A DNA stretch of 64,000 nt from Brachynemurus nebulosus (taxonomy: Eukaryota; Arthropoda; Insecta; Neuroptera; Myrmeleontidae), in the NCBI GenBank assembly GCA_035578155.1, contig JAPWDM010000008.1:4485347-4549346 (forward strand), in the 5' to 3' direction. The notes beneath the pieces were generated by a model. That model was not told the origin of the DNA. It was given only the letters and a program-made list of their open reading frames with translations, and did not search any database. Position numbers and translations under genes: made by a program. Of this stretch, positions 1-64,000 are shown one piece after another; position 1 is the first letter of the stretch; each line of letters starts with the position of its first letter.

Positions 1-485
1 AACTGATTTGAAAATTCTAAGCAGTACATATTGACATCCACTGATTTTTGTTTTTCAAAATTATATTTTTAATAGTATTAAATATTTTGCAATGAATCCA
101 GTCATTCAGTTATTTTATGTATATGCTTACAGTTAAGTTATAATATATCATGAATGTCATTTATTTTCGGTTTTTTTAAGAAATATTCTTCTCCAATCAA
201 ATTATTATTGAATAAACAGAATTTACATAAAAATATAAAATAGTGTTATTATTTATTATTATTTTGTAACCGAGTAACCTAATGTTCAATTAGTACCCTA
301 TGCACTATTTATTTGTTTGACTGGAATTAGAAAAAGACAATCATACGTTGACAAAGAAACTACTATAAACTATACACTATGCTATAACTACACTCCATAA
401 ATTGAAAGTTCAGTTTATAATCAACAGATTATTGAAAATATGACTCGTGATTGGTTCAGATAAAGGCGCGTGTACAACTCGCATT
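1..485. other. AT-rich stretch, no gene
   Basis: No coding region is supported here. The stretch lies beyond the C-terminal end of the hAT transposase relic that reads on the minus strand from 3728 to 486, so part of it may be the 3' end of that element. I could not find a matching terminal inverted repeat or target duplication. Confidence 0.4.
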
Positions 486-885
486 TTAAATGTCGCATAA
501 AAATTTTGGAGTTATCGAAATACTTATCTCTTCGGATTCAGATATTTCTGAATCATCTGCGACTAGTTCAATTTGGTTATTATTAAACTTAGATTTGTTG
601 CTACTTTGGTTTTTCTTATAAACAGGATAAAGAATTTTTTTGGCCAATTTGGAAAATTCTTGATTTGATGGCTCGAATGATACACAGTTTTCAACTCGTT
701 GACTAGCCAAGAGAAGACCATTATTAGTAGGTGTAACTAGTTTATTGCGTGTTTTAGTTTTTGATAAGTTTATTGCACTAAAAATACGTTCACATTCCGC
801 ATTAGAGTGAGGTAGTGCAATCACATCTAAGGCAAATTTAGCTAAATTTTTGAAGCTAAAATATTCTTGGTCACCTCCATCATAA

Positions 886-1914
886 TGCCGGGTACACACT
901 GAGGCAAACATTGTTAGCTAACACGAATGTTAGCTAACTTTTGTTAGCGAACAATGTTTCTGAACATTTGTTAACTAACAAAGTTAGCTAACATGAATGT
1001 ACACACCGAAATTTCAATTTTTTTAGAACATTTGGTATTTTATTGTTGTTACATGTTTTTATTCATTATTAATGTAAAAAAAATATCAAGTAGTGATGAT
1101 GACGTTATGGTATTGTAAGTGTGGTTTTTGATTGGACATATCAATCGGCCGGGAAACGAGAAAGGATTGAGTTTTTTAGAAACGAACGGGAACATATAAT
1201 TTTCACGGGATTGGGACTGGCACTAAAGGTGGTAATCGAAGCAAGAACCGAGTTTCTTTGGGAATTGGATTAAAACTGATAAATCAGGTGGAACTGAGAC
1301 TTATCGGGATTTGACTTTTTTTCAGGATTGGCCAATCAACTTCGGGGGGAATGGCAAATCAACTTCGGGTGTAGGTGGGAACAAGATATAAAAATTCTCA
1401 GCGATATCTCTATTTTGGATATCAAAATAAAGAAGAAAAAAAAGCGTCAATGGTGGATAAAAAGTGTTTTGCAATAATGTTGTATAGCTTTAGAATTACA
1501 GAATAATTTGCAAATTCAAGATGCAAGTAAAATCAGAAACTTCTACAGAATGTCTAAAACAAATTTTTAAATATTCATTAAACCGCAAATCATCAAAAAA
1601 TTAAAAAATAAAAAAATAAAAACTCTTAATAAAAATTATAGCAAATATAAATTATACAAATACATAAAAAATAAAAATAAACTTGTTCAAATACAAAACA
1701 AATATTTTGTTTCATTAAAAAATGTTAGCTAACATTCAAACTCTTTGAAGTTTACCGCTCCTCAATGGGAAACATAATAACACGCTAAATAACATTTTTT
1801 TAACAAAAATGTTATTTAAAAATGTTAGTACAACAGAAATCAAACAAACATGTTAGTGAACAATGTTAGCGAACTGTGTTAGCTAACAATGTTCGTCTCA
1901 GTGTGTACCCGGGG
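886..1914. mobile_element. PIF/Harbinger-like non-autonomous element
   Basis: The left end reads CCGGGTACACACTGAG from 888, and the right end gives the same 16 bases on the other strand, ending at 1912. A 3-bp TAA lies on each side (883-885 and 1915-1917), the usual duplication of PIF/Harbinger elements. Both ends carry arrays of the palindrome TGTTAGCTAACA and variants (about 906-1000 and 1720-1893). No transposase is encoded in the 1029 bp. It is inserted in the hAT relic, whose frame continues across the site when the element and one TAA are left out. The superfamily assignment rests on the TSD and is tentative. Confidence 0.7.
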
Positions 1915-2379
1915 TAAGTAGATAATTTATGCCAAAATAAATCGATGTCATCTAATGGACTTATATTGGTAGGGAGGTCAAAACTGGATAGCTTTCTCCA
2001 CTCGTCATCAATTATTTGATATTGATGGGCCGTTACTACTCGAGGTAATGCCTTCATTAATGGCAACAATGTCGGTATTAAAACTCTCGTTTGTTCGAGC
2101 ATCGCATTTAATGGTTTTAAAACTTTTAGTTTTGACAATACTGTATGTTCAAAGTCAAATCTCTTTTTAATTTCCATATAACTTATAGAAAGAAATACTA
2201 TGCAGGCATTTAAGAAATCAATTCTTAGTTGTCTGTTTTTGAAAATTTCTGGTTTTTGTAGAAAATTCATTACTTTAATGCCTAGATATATATTATCAAT
2301 AGGCAAAAATTTTTCTTTATCAGATGGTTGTATAGCATGTATTTCATTTTTTGCTTCCGAGACTACTAAAGTAGCGGAA

Positions 2380-3060
2380 GCATTGTGATCACTTTTGAAA
2401 AATAAAAAATTTTTTCTCTCCAAAATCAAATTTTTTACGCACATTTTACGTTTTAGAGCTTCCTGAAAAATTTTGGTTTGGGCTGTCCGTCTGTCTGTCC
2501 GTCTGTGTGTCTTCAATTTTGCACCAAGTGGCATAACTTCCGAACTATTCGATTGTTTTTAATGAAATTTTCAGAAATTATGCAGTTTGGCTCCGCGATG
2601 GTCCCCTATGAATTTAATCAAAATCGGAGTAACGGTAGCAACGCCGCTACCATATCATTCCAAAATTGCACCAAGTGGCATAACTTCGGAACTACTCAAT
2701 TCTTTTTTATGAAATTTTCAGAAATTATGTAGTTTGGTTCCTATATGGTCCCCTATGAATTTAATCGAAATCGGAGTAACGGTAGCTACGCCGCTACCAT
2801 GAAGTCCCATTAAATGTCAATATCTTATTTACTGCTAGTCCTATCTCGCTCAAATTTTTAGGGTATATTGGGGGTTAGTTTCTAAAATATTTTTGCTATT
2901 ATTTTATAATTTAGCCTTTAAGTCTTTTGAGTTACAACAGTTTTTTATAAACTTCAAGGCGAAAATATAATTTCACGGTATATAATATGTATATTTGGTA
3001 GAATACTGTTTTAAAGCCTTTTACGACTACGAGGAAGCTGTGTGCCCACCCTATTGGCAG
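2380..3060. mobile_element. Unclassified insertion in the hAT relic, with tandem repeats
   Basis: The hAT coding similarity stops near 3060 and resumes near 2376, so about 680 bp look inserted. The segment starts near a hairpin of GCTTCCG and CGGAAGC (2355-2385). It contains a CCGTCTGTCTGTCCGTCTG tract (2487-2505) and a duplicated 147-bp unit. Exact ends and a target duplication were not found. Confidence 0.45.
2521..2803 (+). repeat. 147-bp tandem duplication
   Basis: Two head-to-tail copies begin with GCACCAAGTGGCATAACTTC at 2521 and 2668. Each contains TCAGAAATTATG, GGTCCCCTATGAATTTAATC and CGGAGTAACGGTAGC, and ends in GCCGCTACCAT. The copies differ at scattered bases. The short ORF over them (2478-2732) is only a by-product of the repeat. 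Confidence 0.85.
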
Positions 3061-3578
3061 CGTATTTTTACATAATCTCTAATCATGTAGCACGTCAAGA
3101 GTTCTTTGAATGTATTGCAAACTGCATCATACATGGACGCAATAACAGGTTTATCTGATTGAAACAATTTGTTTAAATTCGTGAACTTTGGTAAAACCCA
3201 TTCTAAGAACAGATAAAATAGATAAACAAATGGATCATTCAGCACGCTTGAAATGTGGTTTACAGTATGCAACCTTTCAACAAGTTTTTTTTTTTCAAAA
3301 TAAGTCTTCAATGCTTCCCATTGTTCGACCATCCGAGAAACAACTGCTTCTAACGAAAGCCATCGAGTCTGTGACGGGTGCAGCATTTTATGAATGTCTA
3401 GATCCAATAACGACTGAAATTTTGAAAATTCAAACTGTCTCTTTGAACTAGCTTTAAAAAAATTCTAAATATTCCGAGCTAAGTCTTCACACGTTCTTGG
3501 TAACGTCTTGCATGCATAACTTGCACATAAATGCAGTGAATGGCATATGCACTTAAAAATTGTTAGTCCTGGACTAAC

Positions 3579-3581
<3 letters not shown>

Positions 3582-3674
<93 letters not shown>
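3582..3674. repeat. (TA)n microsatellite
   Basis: About 46 uninterrupted TA units follow the short palindrome TTGTTAGTCCTGGACTAACAA. The tract marks the point where the hAT transposase similarity ends. The predicted Tyr-Ile repeat protein over it is an artefact. Confidence 0.97.
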
Positions 3675-3676
<2 letters not shown>

Positions 3677-3980
3677 CATAAAGTCCGCCTAGAATATACG
3701 GTCGAGTTGATTTTTTAATGAGGTCCACCGGGATCTTGCAGATCCGAAAACGCCAAAAACGGCAGTAATAAGCTACCGAACCGATTCTAAAAAATTTCTC
3801 ACTGTTAGAGAACTAAATTATTTTAGATGGATACAACTATGCAGCACAAAATCCGTTCGGGTTCTTCCAAAAATACCAAAATTAATTACCCAGCCGATTT
3901 TAAAAATTCTTTTACTCTCAGAAAGCTAAACTATTTTAAATAGGTACAGGTCTTAGATGAGATCCGACAGTGCCCAATAT
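3675..3980. other. No gene; probable repeat-derived DNA
   Basis: This lies between the (TA)n tract and the end of zinc-finger gene A. It holds two related sub-blocks, one with CTGTTAGAGAACTAAATTATTTTAG (3802-3826) and one with CTCTCAGAAAGCTAAACTATTTTA (3915-3938), suggesting a degenerate tandem repeat of about 113 bp. No protein is recognised. Confidence 0.4.
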
Positions 3981-4779
3981 TTGGAAATTCGCTATGTTAT
4001 GTAGATGCTGCGACAGGGGTATTATTTGTGTATTCTTTCTGACACTGTGTATTCTTTCATGTTGTTTTAGATGACTTAACCTAATAAATGTTTTAGTACA
4101 TATGTTACACTTGTATGGTCTTTCATCACTATGAATTATTTTATGTCTTTTTAAGCTATCCTTTCCATTAAATGTTTTATTACATGTATCACACGGAAAT
4201 AGTTTTTGGTAAACAATTGCAATCTGATGTTCTGTTAAATCTGTCGAATGATCTTCATCTACTTCATCTTCTTCAATTTTTATTTCCGTATGTAAACTGT
4301 TTAAATCTGGAAAAGATTCACTCAACTCCTAAGACATAATAATTATGTATTTTGATTAATTTGCATAATTTTATGCTGTTATTTTTTAATCCAAATCTAA
4401 TACTTACTAGTTTTATATTTTGCTCTTGTAAGTCTGTAAGGTTTTTTTTATCTGTCATACTGTTATTTTCTTGGGTCAATTTAATTGGTTCAAAAACTTT
4501 TGTTTCTGTTGATAACACTGAATTATTTTCAAACACTTCATCTTTTTTCACTTTAATTTCAAATTTACAATCAATTTCATCGACCGATTCATTCATTTCA
4601 TCTTTTTCCACTTTAATTTCAAATGTATGAAAATTTTGATGGTTCGGTCTAATCACTTCATCTTTTTCCACTTTAATTTTATTTGTATGGTCAGTTTCAT
4701 GGGCCGGTTCATTCAATTCATCTTTCTCCACTTTAATTAAAACTGTATGAAAATCGAATGCATTAATGGAATACTCCAT
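3936..4779 (-). pseudogene. Zinc-finger gene A, truncated to two C2H2 fingers
   Basis: Exon 1 runs 4779-4408 (124 codons) and carries four acidic I-K-V-E/K-K-D-E blocks. The donor GTAAGTA and an intron of 79 bp (4407-4329) lead to exon 2 at 4328, which opens E-L-S-E-S-F-P-D. The only fingers are C-D-T-C...H-K-I-I-H and C-N-I-C...H-E-R-I-H. After that the linker is replaced by about 35 unrelated residues, derived from a repeat shared with 49191, up to the stop at 3936. Relatives carry 5 to 16 fingers. Splicing and frame look intact, so a short protein could be made, but binding by two fingers would be weak. The promoter is split by a hAT element at 4857-5472. I call it a degrading copy. Confidence 0.75.
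3981..4022. repeat. Short sequence shared with 49191-49232
   Basis: GAAATTCGCTATGTTATG followed by AGATGCTGCGACAGGGGTAT occurs here and again at about 49191-49231, with one base different. In gene A this block forms the abnormal C-terminus, so an unknown repeat end was probably joined to the finger array. Confidence 0.7.
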
Positions 4780-5560
4780 TTCTGTTTTTAGACAATTTAA
4801 TGATTTATATTACAATACACAAATTATAAATTACACAAATCTTTAAATGTCTGGTGTAGGGTTGCTCGATATACATCGATGCATCGAAAACATCGATATT
4901 TACCATTCGATGTATCGATTCAGTCCGATACATCGGTTGCAGTCGATATTTTACGATATATCGATGTATTTTATTCAATGCATTGAATAAACACCTCATA
5001 CAATTATACGTAAACTTGTACAAAATTGCGTATAAATATTTAACTTTAGTGGCCAACTCCGTACCATGCGAAAGACTTTTTTCTAAAGCTTCAAAAGTTT
5101 TGAATCGACAACGAACCAGAATACAAGTAAAGCGAGTAAATGAAATTTTATTTCTGCAAAGTTTAGAAAAAAGTATTAGGATTTGTAATTTTTTCACGTG
5201 AAGTTCCCATTAAAATAATCCAATATAAATAAGAGTATTAAAATTTTAGATTGTGTCTCATTTTTCTGATTTCATATTTTCCTATCCTATTCTGTCCTAT
5301 ATTTTGAGCTATCAGTATCTACATAATACTCGTTCTTAAATTATTTGATATTTTCTATCGATGCATCGAAAACATCGATGTTTCAATTCGATATATCGAA
5401 AAACATCGATGCAACCTTTCCGATTGATGCATCGTAAAAAACATCGATGTATATTTTAAGTGAACATCCCTAGTCTGGTGAGGTTATGTGCCATTGTGCA
5501 CATCTGTCACACAAAGCTAGAAGGTCTAGTAGGGGAGAGTTTAAAGTTGCCAACTGCAAG
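4780..5560 (-). promoter_or_regulatory. Promoter and leader of gene A, split by a hAT element
   Basis: On the minus strand the family leader (ATTTGTGTATTGTA-type block, here slightly diverged) lies just upstream of the ATG. The match to the gene B upstream region resumes at 5481 beyond the hAT element, with TGTGCACATCTGTCACAC and later GTTGCCAACTGCA. Genes A and B therefore share about 150 bp of promoter, and in A the insertion lies about 77 bp before the start codon. Confidence 0.55.
4857..5472 (+). mobile_element. Internally deleted hAT element with perfect 8-bp TSD
   Basis: GTCTGGTG flanks both sides (4849-4856 and 5473-5480). The ends read TAGGGTTGCTCG and, on the other strand, TAGGGATGTTCA. 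Both subterminal regions are full of ATCGATGCATCGAT-like palindromes. The middle keeps a plus-strand piece of transposase (4983-5201) with N-S-V-P-C-E-R-L-F-S-K-A-S, the hAT C-terminal dimerisation motif. The element is deletion-derived and non-autonomous. Confidence 0.92.
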
Positions 5561-7035
5561 ATATTAAAAATCCCAATCTCGAATTGAATATGTTCAGGAC
5601 CGTGTTTAGTATAATTTTCTTTCGTAAATTTGAATTGAAGTCGTTTATTTATGTATATAAAAAGTCGTTTATTTATGTATATTTAATAATTATAAACATT
5701 AATTACGTGTTAAAAATTGCTATGTAAAATAAACTCAAATATTTAACAACTTTTTTAATAGTAAAAAATACAAATGAACATATTCCATATTATTAGGGTA
5801 AAAGTACTTAGATAAATGGAAATGCTAATAAAAAATAAATATAAACGAATATGTTTTAAATAAATTATATAATTAAAAAATATAATTAAACTTAAAATAC
5901 CTGGCATGCGCTTAATACTGAAAGGTCAATAACCTCTGAAAATAAATACAACTTTGCTTCAATTAATTATTAATTTTTTATTAAATTAAATAATTTAATT
6001 ATTAATTAATTAATTATTAAATTTGCAAAATACAATATAAATAAAAATCAATGAATGTTTCATTTCTGTTACAAGTAGCCTGTCTCTGATCATTATAAGT
6101 ACATATTACAGTGTTGGTTATGAATAAAATAATTATAATACTAATTTTTTATCTATTTCAGTTGAAATACACTTAAAAATAAAATCTGTGAATGTATAAT
6201 CGTCCTTAAATATATTATCATTAAAATAATTGTCCATAAACACTGATAAAAAACAAAAAATAATCAAAAAACCTCTAAAATGACGTTTCAGTACAGAACA
6301 GCAGAACAATATCATATGACTGAAGGTCTGGCAGGTCACCGCATAATACATTAGCCTTTTGATGATGAGAGAACCTGTACATATACCAATCTGTAAATTA
6401 TACATATTAAACAGGTATATACCGTGTGAGTTTTTCGAGAGTTGCCATTCGATTTATTCCTAAAATATGCATCTAATCGAAAAAAAGTTTATACAAAAGA
6501 TATTCAAAATAGAGGGGGCTTCACGAAAAATTGTTCCAGACTTCAAGGACCTATAGTATTTTTGGAATAGAAAAAAATTTTTTTTTTTTCAAATGAAACA
6601 TGTTGAGATGTTTTTTAAAAATTAGTTTATTACTTCAAATTATCAATTATGCTAAAATTTTCATTATTTTATTCCATATTTTTGAGAAATTGCATTTTTA
6701 ACTTTTAATTTGCAAAACCCGTGGTCAGGTTTGTTTAAACGAACGCAAAAAATACGGTTCATTTTTAATTTACATTAAAAAAAATACAACATAAGTTGTA
6801 ATGGTATGTTCGCATTAGTCCCTTACAATAAAACAAAATTAATTATTTAAATACATTAATTATCAAAATAATTTGTAGTTTTTCCTCAAATATTTAACTC
6901 AGTATTCAATTAAAAGTCATTAAATTACAGCTGTAGTTTTAATTTTTAATATTTAATATTACACCACACGAAAGAAGTCAAAATTTAGTACGTTTAAAAC
7001 AGGCATTATGTACTTACTAAACTTTTTAAAACGTA
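5561..7035. other. No gene; AT-rich with repeat fragments
   Basis: No coding region is supported. It contains a short tandem repeat of GTCGTTTATTTATGTATAT (5641-5683), an AATTAATT-rich tract near 5960-6020, one copy of a dispersed repeat (6086-6393), and a single end at 6421 resembling the TIR of the 27133-27286 element (GTGTGAGTTTTTCGAGAGTT). Confidence 0.5.
6086..6393 (+). repeat. Dispersed direct repeat, copy 1
   Basis: It starts CTGATCATTATAAGTACATA and includes TAATTGTCCATAAACAC, CCTCTAAAATGACGTTTCAG and GAGAACCTGTACATATACCA. A shorter copy lies at 8190-8413 in the same orientation. The ORFs over both are not conserved as protein. Confidence 0.75.
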
Positions 7036-7039
7036 TTAA

Positions 7040-7288
7040 CCACTTTAGCGGATATTCCGAGTCTCACTCGGGTCTCTAATTCCAACAACCAGCGGATACG
7101 ACAAGTGACATTCGTTCTCATGTCGCTAAGTGTTTGTGCTGCCACCTATTTGAGTAAAAAAAAGAATACAGTATAGAAAACTTTATTTATCCTAGAATCA
7201 AACCTTTTTTTAATAATCTACAAGGTGGTTAATTTGGATGATATTTTTTTTTGCCAATTTAAAATAAATTGACAATCCGCTGAAGAGG
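7040..7288. mobile_element. piggyBac-like MITE flanked by TTAA
   Basis: TTAA lies on each side (7036-7039 and 7289-7292). The ends read CCACTTTAGCGGAT and, on the other strand, CCTCTTCAGCGGAT. TTAA target sites and C-C starts are typical of piggyBac-type elements. Its 249 bp carry no transposase. Confidence 0.75.
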
Positions 7289-7292
7289 TTAA

Positions 7293-8189
7293 TAAACGTA
7301 ATAAATATGGAACCTGTATTCTCTTAATTATTTGTAGTTTCTTATGGAAATGTATAGATGGCAGCATAGGTATGATTTTAATGTTAATAGTTCCTACAAT
7401 AAAAACTGTCAATTTGTCAAATATTTTAACTTAACCTTGATTAAAGAAAAAGTAAGAAAATTGCCCAAAAAAGCATTTTGAGCTTGCAGTATGTCCAAAA
7501 AGGAAAAAATATGGTTTTATTCATTTTCATTAGTGTATCGTGTATTACATACCAGAGAAAATAGAAAAATTTGTCAACTCTACGAAAAAATTCAGTAAAT
7601 CATGCGATGCAGTCAATATATATATTTTTTTTTCAATCATTTCAATAGTTTTAATGTAGTAAATAATGATTTTCCTAATCTTATGTTCTTTTTCGGTAAT
7701 GATTCAAACAATTTTTAGGCTACTGACTATGTACAAAAAAAAAACAGGGGGAAAAGGAACTAATTTGTAACAGGTGTTTTATTGTTTCATATGTTCAGTT
7801 GTACCCCAAAGATGATAAATTCACAAAGTGCTATTAAATTCAGGCGTGGGTTTTTACAAACGGAGTAAACTTATCGACGCTTATGATTTTTAACTATAAC
7901 TCAAAAACTATGCATTTTTCGTAAATACACAAGATATGATTTTTGGTAGAGAATTAAATTTCCTATCGAAATGGCATTTATGAACTCAAAAAACTTTTTA
8001 CTCAACAAAATAAGTCAAAAAACCGTCAAAAAAAAGCTCAAATTTTTGAATTATTCTTTTTTTTTTTAAATTTCTGAGTAGTACTTTTTTCTGAGTGAAT
8101 TTAGATTTAGGGATTGGTTCGCAAAAAAGAAAGCTGATGTAATTCCCGTCAGAATGGGTGACGGATAAAAATATTTTCGATAAAGTCCC
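7293..8189. other. No gene; AT-rich
   Basis: No coding region is supported. It contains homopolymer runs and a segment (7890-7990) resembling motifs near 12640-12720. Short ORFs are not conserved. Confidence 0.4.
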
Positions 8190-8413
8190 CTGATCATTAT
8201 AAGTACATATGTATATACAGTGTTGGTTAGGAATAAAATAATATCATTAAAATAATTGTCCATAAACACAAATAAAAAACAAAAAAATAATCAAAAAACC
8301 TCTAAAATGACGTTTCAGTACAGAACAGAACAATATCATGTGACTGAAGGTCTGGTAGGCTTCCGCACAATTAGCCTTATGAAGATGAGAGAACCTGTAC
8401 ATATACCAATCTT
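8190..8413 (+). repeat. Dispersed direct repeat, copy 2
   Basis: It matches 6086-6393 but lacks about 70 bp near the start and has small differences (for example AGAACAGAACAATATCATG here). Same orientation, 2.1 kb apart. Confidence 0.75.
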
Positions 8414-8429
8414 GATTCAAAACATAGAT

Positions 8430-9107
8430 AATTCCGGCGTTCGCCAGAAAATTTGGTTAGCCTAATGTTAGCTAACGGAGCTTGCACCGTTACAAACCAG
8501 GGGGTTCTGATTCAAAAAATTAACATGCACTAGATATTAAAAATACAATTTCCAAACTAATGATTGACTGTTTTTATCCCATAATTTTTAAATGTGGCTT
8601 GGTTGTATTTCAGAAATTAAGTATTTATATCTTGAGAAACCTTTCACATAAATTTCATTGGGATGTTTTATGACGGAGATATCGCCAATAATATTTGTGA
8701 TATTCAGGAAGGACAGCCTATACATATATTGTGAAATTATACATAATTATATTTATTTATGTTACTTATAAATTTTATTAGGATTGTTTTATGATGAAAG
8801 TAACGTCCCTTTTTCGTATATTTGTACAAAATACATATAGACAAAGAGTGGTGGGCTCTTGAACTGTACTATTTTGTAGCTATGGTCCATTGCACTTAAA
8901 TTTCAACCATGCTTCATCACATATGAATGTAAATAATTTCCGTTTCCTTAGCTTTATCTCTTTCATTATTGCACTTACGTAAATTTTGAAATTGTAGTTT
9001 GTTTTTAGAAAAGAATAAAAGGTTGATTTGTTTTGAATATACGAATTATTTAATTTTTTAACTCTGACTCCATGATCAATTGTATTTTAAATAGGGTATA
9101 CGGAAAA
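8430..9107 (-). repeat. Dispersed repeat, minus-strand copy (blocks A then B)
   Basis: On the minus strand, block A (9107-8880) has AATTGATCATGG and a short open stretch M-K-E-I-K-L-R-K-R-K. Block B (8510-8430) has GGTTTGTAACGGTGCAAGC and GGCGAACGCC. Both blocks recur at 31470-32262, but there B precedes A. Block A also recurs at 62091-62319. The family is not recognised; block A could be the start of a lost transposase. Confidence 0.65.
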
Positions 9108-9193
9108 ACTGTTTCCGTAACTATTAAAAAAATTGTTGATTATTAATTTTTTGAAATTTTGACAATTTAAGGTGAATCGATTACTATTGACTA

Positions 9194-9591
9194 TGGCGGG
9201 TAGAGTATCAGGAGAAGTATCTCCATATATAAAAAGTGGCCCCAAAAGTGGATGAAATTAAGATGGCGCTAGTGTAGTAAAATTCTTAAATTTAAAATTA
9301 AGCGCTGAAAATTTTAAAACTGAAACAACAGTTTTTATTGTTTTTAACAGTTTTAATTGTTATATTTAATTCAATTTTTATTGTTTTTATATTTAATTCA
9401 ATTTTTATTGTTTTTAACAGTTAGTATTTCCCTTTACCATACTTCACTTATAATTGCTAAGTTCAGATCGAACCCTGATTGCTTAACAGCGCCGTTCTGG
9501 TTACTTGTTGAACTATTATTTCATCAAATTCAGGGGCCACTTTTTCGATTCAAGTCCCATATGAGATACTCCTCCTGACCTCTACCCACCA
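9194..9591. mobile_element. MITE with TA duplication and about 50-bp TIRs
   Basis: The left end TGGCGGGTAGAG and the right end (other strand) TGGTGGGTAGAG are followed on both sides by CAGGAG, AGTATCTC and AAAAAGTGGCCCC. TA lies at 9192-9193 and 9592-9593. The interior contains a duplicated TTTTTATTGTTTTTAACAG. A Tc1/mariner-type origin is inferred from the TA target. Confidence 0.75.
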
Positions 9592-9858
9592 TACTACTGA
9601 CGAATGAATTACAAAGTCTATGTATTTTTTTCTCTATAAATAAATATGATTTATGGATAGAAAAATAAGTTATTACAAACGTAACAATATTAATATTTGA
9701 TTATTGTTCAATCTTCTAATTTTAATAATTTTAAAAGTAATAAATTTGACTCTGGTAGTTCACACTGAAATTGGTGTATGTGAAACTAATGTCAATGAAC
9801 TTTTTCGTCAGCCATTTTTATTAAGTCACGCCTAACTGACAGATTTCAATACGCTTTT

Positions 9859-11907
9859 TCAACCACTGTGAATTTTTTCATGCCTTCTTAAAACATCTCT
9901 ACGATAATATGTTTTAGAACACACATTACATTTGTATTGTTTTTCATCACTGTGTATTCCTTCATGTTGTTTTAAATGACTTAAACTAATAAATGCTTTA
10001 CGGCACTGATTACATTTATACGGTCTTTCAGCACTATGAGTTATTTCATGTTGCTTTAAACTAAACATTCGATTAAATGTTCTAGAACATATATTACATT
10101 GGTATGGTTTTTCACCACTGTGTATTCTTTCATGTTCTTTTAAATGATATGAAGTCATAAATGATTTCGAACATATGTTACACTTGTATGGTTTTTCACT
10201 ACTGTGAATTATTTCATGTGTTTTTAAAGAATGGGATCGGTTAAATGTTTTAGAACACACATTACACTTGTATGGTTTTTCACCGCTGTGTATTATTTCA
10301 TGTCTTTTCAAGGTTTCTTTTCGTTTAAATGTTTTATTACATATATTACACTGATACGGTTTTTCATCACTATGAATTTTTTCATGTGTTTTTAAATGTG
10401 TTAAATTACTAAATCCTTTAGAACACACATTACATTTATAAGGTTTTTCACCACTGTGATTTGTTTCATGCATTTTTAAATTAATTGGAGTTATAAATGT
10501 TTTAGTACATACGTTACATTTATACGGTCTTTCACCACTGTGAATTGCTTCATGTCTTTTTAAATTACTCTTTAGAGTAAATGTTTTATTACATGTACCA
10601 CACTGAAATAATTTTTGGCCAACACTTGCAATCTGATATTCTGTTAAATCTATTGAATGTTCTTCATGTTCTTCAATTTTGATTTCCGTATGTGAACTGT
10701 TTAAATCTGACAAAGATTCACTCCACTCCTAAAATATTATAATGATGTTATTTGATTAATTTGCACACTTTTATTTTAAATTAAAAATCACAAAGTGATT
10801 GAAAAAATTGTCCGGATCGGCCGGGAATCGAACCCAGGATCTCCTGGTAACTAGCCAGGCGTGCTAACCTCTACACCAACGATCCTATGCTCCGCAAGCG
10901 GTCGAGCCGGAGACCCATTCAATCACCTATGTGTATTAGTACTCTCTCTGATTCGAGAAACAGTTACAATTTTAATTTCAAATATTATCGAGTGCCTGTG
11001 AGCTGTGTGATTTTGTTATTTTTAAATTTGATTAATTTGCATAATTTTATTTTTTTATTTTTAATTCAAATAAAATACCAGGGTTAGCAACCGTACTATA
11101 ATTATAGTAGACATACTATAATTACATCCTTTTTACTATGTACTATCATGCCTTTACAATAATCCTTAAATCTACTATAATTTCTTAAATCTATTATAAT
11201 TTTTATAAACCATATTTTTAGACCGAAAAAACAAATTTTTCGTAATTAATTTCAAAATGTTTCTCATTTGGCGCCGAAATGATGACTGCTGATACAGTAG
11301 ATGACTGCTGATCAATCGTGATTTCAATATATATATAGTCCTCCGGCATTTTGACAACTGGCGAGCAAAAAAAAAAAAAGGTCGCCGCTCTCGCCTTCCG
11401 ATATAAAATGCGATAAAATTGAATTTGGCGGTTATTTTTTCTAATCTACTATAATTTTTTCAAATTTACTATAATTTTACGACCCTAGCACAATAATTTC
11501 ACTCTTCAGGGTTGCTAACACTGTAAAATACTTACCAGTTTTATATTTTGCTCTTGTAAGTCTGTCAAGTTTTTTTCATCTGTCCAACTATTATTTTCTT
11601 GGGCCAATTTAACTGGTTCAAAAACTTTTGTTTCTGTTGATAACACTGAATTATTTTCAAACGCTTCAAGTTCTTCCACTTTAATTTCAACTTCACAATC
11701 AATTTCATCGACCGATTCATTCATTTCATCTTTTTCCACTTTAATTTCAAATGTGTGAAAATTTTCATGGATCGGTCGTATCATTTCATCTTGCTCCACT
11801 TTAATTTTATTTGTATGGTTAGTTTCATGGACCGGTTCATTCACTTCATCTTTCTCCACTTTAATTAAAACTGTATGAAAACCGAATTCATTAACGGAAT
11901 TCTCCAT
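9859..11907 (-). CDS. Zinc-finger gene B: acidic SUMO-motif domain plus 9 C2H2 fingers
   Basis: Exon 1 is 11907-11536 (124 codons, M-E-N-S-V-N-E-F), with four I-K-V-E blocks. The donor is GTAAGTA. The intron (11535-10729, 807 bp) is swollen by a hAT MITE and a tRNA-like sequence. Exon 2 starts at 10728 (E-W-S-E-S-L-S-D), opens with I-K-I-E-E, and encodes nine C2H2 fingers joined by H-S-G-E-K-P-Y type linkers. The stop at 9859 comes from an extra T in what would be the next linker, so the array is probably shortened compared with genes C, G and F. The product is expected to be a nuclear DNA-binding regulator; no KRAB or ZAD domain is present. It lies head to head with gene C, about 2.4 kb apart, and its promoter is related to that of gene A. 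Exon limits rest on alignment with sister genes. Confidence 0.85.
10813..10885 (-). tRNA. tRNA-Thr(AGU)-like sequence in the intron of gene B
   Basis: On the minus strand 73 bases fold as a cloverleaf. The acceptor has six pairs plus a T7-C66 mismatch, the D stem is GTGT/GCAC, the anticodon stem is CCTGG/CCAGG with loop CTAGTTA (anticodon AGT), and the T arm is CTGGG-TTCGATT-CCCGG. The A box (TGGTGTAGAGG) and B box (GGTTCGATTCC) are intact, and a T6 run follows about 5 bases after the end. The anticodon arm to T arm resembles insect tRNA-Thr, but the acceptor and D arm differ. It may be a tRNA pseudogene or the head of a tRNA-derived SINE. It has the same orientation as the host gene. Confidence 0.65.
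11079..11523. mobile_element. hAT MITE beside the splice donor of gene B
   Basis: A perfect 8-bp TAAAATAC occurs at 11071-11078 and 11524-11531. The TIRs are CAGGGTTAGCAACC and CAGTGTTAGCAACC (one mismatch). The inner copy of the TSD ends at intron base +5 of gene B, so the GTAAG donor is kept but everything after base +12 is transposon. Interior motifs CTACTATAATT recur near both ends. No transposase is present. Confidence 0.92.
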
Positions 11908-12060
11908 TTTAGATTTTTTTACACAATTTAATTATTTATACAATACACAAATTTGAAATTACACAATCCTTAAAAAATCTGTCGTGGTTACATGCAGGTG
12001 CACATCTGTTACACGAAGCTAGTATGGCAGAGTGTAGTGTTGCCAACTGCAGTTAATTAA
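11908..12060 (-). promoter_or_regulatory. Promoter and leader of gene B
   Basis: On the minus strand the family leader is present: a TTTTAAGGATTGTGTAA-like block, then ATTTGTGTATTGTATAAATA about 60 bp before the ATG. The TGTATAAATAATT element may serve as a TATA box. Upstream sequence to about 12090 is shared with gene A. Confidence 0.5.
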
Positions 12061-13054
12061 AAATTCCAATTTCGAAATGAATATTCAAAACCATGGACCA
12101 TATATAATGAACGGGTAACTTATATGGGAAGAATTGCCAAAATTGGCCACGAAAATGGCATGTAATATTATGCTCTCTTTTTTCACCACTCGTGGCGTAA
12201 ATATACTCAAAGATGTGTACCCAGTCAAATTAAGTAGTAAAACTAAAATTTTTTTTTTAATTAAGGAGGGAGTTCACGCCAGAAACGGCAAATAAATTAA
12301 TTTTTTTCGAATCTCGTTTTTTTTTTTTATTTTGTTCTATGGCCAAACATGGAAGACGTAGAAAAATATTTATTTATATTTATTTATTTAAGCCAACGTA
12401 GAAAAATATTTATTTGTGAGTTGCTGCTCCTGTGCAGACAACGCTCGCCCCCGCCCCTCGCGATTTGATCAGAAATATTTAATTTTAGTGTGTACATGAC
12501 TTATAGTATGCACTAAGATAATGTTCTTTTATTTGTATGCCTTTGTAGATGTTTTAATAAACAGTGAGTAAACCGCTTCTTTTGTTATTATTTTTGTTTT
12601 TTACCGTTTCCCAAAAGTTGCGTTTTTCCCGACAAGGAAAATCATATCTCAAGTTCTAGAAAAGATAGAGACTTAATTTTTTTTAAAATTTTGTTCATAA
12701 ACATATTGCGCATAAAGTGGAGTATGCTTTTTCCATTTGAACAATTGTAACTATTTTTAAACATTTTTTTTTAAATAAAAAATTGGGTTTTATAATTTTT
12801 AGAAGTTTGGGATTTCAATTTTATAGTTAATTTTTAAAAATACTTGAAACCCATACTCAGCTTTATAGACAGGTCCTTTAGGAATAAAATGATGAAAAAA
12901 TATTAATTACTTTTTGATATACTTGTTTCAAAAACATAATTTTCTATTTGAAACCCACCCTATTTGTACATATGTTACACTTGTATGGTTAGCGCATCGT
13001 AATCACTGTTAGCTGTTAGTGAACATAGAAAATTTATAACAAACCTAAGTTATT
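12061..13054. other. Intergenic, no intact gene
   Basis: This is AT-rich DNA between the head-to-head genes B and C. Visible features are a duplicated GAAAAATATTTATTT (12360-12412), a C-rich patch (GCTCGCCCCCGCCCCTCGC, 12445-12463) and a 27-bp zinc-finger fossil at 12962-12988. Confidence 0.4.
12962..12988 (-). pseudogene. Zinc-finger fossil
   Basis: On the minus strand 27 bp read P-Y-K-C-N-I-C-T-N, which is exactly the linker and first half of a family finger (CCATACAAGTGTAACATATG). It lies alone in intergenic DNA, in the orientation of genes A and B. It suggests another copy once stood here, or that a short piece was captured by an insertion. Confidence 0.6.
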
Positions 13055-14165
13055 GGGTGTGTTTATTTTAATGCAACGTTTTACACCATAAAAACATGTT
13101 TTATGTTCACTTAGGCGGGACCATGTCCCTGCCACTTGTTTTCAAGGACGGACCTTTTCATGTCACAGTTTGCTACGTTTGCTACGTGGCGCTAATGGTA
13201 TAGGGAGTATACTAAATAGAGTTGGGACATGTGAGCATTTTTCATCAAATAGATGTCAAAATTAATTACCATATGATTGAACACAAAAGTATCGTCACCA
13301 AGTTATGTGTTAACGAAGAATTAAAATTTTTTAATTTAATTAATCTTTCTAGGTTGAATTAAAGTATTTTTTTAAATATTTAATTTATTTCCAATTTATT
13401 TTAGATGAAAAATAGTGAACTATTAAACCTCATGTCTCGACTCTAATTTTATCCCCTAGTAAATCAACGCCATCTGGTATATTAGTTACAGCGACGTCAG
13501 AAAACGGTCCATTTTTTTATAATAGACTAAATGGAGAGTGACAGGGACATGGGCGGGACAGAACTGTTGCAAATAGCTTTGACGTCATTTACATACGTAC
13601 ATGAAGTACATAGGATACATAGTGTGTGTCTAACGCACGTGTATCTCTTGTATAATTAGCATAATTAGCTAGGTTAGCTATCATTATTGCTACCGTATGA
13701 TTCAATTACGGCGTTTATTTATTCATTTTACAGATAATTTTACAATCGGATTTCAAATAAATAATGTCCCATAACTGTGTTTTTTTGAAAACATATTATC
13801 TAGTAAATAATAATAATAATAAATACGAAGAGTTTATTGTCAGCGGAAATCAAGAGTTGATAGACATATTCGTCTATTATAACATCAAGATAGACGTATT
13901 CGTCTATTATAACATCATACAAATTGTTCATTTTCCTAAAATTTTAATGTTATTTAATTAATAAAAAAAAAATAAAATAAAAAACTATTAAGATTTTCTT
14001 TATTTACAACAGAGGTTGTTTTTTTGTTTTGCAACATTTGCAACAGTTGTGTCCAGCCGAAATAAAACGTTCGCACATGCGTAAAAATCATGCACCATAA
14101 TATGTTTGCTTACGTCATATATGTTTTACAACGTTTTGAAACGTTGCATTAAAATAAACAGACCC
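13055..14165. mobile_element. TIR element in the upstream region of gene C, host of a nested P-like MITE
   Basis: The ends read GGGTGTGTTTATTTTAATGC and, on the other strand, GGGTCTGTTTATTTTAATGC, continuing AACGTTT. A second inverted pair, AACTGTTGCAAAT, lies inside. ATT flanks both sides (13052-13054 and 14166-14168). The P-like MITE at 13122-13551 sits inside. No transposase is visible; the ORF at 13764-13961 is a small duplicated stretch. The insertion splits a TAGGTTATTTTC-type motif that is continuous in the promoters of D and F. Superfamily is not certain. Confidence 0.7.
13122..13551 (+). mobile_element. P-like MITE, copy 1 (nested)
   Basis: It starts CATGTCCCTGCCACTTG and ends GAGTGACAGGGACATG. 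A perfect 8-bp GGCGGGAC lies on both sides (13114-13121 and 13552-13559). Interior signatures are AAGGACGGACCTTTTCATG and TAGTTACAGCGACGTC. It is nested within the 13055-14165 element. The C-A-T-G start plus an 8-bp TSD point to the P superfamily. Confidence 0.88.
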
Positions 14166-14204
14166 ATTATTTTGATTATTTTCCATATTAGTGAAAGACT
14201 GATA

Positions 14205-14304
14205 AAAGGTGTGCACGTCACCTTAGCATATGTTTTAAGGATCGTGTAATTTCAAATTTGTGTATTGTATAAATAATTAAATTGTTTAAAAACAGAAACC
14301 TGAA
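14205..14304 (+). promoter_or_regulatory. Promoter and leader of gene C
   Basis: The family block GGTGTGCACGTCACCTTAGC, with a CGTCA half-site, is followed by TTTTAAGGATCGTGTAATTT and ATTTGTGTATTGTATAAATA, then ATTAAATTG and the start codon. The same order occurs upstream of D and F and, partly, of B, E and H. TATAAATA lies about 35 bp before the ATG. Function is inferred from conservation. Confidence 0.55.
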
Positions 14305-16224
14305 ATGGAGAGTTTCGTCAATGAATTTGGTTTTCATACAGTTTTAATTAAAATGGAGAAAGATGATGTGAATGAACCGGGCCATGAAACTGATCATACA
14401 AATAAAATTAAAGTGGAGAAAGATGAAGCGACTAGACCGAACCATGAAAATTTTCACACATTTGAAATTAAAGTGGAAAAAGATGAAATGAACGAATCGA
14501 GCCATGAAATTGATAGTAAATTTGAAATTAAAGTGGAAGAAGATGAAGTGTTTGAAAATAATTTAGTGTTATCACAAGAAATAAAAGTTTTTGAACCAGT
14601 TAAATTGGCCCAAGAAAATAATAGTTTGACAGATAAAAAAAACCTTACAGACTTACAAGAGCAAAATGTAAAACTGGTAAGTATTAGATTTGATTTATAA
14701 ATAATTGAATAAAATTATGCAAATTATTCAAAATACATAATTATAATATTTTAGGAGTTGAGTGAATCTTGGTCAGATTTAAATAGTTTACATACGGAAA
14801 TCAAAATTGAACAAGATGAAGTAAATGAAGAACATTCAACAGATTTAACAGAACATCAGATTGCAAGTGTTGACGAAAAACTATTTCAGTGTGATACATG
14901 TAATAAAACATTTTCTACTTCAGGTAATCTAAAAGAACATGAAATAATTCATAGTGGTGAAAGACCATACAATTGTAATATATGTTTTAAAACATTTAGT
15001 AATTTAAGTATTTTAAGAAAACATGAACGAGGTCACAGTAATGAAAAACCATACAAATGTAATGTGTGTTCTAAAACATTTACTACTTCAAGTCATTTAA
15101 AAATACATAAAAGAATTCACAGTGGTGAAAGGCCATATGAATGTAACATATGTTCTAAAACATTTTCTGATTCAAATAATTTAAAAACACATGAAAGAAT
15201 ACACAGTGGTGAAAAACCATACCAATGTAGTGTGTGTTCTAAAACATTTATTACTTCAAGTCATTTAAAAAGACATGAAATTATTCACAGTGGTGAAAAA
15301 CCATACATGTGTAACATATGTACTAAAACATTTACTACTTCAAGTGGTTTAAAAAAACATGAAATAATTCATAGTGGTGAAAACCCTTATAAATGTAATC
15401 AATGTTCTAAAACATTTACTGATTTAGGTAATTTAAAAATACATGAAAGAATTCACAGTGGTGAAAGACCATATCAGTGTAATATATGTACTAAAACATT
15501 TAGACAGTCAAGTCATTTAAAAAGACATGAAATTATTCACAGTGGTGAAAAATCATACAAGTGTATTGTGTGTTCTAAATCATTTAACCAATTCAGTGAT
15601 TTAAAAAGACATGAAATAATTCATAGTGCTGAAAAACCGTATAAATGTAAAATATGTCCGAAAATATTTACTGCTTCAGGTAGTTTAAAAATACATCAAA
15701 GATTTCACAGTGGAGAAAGACCGTATAAGTGTAATAATTGTTCTAAAACATTTACCACTTCAAGTCATTTGAAAACACATCAAAGAGTTCACAGTGGTGA
15801 AAAACCATATCAGTGTAATATTTGTTCTAAAACATTTACTGAGTCAACTAATTTAAGAAGACATGAAGGAATACACAGTGGTGAAAACCCATACAAATGT
15901 AATGTGTGTTCTAAAACATTTAACCAATTCAGTGGTTTAAAAATACATGAAATAATTCACAGTGGTGAAAAACTGTATAATTGTAACATATGTTTTAAAA
16001 CATTTACTTATTTAAGTAATTTAAAAATACATGAGAGAATACACAGCGGTGAAAAACCATACAAATGTAATGTGTGTTCTAAAACATTTAACCACTCCAG
16101 TACTTTGAAAAGACATGAAAGAATACACAGTGGTGAAAAACCATACAAGTGTAATACATGTACGAAAACTTTTACTTATTCACGTGATTTAAAGAAACAT
16201 AGAACAATACATACAGGAAAATAG
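14305..16224 (+). CDS. Zinc-finger gene C: acidic SUMO-motif domain plus 16 C2H2 fingers
   Basis: Exon 1 is 14305-14676 (124 codons, M-E-S-F-V-N-E-F). It carries I-K-M-E, I-K-V-E, I-K-V-E and I-K-V-E about 20 residues apart. The intron is 14677-14754 (GTAAGT to TTTTAG, phase 0, 78 bp). Exon 2 is 14755-16224 and encodes E-L-S-E-S-W, one I-K-I-E-Q-D-E, an acidic stretch, then 16 regular C2H2 fingers with H-S-G-E-K-P-Y linkers and a terminal H-T-G-K. The total is 613 residues. This is the most complete single-array member and serves as the family reference. It is expected to bind DNA in the nucleus. The four or five psi-K-x-E motifs suggest SUMO modification. The start is the only ATG in the conserved context. 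Its promoter is interrupted by the 13055-14165 element. Confidence 0.93.
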
Positions 16225-16640
16225 CTTTTCATATCGTACCATGACTTCAATAAGGTCACGAATGCACTTTTGTCGTTTTGATATATTAAAGAAAATAATT
16301 TGTTAACCACTAAATTTTAAATGTTTGTAAAATCAAAACAAAACATCAAAAGTTGATGAAATTTCACTCGGTGATCAAGAAAATCGAACTTTTGCAGTAA
16401 TTTGAAAAATAATTAACTAATTTCGAATTTATAAACGATACAAAAAAAATACGCCATAAATAAATCTCCAAAATAATACAGCAGAAAAATGAAAAATCCA
16501 TGAAAGACTTCACAATGGTCAAGGCAGGCAACTGTGCAAACAGTGAAAACGCCCTTTATCACTTTACGCTTTGTTATTTATATGTGTATTGTGTATTTAT
16601 ATATTTATTTTTATATTTATTTATATATAATTATGTAATA
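16225..16640 (+). other. Conserved 3' flank of gene C with a finger fossil
   Basis: It matches the 3' flanks of D (23119-23552) and F (53342-53745): CGTACCATGACTTCAATAAG, CATCAAAAGTTGATGAAATT, GTGAAAACGCCCTTTATCAC. At 16493-16522 it reads K-I-H-E-R-L-H-N-G-Q, half a zinc finger, so the block includes the decayed end of an older array. AATAAA-type signals occur at about 16458. Confidence 0.7.
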
Positions 16641-16698
16641 TTTTATTTAATAATAATAATACTGTCTGTCAGAATACTCCCAGCAAATTGTAATTTAT

Positions 16699-17171
16699 AT
16701 ATTAGATTACGTTGTTAGAAGCTTATTTACAAAAATAAAATGTGAACAATGTGTTGATAGTTTATATTCTTAAAAGCACGGGTTTTTCTCACGGTTTTAT
16801 TATAATAAAAGATAAAGGTGGGTTAATTTATCCCTCTGATGATGTGATTCAAATATGTTTGAAAACCGAAAAATTAATCAAACATTTACTTACATTATCC
16901 GGTGGCAAGGTCATTCTACCGAAATATAAAAAGGATATAATCGTTTCCAATTGTTTGCAATTGTTTGTTGGTATTAGAATATTTGAAAGTTTAAATATGC
17001 ATCAATTCGATCAATATCCCGATAGTGCTAATCACATAATTTTATTAATGATGACAATTACATATTGAAAAATATATCGACATTCGAATACATTTGTTAA
17101 CAAAAAATGTTAATATTAATGACGGAAAACGAATGAAATTAAATAAGTTTATATTATTTAGCGGAAAGTAG
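16699..17171 (+). pseudogene. P-element (THAP9-type) transposase C-terminal relic
   Basis: Three short blocks lie in order in shifted frames. 16699-16764 reads D-Y-V-V-R-S-L-F then I-K-C-E-Q-C. About 16776-16893 has K-D-K-G-G-L-I-Y-P-S-D-D-V then C-L-K-T-E. 17080-17171 ends in K-L-N-K-F-I-L-F-S-G-K followed by a stop. This order matches the C-terminus of P-type transposases as I know the family. At least two frameshifts are present and the N-terminal THAP domain and catalytic region are absent. It is interesting beside the five P-like MITEs, but no TIR of that family flanks it. Confidence 0.7.
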
Positions 17172-17289
17172 TATATAGAAGTTATCAATGCTTTATGCTG
17201 TAATATTAAAGCTTTACTACTTTTAATCAATTGTTGGCGGTTACTACTAATTATTATTATTTATTATTATTATTTTTTTTTTTTTGATT

Positions 17290-17420
17290 AAAATTGAAGC
17301 ACTGCTGCCGGTGGATGGCGCGGTCAGCAGTGTCCGGCGGCATCGCCAGCGGAAGCCATGCGCCGCCAAACGATAGTAAATAAAAAAAAAACGCCGTGAG
17401 CAGCGGGGCCCCATCACGGT
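17290..17420. other. GC-rich patch
   Basis: About 130 bp with CGCCAGCGGAAGCCATGCGC and GGCGGCATCGCC-type motifs stand out from the AT-rich surroundings. An imperfect inverted relationship (GCGGCAT / ATGCGCCGCC) is visible. No gene is recognised; it is probably the end of a repeat. Confidence 0.4.
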
Positions 17421-17989
17421 AGTCGAATTTTCCCCTTCATCTTCGGTATTGAATGTCTACAAGCGAAATGTGATTGAAAGTCTACAACCGAATTGTCATT
17501 TTGTTGGTTTCAAAACTGGTGATGAGTGTTCGGCTGATCGAGGCTTTAAAAAAAGGTTTTAAGTATTTAAGGGCTGTATCTCAGTAAATTTCAATTTTGT
17601 GCCGAAAACAGGTAGCAGAAAAAAAGCCAACACAATTCGTACGAGGACATTCCTGCCCATGTTTATCCGCTAATTGCCTTTATGTTTTAGTTTTAAATAT
17701 TAAAAAAGGACCTTAAATAGTAAACTGGAAGGCCTTTATAAAGATATTTTTTCTTTCCAAAAAAATCCAAAATTTCTATTTTATAAATACTAAAAATCCA
17801 AAATTCCTAATTTATAAATAAACAGTGACTTTAATAACATTTTTAAATTACTTAATATGTATGTATTTCATTTGTCATAAAAGTAAGTTCACTTTTTTTT
17901 TAAATTTTTTAAAATTACTATTCGCCTACTTGTATTTAGAATAAACATAATGCTTTTAAAACACATTTAACAATAGCATTCAATTCCGA
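17421..17989. other. No gene
   Basis: Intergenic AT-rich DNA. It contains a local duplication of CCAAAATTTCTATTTTATAA and CCAAAATTCCTAATTTATAA (17766-17819). Nothing coding is seen. Confidence 0.4.
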
Positions 17990-18620
17990 TGTAAAAATGG
18001 GAGAAGTGGGGGGAAAAGTGATGTGGACTCCCTACAAGGTACTAGCTGGATACTAACTGAATACACGTACAAAATTTCAGCCCTCTAGGTTTCCTTATGG
18101 AGTCTCTAGACGTGTTAGAAAACAAGCAAAAAAATTAAGGAAATATTGGCGTAAAAATCGTGGGGGTAAGGGTTAAAAGTTGAAACCTCCAAAAAACAGT
18201 TATTAGCTTAACCTGTACACCAAATTTCAGCCCTCTAGGTTTATTTGGGGAGATTTTGACCCGAACGAAACTGTTAAAAAACAAGAAAAATCATGTTCTT
18301 TTGGGTATAAAAATGGTGGGGGTAGGGGTTAAAAGTCGAGACCCCCAAAAGGCACCCCCTTGATACTAACTCAATCCGAATACAAAATTTCAGCCCTCTA
18401 GGTTTATTCGGGTGACCTGTGCGAGTGGTACAAACTTCGAAAACGTCGAAAATGCATGAAATTGTAGCTTAAAAATGAGGGGGGTGGGGGTAAAATATTA
18501 AAACCTCCAAAAAGCACAACCTAGGTACGAACTTTATCAACACCAAATTTCAACCCTCTACGTTAATTCTAGGGGGCTGGGGGCCTGTTAGATCCAGCGA
18601 AAATCGTTTTTCCCCCCTCT
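17990..18620. repeat. Degenerate tandem repeat, about 150-165 bp period
   Basis: Four units contain AAATTTCAGCCCTCTAGGTT or a close variant, starting at about 18072, 18223, 18386 and 18546. Between them recur GTTAAAAAACAAG, a G-rich GGGGGTAGGGGTTAAAAGT and A-C-CCCCAAAA blocks. Units differ by many changes. The source is not recognised. Confidence 0.75.
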
Positions 18621-18880
18621 ACTTCCACCATATCATCCTAGGAAGCTGCATTTTGGATATGTTGTAGATAATTGACCGAAACATTATTTAAAACCGGTTT
18701 GGAAAAGTTTTATTGCTTTTCCGCCCCCCACCACCCCCTTAAAGGTCGGGTAAGAAAAAAAATTTGCCCAAAATTTGACCCCACTTTGATAGTATGAGGT
18801 GCCTCGAAAATGAGCCCCATTTACTAAATTTCATCTCTTAACTTCCATAGGGGGGCCCTACACAAATTAAAAGGTGGCGG

Positions 18881-18882
<2 letters not shown>

Positions 18883-18934
<52 letters not shown>
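18883..18934. repeat. (AT)n microsatellite
   Basis: 26 uninterrupted AT units. Confidence 0.97.
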
Positions 18935-18938
<4 letters not shown>

Positions 18939-19099
18939 CATTTTTTTTCTACATATTCGTGTTCTACGGGTCCGAAAACGGATAGCGCCCCTACTCTCGC
19001 CTCTCGCAGCTCTTATCGTATAGACTGTATAAGTCTAATTTTTCGGAGAAAATTCGACTAAAAAAACATACATAAAATAGACAGGGACACATAAATGCA

Positions 19100-19564
19100 C
19101 TAGACAACGGACAAACACATACAATAAAAACAAACTAACAAGCAGATCCTGCCATCCCAGAGTCTAGGGAAATGCTCTGTAAGGACAGGGCATAGTGCAA
19201 GGTTTGCATAGCGTATAACGCCGAAACCAACGTTATTATTATTATTATTATTATTATAGACTTTTACGCCAACCTGGCGCTCACTACTCAGTAGGACAGT
19301 ATTGGGTAACATTCACCTATACCGGCATTATGCAAGGTATTAGGCTCTGTGGAAGGGTAATGTGCCAAACCAATCCGTAAAAGTACCGTAGTACATTCAT
19401 GGACGGGTTTGTCACATCACTCCTTATATTGTTGTTATTGTTGCTTGAAACGAGGTGTTATGCGTCTATTTTGGTGTACACTGGGTCATACGACGAGACT
19501 TTTGTGGGAACGTAGATGTTGGCTCAATGACAGACGGCTGTGAAAGCCTAGTTCGTTTTCGTTC

Positions 19565-19602
<38 letters not shown>
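19100..19602. repeat. Probable non-LTR retroelement or SINE debris with ATT-repeat tails
   Basis: Two blocks of unusually balanced base composition end in trinucleotide tracts, (TTA)n at about 19228-19257 and 19564-19602. Motifs include CGCCAACCTGGCGC and CAATCCGTAAAAGTACCG. ATT tails are common in insect LINE and SINE families, but no reverse transcriptase is present and I cannot name the family. Confidence 0.4.
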
Positions 19603-20254
19603 GTAATAATTAAAATAATAAATTATCTTTAATTTTTTTTATTCTTTTACTACACCATTTTTAAACACTCTTTTTATTTAATTTTTTAAATTTTAGCTAC
19701 CGTAGATATATATAATTTCATTTTTAAAACAAATATTCTTTTGAATTACATATGTACTATTGTTAATTCACCCAAGTTAAACATTGTTCGTTTTGTACTT
19801 TATTTTCAAAATAGGTATGTCAATTCAATTTATGTCTTGCAATTAATACGGTCCTGTCTACTGAAAAATACACAGCACATTATATTCCTCAGATCTCAAC
19901 CCGTTGCCGGCGTCAAAAAAAATGTCAAGAAACTGGCTTTATGCTGTGTCTAGTAATCTAGAGTGAATGCTGTGTATTACAAATACATTAATAAATTGAA
20001 GCAAAAAAATTGACTGATGTGAGCAAAAAAATTGACTGATGGGATTACCTTAATGGCGATCAAACCATTAATTTAATGGTTTATCTAATATTTATAAACA
20101 AGTCTCCGTGGTTACAAATTGGGCTTACTAAAATGGAGTCATGCTTCAAAATTTAATGCTTGTGGTATCTCTAGGAAACATATGTTAATATGTTCGATTA
20201 AGTGTTCAGTGATAAATGATAATATAATAGTGTTCATTGGTCTGTGGAGCCCAT
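19603..20254. other. No gene
   Basis: Intergenic AT-rich DNA before the segmental duplication. It contains a small direct repeat, GAAGCAAAAAAATTGACTGATG (19997-20018), with AGCAAAAAAATTGACTGATG repeated next to it. The ORF at 19741-19953 has no recognisable protein. Confidence 0.4.
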
Positions 20255-20284
20255 GTGGAGCCCACTAACTATAACGTAGGTTAT

Positions 20285-20397
20285 TTTCTGTTAGTGAAAG
20301 GTGTGCTCGTCACCCTAGCCGCCGTTTTAAGTATCGAGTGTAACTTCAAATTTGTGTATTGTATAAATAATTAAACTGTGTAAAAACAGAAATTAAA
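20285..20397 (+). promoter_or_regulatory. Promoter and leader of gene D
   Basis: Family blocks are in order: GTTAGTGAAAGGTGTGC, CGTCACCCTAGC, TTTTAAGTATCGAGTGTAA, ATTTGTGTATTGTATAAATA, ATTAAACTGTGTAAAAACAG. TATAAATA lies about 37 bp before the ATG. Confidence 0.55.
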
Positions 20398-23118
20398 ATG
20401 GAGAATTTCGTCAATGAATTTGGTTTTCATACAGTTTTAATTAAAGTGGCGAAAGATGAAGGGAATGAACCGGTCCATGAAACTGACCATACAAATAAAA
20501 TTAAAGTGGAGAAAGATGAAGTGATTAGACCGAGCCATGAAAATTTTCACACATTTGAAATTAAAGTGGACGATGAAGCGTTTGAAAATAATTCAGTGTT
20601 ATCATCAGAAACAAAAGTTTTTGAACCGTCAACTAAATTGGCCCAAGAAAATAATAGTTTGACAGAAAAAGAAAACTTTACAGACTTACAAGAGCAAAAT
20701 ATAAAGCTGGTAAGTATTAGATTTGGTTTAAAAATAACAGAATACAATTATGCAAATTAATCAAAATACAATATAATATTTTAGGAGTTGAGCGAATCTT
20801 TGATAGATTCGAACAGTTCATATACGGAAATCAAAATTGAAGAAGATGAAGTAGATGAAGATCATTCCAGTGTTGATCAAAAACTATATCAGTGTGACAC
20901 ATGTAATAAAACATTTACTACTTCAGGTAGTGTAAAAAAACATAAGATAATTCACAGTGGTCAAAAACCATACGAATGTAACATATGTACTAAAACATTT
21001 ACTACGTCAAGTGAATTAAAAACGCATGAAAGAACTCACAGTGGTGAAAAACCATACAAATGTAATGTGTGTTCTAAAACATTTAATCATTCGAGTGCTT
21101 TAAAAATACATGAAATAATTCATAGTGGTGAAAGGCCATACGAATGTAATATATGTTTTAAAACATTTAATAATTTAAGTAATTTAAAAAGACATGAAAG
21201 ATTTCACAGTGATGAAAGACCATACAAGTGCAATATATGTACTAAAACATTTACTAATTTAACACACTTAAAAATACATGAAAGAACTCACAGTGGTGAA
21301 AAACCATATCAGTGTAATATTTGTTCTAAAGCATTTACTGAGTCAAGTAATTTAAGAAGACATGAAAGAATACATAGTGGTGAAAAACCATACAAATGTA
21401 ATGTGTGTTCTAAAACATTTAACCAATCCAGTAGTTTAAAAAAACATGAAATAATTCATAGTGGTGAAAATCCTTATAAATGTAATGAATGTTTTAAAAC
21501 ATGTAGTAATTTAAGTAATTTTAAAAAACATATGAGAGTGCACAGTGGTGAAAAACCTTACAAACGTAATACAAGTACGAAAGCTTTTACTTATTCACGT
21601 GATTTACAGGACCTGACCTATGAAACTAACCATACAAATAAAGTGGAGAAAGATGAAGTGATTAAATCGAGCCACGAAAATTTTCACACATTTGAAATTA
21701 AAGTGGAAAAAGATGAAATGAATGAATCGGGCCATGAAATTAATAGTAAATTTGAAATTAAAATGGAAATAGATGAAATATTTGAAAATAATTCAGTGTT
21801 ATCAACAGAAACAAAAGTTTTTGAATCAATTAAATTGCCGCAGGAAAAAAGTAGTTTGACAGATAAAAAAAACCTTACAGACTTACAAGAGCAAAATATA
21901 AAACTGGTAAGTGTTAGATTTGAATTAAAAATAACAGAATAAAATTTTGCAAATTAATCAAAATATATAATTATAATATTTTAGGAGTTGAGTGAATCTT
22001 TGCCAGATCTAAACAGTTTACATACGGAAATAAAAATTGAAGAAGACGAAGTAGATGAAGATCATTCAACAGATTTAGTAAAACATAAAATTAAACGTGT
22101 TGGCAAAAAACTTTTTGAATGTGATATATGTACTAAAACATTTAACCGGTCAAGTAATTTAAAAACACATAAAAGAATTCATAGTGGTGAAAAACCTTAT
22201 GAATGTAATCAGTGTTTTAAAACATTTACTACTTCATATTATTTAAAGATACATGAAAGAATACACAGTGGTGAAAGACCATATAAATGTAATGTGTGTT
22301 CTAAAACATTTAGCCACTCCACTGCTTTAAGTGGACATTATAAAATGCAGTGTGGTGAAAAACTGGATAAATGTAATATATGTTTTAAAACATTTACTAC
22401 TTCAAGTGATTTAAAAAAACATGTAAGAATTCACAGTGGTGAAAAACCATACAAGTGTAATACATGTTCAAAAACATTTAATACTCCAAGTCATTTAAAA
22501 ATGCATGAAAGATTTCATAGTGGTGAAAAACCATACAAGTGTAACATATGTTCTAAAAAATTTACTACTTCATCTATATTGAAGACACATGAAATAATTC
22601 ATAGTGATGAAAGGCCATACAAGTGTAATGTGTGTTCTAAAACATTTAAAGGTTCAAGTAATTTAAGAAGACATGAACGAGTTCACAGTGATGAAGAACC
22701 ATACAAATGTAGTGTGTGTTCTAAAACATTTAACCATTTAACAAATTTAAAACAGCATGAAAGAGTTCACAATGGTGAAAAACCATATCAGTGTAATATT
22801 TGTTCTAAAACATTTACTCAGTCAAATAATTTAAGAAGACATGAAAGATTACATAATGGTGAAAAACCATACAAATGTAATGTGTGTACTAAAACATTTA
22901 ACCAATCCAGTAGTTTAAAAATACATGAAATAATTCATTGTGGTGAAAAAGGTTATAAATGTAATGAATGTTTTAAAACATTTGCTTATTTAAGTAATTT
23001 AAAAAGACATGAAAGAATACACAGCGGTGAAAAACCATACAAGTGTAACATATGTAAGAAAACTTTTACTTATTCACGTGATTTAAAAAAACATAGAACA
23101 ATACATACAGGAAAATAG
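20398..23118 (+). CDS. Zinc-finger gene D: fused double gene, three exons, about 20 fingers
   Basis: Exon 1 (20398-20709, 104 codons) is shortened and has one intact I-K-V-E block. Exon 2 (20785-21906, 374 codons) holds I-K-I-E-E, eight C2H2 fingers and a ruined ninth (C-to-R and C-to-S), and then runs straight into a second acidic domain with I-K-V-E and I-K-M-E, ending in the usual N-I-K-L and donor GTAAGT. Exon 3 (21985-23118, 377 codons) has I-K-I-E-E and 12 fingers; the third is C2HC (H-Y-K-M-Q-C). All junctions are phase 0 and the frame is open, giving 855 residues. A deletion or unequal exchange evidently joined the finger exon of one gene to the first exon of the next. The same fusion is in gene F, so it predates the duplication. 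The protein would carry two acidic and two finger modules. Confidence 0.85.
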
Positions 23119-23552
23119 CTTTTCATATCGTACCATGACTTCAATAAGGTCACGAATGCACTTTTGTCGTTTTGATATATTAAAGAAAATAATTTGTTAA
23201 ACTAAATTTTAAATGTTTGTAAAATCAAAACAAGACATCAAAAGTTGATGAAATTTCACTCAGAAAATCGAACTTTTCGAGTAGTTTCAAAAATAGTTAA
23301 CTAATTTCGAATTTATAAACGATAGAAGCCATATTGCTCCCAACTTTGAATACAATAAATCTCAAAAAAATACGCCAAGAATAAATCTCCAAAATAATAC
23401 TGCAGAAAAATGAAAAACCCATGAAAGACTTCACAGTGGTCAAGGCAGGCAACTACTGTACAAACAGTGAAAACGCCCTTTATCACTTTACGCTTTGTTA
23501 TTTATATGTGTATTGTATATTTATTATTTATATATTTATTTTTATATTTATA
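23119..23552 (+). other. 3' flank of gene D with finger fossil, up to the mariner
   Basis: It matches the flanks of C and F. Positions 23414-23443 read K-T-H-E-R-L-H-S-G-Q, a half finger out of frame with gene D. AATAAA-type signals occur at about 23354 and 23380. Confidence 0.65.
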
Positions 23553-24497
23553 TTAGGTTGGCAAGAAAGTTTTGTCGTTTTTCAATTAAACAAACTTTGT
23601 TCGCTCATTCCTTCGTTACGCTCTGACTGATTTGGATCATTTTGGTGTCAGTTGATAGCTAATATCATTGGTTTTCCAATTTACAGATTAGACTATTTTT
23701 TTGGGATTTGACGGTGAAAAAATTTACGTTAAATATGAACTCTGAAAAAATTCACTTACGCCATTCTATACTTTATGAGTTCCAACTTGGGCATAATGTT
23801 ACGGAAGCTCATAAAAATTTGTGTGCTGTTTTTGGGTCATCTAAGATAGACGTTCGTAGCGTCCAAAGATGGTTCTCAAAGTTTAGGTCAGGTGATATGT
23901 CTCTTCAAGCTGAACCTCGCTCCGGAAGACCTAAAAAACTTGATGACGATGTTTTGAAGACACTGTAGTGTGTAACGAACCGTTGTTGACCACTAGAGAG
24001 ATCGCAAAGAAGTTTCATACTACGCATACAACGATCGAGAACCACTTGAAAAAACTTGGCTTTGTTTATTCCGTGAATTTCGTTCAACATTGCATAATCA
24101 CAAAGGGGTTTCTCTTCCAGCATGACAACGCTAGGCCACATACGGTTTTAAGGACGACGTAGCGACTCGAGGAGCTTGGATATGAGGTTCTACTCCATCG
24201 TTCTTACTCACCTGTTCTAGCTCCATCTGATTATCATTTGTTCCTCTCCATGCAAAATTTCCTTGATGGTAAAAGTTTTCAAAATATTCATGATGTTCAA
24301 ATGGCAGTAACGAACTTCCTAAGCTCAAAGGATAAGGCTTTCTTCAAATCGGGAATAGACAAGCTTGTTGATCGATGGAGGAGGGTTGTAGAAAGCAGTG
24401 GACAATATTTCATTAATTGATGTTCATTTAAACATAAACTATAAAAAATTGAATTTTAAGTAAAAAAAAAAACGACAAAACTTTCTTGCCAACCTAA
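23553..24497 (+). mobile_element. Internally deleted mariner element
   Basis: The TIRs begin TTAGGTTGGCAAGAAAGTTT on both ends. The target TA is at 23551-23552 and 24498-24499, and the uninterrupted site is visible in the sister copy near 53745. The transposase reads from ATG 23735 with the paired helix-turn-helix region (V-Q-R-W-F-S-K-F-R-S-G-D), a stop and frameshift near 23966, then Q-H-D-N-A-R-P-H (second catalytic Asp) and A-P-S-D-Y-H-L-F (third Asp, D34D type). The stretch with the first catalytic Asp is deleted and there is a further stop at 24160. It resembles the mauritiana/cecropia mariners and cannot move itself. Confidence 0.95.
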
Positions 24498-24649
24498 TAT
24501 AATTATAATTATATAATATTTAATTAATAATAATTTATAAAATATTGGCTACATAATATAAAATTAAATTACAATATAACTGTTTGTTTTTATCTACAGG
24601 TTTGAATTTGTTTAATATTTTAAATTACCTAACAATGCTATGTTATTAG

Positions 24650-24975
24650 TCCCTTGGGACTAAAAGTGACACTTTACTCCCTACTGGCGACGCAAAGATT
24701 ACGGGAGCGTTTCTGATTTTTTAAATTAGACGCTGTATCAAGTAAAAATTTTTGTATACGTTTAATTGTCGATAGAAATATGTACTATACAAATTATGCG
24801 CGGATTACTTGATTTTTTATCACCCATTAATGGTATACGTATATTTTTACTTGATGCTAGTTCTAATTTTATCACCAGAGGCGCGAGTGAGAATGTTTGC
24901 GTTGCCAGTTATGAAGGATTAAATCATGCGTTTTAGTCCCGGAATTGAAACAAATACTTTTGCTCCCGCCTTTAA
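24650..24975. mobile_element. Imperfect inverted-repeat (fold-back) element
   Basis: The left arm has GGGACTAAAAGTGACAC, ACTGGCGACGCAAAGATT and GCTGTATCAAGTAAAAAT. The right arm on the other strand has GGGACTAAAACGCATG, ACTGGCAACGCAAACATT and GCATCAAGTAAAAATATA. The copy at 53884-54200 shows that it predates the segmental duplication. No TSD was resolved. Confidence 0.55.
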
Positions 24976-25960
24976 GCCAATCAGCTATCAGAATTTATAG
25001 AAATGCACCAATTAAAAAGTATAATTTAACTTAAATAGCGTTGCTAGGTAGTGAATCTCTACAAGGTATTACTCTATAACTACATTACAGCCAAGCGTAT
25101 TTTTAAACATATCTGTCGATTCTCTATTGATTTTTTTTTTATTTTAATATTTATTTTTATCAAACATTACCTACTTAATGCTTTAAACATATATTTTACT
25201 AACACTTCGTATTTAAAAATCTAGGCAGAAAATTGTGATAACTTGAATTGCGCGTAACAGCCTTTATTTTTAAAATAACTTCTTATAAAAATTCAGCTGA
25301 AAGTTTTTTACACAGGGAGAGATGGAAAGATTGAAACTTACCCCATTGTTATTTTATGTATGTATTTAGATTCTTTGAATTAAGAAAAATACCCTTCTTA
25401 AAATTGACATCTCACGATATTAAATGTAATATTATGTTCACTAATGGGTTAAACCAACAAAACACTACAATGGGTCCCAGGACACTGTTTTAAATCATAG
25501 AGTAAACATAAATGAGAAAAAACCACTTTTAATTTTGGAGACTGTGACTTTTGGAACTCATAATTGGAGAATGTGAGTTCTGCAATTTTATGGTTTGGAG
25601 ACTAATGTTTTTGACACCAAGGGTTGTAGTTGTTTTCAGACAAAAAAATTTACATTAAAATTTTAACTTAATGTTTTATATTTTTATTTTTTAAATTTAA
25701 CAAAAAAATTAATACAAGGTTTTGGAAAATACAATTTACTTATAAAACATTTATTATAAAACTTTTATCCAGCAAGAAAGGTTATCTTAAATTTGGAACA
25801 GTGGCAATTCTTCGGTGACGTGGCATTCCTCCTCATCTTTTTCTGGTAATTCTACTTGAGGTCCAACAATAAACAACAATAAATCACAATAAACAACAAT
25901 ACAACAGCAGGCTACAACCAGAAAACAAAGAGAACGAACATTACTATGTCTATACTAGGG

Positions 25961-26290
25961 AAACAAGCGTAACCACAAAGGATAGAAAATAAACTCCCAC
26001 TCTGTTATATATGTGCACGCGGTGTTAATCCGTTGGATGTTGTGTGTATTGGTGTCTTGCATACATAGGTATATACATAATATGTACGTGGTGGTGGTAC
26101 GTATGATGTACGTATACCACGTACATATACCGTGTTAATACGAGAGGTAACAATATGACAACAATTGAAACATACCCATTGAGTGCTGGCGAATGAATGA
26201 GGACTAAGTACTAAGTAGCCTAAGATGCACATAAATGCCCATAAGTGATTGCAGAAAAGAGATAGATGTATTCGTTCTATTTGTTCTGTG
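25961..26290 (+). repeat. Dispersed repeat shared with 60540-61690
   Basis: Blocks such as ATGCACATAAATGCCCATAA and GTGATTGCAGAAAAGAGATA, and upstream TAACCA-AGGATAGAAAAT, recur at 60540-60790 and 61613-61690. Here AGCCTAAGATGCAC is continuous, which is the empty site of the element at 60793-61612. Confidence 0.75.
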
Positions 26291-26515
26291 GCTACAACAG
26301 TCGGTTGCAAAGAATGTCACGTGACCAGATCACATGACCAAAGTAGAACTCCTCATTGGCTCTTAAGGAGAATGTGAGTTTTGCACACAAACGTTCAGTG
26401 GAGAACGTTAGTTTTGCATAAAAACCTAATTTTTTTAACATTAAATTTAAATGGGATACAGTAACTTTTAACAATTTTGAACTTTTGTATGTGGTAGATT
26501 TCAATATGGAGAACA

Positions 26516-26830
26516 ATTGAGCCTATTCGTATCGCTATTAGCCAAAGTGGCTTGCTCTTACTTTTAAGAACGTTACACTTGTTTTGAAGTGTACTCTCCT
26601 TACTTTTGAGATATTTGTATATTCCTGTCTCACTTTCCATGTTCTTGAGAGAAGGGTGAATGTATGTTACGATGTATACATACCTTCACCCTTCTCTCAA
26701 GAACATGGAAAGTGAGAGAGGAATATACAAATATCTCAAAAGTAAGGAGAGTACACTTTAAAACAAGTGTAATGTTCTTAAAAGTAAGAGCAAGACACTT
26801 TGGCTAATAGCGATACTAATAGGCCCATTA
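26516..26830. mobile_element. Fold-back element: two ~150-bp arms, 12-nt loop
   Basis: Arms 26516-26666 and 26679-26830 are near-perfect inverted copies. The left reads GCCTATTCGTATCGCTATTA and later TCCATGTTCTTGAGAGAAGG; the right gives the same on the other strand. Transcription would form a long hairpin RNA. The ends resemble a MITE, but I found no clear TSD. Confidence 0.85.
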
Positions 26831-27132
26831 TGTATAAATAACTCATTTTCTGAAAAAAGTGGAGAATGTGACTTTTGCAGTTAGACCCTTCATTTTATAT
26901 ATTTAGTTCGTTTAATTAAGAAAAATACCCTTAAAATTGACAACTCACCATATTACATGTAATCAAAGTAGATTAAAATAGGTTATATATTATAGGTAAT
27001 CAAAGTAGATTAAAACATTCACGACCAAAATAAGCTTTTTTTGGGCATTTCGGCATCTACGTCATAATACGTCACATATTTGAAATTTTAGAAAAAGACA
27101 ACATTACAGTTACTTATTATTTTATATTTATA

Positions 27133-27286
27133 CAGTGTAAGTTTATTGAGAGTTAACCATTTTTATTACAGATCCTGACTATAGCATTCGGTTGCCCACG
27201 TTGCAACTCTTATTTTAACAATTTCTCAATTAAATCAACGGTTTGGTTATATAGTAAAAATGGCAACTCTCAGAAAACTCAGACTG
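27133..27286. mobile_element. Short MITE with TA duplication
   Basis: The ends read CAGTGTAAGTTTATTGAGAG and, on the other strand, CAGTCTGAGTTTTCTGAGAG, continuing TT-A/G-CCA. TA lies on both sides (27131-27132 and 27287-27288). A related single end is at 6421. Confidence 0.75.
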
Positions 27287-27396
27287 TATATATATAATTC
27301 GCCATCTACGTCATCAAGATCTGCGCGTCGGCATAATCTACTTTGCATGTAATATAATGGTCACTAATGGGTTAAACCAACAACACACTACAATGG

Positions 27397-28559
27397 GTCC
27401 AAGTTAGAATACACAGCAAAACCACAATAATTGCCACCCTATTTTCCTGTCTTCGACAGAAAAATGATTTCATTTATATAAAAACCATTGATATAGAAGA
27501 ATATGGATGGAGACTATTTCTTAAGAGAGGGACAAGATATAGTTTAATATGATATGTTAGAATGAATATGTAGATTCTTTTGAATGCACCACAAAAAATA
27601 AAAAACAAAAGAGTAAATATACACTATAACACGTGCAAATAAGCACTAAACATCCAGTCCTACAAAAAATTAAATTTAAAATAAAATTAGTAAACGTAAT
27701 ACACCGTAAATATAATATTTGGGTAAGTACATATTGTATTGATCAATAAATGCAACCATTTCTAGCGAAAATTTGTTAATTTTTCTACATTTTTCATTTA
27801 AAAAAACAGGTTTATAATAAGCGGAAAAATACCAATTTTGACATTACAGAAAGTAAAGGAAATATCGAAAAAGGAATCATTCTACCTAAATAAGGAATTC
27901 GTTTTTTAGTTAAAATATGTGATAATAACGACAAAAATTTTAAAAATATTGTAAAAAATAAAATTATGTAAAAATTAAAATATAGGTTAGATTCACCCTT
28001 CATTTCAGTAGCGTCTTATATGTAAAATTAATGAGCATATAAAAATTTAACTTCAAGATTATGTATCTTGTTTGTATTTATTTATTTATTAATAAAATGA
28101 TAATTTAATAACTGTATAGTTTTATTTATGTTTCTGTCTACTTTTATCAAAAAGATATGTCTTATTAGTGATGGAAAATTATAAACCAAAACGTAATCTT
28201 TTTACAAAAATTGTTATAAATTGTCAATAATCGATTAATTTGAGCAATTTTTGTTTTCAGTTTATGGTAATTTATAAAATTCTTTAAGCACCGTTAAAAA
28301 ATACAATAATTTAGTAGACAATTAAGAATTCGAAAAATTAACTGATAAAATAGTCGAACAGCATTCTTAAGGAGTTGATTATTGAATTAAATAGAACAGA
28401 TATTAAAAATAATTAATTAATTGTTTATGTTTTTATATAGAAATCACAATTATAAAAAAATATACTAAATATATTGTTTTAAAAGCAATGGCAATGTTTT
28501 AATTAAATTAAAACCGTTACTGTATATTTACAAAATGACGTCATTCATAATACGCACGT
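27397..28559. other. No gene
   Basis: Very AT-rich intergenic DNA. The ORF at 27812-28003 (minus) has no recognisable protein. The left edge (27396-27470) is collinear with 54720-54790. Confidence 0.45.
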
Positions 28560-28563
28560 TTAA

Positions 28564-29553
28564 CCCAATGGCTGCCAAATAATTTTTGTTTGTAAAAGAC
28601 AGGTTTAAAAACATTGATAAAGAGAGAAAATTGTTTACATATTATCTGTGTACTTCTGGAAATATTTTATTTTAATTCTAAGATTTTTGTTTCCTTCATA
28701 AAATATAAACATTGTTATGAATGTGTTGTAAAGTCGGTATTAAACTAACATTTGGAACATGTAATAATTTTTTTAAAATTATTTCAGATGTCATTATGAT
28801 ATTCATTTTAAGTAAAATACATTCTACAAAAACTTAAGTAAAGAGAATGAAGAAACCATTATCTACCATTCTTATAATTTGACATTCCCACTTTGTGTGT
28901 ATCGCACAATATCTTACGTAGTTTTAATTTTATAAATTATAATAATATAATACTGACTTTATAAGAAGTGTACGTGCATGAATACCTGCTGCGGATCAAC
29001 CCTACTGCAATGTGGCCAGTGTGTTTTTATAGTTGACATAATTTATTGATTTTTTATAATATGTAATACATACATACATTTAGTCAAAACTTCGAAAATT
29101 TTTTTGCTAACAATAATAAACAATTTTTTTCATGTTCTTATTGTACACTGTAAATTCAATTATGTTAAAACATTCAATAAAAATTGTTAGAAGCAAATTT
29201 TATATATTTCTGTAAATATTTATATATAATATTATCCACAGTATTATTTTTTTATTATTATTTCATTTTAAAGCAAGTTGGACAACTAGAGAAGTATCAA
29301 TTTAACTTTAATTTAACATTTTTTGGGAAAAATTTTTATTAGAAAATAACCCAGTGTGGATTTTTAGTGTCCTTGTAATTTATTTTTATTATAGAATTGA
29401 GAAACAATATTTTTCAATTTAAAACATTCCAGTGCAGCTTAAAAATGTCAAAATGATTAATGACCTTAAAAATATAGTCTTGTCTTTTGTTGCAAGATAT
29501 ATTTTCCTCTTTGTTTCCTTTGGCATGTTAACATGCCAATGGCACTTAATCGG
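28564..29553. mobile_element. Possible piggyBac-like MITE
   Basis: TTAA occurs at both proposed ends (28560-28563 and 29554-29557). The ends read CCCAATGGCTGCCA and, on the other strand, CCGATTAAGTGCCA, which is only a partial match. A 16-bp perfect palindrome, GGCATGTTAACATGCC, lies near the right end. The interior is AT-rich without coding. This is a weak call. Confidence 0.35.
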
Positions 29554-29557
29554 TTAA

Positions 29558-31469
29558 TATTCATAATGTTGATCAGTATTTTGGGAAATGCTCCTTCCTT
29601 TACAATATTATATACCTCTCCTTCTTCCATGATAAAAACGAATCTCTACAGTGTGTCCCAGTTAAAGTACACGACAAAACCACAATAGCCACTTGAAAAT
29701 ATATTTATTTTGCATTATATCAATAATTATAATAAATTTATTTCTGTAAAACTGTATATTATTCAAGATTCTATTTAAATTAATTTATATTAAAATTTTA
29801 AAACGTCTTTTTTTCAAATTAAAAAATAATTATATAAATATCGATTATCAATAGTGTTTTTTAGTAATGAATAGTGACTTGAGTTCTTTTTAGTTTGCTC
29901 TCTGTAAAACTACTATAAATTTTCTATTTTTAAATACTTTCATAATAAAAAAGGAAAAAAACAACTTAAATACTTAACTGCCGAACTTTTGTACGAAAAT
30001 TTTAAAATTAATTTTTATTATTTAAATATAACTACAACATGTCTGTATTTTTCTATTATTTTAAAAGATATTTTAAATGAAAGTTAAAAATATAATATTA
30101 ATAGTATGAAATGTTTTAATACAAAATTGACATGAAAAAAAGAAAAAATGTGTATAAATAACAAATTAAAAGATAATTAAATAACAAAAAGGCAAGTGAT
30201 TGATTTTTTTTTTTTTTGGTATTATTTAAAAACTATACAAAAATTATGATAAACTTGTTGAATTTTTAAAAATTTAGTGCGAAAACATCTTTTATTTTCT
30301 CAGGTACAAAAACTATTGATGGTGTATTTTTTCTGAATCACCATTTATTTTTTTTATAAACAGCGCTGTTCACCATCCAATGTAGAGTTGTTAAATTCTT
30401 CGAATACGTTTTGACAACATGCAAAAACAAAAAAATATATTCTATAATAAAAAAATAACTGTAGGAGGAAAAAGGCTTTTTTTTATTCTTTTGCAAATTC
30501 AAAAATATAGCCTTTGTTTTTTTGCTTATGTACACAATTTTAATTATATACACTAGTTGAATTTAAAGAACTTGAATTATCGTCACCTGAATTTTATTAA
30601 AATATAATTTTATTTAAACGTACTAATATAATAATATCAGTGTTGTTATGCAAACGTTTTTGTTTTTGTTTTTTTTTTTTTTTGTTTTTTTTGCTGACTG
30701 CGCATGTTTACGTTTACGCATGTCTATGATATGCGCACTAAAGTGTTCTTCAGAGAACATAATAAAGCTTTGCTTCTTAAAAAGCGATACTGTAAAAATT
30801 TATACTATTATTTCTTTTTAATATTCCTAAATAATAAATTTGTTTTAACTATACATTATTATTTGAAAATTGTTATTAATTAGTAATTTGCTTCATTACC
30901 GACTAATATATAGAGATCAGTGCATAGTGTTCCAGTCTTAACAACATGACTTTCAAATATCATAATTCTGTAAAAAATATAGTGAAAAATAATTAGTGTT
31001 GAAGGTTTGGATTTTTTTCGGAGGGGGGGATATTTACTTATCACTTTATAACAGTCTGTACGTTCTTGAATAATCGGTAATTTCTTGTGTAACCTCCCCA
31101 TTTTTCAGAGACCAGCCTTGCATTTCGCGTTTATGAAACTCTAGTACACTAACGGGTAAGCACACTGTCAAAAATCATACTAGTGGTAGTAACTAGTAGC
31201 ACTGGTAGCACTGATGTTCTTCTGTCAGTTACTTAATAGTGTGTGTGCGTGTGAATTGGTTTAGTTGTATTTTTCATGCGACACACAAATATTTAACTAA
31301 TTATTTTAATAAATATTTATTATTATTGCATAATATATTATTTTTATCAAAAATATATTATTTTACTAATTAATAATAGTATCTTAGTAATTCATGTTAA
31401 TTTGCTGCCTCTCATTTTCCGTATTACATATGGCGGTTCAAACAGTCAATCAAAAATCGACCATGAGGT
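29558..31469. other. No gene
   Basis: AT-rich intergenic DNA with homopolymer runs (for example T15 at 30668-30682). Parts (29640-29830 and 30528-30556) are collinear with 54805-54990 and extend the segmental duplication. ORFs at 30338-30553 and 30880-31101 are not recognised. Confidence 0.45.
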
Positions 31470-32262
31470 TAATTTTTTGAATGCGAGCCCTCCGGTTTGT
31501 AATGGTGCAAGCATCGTTAGTTAACGTAGACCATGTCCCTACCACTTGTTTTCAAGGATGGACCTTTTCATGTCACAGTTTGCTACGTTTGCTACGGGGC
31601 GCAAATGGTATTGGGAATATACTAAATAGAGTTGGGACATGTGAGCATTTTTCATTAAATAAATGTCAAAATTAAGTACCATATGATTGAGCACAAAAGT
31701 ATCGTCACCAAGTTATGTGTTAACGAAAAATTAAAATCTTTTAATTTAATTAACCTTTCTAGGTTGGATTAAAGTATTTTTTTAAATATTTTATTTATTT
31801 CCAATTTATTTTAGATGAATCTGATGAAAAATAGCGAACTATTAAACCTCATGTCTCGACTCTAATTTTATCCCCTAGTGAATCAACGCCATCTGGTATA
31901 TTAGTTACAGCGACGTCAGAAAACGGTCCATTTTTTTTATAATAGACTAAATGGAGAGTGACAGGGACATGACGTAGACTAACAAAATTTTATGGCGAAC
32001 GCCCCAGTGTGACCATGGATGTTTCATTATTATTATACATATACCTCATTTCAGATACAATTGATCATGAGTTTTCGTTAAAAAATTAAATAATTCTTAT
32101 ATTCGAAACAATTCAATCTTCTATTCTTTTCTAAAAACAAACTGCAAATTTAAAATTGACCTAAATGCAATAATGAAAGAGATAAAGCCAAGAAAACGGA
32201 AATTATTTAAATTCAAAGTGAGGAAGCATGGTTAAATTTAACTGAAATGAACCATATATACT
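31470..32262 (+). repeat. Dispersed repeat, plus copy (blocks B then A), with nested P-like MITE
   Basis: Block B (CCGGTTTGTAATGGTGCAAG ... GGCGAACGCC) is split by a P-like MITE at 31532-31971. Block A (ACAATTGATCATGAG ... GAGATAAAGCCAAGAAAACG) follows at about 32050-32262. At 8430-9107 the same blocks occur in the order A-B, and that copy shows block B without the MITE. Confidence 0.7.
31532..31971 (+). mobile_element. P-like MITE, copy 2
   Basis: It starts CATGTCCCTACCACTTG and ends GAGTGACAGGGACATG. A perfect 8-bp ACGTAGAC lies at 31524-31531 and 31972-31979. An extra GATGAATCTGATGAAAAAT is shared with copy 5, marking a subfamily. Confidence 0.9.
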
Positions 32263-32293
32263 TGCGTATAATTTATATCATTTATAAATGTAC

Positions 32294-32806
32294 TATGGTG
32301 CTACGCTTTCACCAAATTCCTAAACATTCGATTACTTGTCCTTTGACCATGAAAAACAACTTTCCAACCCTCATACGTCACTTAATTAAATAAATATTTT
32401 GTATATATAAGACAATGTAACTAATCAATATTGTTCATTTTTTGTATCATCAAAAGTAAGCCCGGATATTGTAATTTTTGGTTTTTGAAATAATAAATTT
32501 AATTATTACTTAAATTTAATTGTTGTTATTTGATAAATTCGAATCAAAGTGAAAAATAGTAAAATCGAAGATAAACTATATCAAAAGATTATACTTAAAA
32601 ATAATACATCTTTGAGTGTTAATCCTCAAATAAAATAATTGATTAACTGGTGACAGCAACTGCATATCAAGCTGCCCAATAAATTGTCAACGTAGTTGCT
32701 AACTGGAAGCATCGAAGATCATTGGTCCACTTTCCGTAATTGTTCAAGACGACATCAAGGGATCAAAGGATCACTGGTTCATCACCTCCAATCGCTCGAC
32801 ACGACA
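32294..32806 (+). repeat. 5' LTR of the errantivirus-like element
   Basis: 513 bp, same length and apparently the same sequence as 39236-39748. It holds AATAAATATTTTGTATATAA (32388-32407), a likely TATA or polyadenylation region. Confidence 0.95.
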
Positions 32807-32811
32807 AAAAT

Positions 32812-32830
32812 TGGTGACAGCGGTGGGATC
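32812..32830 (+). other. Primer-binding site
   Basis: TGGTGACAGCGGTGGGATC begins five bases after the 5' LTR. It would pair with a tRNA 3' end in ...CACCGCTGTCACCA. The G-T-G-G-G-A-T portion resembles tRNA-Leu 3' ends; the exact tRNA is not certain. Confidence 0.7.
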
Positions 32831-32909
32831 CAGCTGTCTACCGTTGTATCATCAAAGGCACACGGAATCATCTCCCAGGGATACCTGCACCGAGACCCGT
32901 GAATACTTC

Positions 32910-34193
32910 ATGAATACAACCCCAACTGGATCAACCAAGGAACACATCCTTTCGACAACATCATCGTGGAGAGAATCGGAAACGTTAGAAGAAGGCAGCA
33001 GTAGCACAATTTCACAAGTAAGTGATTCAAGTTATTCTCGTCTTCCCGTTTCACATTCTCCAACCTTATATTTAACCCTTTCACAAGAATCTATTTATAA
33101 CAATTTAAACAAAATGAACCTCGACAATACTATTCCGGACACAACAAACCTTACTAACGATGATACACAAAGTGAACCGGGCACATCTAGCTCTATTCAC
33201 ACAAATCGTAGGCCCAATTTTAATTATATACATTGGATTGACAATTTTAACCCAACCGCAGAAGGTGCTTTACACTTTTTAACTCAGGTCGGTAATACGT
33301 TGAAATTCGCTCCAGATTACTTACATGACGAAATTTTGGCTTACACGTATAATAAATTACCTCTTTCTATACAAGAGAATGTATCTGAAATAAATTATAA
33401 TGAAATTAAACGAGTCATCAAACAAAAATATCAAACCACGCGCACTCAATTTTTAGTTGAAAACGATATTGCAAAATTAAAGCAATCACACGGAGAAAAT
33501 ATTCAGTCATACTTTTCAAAAGTAAATTCATTGAGAAATGAACTACTGAATATTCTTCGATCTGAATCACATATCACTCAATTCATGCAAAATAAAATAT
33601 TTGTGGAAAAAAGTATTGCTAATAGATTTTTAGTCGGATGTAACCCTCAAATTTCTATTCATCTTATGAATCCACAATATGAATTTGCCAGTATAGATGA
33701 TATTTTCCCTTACGCGTTACAATATGAAAATAAATTACAAGAATTAAATACTTTCAATAAAAATTCTAATTCTAATAGCCAGTTAGAAAAATATTGTAGG
33801 AATTGTAAAACAAAAACTCACAACACACGGGATTGTAGGAGGAAAAATAACCACCCTAATTCAAATAATAATAATTTTAATTTAAATAACAATAGTAATA
33901 ATAATACAAGTAACCAACAGTTAAAAACTTACGAATCTAAATTTTGTAGTTATTGTAAAAATAGAGGTCATGTGATTGAAGAGTGTCGTAAGAAAAGATT
34001 TAATGAAAATCACAGAACCCCTCTTCCCCAATCCATTAGACAAATCGAAAATCATTTAAACTCCAACACATCCAATCCAGGGGTCGTGGATATGGATCTA
34101 ACCCATCAAGACCCAACCATCACATCAACCAACCCTCAACAATCAATAACATTGGAAGATTTTACATATCCAGCTATTCCAATAATTCCCTAA
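32910..34193 (+). CDS. gag: Gag polyprotein of the errantivirus-like element
   Basis: 427 residues from the ATG at 32910. A second candidate ATG is near 33115. It is the structural protein of virus-like particles. Two C-C-H-C zinc knuckles are seen at about residues 296-309 (C-R-N-C...H...C) and 346-359 (C-S-Y-C...H...C), with an Asn-rich linker between them. The frame is intact and ends at 34193. The slippery heptamer TTTAAAC at 34055-34061 is in the right phase for a -1 shift into pol, whose frame is open from 34040. A GTAAGT at 33018-33023 could be a splice donor for a subgenomic env message, as in errantiviruses, but this is inference. Confidence 0.92.
   Translation: MNTTPTGSTKEHILSTTSSWRESETLEEGSSSTISQVSDSSYSRLPVSHSPTLYLTLSQESIYNNLNKMNLDNTIPDTTNLTNDDTQSEPGTSSSIHTNRRPNFNYIHWIDNFNPTAEGALHFLTQVGNTLKFAPDYLHDEILAYTYNKLPLSIQENVSEINYNEIKRVIKQKYQTTRTQFLVENDIAKLKQSHGENIQSYFSKVNSLRNELLNILRSESHITQFMQNKIFVEKSIANRFLVGCNPQISIHLMNPQYEFASIDDIFPYALQYENKLQELNTFNKNSNSNSQLEKYCRNCKTKTHNTRDCRRKNNHPNSNNNNFNLNNNSNNNTSNQQLKTYESKFCSYCKNRGHVIEECRKKRFNENHRTPLPQSIRQIENHLNSNTSNPGVVDMDLTHQDPTITSTNPQQSITLEDFTYPAIPIIP
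34055..34061 (+). promoter_or_regulatory. Candidate -1 ribosomal frameshift site
   Basis: TTTAAAC reads T-TTA-AAC in the gag frame. The pol frame has its last upstream stop at 34037-34039 and stays open afterwards. 13 nt downstream a weak stem ATCCA/TGGAT (34075-34091) can form. Shifting here would give Gag-Pol. Confidence 0.7.
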
Positions 34194-34207
34194 ATAACCT
34201 ACATAAA

Positions 34208-37200
34208 ATGCAATTTACATGTCCTCAAAGCAATTCGAACAAATTAAATCTACTTATAGACACAGGGGCTTCAATTTCGGTAGTTAAAAATAACGTCCTT
34301 AAAAATTCTCACATTGATAACAAAGAATCTATACCCATAAGTGGAATTGAACATAATATTCAATATACATTAGGATCAACACCAATAGAATTACAAATAG
34401 GGAATAATAAATATCCTTTCGTATTTCAAGTTATTGACGAAAAATTTTCAACCCCAGTAGATGGTGTAATTGGAATTGACTTTTTAAAAACTTTTAACGC
34501 AAAAATTGATATAACTAATCATTTAGTAACACTAATACCACAAAAAATAAATAATATTAACAATGAACGATTAAATAAAATTAAAGAAAACTTAAGACTT
34601 GACCATCTAAATGGTGAAATAAAAGAAACAATAACAAATGTCTGTTTAAATAATCAAAATATATTTCAACTTGAAGATGATCAACTTACCGTTAATAATA
34701 TTCTAAAACATGAAATTAAATTATCTGATCCAACTCCAATATTCGTAAAAAATTATAGATTTCCTAAAATCCATGAAACAGAAGTAAAAACACAAATTAA
34801 TAAAATGCTTAAAGAAGGTATAATACGTCCTAGTGAATCACCCTTTAGTGCTCCCATCTGGGTAGTGCCAAAAAAATTAGACGCATCTGGTAAACAAAAA
34901 TGGCGTATTGTAACAGATTATAGGCGACTAAATCAAGTTACAATAGAGGACAAATATCCTCTCCCTAACATTGAGGATATTTTAAGCAAATTAGGCAACG
35001 CAAAATATTTTACAACACTCGATCTCGCTTCTGGTTTCCATCAGATAGAGATACGAGAGGAAGATAAGTATAAAACAGCGTTTACAGTTCCAGGGGGTCA
35101 CTTCGAATATAATCGAATGCCTTTCGGGTTACGAAATGCTCCTGCAACTTTTCAACGCCTAGTCAATCTAGCTCTTCAAAAATTACTTAATAGTCAATGT
35201 TTCGTCTACATTGACGACATAATTGTTTACGGTAGTTCGATAGAAGAACATAACAAAAATTTAAATGATGTATTTAATGCTCTTCAAAAAGCAAATCTTA
35301 AGATACAGCCTGATAAATGCGAATTTGTCAAAAACGAAGTAGAATACTTAGGGCACGTCTTAACTCCTACAGGAATAAAACCAAATCCAAAAAAAGTAGA
35401 TGCAATAACTAAACTTAAAAATCCGCGCAATCAAAAAGATATTCAGTCATTCCTTGGTCTTGTAGGCTATTACAGAAAATTTATAGAAAACTTTTCCGAT
35501 AAAGCCAAACCATTAACAACATTATTACAAAAAGACAAAAAATTTGACTGGACAACTGAATGTCAAAATTCATTTAATACCTTAAAAAACTCATTAGTAA
35601 CTTTACCAATATTAAAGTATCCTGATTTTAACAAAAAATTTATTTTAACTACTGACGCATCAAATTTAGGGATAGGTGGCATATTATCGCAAATGTCTGA
35701 CGATAATAAAACCGATTTGCCAATTGCATATTTTTCACGGACATTAAATAAAACAGAACAAAACTATTCCACAACGGAAAAAGAATTATTAGGCATTGTT
35801 GAATCTGTAAAACATTTTAGGCCTTATCTGTATGGTGTTAAATTCACCATAAGGACAGATCACAAACCGTTACAATGGCTGTTTAATTGTAAGGATCCAG
35901 CCAGCAAACTTGTTAGATGGAGACTGAAACTCGAGGAATACTCCTATGATATTCAGTACAAAAAAGGATCAACCAATACAAATGCAGACACACTCTCGCG
36001 TCCCATTATGCAAATAGCACGCGATTACACACTTGAAAAAACGTACGCAAATTTTAAAAAATGGCAGGAACTCCAAACCGAAGAAATCAATTTTAATATA
36101 GTTAACCTTCCGTTAGAAAATTTAGATAACGTTGTATTACCTTTTTCATGCGATAAATCTGAAAATAATAGATTTTCAAGTTTTATTTTACCAAAAATTC
36201 AAAATAAACAAAGTTTCCTTTTAAATCAAACTGAACTCATTAGTTATGATAATAAATCATTATATTTATTAATATGTAAAGAAACCGCCCATGAACACAT
36301 TACATTAGAAAACCTGTTTAGCTCTCTATATACTTTATTTCAATATTTAGAAATCATACAGGTAGAAGAAATATACGTATACGATATACCCCAATTAAGT
36401 CTTAATATAACAGATTTAGATTTTAAATCCTTACTCGCATATTTTAATGTTGACAATATAACAACAATAAATATTTTACGCGTTTCAACAGAAATAGTTA
36501 GAGATCTTACGGATAGGCAAAAAATAATAAAAGAAGCTCACGATGATCTTCTTAGCGGTCATAAAGGAATTAAAAACACAATAGACAAAATTAGAAAACG
36601 TTATTTTTGGAAATCAATAAATAAAGACGTCGAAGAATATATAAAAAAATGCGAACAGTGCCAAAAGAATAAAAAACAAAAATTATCAAAAACCCCAATG
36701 GTTATTACCGAAACATCTACTTCTTTTAACGAATTAATTTCACTTGATATATTAGGACCATTTAAAGAAACCGAAAATGAAAATAAGTATATATTAACTT
36801 TGCAAGACCAATTAACAAAATTCTTAAATGCTTACGCGATACCTCGTAACAATGCGGAATATACTGCTATTAAGTTACTAGAACATTGCACAAAATATGG
36901 ATTCCCTACATCTATTTTGACCGATAACGGAAATAATTTTATTAATTCCACAATTAAAGAATTAAATAAACTTTTAAATATAAAACATAAACAAACCACC
37001 CCATACAATCCACAATCGAATGGTTCGATTGAACGTAGTCATGCGGAAATAAAAAATTATTTACGCAATTACGTTAATGAAAACCAAAATGACTGGGATA
37101 TTTATACTAATCTCGCATGTTATACTTATAACACTACAAAAAATCGACATACAGGTTATACGCCATACGAGTTAGTATACGGAACACGAGCCAAAGAAAT

Positions 37201-39214
37201 AAATTATAAACCCCATCTTCCCACGTACGATAACCTCGCGAACGACATTAATAACAAAATTAAAAATATACGTGAAAGCGCAAAAACAAATTTGACCATT
37301 AATAAAAATATTGCTAAAGAAAGTTACGATAAGAAAACTAAAAGCAAAACCTTTTCAATAGGAGAAGCAAAATTAGTTTCTAATTATATTAGTTTAATTC
37401 ATATATTTAATATTAGTTATGTAGAAAAAATTTTTAACTCAATACCTTTTCACTTAGGAAATAATTATAATTTATGTAAGAAATTGCCAATGGATACACA
37501 TTGTGAAACAACATTAAAACTAATTAGAAATGAATACGAAAAATTACAAATTAAATATAACGATCTTAAAAGTATATACACCACACACAAACGTGACAAA
37601 AGAGAAATTTCTTACGAACACGGATGGCTAGACGCTATAGGTAGTATATGGCATAAAATTAGTGGAAGTCCTGACGCAAATGACGGACAATTCTTTACGG
37701 ACAATATAAATAAATTAGTTAGGCAACAAAAAGATATTAATAATATTATACAAAATCAAATTAGAATAATTACTGATAGTATTAATTCCATTAATCATAC
37801 TCAACAACAAGTTGAATTAATAGAAGCTAAACTAAATGAAATTGTTGTAAAACATAATAATTTAAGTCAGAATTTAGATACAAACTCTCGTATCATTGAG
37901 GTAAACAGTCAAACATTATTTATCAAAGAACTAATTTCAATTATTAATAGACAAATTAGTCAATTTGAAACTGCTATAATATTAGCAAAACATAAAATTA
38001 TTGATTTCAACATACTACCACCGAGAATCCTAATTAAAGAATTATCACAATTTAATAAAGTCAATTTACCATTTCCGGTCAATAATGACAATCTAGATAA
38101 ATATTACAAAATTTCAGAAGTAAACATAATTAACATCAAAACAACCATAGTTATCGAAATAAAAATTCCTATAACTACTATCGACGACTACGATGTATAT
38201 AAAATTTTTTCACTCCCAAGAAAAATTCCATACCATGATAACCTTTATAAAACCATTAAAGTCAATAAACCTTTCCTATTCACCTCAAAGACGAGATTGA
38301 ATCATTTATTAGATACCACCATGGATAACTGCATCGAATACCAAAAGTCATCATACCTGTGCAAAGAAAATACATTGAAAGCGACGCAAGCAAGAGAATG
38401 CGAAACACTACTCTTCGAAATAACCACTCACGACATCCCACGTGAATGCGAGCAGCTCACCTACAAAGCCGAACAGGAAATATGGGAAATGATCCACCCA
38501 AACGAATGGATTTGCTCAATCAGTCAAAAAACGGCTTTAACAATCATATGTCCAAATACTAAACAACAAGTGGAGATTCAAGATACCAACATCATCAAAA
38601 TCAACGGTCAATGTAAAGGGTTTACAAAAACAACTTCACTGTTACCCACCTTTGTCGCTTACACCAAAGAATTTCAAGACTTCGTTCCTGACATAAAAAT
38701 ACCCGAAGAAGAATGCAAGAACGAAACAATCAAACATTTTGCCGACATAACTCCTATACATTTGCAATATAGGACACTGGAAAAGCTAACTCAAAACTAC
38801 CATCATCTCCAGGAACTAGACAACAAATTTTCAAGAGAAGTAAACGATCAAATACATTTCCTTGGACAAACTTATACCGCAAGTAACTGGTTTACAATTA
38901 AAATCATTAGCTGCGTACTAATTTCCTCGTTCATCTTCTGGCTGTTATGGAAATTGAATATATTCCAACTATTCAAATGGTTCACCAAAACAATAACCAA
39001 GGAGGGATCACCGTGTATCAACATATTCAATAACTGCTACGACCAAAGGCGTCAAGAAACTCTACATGAACCTGTTGTCCACTTCGCATCAGCCCCACTC
39101 ATTGAAAACCAGAAAGAATTTCCGGCAGTACCAAAACCATATGAAGAACCACGAAGAAGTTCTACCAGAAGCTCTTCCCGGCATAGAAGAAAAATCAGCC
39201 CATTCCGTCTATAG
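34208..39214 (+). CDS. pol: Pol joined in frame to an Env (F-like) region
   Basis: 1668 residues if read from ATG 34208; translation more likely enters by frameshift. Domains: protease D-T-G-A-S at 18-22; reverse transcriptase with T-D-Y-R-R-L-N and Y-I-D-D at 334-337; RNase H with T-T-D-A-S and R-T-D-H-K-P; integrase with an HHCC finger and D847, D906, E942 (D-D35-E). The integrase C-terminal tail breaks off near residue 1052 (S-I-G-E). From there the frame continues into an env-type sequence: a K-R-D-K-R furin-like site at 1128-1132, coiled Asn-rich regions, and a membrane segment at about 1561-1585, then a basic tail. This resembles insect errantivirus envelope proteins related to baculovirus F. 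No signal peptide and no stop separate the two, so an internal deletion probably removed the Pol end and Env start. Replication and entry functions are therefore likely impaired. Confidence 0.9.
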   Translation: MQFTCPQSNSNKLNLLIDTGASISVVKNNVLKNSHIDNKESIPISGIEHNIQYTLGSTPIELQIGNNKYPFVFQVIDEKFSTPVDGVIGIDFLKTFNAKIDITNHLVTLIPQKINNINNERLNKIKENLRLDHLNGEIKETITNVCLNNQNIFQLEDDQLTVNNILKHEIKLSDPTPIFVKNYRFPKIHETEVKTQINKMLKEGIIRPSESPFSAPIWVVPKKLDASGKQKWRIVTDYRRLNQVTIEDKYPLPNIEDILSKLGNAKYFTTLDLASGFHQIEIREEDKYKTAFTVPGGHFEYNRMPFGLRNAPATFQRLVNLALQKLLNSQCFVYIDDIIVYGSSIEEHNKNLNDVFNALQKANLKIQPDKCEFVKNEVEYLGHVLTPTGIKPNPKKVDAITKLKNPRNQKDIQSFLGLVGYYRKFIENFSDKAKPLTTLLQKDKKFDWTTECQNSFNTLKNSLVTLPILKYPDFNKKFILTTDASNLGIGGILSQMSDDNKTDLPIAYFSRTLNKTEQNYSTTEKELLGIVESVKHFRPYLYGVKFTIRTDHKPLQWLFNCKDPASKLVRWRLKLEEYSYDIQYKKGSTNTNADTLSRPIMQIARDYTLEKTYANFKKWQELQTEEINFNIVNLPLENLDNVVLPFSCDKSENNRFSSFILPKIQNKQSFLLNQTELISYDNKSLYLLICKETAHEHITLENLFSSLYTLFQYLEIIQVEEIYVYDIPQLSLNITDLDFKSLLAYFNVDNITTINILRVSTEIVRDLTDRQKIIKEAHDDLLSGHKGIKNTIDKIRKRYFWKSINKDVEEYIKKCEQCQKNKKQKLSKTPMVITETSTSFNELISLDILGPFKETENENKYILTLQDQLTKFLNAYAIPRNNAEYTAIKLLEHCTKYGFPTSILTDNGNNFINSTIKELNKLLNIKHKQTTPYNPQSNGSIERSHAEIKNYLRNYVNENQNDWDIYTNLACYTYNTTKNRHTGYTPYELVYGTRAKEINYKPHLPTYDNLANDINNKIKNIRESAKTNLTINKNIAKESYDKKTKSKTFSIGEAKLVSNYISLIHIFNISYVEKIFNSIPFHLGNNYNLCKKLPMDTHCETTLKLIRNEYEKLQIKYNDLKSIYTTHKRDKREISYEHGWLDAIGSIWHKISGSPDANDGQFFTDNINKLVRQQKDINNIIQNQIRIITDSINSINHTQQQVELIEAKLNEIVVKHNNLSQNLDTNSRIIEVNSQTLFIKELISIINRQISQFETAIILAKHKIIDFNILPPRILIKELSQFNKVNLPFPVNNDNLDKYYKISEVNIINIKTTIVIEIKIPITTIDDYDVYKIFSLPRKIPYHDNLYKTIKVNKPFLFTSKTRLNHLLDTTMDNCIEYQKSSYLCKENTLKATQARECETLLFEITTHDIPRECEQLTYKAEQEIWEMIHPNEWICSISQKTALTIICPNTKQQVEIQDTNIIKINGQCKGFTKTTSLLPTFVAYTKEFQDFVPDIKIPEEECKNETIKHFADITPIHLQYRTLEKLTQNYHHLQELDNKFSREVNDQIHFLGQTYTASNWFTIKIISCVLISSFIFWLLWKLNIFQLFKWFTKTITKEGSPCINIFNNCYDQRRQETLHEPVVHFASAPLIENQKEFPAVPKPYEEPRRSSTRSSSRHRRKISPFRL

Positions 39215-39223
39215 TCTCATCTT

Positions 39224-39235
39224 AAAAGGGAGGAT
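39224..39235 (+). other. Polypurine tract
   Basis: AAAAGGGAGGA, followed by T, lies directly before the 3' LTR and would prime plus-strand DNA. Confidence 0.8.
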
Positions 39236-39748
39236 TATGGTGCTACGCTTTCACCAAATTCCTAAACATTCGATTACTTGTCCTTTGACCATGAAAAACA
39301 ACTTTCCAACCCTCATACGTCACTTAATTAAATAAATATTTTGTATATATAAGACAATGTAACTAATCAATATTGTTCATTTTTTGTATCATCAAAAGTA
39401 AGCCCGGATATTGTAATTTTTGGTTTTTGAAATAATAAATTTAATTATTACTTAAATTTAATTGTTGTTATTTGATAAATTCGAATCAAAGTGAAAAATA
39501 GTAAAATCGAAGATAAACTATATCAAAAGATTATACTTAAAAATAATACATCTTTGAGTGTTAATCCTCAAATAAAATAATTGATTAACTGGTGACAGCA
39601 ACTGCATATCAAGCTGCCCAATAAATTGTCAACGTAGTTGCTAACTGGAAGCATCGAAGATCATTGGTCCACTTTCCGTAATTGTTCAAGACGACATCAA
39701 GGGATCAAAGGATCACTGGTTCATCACCTCCAATCGCTCGACACGACA
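39236..39748 (+). repeat. 3' LTR of the errantivirus-like element
   Basis: 513 bp, apparently identical to the 5' LTR, followed by the GTAC duplication. It lies 178 bp from the start codon of gene E. Confidence 0.95.
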
Positions 39749-39832
39749 GTACATATATTACATCCATGAATGTTACAGGTGTTACATGTCTAATCTCCAT
39801 AGTTACAGATTCGATGAAAGATGTACATCATG

Positions 39833-39926
39833 TACATTGTCACCTTAGCAGACATTTTAAGGCTTGTGTAATTTCAAATTTTTGTATTGTATAAATAATT
39901 AAATTGTGTAAAAACCGAAATCTGAA
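39833..39926 (+). promoter_or_regulatory. Promoter and leader of gene E
   Basis: GTCACCTTAGCAGACATTTT, AGGCTTGTGTAATTTC, TTTGTATTGTATAAATAATT and ATTGTGTAAAAACCG keep the family order. An LTR ends 85 bp upstream. Confidence 0.5.
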
Positions 39927-40865
39927 ATGGAGAATTCGGTCAATGAATTCGGTTTTCGTACAGTTTTAGTTAAAGTGGAGAAAGATGAAGTGATTAGAGC
40001 GAGCCATGAAAATTTTCACATATTTGAAATTAAAGTGGAAAAAGATGAAATGAATGAACTGGTCGAGGAAATTAATTGTAAATTTGAAATTAAAATGGAA
40101 AAAGATAAGGCGTTTGAAAATAATTTAGTGTTATCAAGAGAAACAACAAAAGTTTTTGAACCAGTGAAATTGGTCCAAGAAAATAATAGTTTGACAGATA
40201 AAAAAAACCTTACAGACTTACAAGAGCAAAATATAAAACTGGTAAGTATTACATTTGAATTATAAATAACAGAATAAAGTTATGCAAATTAATCAAAATA
40301 CATAATTATAATATTTTAGAAGTGGAGTGAATCTTTGCCAGATCTAAGCAGTTTACATACGGAAATCAAAATTGAAGAAGATGAAGTTGATGTAGAACAA
40401 TCAACAGATTTAACAGAACATCATATTGCTAGTGTTGATCAAAAACTATTTCATTGTGATACATGTAATAAAACATTTACTCTAAAGTGTAATTTAAAAA
40501 GACATGAAATAATTCATAGTGGTGAAAGACCATATAAATGTAACATATGTACTAAAACGTTTATTAGATCAAGCCATTTAAAAGATCATGAAATGATACA
40601 TAGTGGTGAAAGGTTATATGAATGTGATGTATGTTCTAAAACATTTGGTAATTTAAAATACTTAAAACAGCATGAAAAAATTCACAATGTTGGAAAACCG
40701 TATAATTGTAATATATGTTCTAAAACATTTACTCGAAAAGAAAACTTAAAAATACATCACAGAATACACAGTGGTGAAAAACCATACAAGTGTAATATAT
40801 GTACTAAAACATTTACTTATTCAAGTGCCCTAAAAAAACATGGAGCAATACATACAAAAAAATAG
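39927..40865 (+). CDS. Zinc-finger gene E: acidic domain plus 5 C2H2 fingers
   Basis: Exon 1 is 39927-40241 (105 codons, M-E-N-S-V-N-E-F). One acidic block is missing compared with gene C, leaving V-K-V-E, I-K-V-E and I-K-M-E. The intron 40242-40319 has GTAAGT and TTTTAG. Exon 2 (40320-40865) opens K-W-S-E-S-L-P-D because the first codon is AAG, then I-K-I-E-E and five C2H2 fingers, ending H-T-K-K and a stop. The total is 286 residues, the shortest intact-looking member. Finger 3 has the altered linker H-N-V-G-K-P-Y. The 3' flank starts with the family CATGACTTCAATAAGG block. It may be regulated by the LTR inserted just upstream. Confidence 0.88.
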
Positions 40866-41726
40866 CCATTCATATCCCACCATGACTTCAATAAGGACAC
40901 GAATGCAATTTGGTCGTTTTGGAATATTAAAGAAAATAATGAGCTACGCGAATATTTTTTTTTTTAAATCAACTTCTAAATTAACGTGTGATAGCTTAAA
41001 AAATTGCCCTTTAAATGCCCTTTCCGATTATAAAATTGCCTTAGCTATATCGTTTAGCAATTGTAAGTTATCATTATATATATTATTTAAACATTTTGAC
41101 ATATAAATTAGCATTAAAACAATAAAAAAAAAGCTTTTTTTTTCATCAAATAATTTTTTCCTAATATTTTTAAATTTGCCCCATCGAAGTGCCAAATTCT
41201 TTTTTGATTTAATTATATAATTTAAGAGAAAAAAAAATTAGTAACATCAAAAAAAAAAAAAAAATTTCGAGGCGCTAGCTTCACTTAGCTAATAATAGGT
41301 CCGTTTCCGTACTGTTTTTACCTGCTAATTTCAGTAATTTCTTTAATTCCTACTATCGTATTATGACTAAAAAAGCTTGAAAACTGCGGTACGGAGTAAG
41401 GAGGGTGTTCTGCATATTTAACTATAGTAGATTATATATCTTTGTATTTAATACTATTCGGAGCTATTCTACAATATTTTGAATTGCTTATAGTATTTTA
41501 AATTAAAATTTGCTTAGTTTTATCAAAAAATTATACGACAATTTTATTTAAATTGACTTATTTGTAAGTATGTATAAAATAATTATCAATAAATTAAATA
41601 ATATAATAGTATTTTGTTAAAAAGTCACTGGTTAACTATAGAGATATAAATCTGCTAATTTATTTTAGAAAGAGATGAGTAATAATAAAAAGAGACAAAT
41701 CAAAGGGTTGCCATGATATTTTTTTA
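40866..41726. other. 3' flank of gene E and AT-rich DNA, no gene
   Basis: The family 3' flank is recognisable to about 40945. Then comes AT-rich DNA with poly-T and poly-A runs; the ORF at 40840-41106 is not conserved. Confidence 0.45.
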
Positions 41727-41734
41727 GTCTCAAC

Positions 41735-42163
41735 CATGTCCCTGTCACTCTCCATTTAGTCTATTATAAAAAAATGGACCGTTTTTTGACGTCGCTGTAA
41801 CTAATATACCAGATGGCGTTGATTTACTAGGGGATAAAATTAGAGTCGAGACATGAGGTTTAATAGTTCGCTCTTTTTCATCTAAAATAAATTGGAAATA
41901 AATTAAATATTTAAAAAATACTTTAATTCAACCTAGAAAGATTAATTAAATTAAAAAATTTTAATTCTTCGTTAACACAGAACTTGGTGACGATACTTTT
42001 GTGCTCAATCATATGGTAATTAATTTTGACATCTATTTGATGAAAAATGCTCACATGTCCCAACTCTATTTAGTTTACCCCCTATACCATTAGCGCCACG
42101 TAGCAAACGTAGCAAACTGTGACATGAAAAGGTCCGTCCTTGAAAACAAGTGGCAGGGACATG
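41735..42163 (-). mobile_element. P-like MITE, copy 3 (first of a tandem pair)
   Basis: It starts CATGTCCCTGTCACTCTCC and ends GTGGCAGGGACATG. The 8-bp GTCTCAAC lies at 41727-41734 and 42164-42171. Inverted relative to copies 1 and 2. Confidence 0.92.
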
Positions 42164-42171
42164 GTCTCAAC

Positions 42172-42593
42172 CATGTCCCTGTCACTCTCCGTTTAGTCTA
42201 TTATAAAAAAATGGACCGTTTTCTGACGTCGCTGTAACTAATATACCAGATGGCGTTGATTTACTGGGGGATAAAATTAGAGTCGAGACATGAGGTTTAA
42301 TAGTTCGCTATTTTTCATCTAAAATAAATTGGAAATAAATTAAATATTTAAAAAAATACTTTAATTCAACCTAGAAAGATTAATTAAATTAAAAAATTTT
42401 TAATTCTTCGTTAACACATAACTTGGTGACGATACTTTTGTGCTCAATCATGTGGTATTTAATTTTGACATCTATTTGATGAAAAATGCTCACAGGTCCC
42501 AACTCTATTTATTATACCCCCTATACCATTAGCGCCACGTAGCAAACTGTGACATGAAAAGGTCCGTCCTTGAAAACAAGTGGCAGGGACATG
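42172..42593 (-). mobile_element. P-like MITE, copy 4 (second of a tandem pair)
   Basis: Same orientation as copy 3 and separated from it by a single GTCTCAAC; a third GTCTCAAC follows at 42594-42601. It has lost a 9-bp GTAGCAAAC repeat unit and has several substitutions relative to copy 3. Confidence 0.92.
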
Positions 42594-42857
42594 GTCTCAA
42601 CACGACTGTACTTTATGTAGTGGGGATAAAATATGAAAGTACAGAAACCACTTCCTACAGCTTAAAGAATTAGAATAAGTTATTCGATGATATTTTAATT
42701 TTTAAACATCAAATACTAACTTAAAATATTCAAAATCACTATTTATTTTTTTTAAATTTATGTACAATCATTTTCGTTAACATGATTAATAAATTTAAAA
42801 ATTAAAATTTAAGAGTGAAAGAAAAAAGCAGGAACTCTGAAGTCACTGCTAATTTCT

Positions 42858-43288
42858 TGTTGTGTCCGGAGGTAGCCGCGGTTTAAATAAAAGTAGTATT
42901 TAATAAATTAGGTTATCACGTACCTTTTATATTTTGGCGCTAGTTCACAGTCGTAAGTAAAACACCTTAATCTGGTTGTAGCACTATTAACACACTAGTT
43001 TATACACAAAATATATTTAGTTAATATTTGCAGTAGTTATTAGGTAGTTATTAAGCCTTTATTAGTAGAAGCAGTTTATATTAGAAGTTTAGCAGTAACA
43101 CACACTTGTAATAATATTTAAGCAGAAACCATCTTGTATCTTCACTGCATTGAAGTCACTGTTGCGCACTAACTTTTACAGGGAAAATCGCATACATCTT
43201 TGATGTTGTGCTTTTGGACACAAGTAGCGACATCTATGACGTAGATGTCGAAGTAAGGAACACTCATTAGCGGTTTGAGTACACAACA
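42858..43288 (-). repeat. 3' LTR of the Mag-like element
   Basis: 431 bp, apparently identical to 47569-47999. The polypurine tract GGGGGAGAAGG (minus strand, 43289-43299) abuts it. Confidence 0.95.
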
Positions 43289-43430
43289 CCTTCTCCCCCT
43301 GAAGTGATGCCTGGGGTTTTGCAGAACTTATAGTAGAAGTTGCAGTAGTTTTAGATGCAGCAGTAAAAGTAGTAGGTATAGCAGTAGTAGTAGAAATAGT
43401 AGAAGTAGAAGTAGTAGTAGTATCCATGGT

Positions 43431-46400
43431 TTAATAATATTCCCTGTAACGAGTTGGCGGTAGAAGTTGACTTCGTCGCCGTAGTGTCATTTGGCTGGCA
43501 GTTTCCGTATTTTTTGAAGCTTCTGGAGGTTGGGTGACATCAGACGTAAGTAGTTCTGGCATTATTAGCGTCGGTTTTTGAAGAATAGGTTTCAGTTGGT
43601 TTCGATGTTTACGCCTTTCTACGCCATCAACCATAACGATCCAAATATTTTTTGATATTCGTCGTAGTACCTTCCCCTCCCTCCAAGACCAAGAAGTATT
43701 TGATTTGTACATTTTTACAAAAACTCGTTGACCAACTGAAATAAATTTTTCTTTTGTTCTCTTATTGTAGTTTCTTTCTTTATTCTTGGCATATTTTTTA
43801 GAAATAATTTTTGAATTTGGATGAAGTAAATCAAGAAGAGTTCTTAACTGACGTTTGAAAAATCGTTCAGCAGGAGTAGCATTTGTAGCTGGATGTTCTG
43901 TATTTCTATACCGAAGTAGGAAGTCTTGAATGGCTTCAATTGTAGGTGCAGTGTTATGAAGTATTTTCTTCATTGCCATTTTGAAAGTTTGGACGTTTCG
44001 TTCAGCGAGCCCATTACTCATTGGAGAGTATGCAGGAGTTAAAGTAAGTTTTATGCCAAGTCTTTTGCAAAAGTTACGAAATTCAAAAGAAGTGAACCCA
44101 GTTGCATTGTCACAAACTATTTCTTCGACAATGCCATATTTAGAAAATAAATTTTTTAGAACTGAGATAGTAGTTGTAGAACTTGTGTCACTGACACGAA
44201 TGACCTCTGGCCATCTAGAGTATGAATCAATAATGATAAGGAATAGTTGATTGTGGAATGGTCCACAATGGTCCATGTGGATACGGGACCATGGAGAATT
44301 AGAAGGATGCCAATTTCCTAGTGGCACTTTTACTGGATTCTTTTCGACTGCGGCACAGGCAGTGCAGTTATTTGCAAGATTTTCGATCTCTTGGTTGAGT
44401 TCAGGCCACCAGAAGTATCTTCGTGCTTCACTTTTCATACGAACGATACCCTGATGGGTAGCATGTAGGTACTGAAGAAGTTGAGGTCTGAATTTTGAAG
44501 GAATGATAGTTCGAATACCCCATAGAAGACATTCATTGTGAATACTAATTTCGTTACGAATTTTGAAGTAAGGCTCTAACTCAGAAGTTTGTAGGAACTT
44601 TGGCCACCCAGTAAGTACAGCTTCTTTTAATTTTTTAAAAGTAGGGTCAGTAGCGGTCTCTTTGGCAATATCGTGTGCAGTAATAGGAAGTTCCTGCTGA
44701 ATTTGTTCCTGAATTTGGAACACAACGCTATGCATGCTGTAATCATGTTCATCGAAGTTTTTATCTTCACCTTCAGGTAGACGTGAAAGACCATCGGCAT
44801 GACCCAATTTGGTAGTAGGTACGTACTCAATTTTAAATTGGTAACCCATTAGAAATATAGCCCATCGCTGAATTCGATTTGCAGTAGTCACGGGAATACC
44901 CTTTTTTGAACCGAAGATTTGAAGTAGACTTTTGTGATCGGTTTGTAGAAGAAATTCGCGACCCCACAAATATTGATGAAATTTACGTATAGCATAAACA
45001 ACACCAAGAGCTTCTCTTTCTACTTGAGCATATCTCTTTTCGGCATCGGTCAGAGTCTTTGAAGCATAAGCAATTACCTTTTCTGAACCGTCGGGATATC
45101 TATGGAAAAGTACAGCTCCAAGGCCGATCGAGCTTGCATCTGTAGCAAGAATTATGGGTACATTTGGGTCGTAGTGAGCTAAGTAGTTTGGAGATATAAG
45201 AGCCTCTTTTATTTTGTTTAAAGATATTTCACACTCAGTTGACCAAAACCAGGGTACATTCTTTTTTCGAAGACGATTAAGCGGATATAGAAGTTCAGAG
45301 AAGTGACTGATAAATTTCGAGTAGTAGACCACCATACCAATGAAACTCTCTAACTCTTTCAGATTGGTTGGACGCTTCATATTAATTATCGCTGAAGTTT
45401 TACGGGGTGATTTATGGATACCATCCTTATCTACTATAAACCCCAAAAATTCTAAGGAGTCCTGGAAGAAGTGCGATTTAGAAGATTTGATACGAAAACC
45501 AAATTCGCGTATTCGTTGAAGTACAGCAGCTAGATTATGTAAATGTTCAGAAGAATTACGACCTGTGACAATAATGTCATCTAGGTACCACGCGACACCT
45601 GGTAGTCCTTGTAGCATTTGATCCATTACTTTCTGGTAGATCATGGGACTTGAAGCAACCCCGAATGGAAGTCTTGTATAACGTAGTAATCCCTTATGTG
45701 TATTTATTACCAATAATTTTTTGCTCTCCTCATCAACTTCTATTTGTAAGTACGCATCTGAAAAGTCAATAACAGTAAATTGTTGACCACCATTTAGAGC
45801 AGCAAAAATACTATCAGTTGTAGGAAGTGGGTAGTGAGGGACTTGAAGAGACTGATTCAATCCAGTACTAAAATCAGCGCAGATTCGGACCTGTCCATTT
45901 GGTTTACGAACAGCCACAATTGGAGAACTCCACTCGCTATGATCGACTGGTTCTAGAACGTTTTGTGAAATTAACCGATTCAGTTCTTGTTCCACTAATT
46001 CACGTGTAGCAAAAGGTAGTGGTCGGGCCTTACGAAAAACAGGAACGGCATCAGGTTTCAAATATAAATGGGCTTTAAACTTTTTACAATGACCCAAACC
46101 ATCTTGAAAAAGATCGGCGTACTCATTTAATAACCCCTGTAGAGTAGAAGAATTTGAAGAATTTGAAGTAACCGAAGTGCCCGTATCAGAATTTTGTAAA
46201 AATACGGCTAAAATAGAAGATTTGTCACGAAATTGACGTAGACAGTGTGAGTCGAGCTTTAGATTGTCAATCCAATCACGACCTAACACATTATTAGTAG
46301 TGCCAGTAGCAAAAAATAATTTTAAAGTAGTGCATGTCCCATTGAAACAAACATTTACCATGCTTTCTCCAAGCAAAGAAATATTATGACCAGAATAACT

Positions 46401-47495
46401 GGCTAACGACATGGAAGTAGCATCTAAATTTGGACGACCTAATAAATTGTAACAATTTTCATTTACTATTGTAGAACAAGACCCAGTATCTAATTCAAAA
46501 TTAATTAATTTGTTATTTACCAGTACAGGAACCATATATTTAGGAGTATTTTGATTATTCTGCACCTGTAGTACGTCAAATTTGGAAGTAGTCGGAGCAA
46601 TATAATGTGTGTTTGAGCGCCTAGATTTTGTAGTTTTCACTGTAGCCGAAGTATCTGTAGCATTTGAAGCATGTGGCATTTTTCCCCCTTTTGAAGAAGA
46701 TCGGCACACGGTAGAAATATGACCTTTCAAGCCACAAATTCTGCAAACAGCTGATCTGAATTTACAATTTTTTCGTAAGTGTTTTCCTCCACAGGAATCA
46801 CACGGAGTAATTGTAGAATTATTAGAAGTAAATTTCGAAGTATTTTTGAAATTAGATTTTTTATATTTAGAAATTTTTTGCACGGAATTGTCTTGTGCAG
46901 AAGTAGAATTTGAAGTAACGTTAGTATTTATCAGCTGTTCCAAAATTTTAGCCTTTTCGATAATATCATCTAATTTATTGTAGTCTGTTTGTAGTAGATT
47001 TTTCCGTATTTCATTGTTATGAATACCAATGACAAATGCTGTTACTAAAGCATCTTGGAGGAAGTTTGAGGGGAAACGACAATTTGTACTTAATTCTTTT
47101 AATTTATTGCCAAAATCTTGGATCGACTCCGTTTGTGTCTGTCGGCACGTGAAAAATTTATACCGTTCAGCGCATTTAAATGTAACCGTTTTATAATTAT
47201 TTTGCAACTTTTCTTTTAATTGTTCGTACGTGAACTTTGAAGGAGTGTCCGGTTTACATAAAGAAATTAATGTTTGAAGAGGTTTTGCTGTAAGTGAATC
47301 TATCAGCAAAGCACGTTTCAAGGTAGCATTTTCAATTTGGTTTAATACCAAGTAGTTATCGAATTTGACCAAAAATGTTTCAAAATCGATCTTATCCGGA
47401 TCAAATTCGACATTTTTATGAATCTTGAAACTATCTGAAGTTTTATTATCAACAGAATCTAACGAAGTATTTGCGCTGTCTGTTTTTGGCGGCAT
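43431..47495 (-). CDS. gag-pol: Gag-Pol polyprotein of the Mag-like element
   Basis: 1354 residues in one intact frame (M-P-P-K-T-D). The Gag part has two zinc knuckles at about 232 (C-D-S-C...H...C) and 251 (C-R-I-C...H...C). Protease D-T-G-S at 336-339. Reverse transcriptase with I-C-A-D-F and Y-L-D-D at 637-640. RNase H with A-T-D-A-S-S and T-D-H-K. Integrase with H-x-H and C-x2-C finger and D1075, D1129, E1165 (D-D35-E). There is no env. The single frame for gag and pol and the zinc knuckles fit the Mag lineage (K02A2.6-like proteins). All catalytic motifs are present, so the protein could be functional. Confidence 0.95.
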   Translation of the reverse strand: MPPKTDSANTSLDSVDNKTSDSFKIHKNVEFDPDKIDFETFLVKFDNYLVLNQIENATLKRALLIDSLTAKPLQTLISLCKPDTPSKFTYEQLKEKLQNNYKTVTFKCAERYKFFTCRQTQTESIQDFGNKLKELSTNCRFPSNFLQDALVTAFVIGIHNNEIRKNLLQTDYNKLDDIIEKAKILEQLINTNVTSNSTSAQDNSVQKISKYKKSNFKNTSKFTSNNSTITPCDSCGGKHLRKNCKFRSAVCRICGLKGHISTVCRSSSKGGKMPHASNATDTSATVKTTKSRRSNTHYIAPTTSKFDVLQVQNNQNTPKYMVPVLVNNKLINFELDTGSCSTIVNENCYNLLGRPNLDATSMSLASYSGHNISLLGESMVNVCFNGTCTTLKLFFATGTTNNVLGRDWIDNLKLDSHCLRQFRDKSSILAVFLQNSDTGTSVTSNSSNSSTLQGLLNEYADLFQDGLGHCKKFKAHLYLKPDAVPVFRKARPLPFATRELVEQELNRLISQNVLEPVDHSEWSSPIVAVRKPNGQVRICADFSTGLNQSLQVPHYPLPTTDSIFAALNGGQQFTVIDFSDAYLQIEVDEESKKLLVINTHKGLLRYTRLPFGVASSPMIYQKVMDQMLQGLPGVAWYLDDIIVTGRNSSEHLHNLAAVLQRIREFGFRIKSSKSHFFQDSLEFLGFIVDKDGIHKSPRKTSAIINMKRPTNLKELESFIGMVVYYSKFISHFSELLYPLNRLRKKNVPWFWSTECEISLNKIKEALISPNYLAHYDPNVPIILATDASSIGLGAVLFHRYPDGSEKVIAYASKTLTDAEKRYAQVEREALGVVYAIRKFHQYLWGREFLLQTDHKSLLQIFGSKKGIPVTTANRIQRWAIFLMGYQFKIEYVPTTKLGHADGLSRLPEGEDKNFDEHDYSMHSVVFQIQEQIQQELPITAHDIAKETATDPTFKKLKEAVLTGWPKFLQTSELEPYFKIRNEISIHNECLLWGIRTIIPSKFRPQLLQYLHATHQGIVRMKSEARRYFWWPELNQEIENLANNCTACAAVEKNPVKVPLGNWHPSNSPWSRIHMDHCGPFHNQLFLIIIDSYSRWPEVIRVSDTSSTTTISVLKNLFSKYGIVEEIVCDNATGFTSFEFRNFCKRLGIKLTLTPAYSPMSNGLAERNVQTFKMAMKKILHNTAPTIEAIQDFLLRYRNTEHPATNATPAERFFKRQLRTLLDLLHPNSKIISKKYAKNKERNYNKRTKEKFISVGQRVFVKMYKSNTSWSWREGKVLRRISKNIWIVMVDGVERRKHRNQLKPILQKPTLIMPELLTSDVTQPPEASKNTETASQMTLRRRSQLLPPTRYREYY

Positions 47496-47543
47496 TTTGT
47501 ATGTAGTAGAAGAAATGAAAACACACGAAAATGTTTTTTAATT

Positions 47544-47562
47544 CCGTTTTTCTCGTCGCCAA
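47544..47562 (-). other. Primer-binding site of the Mag-like element
   Basis: On the minus strand TTGGCGACGAGAAAAACGG begins a few bases inside the 5' LTR. The T-G-G-C-G-A-C-G-A-G start would pair with a tRNA ending CTCGTCGCCA; the tRNA was not identified. Confidence 0.6.
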
Positions 47563-47568
47563 GTTTTT

Positions 47569-47999
47569 TGTTGTGTCCGGAGGTAGCCGCGGTTTAAATA
47601 AAAGTAGTATTTAATAAATTAGGTTATCACGTACCTTTTATATTTTGGCGCTAGTTCACAGTCGTAAGTAAAACACCTTAATCTGGTTGTAGCACTATTA
47701 ACACACTAGTTTATACACAAAATATATTTAGTTAATATTTGCAGTAGTTATTAGGTAGTTATTAAGCCTTTATTAGTAGAAGCAGTTTATATTAGAAGTT
47801 TAGCAGTAACACACACTTGTAATAATATTTAAGCAGAAACCATCTTGTATCTTCACTGCATTGAAGTCACTGTTGCGCACTAACTTTTACAGGGAAAATC
47901 GCATACATCTTTGATGTTGTGCTTTTGGACACAAGTAGCGACATCTATGACGTAGATGTCGAAGTAAGGAACACTCATTAGCGGTTTGAGTACACAACA
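47569..47999 (-). repeat. 5' LTR of the Mag-like element
   Basis: 431 bp, apparently identical to the 3' LTR, flanked by TTTCT. Confidence 0.95.
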
Positions 48000-48114
48000 T
48001 TTCTACATTTACCTACCGGAGGGGAAGTGACTAACTAATTGAAATTTTGTGTGTACAGGAACGACTTGCTACATTTTTCTTCAAATGCATTTACATTCCT
48101 ACTGGTACCGAAAC

Positions 48115-48203
48115 ATAAAATTTAAAATGTTTGTAAAATCAAAACGCAACATCAAAAGTTGATGGAATTTTACTCGGTGATTAAGAAAGGCGAACTTTTT
48201 ATA
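48115..48203 (+). pseudogene. Relic of a zinc-finger gene 3' flank
   Basis: AAATGTTTGTAAAATCAAAA, CATCAAAAGTTGATGGAATT and ACTCGGTGATTAAGAAAG match the 3' flanks of genes C, D and F. No finger precedes it. It suggests a lost family member between E and F. Confidence 0.7.
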
Positions 48204-48205
48204 TG

Positions 48206-48610
48206 AAACTAGTTTTTGCCCAGGGCTTCGCTCGCGTGGCTTTTGAATTTATGACATCTAGTTAAATCGTATAAAGTCTACTTTCATCGCGTCACTGTTG
48301 AGAACTGTAACTTTTTTCTTGGGAGTTTTCCCACAGAAATAAAATATTTTTCCCATCCTTTTTTTATATCATTTTAAATTTTAATATTTTCCCACGGGAA
48401 TGAAACTTCCCACAGGATTTAGATATTTTCCCGGGGTTAAAAATAACCTATGTTTATCGCTGTATATCATTCTTTCTGCTAACATGTATGCTAATCAATT
48501 GTCTGTTGTTATAATTTTAATAGTGTAAGATACATTTTCCCACGGAATTAAATATTTTCGCGAGATAAAAAGTAGCCTATAACCGTCTCTGTTCCGCTCA
48601 TCACTTGCTC
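48206..48610 (+). mobile_element. Fragment of an RTE-like LINE 3' region
   Basis: GCCCAGGGCTTCGCTCGCGT followed by repeated TTTTCCCACGGGAAT-like blocks (48320, 48390, 48537) and ATAAAAAGTAGCCTATAAC is a combination I know from 3' ends of RTE-type LINEs in insects. No reverse transcriptase is present. Confidence 0.5.
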
Positions 48611-49190
48611 CAGGACCATTGACCCTATCATAAATTATGACTGTCGACCTTTTTTTTTTTGCCCCTCACTTCAAAAATTTTTTAAATTTTCCTCCGCCCA
48701 AAAAAATTTCACCATTTTCGCGCCCCTCAAATTACGTCTTTGGCGCCCCTAAAATTATCCAGGGGGACACGTGCCCCCGCTACCCCCCACTAGATCCGGC
48801 CCCGAGTGCGCGTTCCCATATTTTTAATGAGACTTTGTAGTACAAGAAAATCCTTACAAATTCATCATATCTGTTATTGCATTTACTAGCTTACTCCCAC
48901 TTGACCACTTTTAAATAGTCGGTGTCAGATCTTACGCAATTTAATAAACAGTATCGTTTTGATTTTTTAAACTCATTTAAGACATTTAATGTTTAGTGAT
49001 ACATAGGTAAGTATTTGAATTATTTTCCTAACTAATAAATTGAATTCTGTAGACTGATGTTTTTGTAGATAAAAAAAATTCTAGGTGGCGTCTGTATTAG
49101 ACAAAAGTCTGAAAAACGGACGTAGAATCTCACTGTTATTAATTATTATGTCTTGAAAAATTATTTTTTGAACTAAAATAAGAATAAGAG
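48611..49190. other. No gene; contains a C-rich repeat fragment
   Basis: 48640-48800 has TTTGGCGCCCCTAAAATTAT and GGGGGACACGTGCCCCC, a motif type common in insect repeats. The rest is AT-rich. The ORF at 48637-48840 is a by-product. Confidence 0.4.
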
Positions 49191-49232
49191 GAAATTCGCT
49201 ATGTTATGCAGATGCTGCGACAGGGGTATTTT
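49191..49232. repeat. Copy of the block that ends gene A
   Basis: It matches 3981-4022 with one change. Here it lies in intergenic DNA followed by a short (TA) run. Confidence 0.7.
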
Positions 49233-49559
49233 GTATATATATATCGGTAGATTTTGTAATATTACTTTAGTCAAAAGGTTTTTGGAATTTTTTTCCTTAA
49301 ATAAATAGCTTATTTTCTCCAATAAATAGCGACTGATATATTATTAAGCTTATAAAAAGAGTTAAAGGAATCTAATATATACTTATTGTATAAAATATTG
49401 TATCAATTTAAATCAATAAACCATTTTTCATTCATTCATTCATAATATTACTTTCTTGTCGTACATAGGGTCCCCAAATATATAACTAGGGTCCTTAATT
49501 TGATAGATTAAATTTGAGCCCACTAACTGTCTAATCTCCCTACCACTAACTTTACGTAG

Positions 49560-49686
49560 GTTATTTTCTGTTAGTGAAAGGGGTGAAAGGTGTGCACGTC
49601 ACCCTAGCAGCCGTTTTAAGTATCGAGTGTAATTTCAAATTTGTGTATTGTATAAATAATGAAACTGTGTAAAAACAGAAATTAAA
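49560..49686 (+). promoter_or_regulatory. Promoter and leader of gene F
   Basis: Same blocks as gene D, with a small tandem duplication of GTGAAAGGG (49574-49591). TATAAATAATGAAACTGTG precedes the start codon. Confidence 0.5.
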
Positions 49687-52600
49687 ATGGAGAATTTCGT
49701 CAATGAATTTGGTTTTCATACAGTTTTAATTAAAGTGGCGAAAGATGAAGGGAATGAACCGGTCCATGAAACTGACCATACAAATAAAATTAAAGTGGAG
49801 AAAGATGAAGTGATTGGACCGAGCCATGAAAATTTTCACACATTTGAAATTAAAGTGGACGATGAAGCGTTTGAAAATAATTCAGTGTTATCATCAGAAA
49901 CAAAAGTTTTTGAACCGTCAACTAAATTGGCCCAAGAAAATAATAGTTTGACAGAAAAAGAAAACTTTACAGACTTACAAGAGCAAAATATAAAGCTGGT
50001 AAGTACCTATTAGATTTGAATTATAAATAACAGAATAAAATTATGCAAATTAATCAAAATACATACAATATTTTAGGAGTTAAGTGAATCTTTGATAGAT
50101 TCGAACGGTTTACACCGTTTACACACAGAAATCAAAATTGAACAAGATGAAGTAGATGAAGATCATTCCAGTGTTGATCAAAAACTATATCAGTGTGACA
50201 CATGTAATAAAACATTTACTACTTCAGGTAGTTTAAAAATACATAAAAGAACTCACAGTGGTGAAAAACCATATCAGTGTAATATGTGTACTAAAACATT
50301 TAATCAATCGAGTGCTTTAAAAATACATGAAATAATTCATAGTGGTGAAAGGCCATACGAATGTAATATATGTTTTAAAACATTTAATAATTTAAGTAAT
50401 TTAAAAAGACATGAAAGATTTCACAGTGATGAAAGACCATACAAGTGCAATATATGTACTAAAACATTTACTAATTTAACACACTTAAAAATACATGAAA
50501 GAACTCACAGTGGTGAAAAACCATATCAGTGTAATATTTGTTCTAAAGCATTTACCGAGTCAAGTAATTTAAGAAGACATGAAAGAATACATAGTGGTGA
50601 AAAACCATACAAATGTAATGTGTGTTCTAAAACATTTAACCAATCCAGTAGTTTAAAAATACATGAAATAATTCATAGTGGTGAAAAACCTTATAAATGT
50701 AATGTATGTTTTAAAACATTTAGTAATTTAAGTAATTTTAAAAAACATATGAGAGTGCACAGTGGTGAAAAACCTTACAAATGTAATACAAGTACGAAAG
50801 CTTTTACTTATTTACGTGATTTACAGGACCTGACTAGGGATGTCGTTTTTTAATCGATAAATCGAGAAATCGATTAATCGGAAGTATGGAAACCGATTTT
50901 TAATCGATTATTGATTTTGAGATCGATTCACACATCGATTTTTATTTTATGGAAATCGCGAAACGATTTTTTTTTTCAAAACATAAATTGCTTTTTTATT
51001 TATACTTTGCTATTTATTTATTAATTTAAATTTAAATTTATTATCGGTACTACGATTATTAAATTTTAAGCATCAAACGCATCAAATGCATATAATCAAA
51101 TGTCTATGCATCAAATCAAATTGTCAAAATTGACAAATTGACAACTGTACCATGTACAAAACAATAAAGTTTAGGCGGGAAATTTAAAACAAAACAAAAA
51201 ACTTTCATAATTTTTTTATCCCTTAATCTATAAAAAAAACTTCGTATGCAATTAAATAAAAACTTCTCAACATTTAGTAAAATTTAGATAATATTTATAC
51301 AATTATAGAGAAAGCAACGACAACTGCAAATGACTCATTCTCATAAATGTATCTCTTAGACAGACTCGTAATATAGCTATCTCTCACAGGATCTACTATC
51401 TAATATATTGAAAAAGGATAGTAGAAATTATAATATCTTTTATATGTGACAAAACTTTATTTTTGAAATGAGTCATTTTCTTTATATATAAATTTGACTT
51501 TAACATTTTTATATCAAATGAAAACAAAAATTGTCAACTTTGTTGTGATGTTGTGATTCATCTCTATACCACAGAATAAAATTCTAAAAAAATGTTGGTA
51601 ATTAAAGTATGTACACGCTTAATATTTTTCTTGTTAAAAGACTTCGAAAGTTAATCTTTCTGGATTATAAATTTTTACTTAAAAATTACCTCCACTTTTG
51701 CTACAGCAAATTTGAATCGATTTCTTGGAATCGATTTTGAATACAATCGATAATTTAAGTATCGATTCTTTTGTTGGCAATTACGAATCGATTCAATAAT
51801 CGATTTTTTTTTTTTAAAAACGACATCCCTAGACCTGACCTATGAAACTAACCATACAAATAAAGTGGAGAAAGATGAAGTGATTAAACCGAGCCACGAA
51901 AATTTTCGCACATTTGAAATTAAAGTGGAAAAAGATGAAATGAATGAATCGGGCCATGAAATTAATAGTAAATTTGAAATTAAAATGGAAATAGATGAAC
52001 CGTTTGAAATAAATAATTTAGTGTTATCAACAGAAACAAAAGTTTTTGAACCAATTAAATTGCCCCAGGAAAAAAGTAGTTTGCCAGATAAAAAAAACCT
52101 TACAGACTTACAAGAGCAAAATATAAAACTGGTAAGTATTAGATTTGGTTTAAAATAATAGAATAAAATTATGCAAATTAATCAAAATACTATATATTAT
52201 ATTTTAGGAATGGAGTGAATCTTTGCCAGATTTAAACAGTTTACATTCGGAAATCAAAATTGAAGATGATGAAGTAGATGAAGATCATTCAACAGATTTA
52301 ATAAAACATAAAATTGTACGTGTTGGCAAAAAACAATATCAGTGTGATACATGTAATAAAACATTTACTTATCCAAGTGATTTAAAAAGACATAAAAGAA
52401 TTCATAGTGGTGAAAAACCTTATGAATGTAATCAATGTTTTAAAACATTTACTACTTCAGGTAATTTAAAAATACATGAAGTAATTCACAGCGGTGAAAG
52501 ACCATATAAATGTAATGTGTGTTCTAAAACATTTAGCCACTCCACTGCTTTAAATAGACATTATAAAATGCAGTGTGGTGAAAAACTGGATAAATGTAAT

Positions 52601-53341
52601 ATATGTTTTAAAACATTTACTATTTCAAGTGATTTAAAAAAACATGTAAGAATTCACAGTGGTGAAAAACCATACAAGTGTAATATATGTTCAAAAACAT
52701 TTACTATTTCAAGTCATTTAAAAATACATGAAAGATTTCATAGTGGTGAAAAACCATACAAGTGTAATGTGTGTTCTAAAAAATTTACTACTTCATCTAT
52801 ATTGAAGACACATGAAATAATTCATAGTGGTGAAAGGCCATACAAGTGTAATGTGTGTTCTAAAACATTTAATGGTTTAAGTAATTTAAGAAGACATGAA
52901 CGAGTTCACAGTGATGAAGAACCATACAAGTGCAATATATGTACTAAAACATTTAATCATTTAACAAATTTAAAACAGCATGAAAGAGTTCACAGTGGTG
53001 AAAAACCATATCAGTGTAATATTTGTTCTAAAACATTTACTGATTCAAGTAATTTAAAAAGACACGAGAGAATACACAGTGGTGAAAAACCATATAAATG
53101 TAATGTGTGTACTAAAACATTTAACCAATCCAGTAGTTTAAAAATACATGAAATAATTCATAGTGGTGAAAAACTGTATAATTGTAACATATGTTTTAAA
53201 ACATTTACTTATTTAAGTAATTTAAAAATACATGAAAGAATACACAGCGGTGAAAAACCATACAAGTGTAATATATGTAAGAAAACTTTTACTTATTCAC
53301 GTGATTTAAAAAAACATAGAGCAATACATACAGGAAAATAG
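49687..53341 (+). pseudogene. Zinc-finger gene F: fused double gene interrupted by a hAT element
   Basis: Exon 1 is 49687-49998 (104 codons). The intron to 50076 has GTAAGTAC with 4 extra bases (CCTA). Exon 2 starts at 50077: I-K-I-E-Q, seven good C2H2 fingers and a ruined eighth. At 50835 a 997-bp hAT element enters; reading into it gives a stop after about five codons. Beyond it (51832-52131) the second acidic domain resumes in the frame seen in gene D, with I-K-V-E and I-K-M-E, and ends with donor GTAAGT. Exon 3 (52208-53341, 377 codons) has 12 fingers including the C2HC third one. As it stands the locus could give only a shortened seven-finger protein, unless the element is spliced out; the 3' exon could be used separately if it has its own promoter. 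Confidence 0.85.
50835..51831. mobile_element. hAT MITE inside exon 2 of gene F
   Basis: A perfect 8-bp GACCTGAC lies at 50827-50834 and 51832-51839. The TIRs TAGGGATGTCGTTTTT match exactly on both ends. Subterminal regions carry many AATCGATT palindromes. No transposase. The intact target sequence is seen in gene D near 21608-21622. Confidence 0.96.
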
Positions 53342-53745
53342 CCTTTCATATCGTACCATGACTTCAATAAGGCCACGAATGCATTTTTATCGTTTTGGGA
53401 TGTTAAAGAAAATAATTTGTTAAACTAAATTTTAAATGTTTGTAAAATCAAAACAGGACATCAAAAGTTGATGAAATTACACTCGGTGATTAAGGAAATC
53501 GAATTTATAAACGATAGAAGCCATATTGCTCCCAACTTTGAATACAATAAATCTCAAAAAAATACGCAAAGAATAAATCTCCAAAATAGTACTGCAGAAA
53601 AATGAAAAACCCATGAAAGACTTCACAGTGGTCAAGGCAGGCAACTGTACAAACAGTGAAAACGCCCTTTATCACTTTACGCTTTGTTATTTATACGTGT
53701 ATTGTATATTTATTATTTATATATTTATTTTTATATTTATATAAT
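53342..53745 (+). other. 3' flank of gene F with finger fossil
   Basis: It matches the flanks of C and D. Positions 53606-53635 read K-T-H-E-R-L-H-S-G-Q. It contains the site that carries the mariner in copy 1. Confidence 0.65.
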
Positions 53746-54720
53746 TATAATTATGTAATATTTAATTAATAATAATAAAATAATGACTACATAATATAAA
53801 AGTAAATTACAATATAACTGTTTGTCTTTATCTACAGGTTTGAATTTGTTTAATATTTTAAATTACCTAACAGTGCTATGTTATTAGTCCCTTGGGACTA
53901 AAAGTGATACTTTACTCCCTACTGGCGACGCAAAGATTACGGGAGCGTTTCTGATTTTTTAAATTAGACGCTGTATCAAGTAAAAATTTTTGTATACGTT
54001 TAATTGTCAATAGAAATATGTACTATACAATTTATGCGCGGATTACTTGATTTTTTATCACCCATTAATGGTATACGTATATTTTTACTTGATGCTAGTT
54101 CTAATTTTATCACCGGAGGCGCGAGTGAGATTCTTTGCATTGCCAATTATGAAGGATTAAATCATGCGTTTTAGTCCTGGAATTGAAAAAAATACTTTTG
54201 CTCCCGCGTTTAAGTCAATCAGCTATCAGAATCTATAGAAATGCACCAATTAAAAAGTATAATTTAACTTAAATAGCGTTGCTCGGTAGTGAATCTCTAC
54301 AAGGTACTACTCTATAACTACATTACAGCCAAGCGTATTTTTAAACATATCTATCGATTCTCTACTGATTTTTTATTTTTTTTTATTTTAATATTTATTT
54401 TTATCAAACATTACCTACTTAATGTTTTAAACATATATTCTACTAACACTTCGTATTTAAAAATCTAGGCAGAAAATTGTGATAACTTGAATTGCGCGTA
54501 ACAGCCTTTATTTTTAAAATAACTTCCTATAAAAATTCAGCTGAAAGTTTTTTACACAGGGAGAGATGGAAAGATTGAAACTTACCCCATTGTTATTTTA
54601 TGTATGTATTTAGATTCTTTGAATTAAGAAAAATACACTTAAAATTGACATCTCACGATATTAAATGTAATACTATGTTCACTAATGGGTTAAACCAACA
54701 AAACACTACAATGGGTCCCA

Positions 54721-55256
54721 GGTAGAATACATAGCAAAACCACAATAATTGCCATTTTACTTACCTGTCTTCGCCAGAAGAAAACATTTTTTCATTTGTA
54801 TAAAAGCGAATCTCTACAATGTATCTCAGTTAAAATACACAACAAAACCATTAAAGTCACTTGAAAATATATTTATTTTGCATTATATGTATATCAATAA
54901 TAATAATTTATTTCTGTAAAGCGGTATATTATTCAAAATTCTGACATATCTTTTTCAAATAAAAAAAACAATGATTATACATGTACACAATTTTAATTAC
55001 ATATATTAACTAAGTACTTATATTGTATATTATATAATTCGCTGACGTCACTATGTAAAATCGGAGTCAGTACCATTGGATATTCGTCGTATAAAGTAAT
55101 TTAAACTATAAGAGCTTATTTCATACATACGTAATTTCTATGTATTTCCTTATTATTAAATATCATCAACCGACGTTGGTAATTCTCAAATGGAAACACT
55201 CACTTCCCCAGTCCCGGCGTGTTTCTCTTTGAGAATAAGTACTGTAGTTACATTCT
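54721..55256. other. No gene
   Basis: The left part is collinear with 27396-27470, 29640-29830 and 30528-30556, so the duplication extends further with large size differences. No coding is seen. Confidence 0.45.
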
Positions 55257-55264
55257 GTTTTATC

Positions 55265-55693
55265 CATGTCCCTGCCACTCTGCATATAGTCCATTATAAA
55301 AAAATGGACCGTATTCTGACCCGCTGTAACTAATATACCAGATGGCGTTGATGTACAGGGAGTTAAAATTAGAGTCGGGACATGAGTTTCGATAGTTCGG
55401 TATTTTTCATCAGATTCATCTAAAATAAATTGGAAATAAATTAAATATTTAAAAAAAATACTTCAACTCAACCTAGAAAGATTAATTAAATTAAAAAATT
55501 TTAATTTTTCGTTAACACATAACTTGGTAACGATACTTTTGTACTCATTCACATGATAATTAATTTTGACATCCATTTGATGAAAAATGCTCATATGTCC
55601 CAACTCTATTTAGTATACTCCCCTACCATCAGCGCCACCTAGCAAACTGTGACAGTCATTGGCCCGTCCTTGAAAACAAGTGGCAGGGACATG
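55265..55693 (-). mobile_element. P-like MITE, copy 5
   Basis: It starts CATGTCCCTGCCACTCTGC and ends GTGGCAGGGACATG. A perfect 8-bp GTTTTATC lies at 55257-55264 and 55694-55701. It shares an insert with copy 2 (CATCAGATTCATC). Confidence 0.9.
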
Positions 55694-55701
55694 GTTTTAT
55701 C

Positions 55702-56166
55702 CGTTTTATGTTACTATATTCCCTATATTCACATCAGTATTTTGAGACTATTAACGCCGCCAGTGGTAAAAAAGAAAGCCCTTATATTTACCATTTTCCT
55801 GACCAATTTTGTCAATTCCTCTCATATGAGTTAGATCTCCATCTTATAATACTCCATTGTTAAGGCAATAAAAATTTAAATTTGGAAAATACTTTTTTTC
55901 TGACAAATATTTTATTTATTTTTTTTTATTTAAAAGATTTAAATACTATATTTTTCAAAAAAAAAAAGTTGGCAACGCTATACCGAGTAGCATTTGTGAA
56001 CGCAGCCTAGATGTAAAAACTGTGTTTTGTACTTTTGTGCGATACACTTGCGGTGTTCACAAAAAGTAAGCTGTCATATAAACGTCATTAAATTTGTAGA
56101 CTTGTAGTTCAGGGATTTTAATTATTGAGTAATTTGTATATAATAAAATCACGAATAAAACAGAAA
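55702..56166 (+). promoter_or_regulatory. Upstream region of gene G
   Basis: No gene. The family leader is poorly conserved here; only an ATAAAACAGAAAATGGAG-like start context and a TATATAATAAAATC stretch remain. Regulation of G may therefore differ from its sisters. Confidence 0.35.
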
Positions 56167-57830
56167 ATGGAGAAACCGGTCCATGAAAGTTTGCATATAT
56201 TTAAAATTAAAGTGGAGAAATATGAAGTGAATGAACCGCTCCATGAAACTGATCATACACGTAAAATTAAAGTAGAGAAAGATGAAATCGGTGTATCAGC
56301 CTGTCACATGAAACCTAAATTTGAAATTAAAGTTGAAAATGATAAAGTAAATGAACCAGTTCATGAAACTGACTTTCCATCTGATATTAAAGTGGAGAAA
56401 GATGAAGTGAATGACCTCAGTTTAGGATTATCGAGAGAAACTAAAATTTTTGAATCAACTCAGTTATCACAAGCAAATAATAATTTAACAGATCAAAAAA
56501 ATGTTGTGGACTTACAAGAGCAAAATATAAAACTGGCAAGCACTAGATCTAGATTATAAATTTCAGAATTATGTAAATGTTTTAATCAAAATACTTTTTA
56601 TCATTTTAGGAGTTGAGTGAATCCTTGCTGGATTTAAACAGTTTACATACGGAAATCAAAATTGAAGAAGATGAAGTAAATGAAGGTGATTCGACAGATT
56701 TAACAGAATATCAGATTGTAAGTGTTGATAAAAAACTATTTCAGTGTGATACATGTAATAAAACATTTCATAATTCAAGTAATTTAAAAAGGCATAAAAT
56801 AATTCACAGTGGTGTCAAACCATATGAATGTAAAATATGCACTAAAACATTTAATACTTCAAGTCATGTAAAAAAACATGAAAGAATTCACAGTGGTGAA
56901 AGACCATACAAATGTAATATTTGTTCTAAAACATTTAATCAGTCAAGTAATTTAAAAATACATGACAGAACTCACAGTGGTGAAAAACCACACAAGTGTA
57001 ATATATGTACTAAAACATTTACTCACTTACACGTTTTAAAAACACATGAAAGAATACACAGTGGTGAAAAACCATATCAGTGTATTATATGTACTAAAAC
57101 ATTTAGAGATTTAAGTAATTTAAAAAAACATGAAAGGCTTCACAGCGGTGAAAAACCCTATAAATGTAACATATGTTTTAAAACATTTACTCAGTCAGGT
57201 GAGTTAAAAAAACATGAAATCGTTCATAGTGGTGAAAAACCACACAAGTGTAATGTGTGTTCTAAAACATTTAGTGATATAAGTCAATTAAAAAGACATG
57301 AAATAATTCACAGTGGTGAAAAACCATACAAGTGTAATATATGTTCTAAGACATTTACTACTTCAAGTAATTTAAAAATGCATGAAAGAACTCACAGTGA
57401 TGTGAAACCATACGAATGTAACATATGTACTAAAACATTTACTACTTCAAGTCATTTAAAAAAACATGAAAGAATTCACAGTGGTGAAAGCCCATACAAA
57501 TGTAATGTTTGTTCTAAAACATTTAATCAGTCAAGTAATTTAAAAATACATCAAAGAATTCACAGTGGTGAAAAACCACACAAGTGTAACATATGTACTA
57601 AAACATTTACTCACTTACACGTTTTAAAAACACATGAAAGAATACACAGTGGTGAAAAACCATATCAGTGTAATGTATGTACTAAAACATGTACTACTTC
57701 AAGTGATTTAAAAAAACATGAAAGAATTCATACAGGCGAAAGGCCGTACAAGTGTAATATTTGTTTTAAAACATTTACTATTTCAGGTAATTTAAAAAAA
57801 CATAAAAGTATTCACAATGGTGACAGATGA
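56167..57830 (+). CDS. Zinc-finger gene G: acidic SUMO-motif domain plus 13 C2H2 fingers
   Basis: I chose ATG 56167 because M-E-K-P-V-H-E aligns with the repeat phase; the frame is open further upstream but without an ATG. Exon 1 (56167-56535, 123 codons) has four I-K-V-E blocks. The donor here reads CTG-GCAAGC, where all sisters have GTAAGT, so this would be a GC-AG intron (56536-56609). Exon 2 (56610-57830) has I-K-I-E-E and 13 fingers. The C2H2 ligands are kept in all, but finger 12 has F replaced by C. Fingers 1-4 and 8-11 are near copies of each other. The end is H-N-G-D-R and a stop instead of H-T-G-K. The total is 529 residues if spliced. It is the most diverged member of the cluster. 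Confidence 0.85.
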
Positions 57831-58432
57831 TTTTCAATGTAATATACTTATGTATTGGGAATCGTAAAATTTAGATACGCGAACTAGTGGTAAAAAAAAT
57901 TAGTTACTGCCAGTAGGCAAGGTTTGTTTATTTAGTTTTGACAATATACAAAATTTATGCTGTTTGCAAAATACAAGCTGACATATGTTGTTGAATATAA
58001 TCCTTATTTTTTTCTAATTACTGTTTTTCAAATGAAAACGGTCAATGCCAAATTGCTACCATTTTTTTTTTTTTGGTCTCTATTTTTGCCATCTGGTGAT
58101 GAATGAAAAAACTACTGCCACTAGGCTAAATATTAAACCACGCCTCCATTTGATTTTCCAATAGGTGAAATTATCTAAACTTGGACTGACATCATTTAGA
58201 AATAAAATAAAATTAGACGCACAATTTTATATTACTAAGGTTACTCTAATACGGTAATAATCAAAGGAAAAGAGACAGAAAATTTTGGTACGTCTAATTT
58301 TGATGAATTTGTTTTAATGACCACAGTCCAAATTTAGCTCATCGATTGGCGATGATAAGATTACCTAGCGACAAGTCGCGGAACTAATATATGACAGATA
58401 ATTTTTATACAGTTGAATTTTCTAATAGCAAT
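57831..58432. other. No gene
   Basis: AT-rich intergenic DNA following gene G; the usual family 3' flank is not recognisable. Confidence 0.4.
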
Positions 58433-58900
58433 TTAACCCTAGAATCATACGTACTCGTCAAAACGACGAACGAACTTCTCTACCTGCTCCAATACTACAA
58501 CTTGTCGGTGCCCGCTTGCTGTGAAACTTCGGTTATCTAATTTATTTGTTATTATAACACATAAGACGTATAAATTTTGTTTATAGCTATTGTCGTTTTT
58601 TTTATACTGAAATAGTGTGCGTCAAAAGGACGACGATGTATGATTAACCTATATTTTTTTTTAAGATTTTGTACTCCACATATAAAAGTTTTCCTAATTG
58701 TTCTAAAATTTATTAAAGATATGCATTTTATAATTAATTTATTCAATGATTATGATAATGTGAAAGATGATTACAGCTGTTTGACTTATAGAGACGACAT
58801 AAACGGAATGAATAGTAATGAATTCAGACATCTCATCGTATTATGTATTATGTTAATAATAATCGTATTGTTCTGTTAATAAATAGCCTATTATAATAAT
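58433..58900. mobile_element. piggyBac-like terminus, single end
   Basis: TTAACCCTAGAATCATACGT at 58433 resembles the classical piggyBac end (TTAACCCTAGA). Repeats of CGTCAAAA-GACGA follow at 58457 and 58621. No matching second end was found. The ORF at 58640-58879 is not recognised as transposase. Confidence 0.45.
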
Positions 58901-59066
58901 AGTGTATGTAGTAATTATACTAATAATAATAGTTTTAATTGTATAAAATTAAATTGATGTGACAAATTTATTTAAACATCCAATTTTACTCAACTTTTTT
59001 AGGATTTCGTTAGGGTTTCTAACAATGAAATCCTTATGATCCCGTGACAACGATGTTGGTCACTAT

Positions 59067-59543
59067 TAGTGATGTCGGATAATTAATCGATTAGTCGGTT
59101 TAGTCGACTAATTTTGTTTGCATTTAGTCATATTTTAGTCGACTATTTTACCTTTGATTAAATGATTAAAATGATTAATTTTTTTTAAATGACTAAAAAA
59201 CGACTAATTTAACAATTTTTCTGTATTATTTATTGGACTTCAAAAAATGGAAACTAAAAAATTATCTGTCTGTATGATTTTTCACATTTATGTGATTAAT
59301 ATATTGTAATATATCATATCTTTTTTTTTTTTAAAAGAGTAATATTAAAAGTCCATAATTAAATTCAAAAGAAAACCTCGTTTTTGAAAGAGTTACATAG
59401 GTTACCTTACCATGTATTCGACTAAAAATTTAGTCGATTAGTCGACTACGTTGTGCTCGATATTTTCGACTAATGACTAATTTTATCTGAAAAACAATTT
59501 TAGTCGATTAATCGATTAACTGCTTCGCGGTCCGACATCACTA
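59067..59543. mobile_element. hAT MITE with perfect 8-bp TSD
   Basis: GTCACTAT lies on both sides (59059-59066 and 59544-59551). The TIR TAGTGATGTCGGA matches on both ends. Both subterminal regions are packed with TAGTCGACTA and TAATCGATTA palindromes. No coding. Confidence 0.93.
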
Positions 59544-59850
59544 GTCACTATATGTATACTGACAACTAATACACTGTTTGGAATTATTGACGCGGTACAG
59601 CGTAGTGTTGAATTTAGTCAGGTTTCACTTGATGTTGTACAAAGTTAATAAGTTAAATTATCCGCAGTTGCAAAAAAATTAACAGTTCAGACCACATAAT
59701 ACATAAACCAATTACATATCTCTATACACAGATGAAACAGATCAAGACTACGTATAAAAAATTCGTCAAGTGCGTGTTTTTGACACGCACTAAGTAATGT
59801 CACCTCAGTGAAAGTGTTAATTTATGATTTTTTGGCTTTTTTTGTAAGTA

Positions 59851-59962
59851 CAGTGAGATGCCCTCTTGCGTTTATTCAATATATGCATGTACAACTCTAT
59901 AATACAGTGAGAATACAGCCCTCTTCTGTTTATTCAATATATGCATGTACAACTCTATAATA
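59851..59962 (+). repeat. Tandem duplication of about 55 bp
   Basis: ATTCAATATATGCATGTACA, then ACTCTATAATA, occurs twice, preceded each time by CAGTGAGA and GCCCTCTT. Confidence 0.9.
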
Positions 59963-60789
59963 ATGTTTCCCCCACTATGATCACACAACAAAATTAATTA
60001 TGTCATCCTTCGGTGACATAAAAAATTACTTTTTACAATTTCAGAACTAAAATACATGCTTGAGTCTCTAATAATAGAGAATTAAACTGTAGTAATTAAC
60101 TCTTTAAATGATTAAGACGAGTTAACTCGTCCTGTAATATGGCGGCTCAAAATGCTGGGATATGTATATATTCACTGGTACAGGTGTCGCCATCTGTGAC
60201 AAGTTTTCCGAAATACGGTATAATTTCTAAATAATGTTAAATTTTATCAGTATAGTTTAGTATAATTTATATTTTGTAAATTCCTAGAGTTCACGTTTTT
60301 GATGTTGGGATCTTTGATTTTTTCTTTTTCATTTTTTGGAACCTTATCTATTGTACTTACCACTGGCAGTAAAAAGTCCGGCATTTTGAGACAAAAAAAT
60401 TTTTCGATATGGTTTGTTTAAAAGAGTTAAACTAAGTTGTACGAATTATTTTCCGGTTTTTTACATAGATGGAAGCAGTGTTGTTTCACTTTACCATAGA
60501 GTAATAGAGACAACATATCTATCTCTATACTACTGGAACCAGTGTAACCAGTAAGAGATAGAAAATTTGTTATGTGCACGGTGTTTACTTTGTATTTGTA
60601 CGGTAAACTGTGTTAGTGTGAGTAATCGAAGATGGTGGTGGCGTCACGTGACCCTGCTTCGCATACATATGTGTGATACCACAACGCTACGTGTGGGGGT
60701 TCTACAATGCTAACCAACAATCAATTCATTTGTCTTGTGACTGACCTACACTCAGCGACGGGTACTGAGCAAGCGACTACTAAGCAGAC
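59963..60789. repeat. No gene; right part is a dispersed repeat
   Basis: 60540-60790 matches parts of 25961-26220 (AGTAACCAGTAAGAGATAGAAAAT, GTGCACGGTGTT). The rest is AT-rich DNA without coding. Confidence 0.5.
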
Positions 60790-60792
60790 TAA

Positions 60793-61612
60793 GGCTGCGG
60801 TTACATTGGATACGAATTCGTACGAAAATTGATTCGTACGAGCTCGTACGAAATTTATTCGTACGACTGTGTGGTTACATTGGATACCGAATCGTAATAC
60901 GAATTTGTATTTAAATTTAAACTGAAAGCCGTTAGTACATATTTGATATTACATGATATCAAACAATGGATCCAACTACCGAATCTTATTTATTAGAATC
61001 ATCGTTTTAAAAATTTATAATTATAGAAAACAAACAATTCTGAGTAAACGATTATTATTCATGTAGAGCAAAAAAAGCTGAGTTCTGGAATTGCTTTGAA
61101 GAAATTTTTTAAGATAAACAGAAATTTTTAGAATACTTGAACAAGTCACATTCAATTATATTTTAAAATCTACTGAGTTTCTGCTTCAATATTTAGTTAA
61201 TTAATTTTTCATTACACATACTTAAAATGTTTTTGTTAGGTTAGGTTAGTTTTGTTATATCGTAATATATTTAATTAAAAAATTATCTAAACGTTTCCTC
61301 TGCCACCTCATTCCACAATTTTTTTATTTAACTTTCTATTGTGATAATATTTATGTTTTTGATCCCTTAAAGATCGCCTTTGTTCAACAAAAATAATTTT
61401 TTTTTTTTTAATCCATCATTTTTTTCGTACGAATTCGCATCAAAAAACAAAGTATTTGGTCGTATCAAAAAGTCGTACGAGCTCGTACGAAAGAGTCGTA
61501 AGCAGTGAAACCACGCATCTCTAAATGTATGCATTTGTTTAATTCGTATAAACTCGGATAAACTCGTACGAATGAATTTTCGGATGAATTCGTATCCAGT
61601 GTAACCGCTACC
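60793..61612. mobile_element. PIF/Harbinger-like MITE with TAA duplication
   Basis: The ends read GGCTGCGGTTACATTGGATA and, on the other strand, GGTAGCGGTTACACTGGATA, continuing CGAATTC. TAA lies at 60790-60792 and 61613-61615. The same host repeat at 26205-26225 has a single TAA without the element. Arrays of CGTACGA palindromes lie near both ends. No transposase. Confidence 0.9.
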
Positions 61613-61615
61613 TAA

Positions 61616-62090
61616 AATGCACATAAATGCCCATAAGTGATTGCAGAAAAGAGATAGTTGTATTCGTTCTATGTTCTGTGCACTATGGAGTGTAGAATAT
61701 AAGGAGGACTATCTTGTACGGAAAACAATAGAAAAATAGTTCAAAAAGTGTCCCGTTTTAAGTACTAAGTAACAGTTCAAAAACTCGCCAGAATAGCCCT
61801 AGAGTAGCAAAAGAGTATAGTGATTTTTTGTGTTGAGTTTTATAAAAATTTTTAAAATAATAAAACTATATATGTAACAATTATAATAAAAAAACAATAA
61901 TTACATAACAACGCAGATGTTTTTTTTCCTTGTTTACTTCTCTAAATTTACCCTTTTGCTACAGTAGCGCCGCCACTATTTACCCCTTTCTATGGACACT
62001 TTTTGATACAGAGATGGTGCTCCTGATATCTATCCTCCATACTGTGCACTTTACCGTGATGTTATTACGGATGTTACTAATAAAGTTACT
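61616..62090. other. No gene
   Basis: The start (61616-61690) continues the dispersed repeat of 26220-26290. The rest is AT-rich; ORFs on both strands at 61930-62165 overlap and are not recognised. Confidence 0.4.
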
Positions 62091-62319
62091 ACATAAGCTA
62101 TACCCAATTTCCAATACAGTTGAGCATGAGTCATCTTTAAAAAAATAAATAATTCTTTTATTCAAAACAAATCAGTATTGTGTTCTTTTCTAAAAACAAA
62201 CTGCAAATTTAAAATTTACGCAAGTGCAATAATGGAAGAGATAAAGCCAAGAAAACGGAAATTATTTAAATTCATAAGGGATGAAACATGGTTAAATTTA
62301 AGTGAAATGGACCATAGTT
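62091..62319 (+). repeat. Dispersed repeat block A, third copy
   Basis: It matches 32040-32262 and the reverse of 8880-9107. An ORF from ATG 62231 reads M-E-E-I-K-P-R-K-R-K and stays open for about 30 codons. It directly abuts the promoter of gene H. Confidence 0.65.
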
Positions 62320-62417
62320 AGATAAGGATGTCATCGTAGCAGACTTTTTAAAGATTGTGTAATTTCAAATTTGTGTATTCTATAAATAATTAAATTGTGT
62401 AAAAACAGAAATCTGAA
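62320..62417 (+). promoter_or_regulatory. Promoter and leader of gene H
   Basis: GTCATCGTAGCAGACTTTTT, ATTGTGTAATTTC, ATTTGTGTATTCTATAAATA and ATTGTGTAAAAACAG keep the family order. Confidence 0.5.
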
Positions 62418-64000
62418 ATGGAGAATTCGATCAATGAATTCGGTTTTCATACAGTTTTAATTAAAGTGGAGAAAGATGAAGTGAATGAACCGGTCCATGA
62501 AACTGACCACACAAATAAAATTAAAGTGGAAAAAGGCGAAATGAATGAATCGGTTAATGAAATTGATTGCAAATTTGAAATTAAAGTGGAGGAAGATGAT
62601 GCGTTTGAAAATAATTTAGTGTTATCAACAGAAATAAAAGTTTTTGAACCAGTTAAATTGCACCAAGAAAATAATAGTTTGACAGATAAAAAAAACCTTA
62701 CAGACTTACAAGAGCAAAATATAAAACTGGTAAGTATTAAATTTGGTTTATAAATAATGGAATTGAAATGAAATTAATCAGGGGAAACGAAAGGTGGTGG
62801 AAATTTTTAATTATGAAAAGTTAAAACGCGGAAGCCTATTTTTGTTTTCGAAAACTCAAATTTATCAATATTTTACACATTTTTTTAATATTGATATTTG
62901 TATGATATTATTGACTTATTGTAGTATTTATTTATTGAACACGATAAAAATAACAGAATAATGTAAAACACAAGTGAGTAAAGCGGCCCCGGGGCCATTT
63001 AATATACTAGGCAAATTAGTTTGTATATCAAAATCCGTTTTTCAATTGTCCTAAGCAACATACTTTAACCTCTTTCAAAGTGTGATAATTAATAATAAAG
63101 TGCAATTATTTTTCATAAAAACCTGTATCCGCGCTTTAACTCTTTAAATACAATAATTTCCAGCCACATTTGTTTCTTTTTTGCAGTAAACATCGAAAAT
63201 ATCGCACCATATAGTATATTGCAATTTACTCTTAATCAAAATACATAATTATAATATTTTAGGAGTTGAGTGAATCTTTGCCAGATTTAAACAGTTTACA
63301 TACGGGAATCAAAATTGAAGAAGATGAAGTAGATGAAGATCATTCAACAGATTTAACAGAACATCAGATTGCAAGTGTTGACAAAAAACTATTTCAGTGT
63401 GATACATGTAATAAAACATTTACTCGTCCAAGTCATTTAAAACGACATGAAAGAATTCATAGTGGTGAAAAACCATACGAATGTAACATATGTACTAAAA
63501 CATTCATTAATTTAAGTCATTTAAAAACACATGAAAGAACTCACAGTGGTGACAGACCATACAAATGTAATGCGTGTTCTAAAACATTTAATCAGTTAGG
63601 TCATTTAAAAATACATGAAACAATTCACAGTGGTGAAAAACCATACAAGTGTAATATATGTACAAAAACATTTTCTACTTCAAGTCATTTAAAATATCAT
63701 GAAAAAATACACAGTGGTGAAAGACCATTTCAATGTTATATATGTTCTAAAACATTTAGTCGATTAAGTAGTTTAAAAGCACATGAAAGAATACACAGTG
63801 GTGAAAGACCATATCAATGTAATGTGTGTTCTAAAACATTTAACCAATCCAATGCTTTAAAAAGACATGAAATAATTCACAGTGGTAAAAAACCATACAA
63901 GTGTAATATTTGTTCTAAAACATTTAGTCGAAGAGAACATTTAAAAACACATGAAATAATTCATAGTGATTTAAAAAAAAACATAAAAGAATTCATAGTG
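62418..64000 (+). CDS. Zinc-finger gene H, incomplete at the window edge
   Basis: Exon 1 is 62418-62729 (104 codons, M-E-N-S-I-N-E-F) with three I-K-V-E blocks. The donor is GTAAGT. The intron (62730-63262, 533 bp) is longer than in sisters because of an insertion of about 455 bp. Exon 2 starts at 63263 (E-L-S-E-S-L-P-D), with I-K-I-E-E and seven good C2H2 fingers. After finger 7 the linker is broken: H-S-D is joined directly to L-K-K as in the second half of another finger, and a nine-A run (two more than in sisters) shifts the frame, so the last eight codons no longer read as a finger. The frame is open to the edge, so the true end is unknown. This could be a pseudogene in its 3' part. Confidence 0.8.
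62779..63234. mobile_element. Unclassified insertion in the intron of gene H
   Basis: Sister introns read AAATTAATCAAAATAC without interruption. Here TTAATCA occurs on both sides of about 455 extra bases (ending 62778 and starting at about 63235), consistent with a 7-bp target duplication. Clear inverted ends are not seen. It includes a GC patch, GCGGCCCCGGGGCC (62982-62995). Confidence 0.5.

Follow-up and report, generated by a model that had tools for sequence, protein, structure and literature searches.

The locus described here raises the question of what an acidic N-terminal domain, built largely from repeated I-K-V-E-K-D-E blocks, contributes to a cluster of C2H2 zinc-finger genes in the antlion Brachynemurus nebulosus. 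Within the window, by which we mean the whole 64,000-nucleotide stretch of DNA analyzed, a two-exon unit (an acidic exon 1 followed by a C2H2 finger exon) occurs in ten copies, A to J. A sequence-only reading had counted eight genes; that number holds for loci but not for domain copies, because D and E share one locus, as do G and H. The gene models, predicted from sequence alone, comprise the following features, listed with gene C first.

14305..14676, plus strand: gene C exon 1, acidic array of four units with IKVE-type cores at residues 15, 35, 55 and 75
14677..14754, plus strand: gene C intron, 78 bases, GT-AG, phase 0; the splice join gives V-K-L-E
14755..16224, plus strand: gene C exon 2, an I-K-I-E-Q-D-E block and then 16 C2H2 fingers
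4408..4779, minus strand: gene A exon-1 array, glutamate of unit 4 changed to lysine
3936..4328, minus strand: gene A exon 2, just two fingers before the frame exits the finger array
11536..11907, minus strand: gene B exon-1 array
9859..10728, minus strand: gene B exon 2, nine fingers
20398..20709, plus strand: gene D exon-1 array, unit 1 IKVA, about one unit absent
20785..21906, plus strand: D finger exon, eight fingers, running in frame into acidic array E (21619-21906)
21985..23118, plus strand: E finger exon, 11 fingers
39927..40241, plus strand: gene F exon-1 array, one unit fewer
40320..40865, plus strand: gene F exon 2, five fingers
49687..49998, plus strand: gene G exon-1 array, unit 1 IKVA, about one unit absent
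50077..50853, plus strand: gene G exon 2, seven fingers, broken by an insertion
51841..52131, plus strand: H acidic array
52208..53341, plus strand: H finger exon, 11 fingers
56167..56535, plus strand: gene I exon-1 array, most diverged, GC-AG intron
56610..57830, plus strand: gene I exon 2, 13 fingers
62418..62729, plus strand: gene J exon-1 array, one unit fewer
63263..64000, plus strand: gene J exon 2, seven fingers, frame reaching the window end

Exon 1 joins the finger exon in phase, and all introns are phase 0. Eight introns measure 74-79 bases, while those of B and J reach 807 and 533, with GT-AG ends throughout save for the GC-AG of I. In gene C, exon 1 runs for 124 residues up to a GTAAGT donor, and Pfam recognizes 16 zf-C2H2 stretches in the fingers. 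Tandem C2H2 fingers with SGEKP-type linkers were confirmed across the family: in the 76 of 89 fingers that fit the strict pattern, from which linker and contact variability were taken, the majority linker is S-G-E-K-P. Variation in these fingers peaks at contact positions -1, +3 and +6, which is what a protein family diversifying its targets should show.

Two of the loci carry a doubled unit. The D finger exon reads through, in frame, to a further acidic array (E), which is spliced to a second finger exon, and D-E thus reads as one gene with two arrays. The G-H locus resembles it (88-95 percent alike), with the equivalent junction split by about 997 bases (50835-51831) that have inverted ends TAGGGATGTCG and an 8-base target duplication, which we take to be the pattern of a hAT-type element; the junction region as a whole spans 50827-51839. 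Gene I is the most diverged copy, its intron (56536-56609) differing from those of seven others by 0.28-0.34. Gene A is probably a broken copy, since two fingers are followed by unrelated sequence; its unit 4 also lacks the glutamate of the core.

The repeated acidic blocks themselves are well supported. Exon 1 consists of up to four 20-residue units with the core I-K-V-E-K-D-E, and strict psi-K-x-E is intact in 27 of the 32 near-complete units. Over the ten copies, exon-2 and splice-join sites included, 1,537 residues hold 46 psi-K-x-E sites, a density of 3.0 per 100 aa. The negatively charged SUMO consensus, or NDSM, is described as psi-K-x-E/D followed by acidic residues (PMC5727262), and the proposed fit to it bears out: an acidic tail, scored as at least two D/E among the next six residues (a span of our choosing), follows 37 of the 46 sites. 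The five lost exon-1 sites are unit 4 of A (E to K), unit 1 of D and of G (E to A), and unit 2 of E and of H (psi lost). D and G have one strict exon-1 site apiece; both also retain an I-K-V-D remnant.

Further sites lie outside the exon-1 units. The sequence-only reading held that exon 2 always adds I-K-I-E-E/Q; I-K-I-E is present in all ten copies, but the next residue is E or Q in nine and D in H. That reading overlooked the splice join, where exon 1 ends in N-I-K-L (N-V-K-L in C) and exon 2 begins with E-L-S-E-S or similar, creating I-K-L-E or V-K-L-E in nine of ten copies; in gene F the join is I-K-L-K and the site is lost. Because the join adds a site, the five motifs assigned to each of C, B and G become six each in C, B and I, where equating the earlier "G" with our I is a guess. 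In spliced gene C, strict [VILMF]-K-x-E occurs at residues 15, 35, 55, 75, 122 and 140, and 5,000 residue shuffles of that gene gave a mean of 0.82 sites and a maximum of 5. Every one of the ten copies exceeds its shuffles (p 0.014 or less), although this comparison is generous because the units arose through internal duplication.

One part of the array might contact SUMO rather than accept it. Unit 1 reads V-L-I-K-V and then acidic residues, which we take to resemble the pattern of a SUMO-interacting motif, and LIKV, LIKM or LVKV with a charged tail is found in seven of ten copies (A, B, C, D, F, G and J), including D and G, where it persists despite loss of that unit's acceptor glutamate. 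However, the pattern occurs once per copy and is absent from E, H and I, and we regard it as very improbable that the motif is there for non-covalent SUMO contact or for some other modification.

Neither KRAB nor ZAD was matched in any of the ten exon-1 domains, which agrees, as far as exon 1 goes, with the earlier claim that the family replaces these domains. No Pfam family scored above its cut-off in these ten domains. Sub-threshold matches to DUF7658 (0.026, under cut-off) and F_actin_cap_B (0.057) appeared in one exon-1 domain each and were treated as chance. Residues 1-164 of spliced gene C returned no homologue at E<=10 from 577 candidates in a database of 5.8 billion proteins; this search covered proteins 0.55-1.75 times 613 aa long that share short exact words, and absence from the database is not proven by it. 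Animal proteins are present there: of 7,897 candidates scored against the full-length gene I protein, 7,886 matched, and numerous named finger proteins of animals appear in the 120 matches listed. Alignment-based searches for relatives in two contig collections, neither meant for animal genomes, gave 50 (viral_contigs) and 139 (genome_contigs) pattern matches, none of which was confirmed, and a profile search of the PDB found nothing at E<=10. AlphaFold2 modeled the exon-1 domain with a mean pLDDT of 35.4, without strands and with no helix reaching four residues. As evidence of disorder this is weak, because the alignment held only ten close copies and shallow depth alone can lower confidence; the acidic N-terminal tail is, on this prediction, probably disordered.

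These properties bear on a simpler explanation, in which the domain is an acidic transactivation or protein-binding region and psi-K-x-E is a by-product of a repeating acidic/hydrophobic block. The tail carries a net charge of -14 to -28 over 140-169 residues, which, together with the predicted disorder, is what such a region would show. Residue-level conservation divides on the point. The expectation that motif lysines and glutamates change more slowly than comparable residues was borne out for lysine, with 0 of 54 cells changed over six columns, compared with 9 of 89 at other lysines, where 4 of 10 columns are invariant (column Fisher p 0.026). It failed for glutamate (6/54 changed versus 22/223 at other glutamates), as a generic acidic region would predict. 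Such a region nevertheless does not account for the constant retention of the basic residue that follows psi, when the lysine three residues beyond is replaced by E, Q, N or I in certain units. We consider this explanation unlikely.

Codon analysis (175 columns, 10 copies, with one F residue shifted by script to hold register) gave a similarly divided picture. A three-class fit with a shared synonymous rate placed omega at 0.14 for psi, K and E, 0.41 for x and the tail and 0.83 for the rest (LRT 6e-9), and at near 0 for K alone (p 7e-7), on a gene tree that is poorly resolved, with deep supports of 28-58. The omega order was stable when each of six subsets was dropped (p from 3e-9 to 0.03). 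The proposed dN/dS check thus found a slower core in this simple fit, but the contrast was not significant once class-specific synonymous rates were freed, either by gene (p 0.36) or in three unit sets (p 0.32, 0.17 and 0.59). Between genes the NG86 ratio is mildly lower in the core (0.60 versus 0.87 in the spacer), and the parsimony N:S contrast, 6:6 in the core versus 181:62 elsewhere, falls short of significance (p 0.067). With gene I left out, the ratio is 1.21 for the seven-codon core and 1.13 for the spacer, and the core is not lower. Since the lysine is invariant and neither the glutamate nor the free-rate fits lend support, we read the lysine as kept and the whole psi-K-x-E motif as only suggestively conserved. 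Spacer positions 10, 11 and 16 after psi show high amino-acid change in the first unit set (6.9, 12.0 and 4.2 times the synonymous rate), which may reflect drift, misalignment or diversifying selection.

Alternatively, the array may be a recent 60-base coding minisatellite, its cores alike through common descent and conversion and not through selection on SUMO sites. Copies F and J are short of the full alignment by 20 columns, exactly one unit; D and G lack 21 columns and I lacks one. Because they begin within a fused frame, E and H miss the first 26 columns and two others. The first two cores mostly use GAG, compared with 16 of 263 Glu codons in exon 2 across the ten copies, and the synonymous rate seems low in the core (0.48 versus 1.20; freeing class rates p 0.09). 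The loss of significance under free rates also fits this account. Units within the same gene, however, have equal pS in core and spacer (0.25 and 0.24) alongside a fivefold gap in pN (0.08 versus 0.40), though such pairs are not independent, and at the junction and in exon 2, outside the exon-1 units, the site lysine is retained in all ten copies. A minisatellite is compatible with the other readings; as the explanation of core sameness we judge it improbable.

Our tentatively favored reading, to which we give somewhat less than an even chance, is that the tail is a SUMO acceptor that recruits corepressors. The locus would then hold a young, locally duplicating multi-C2H2 family in which a disordered acidic N-terminal tail serves as a multi-site SUMO acceptor. 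Every 20-residue unit would offer one psi-K-x-E, mostly acid-tailed, to the SUMO E2 Ubc9, and IKLE at the exon join and IKIE in exon 2 would be extra acceptor sites. Target choice would fall to the fingers, whose variation lies chiefly at DNA-contact positions, and SUMO on the tail would bring in corepressors that bind it, the SETDB1/HP1 machinery for example. In such a family the SUMO step, which vertebrate KRAB proteins get through KAP1, would sit on the DNA-binding protein itself.

Precedents from other animals give this scheme its shape. KAP1 auto-SUMOylation in humans and Su(var)2-10 in Drosophila are described as required for SetDB1 recruitment at transposons, in a review that also sets out the SUMO-spray idea (PMC9406493). 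Drosophila Bonus, a KAP-1 homologue, is reported to be SUMOylated at an I-K-Q-E site; the same report describes insects as having no KRAB proteins and finds most transposon families unaffected by Bonus depletion (PMC10672805). In Hemiptera, repeat content is reported as uncorrelated with finger expansion (PMC6444547). Taken together, these results are why we propose the tail itself as the SUMO carrier and why any transposon target is the weakest step of the mechanism. The sites might also be real SUMO acceptors that weaken or tune repression, as in FOG-2, which has four SUMO sites and is reported to repress more strongly without them (PMC3511347). The heterochromatin precedents favor repression instead (PMC9406493), and we regard a weakening role as quite unlikely.

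Is such a tail peculiar to this family? The sequence-only reading suggested that it would be a distinct repressor architecture in insects, which overstates the case, as acidic N-terminal tails bearing psi-K-x-E also occur in other finger proteins. As background we used 118 of the 120 finger proteins among the matches listed, those in which 30 or more residues precede the fingers as an N-terminal region (two were dropped); being mostly vertebrate, they are a poor control for an invertebrate. Their psi-K-x-E density is 0.27 per 100 aa against the 3.0 found here, ten of the 118 have three or more sites, and the acidic tail follows 45 of 111 background sites. Twelve hand-picked N-terminal regions of the 120 were inspected. 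A Schistocerca (grasshopper) protein (P0111) has three psi-K-x-E spaced 24 and 23 residues apart in acidic sequence before its C2H2 array, and acidic N-terminal regions with psi-K-x-E also occur in Ornithodoros (tick; P0098, two sites) and Gymnothorax (moray; P0061, five sites). A Geotrypetes (caecilian) protein (P0010) has six sites but differs in its precomputed KRAB match, PF01352. In all four the sites are sparser and, as far as inspected, are not copies of a tandem unit, and no homology with the acidic domain described here was detected. Since sparser psi-K-x-E tails occur elsewhere, we read the array as a dense tandem variant of a known principle; judged from these sequences, its tandem unit and site density are unusual within the compared set. 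Xenopus FAR repeats are a possible parallel.

Several expanding finger families share other traits with this one. KRAB zinc-finger proteins working with KAP1 are likewise multi-finger, with variable contact residues and proposed SUMO-dependent silencing; none of the ten exon-1 domains here, by contrast, has a KRAB match. The APEZ and zinc finger 271-like genes of pea aphid and milkweed bug are similar in forming clusters of multi-finger genes with signs of recent duplication, broken copies and no KRAB, but are described as having no domains beyond the fingers, whereas the window family has a conserved acidic exon (PMC6444547). FiNZ genes of cyprinid fish are comparable by description, with a lineage-specific N-terminal sequence on an expanding multi-finger family (PMC10547256). 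Titles and abstract openings in the open-access literature yielded no SUMO-motif array in an animal finger-gene expansion.

Some large invertebrate finger expansions have no known corepressor link, and a dense SUMO-acceptor tail is a testable candidate for one that fits the SUMO-spray idea (PMC9406493). The description of the aphid and milkweed-bug families reports no domain beyond the fingers, notes that insects have no direct KAP-1 orthologue and considers other partners worth seeking (PMC6444547). A stronger version, which we think rather unlikely, is that a tandem, length-variable SUMO-acceptor array acts as a KRAB substitute in an invertebrate multi-finger family, recruiting SUMO-reading silencers with array length as an adjustable repression dose. 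Were that so, such tails may be the missing effector of fingers-only expansions. If conjugation fails, the family would still be a clear example of an acidic linker that drifts fast yet keeps an invariant lysine for no evident reason.

Other features of the window accompany the finger genes. LTR retroelement frames sit between them at 43431-47537 (minus strand), where Pfam finds reverse transcriptase, RNase H and integrase, and at 32703-34190, which has a gag match. A tRNA-Thr (AGT) gene or tRNA-like repeat (10813-10885, minus strand), the single tRNA found in the window by Rfam and ARAGORN, lies in the 807-base intron of gene B; eight of the nine paralogous introns measure 74-79 bases. Lastly, when 600 upstream bases were compared by blastn at 1e-5, A, B, C, D, F, G and J shared 56-145 bases conserved among paralogues (84-95 percent). 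These stretches stop no more than 12 bases short of the ATG and may represent a short promoter or a splice acceptor.
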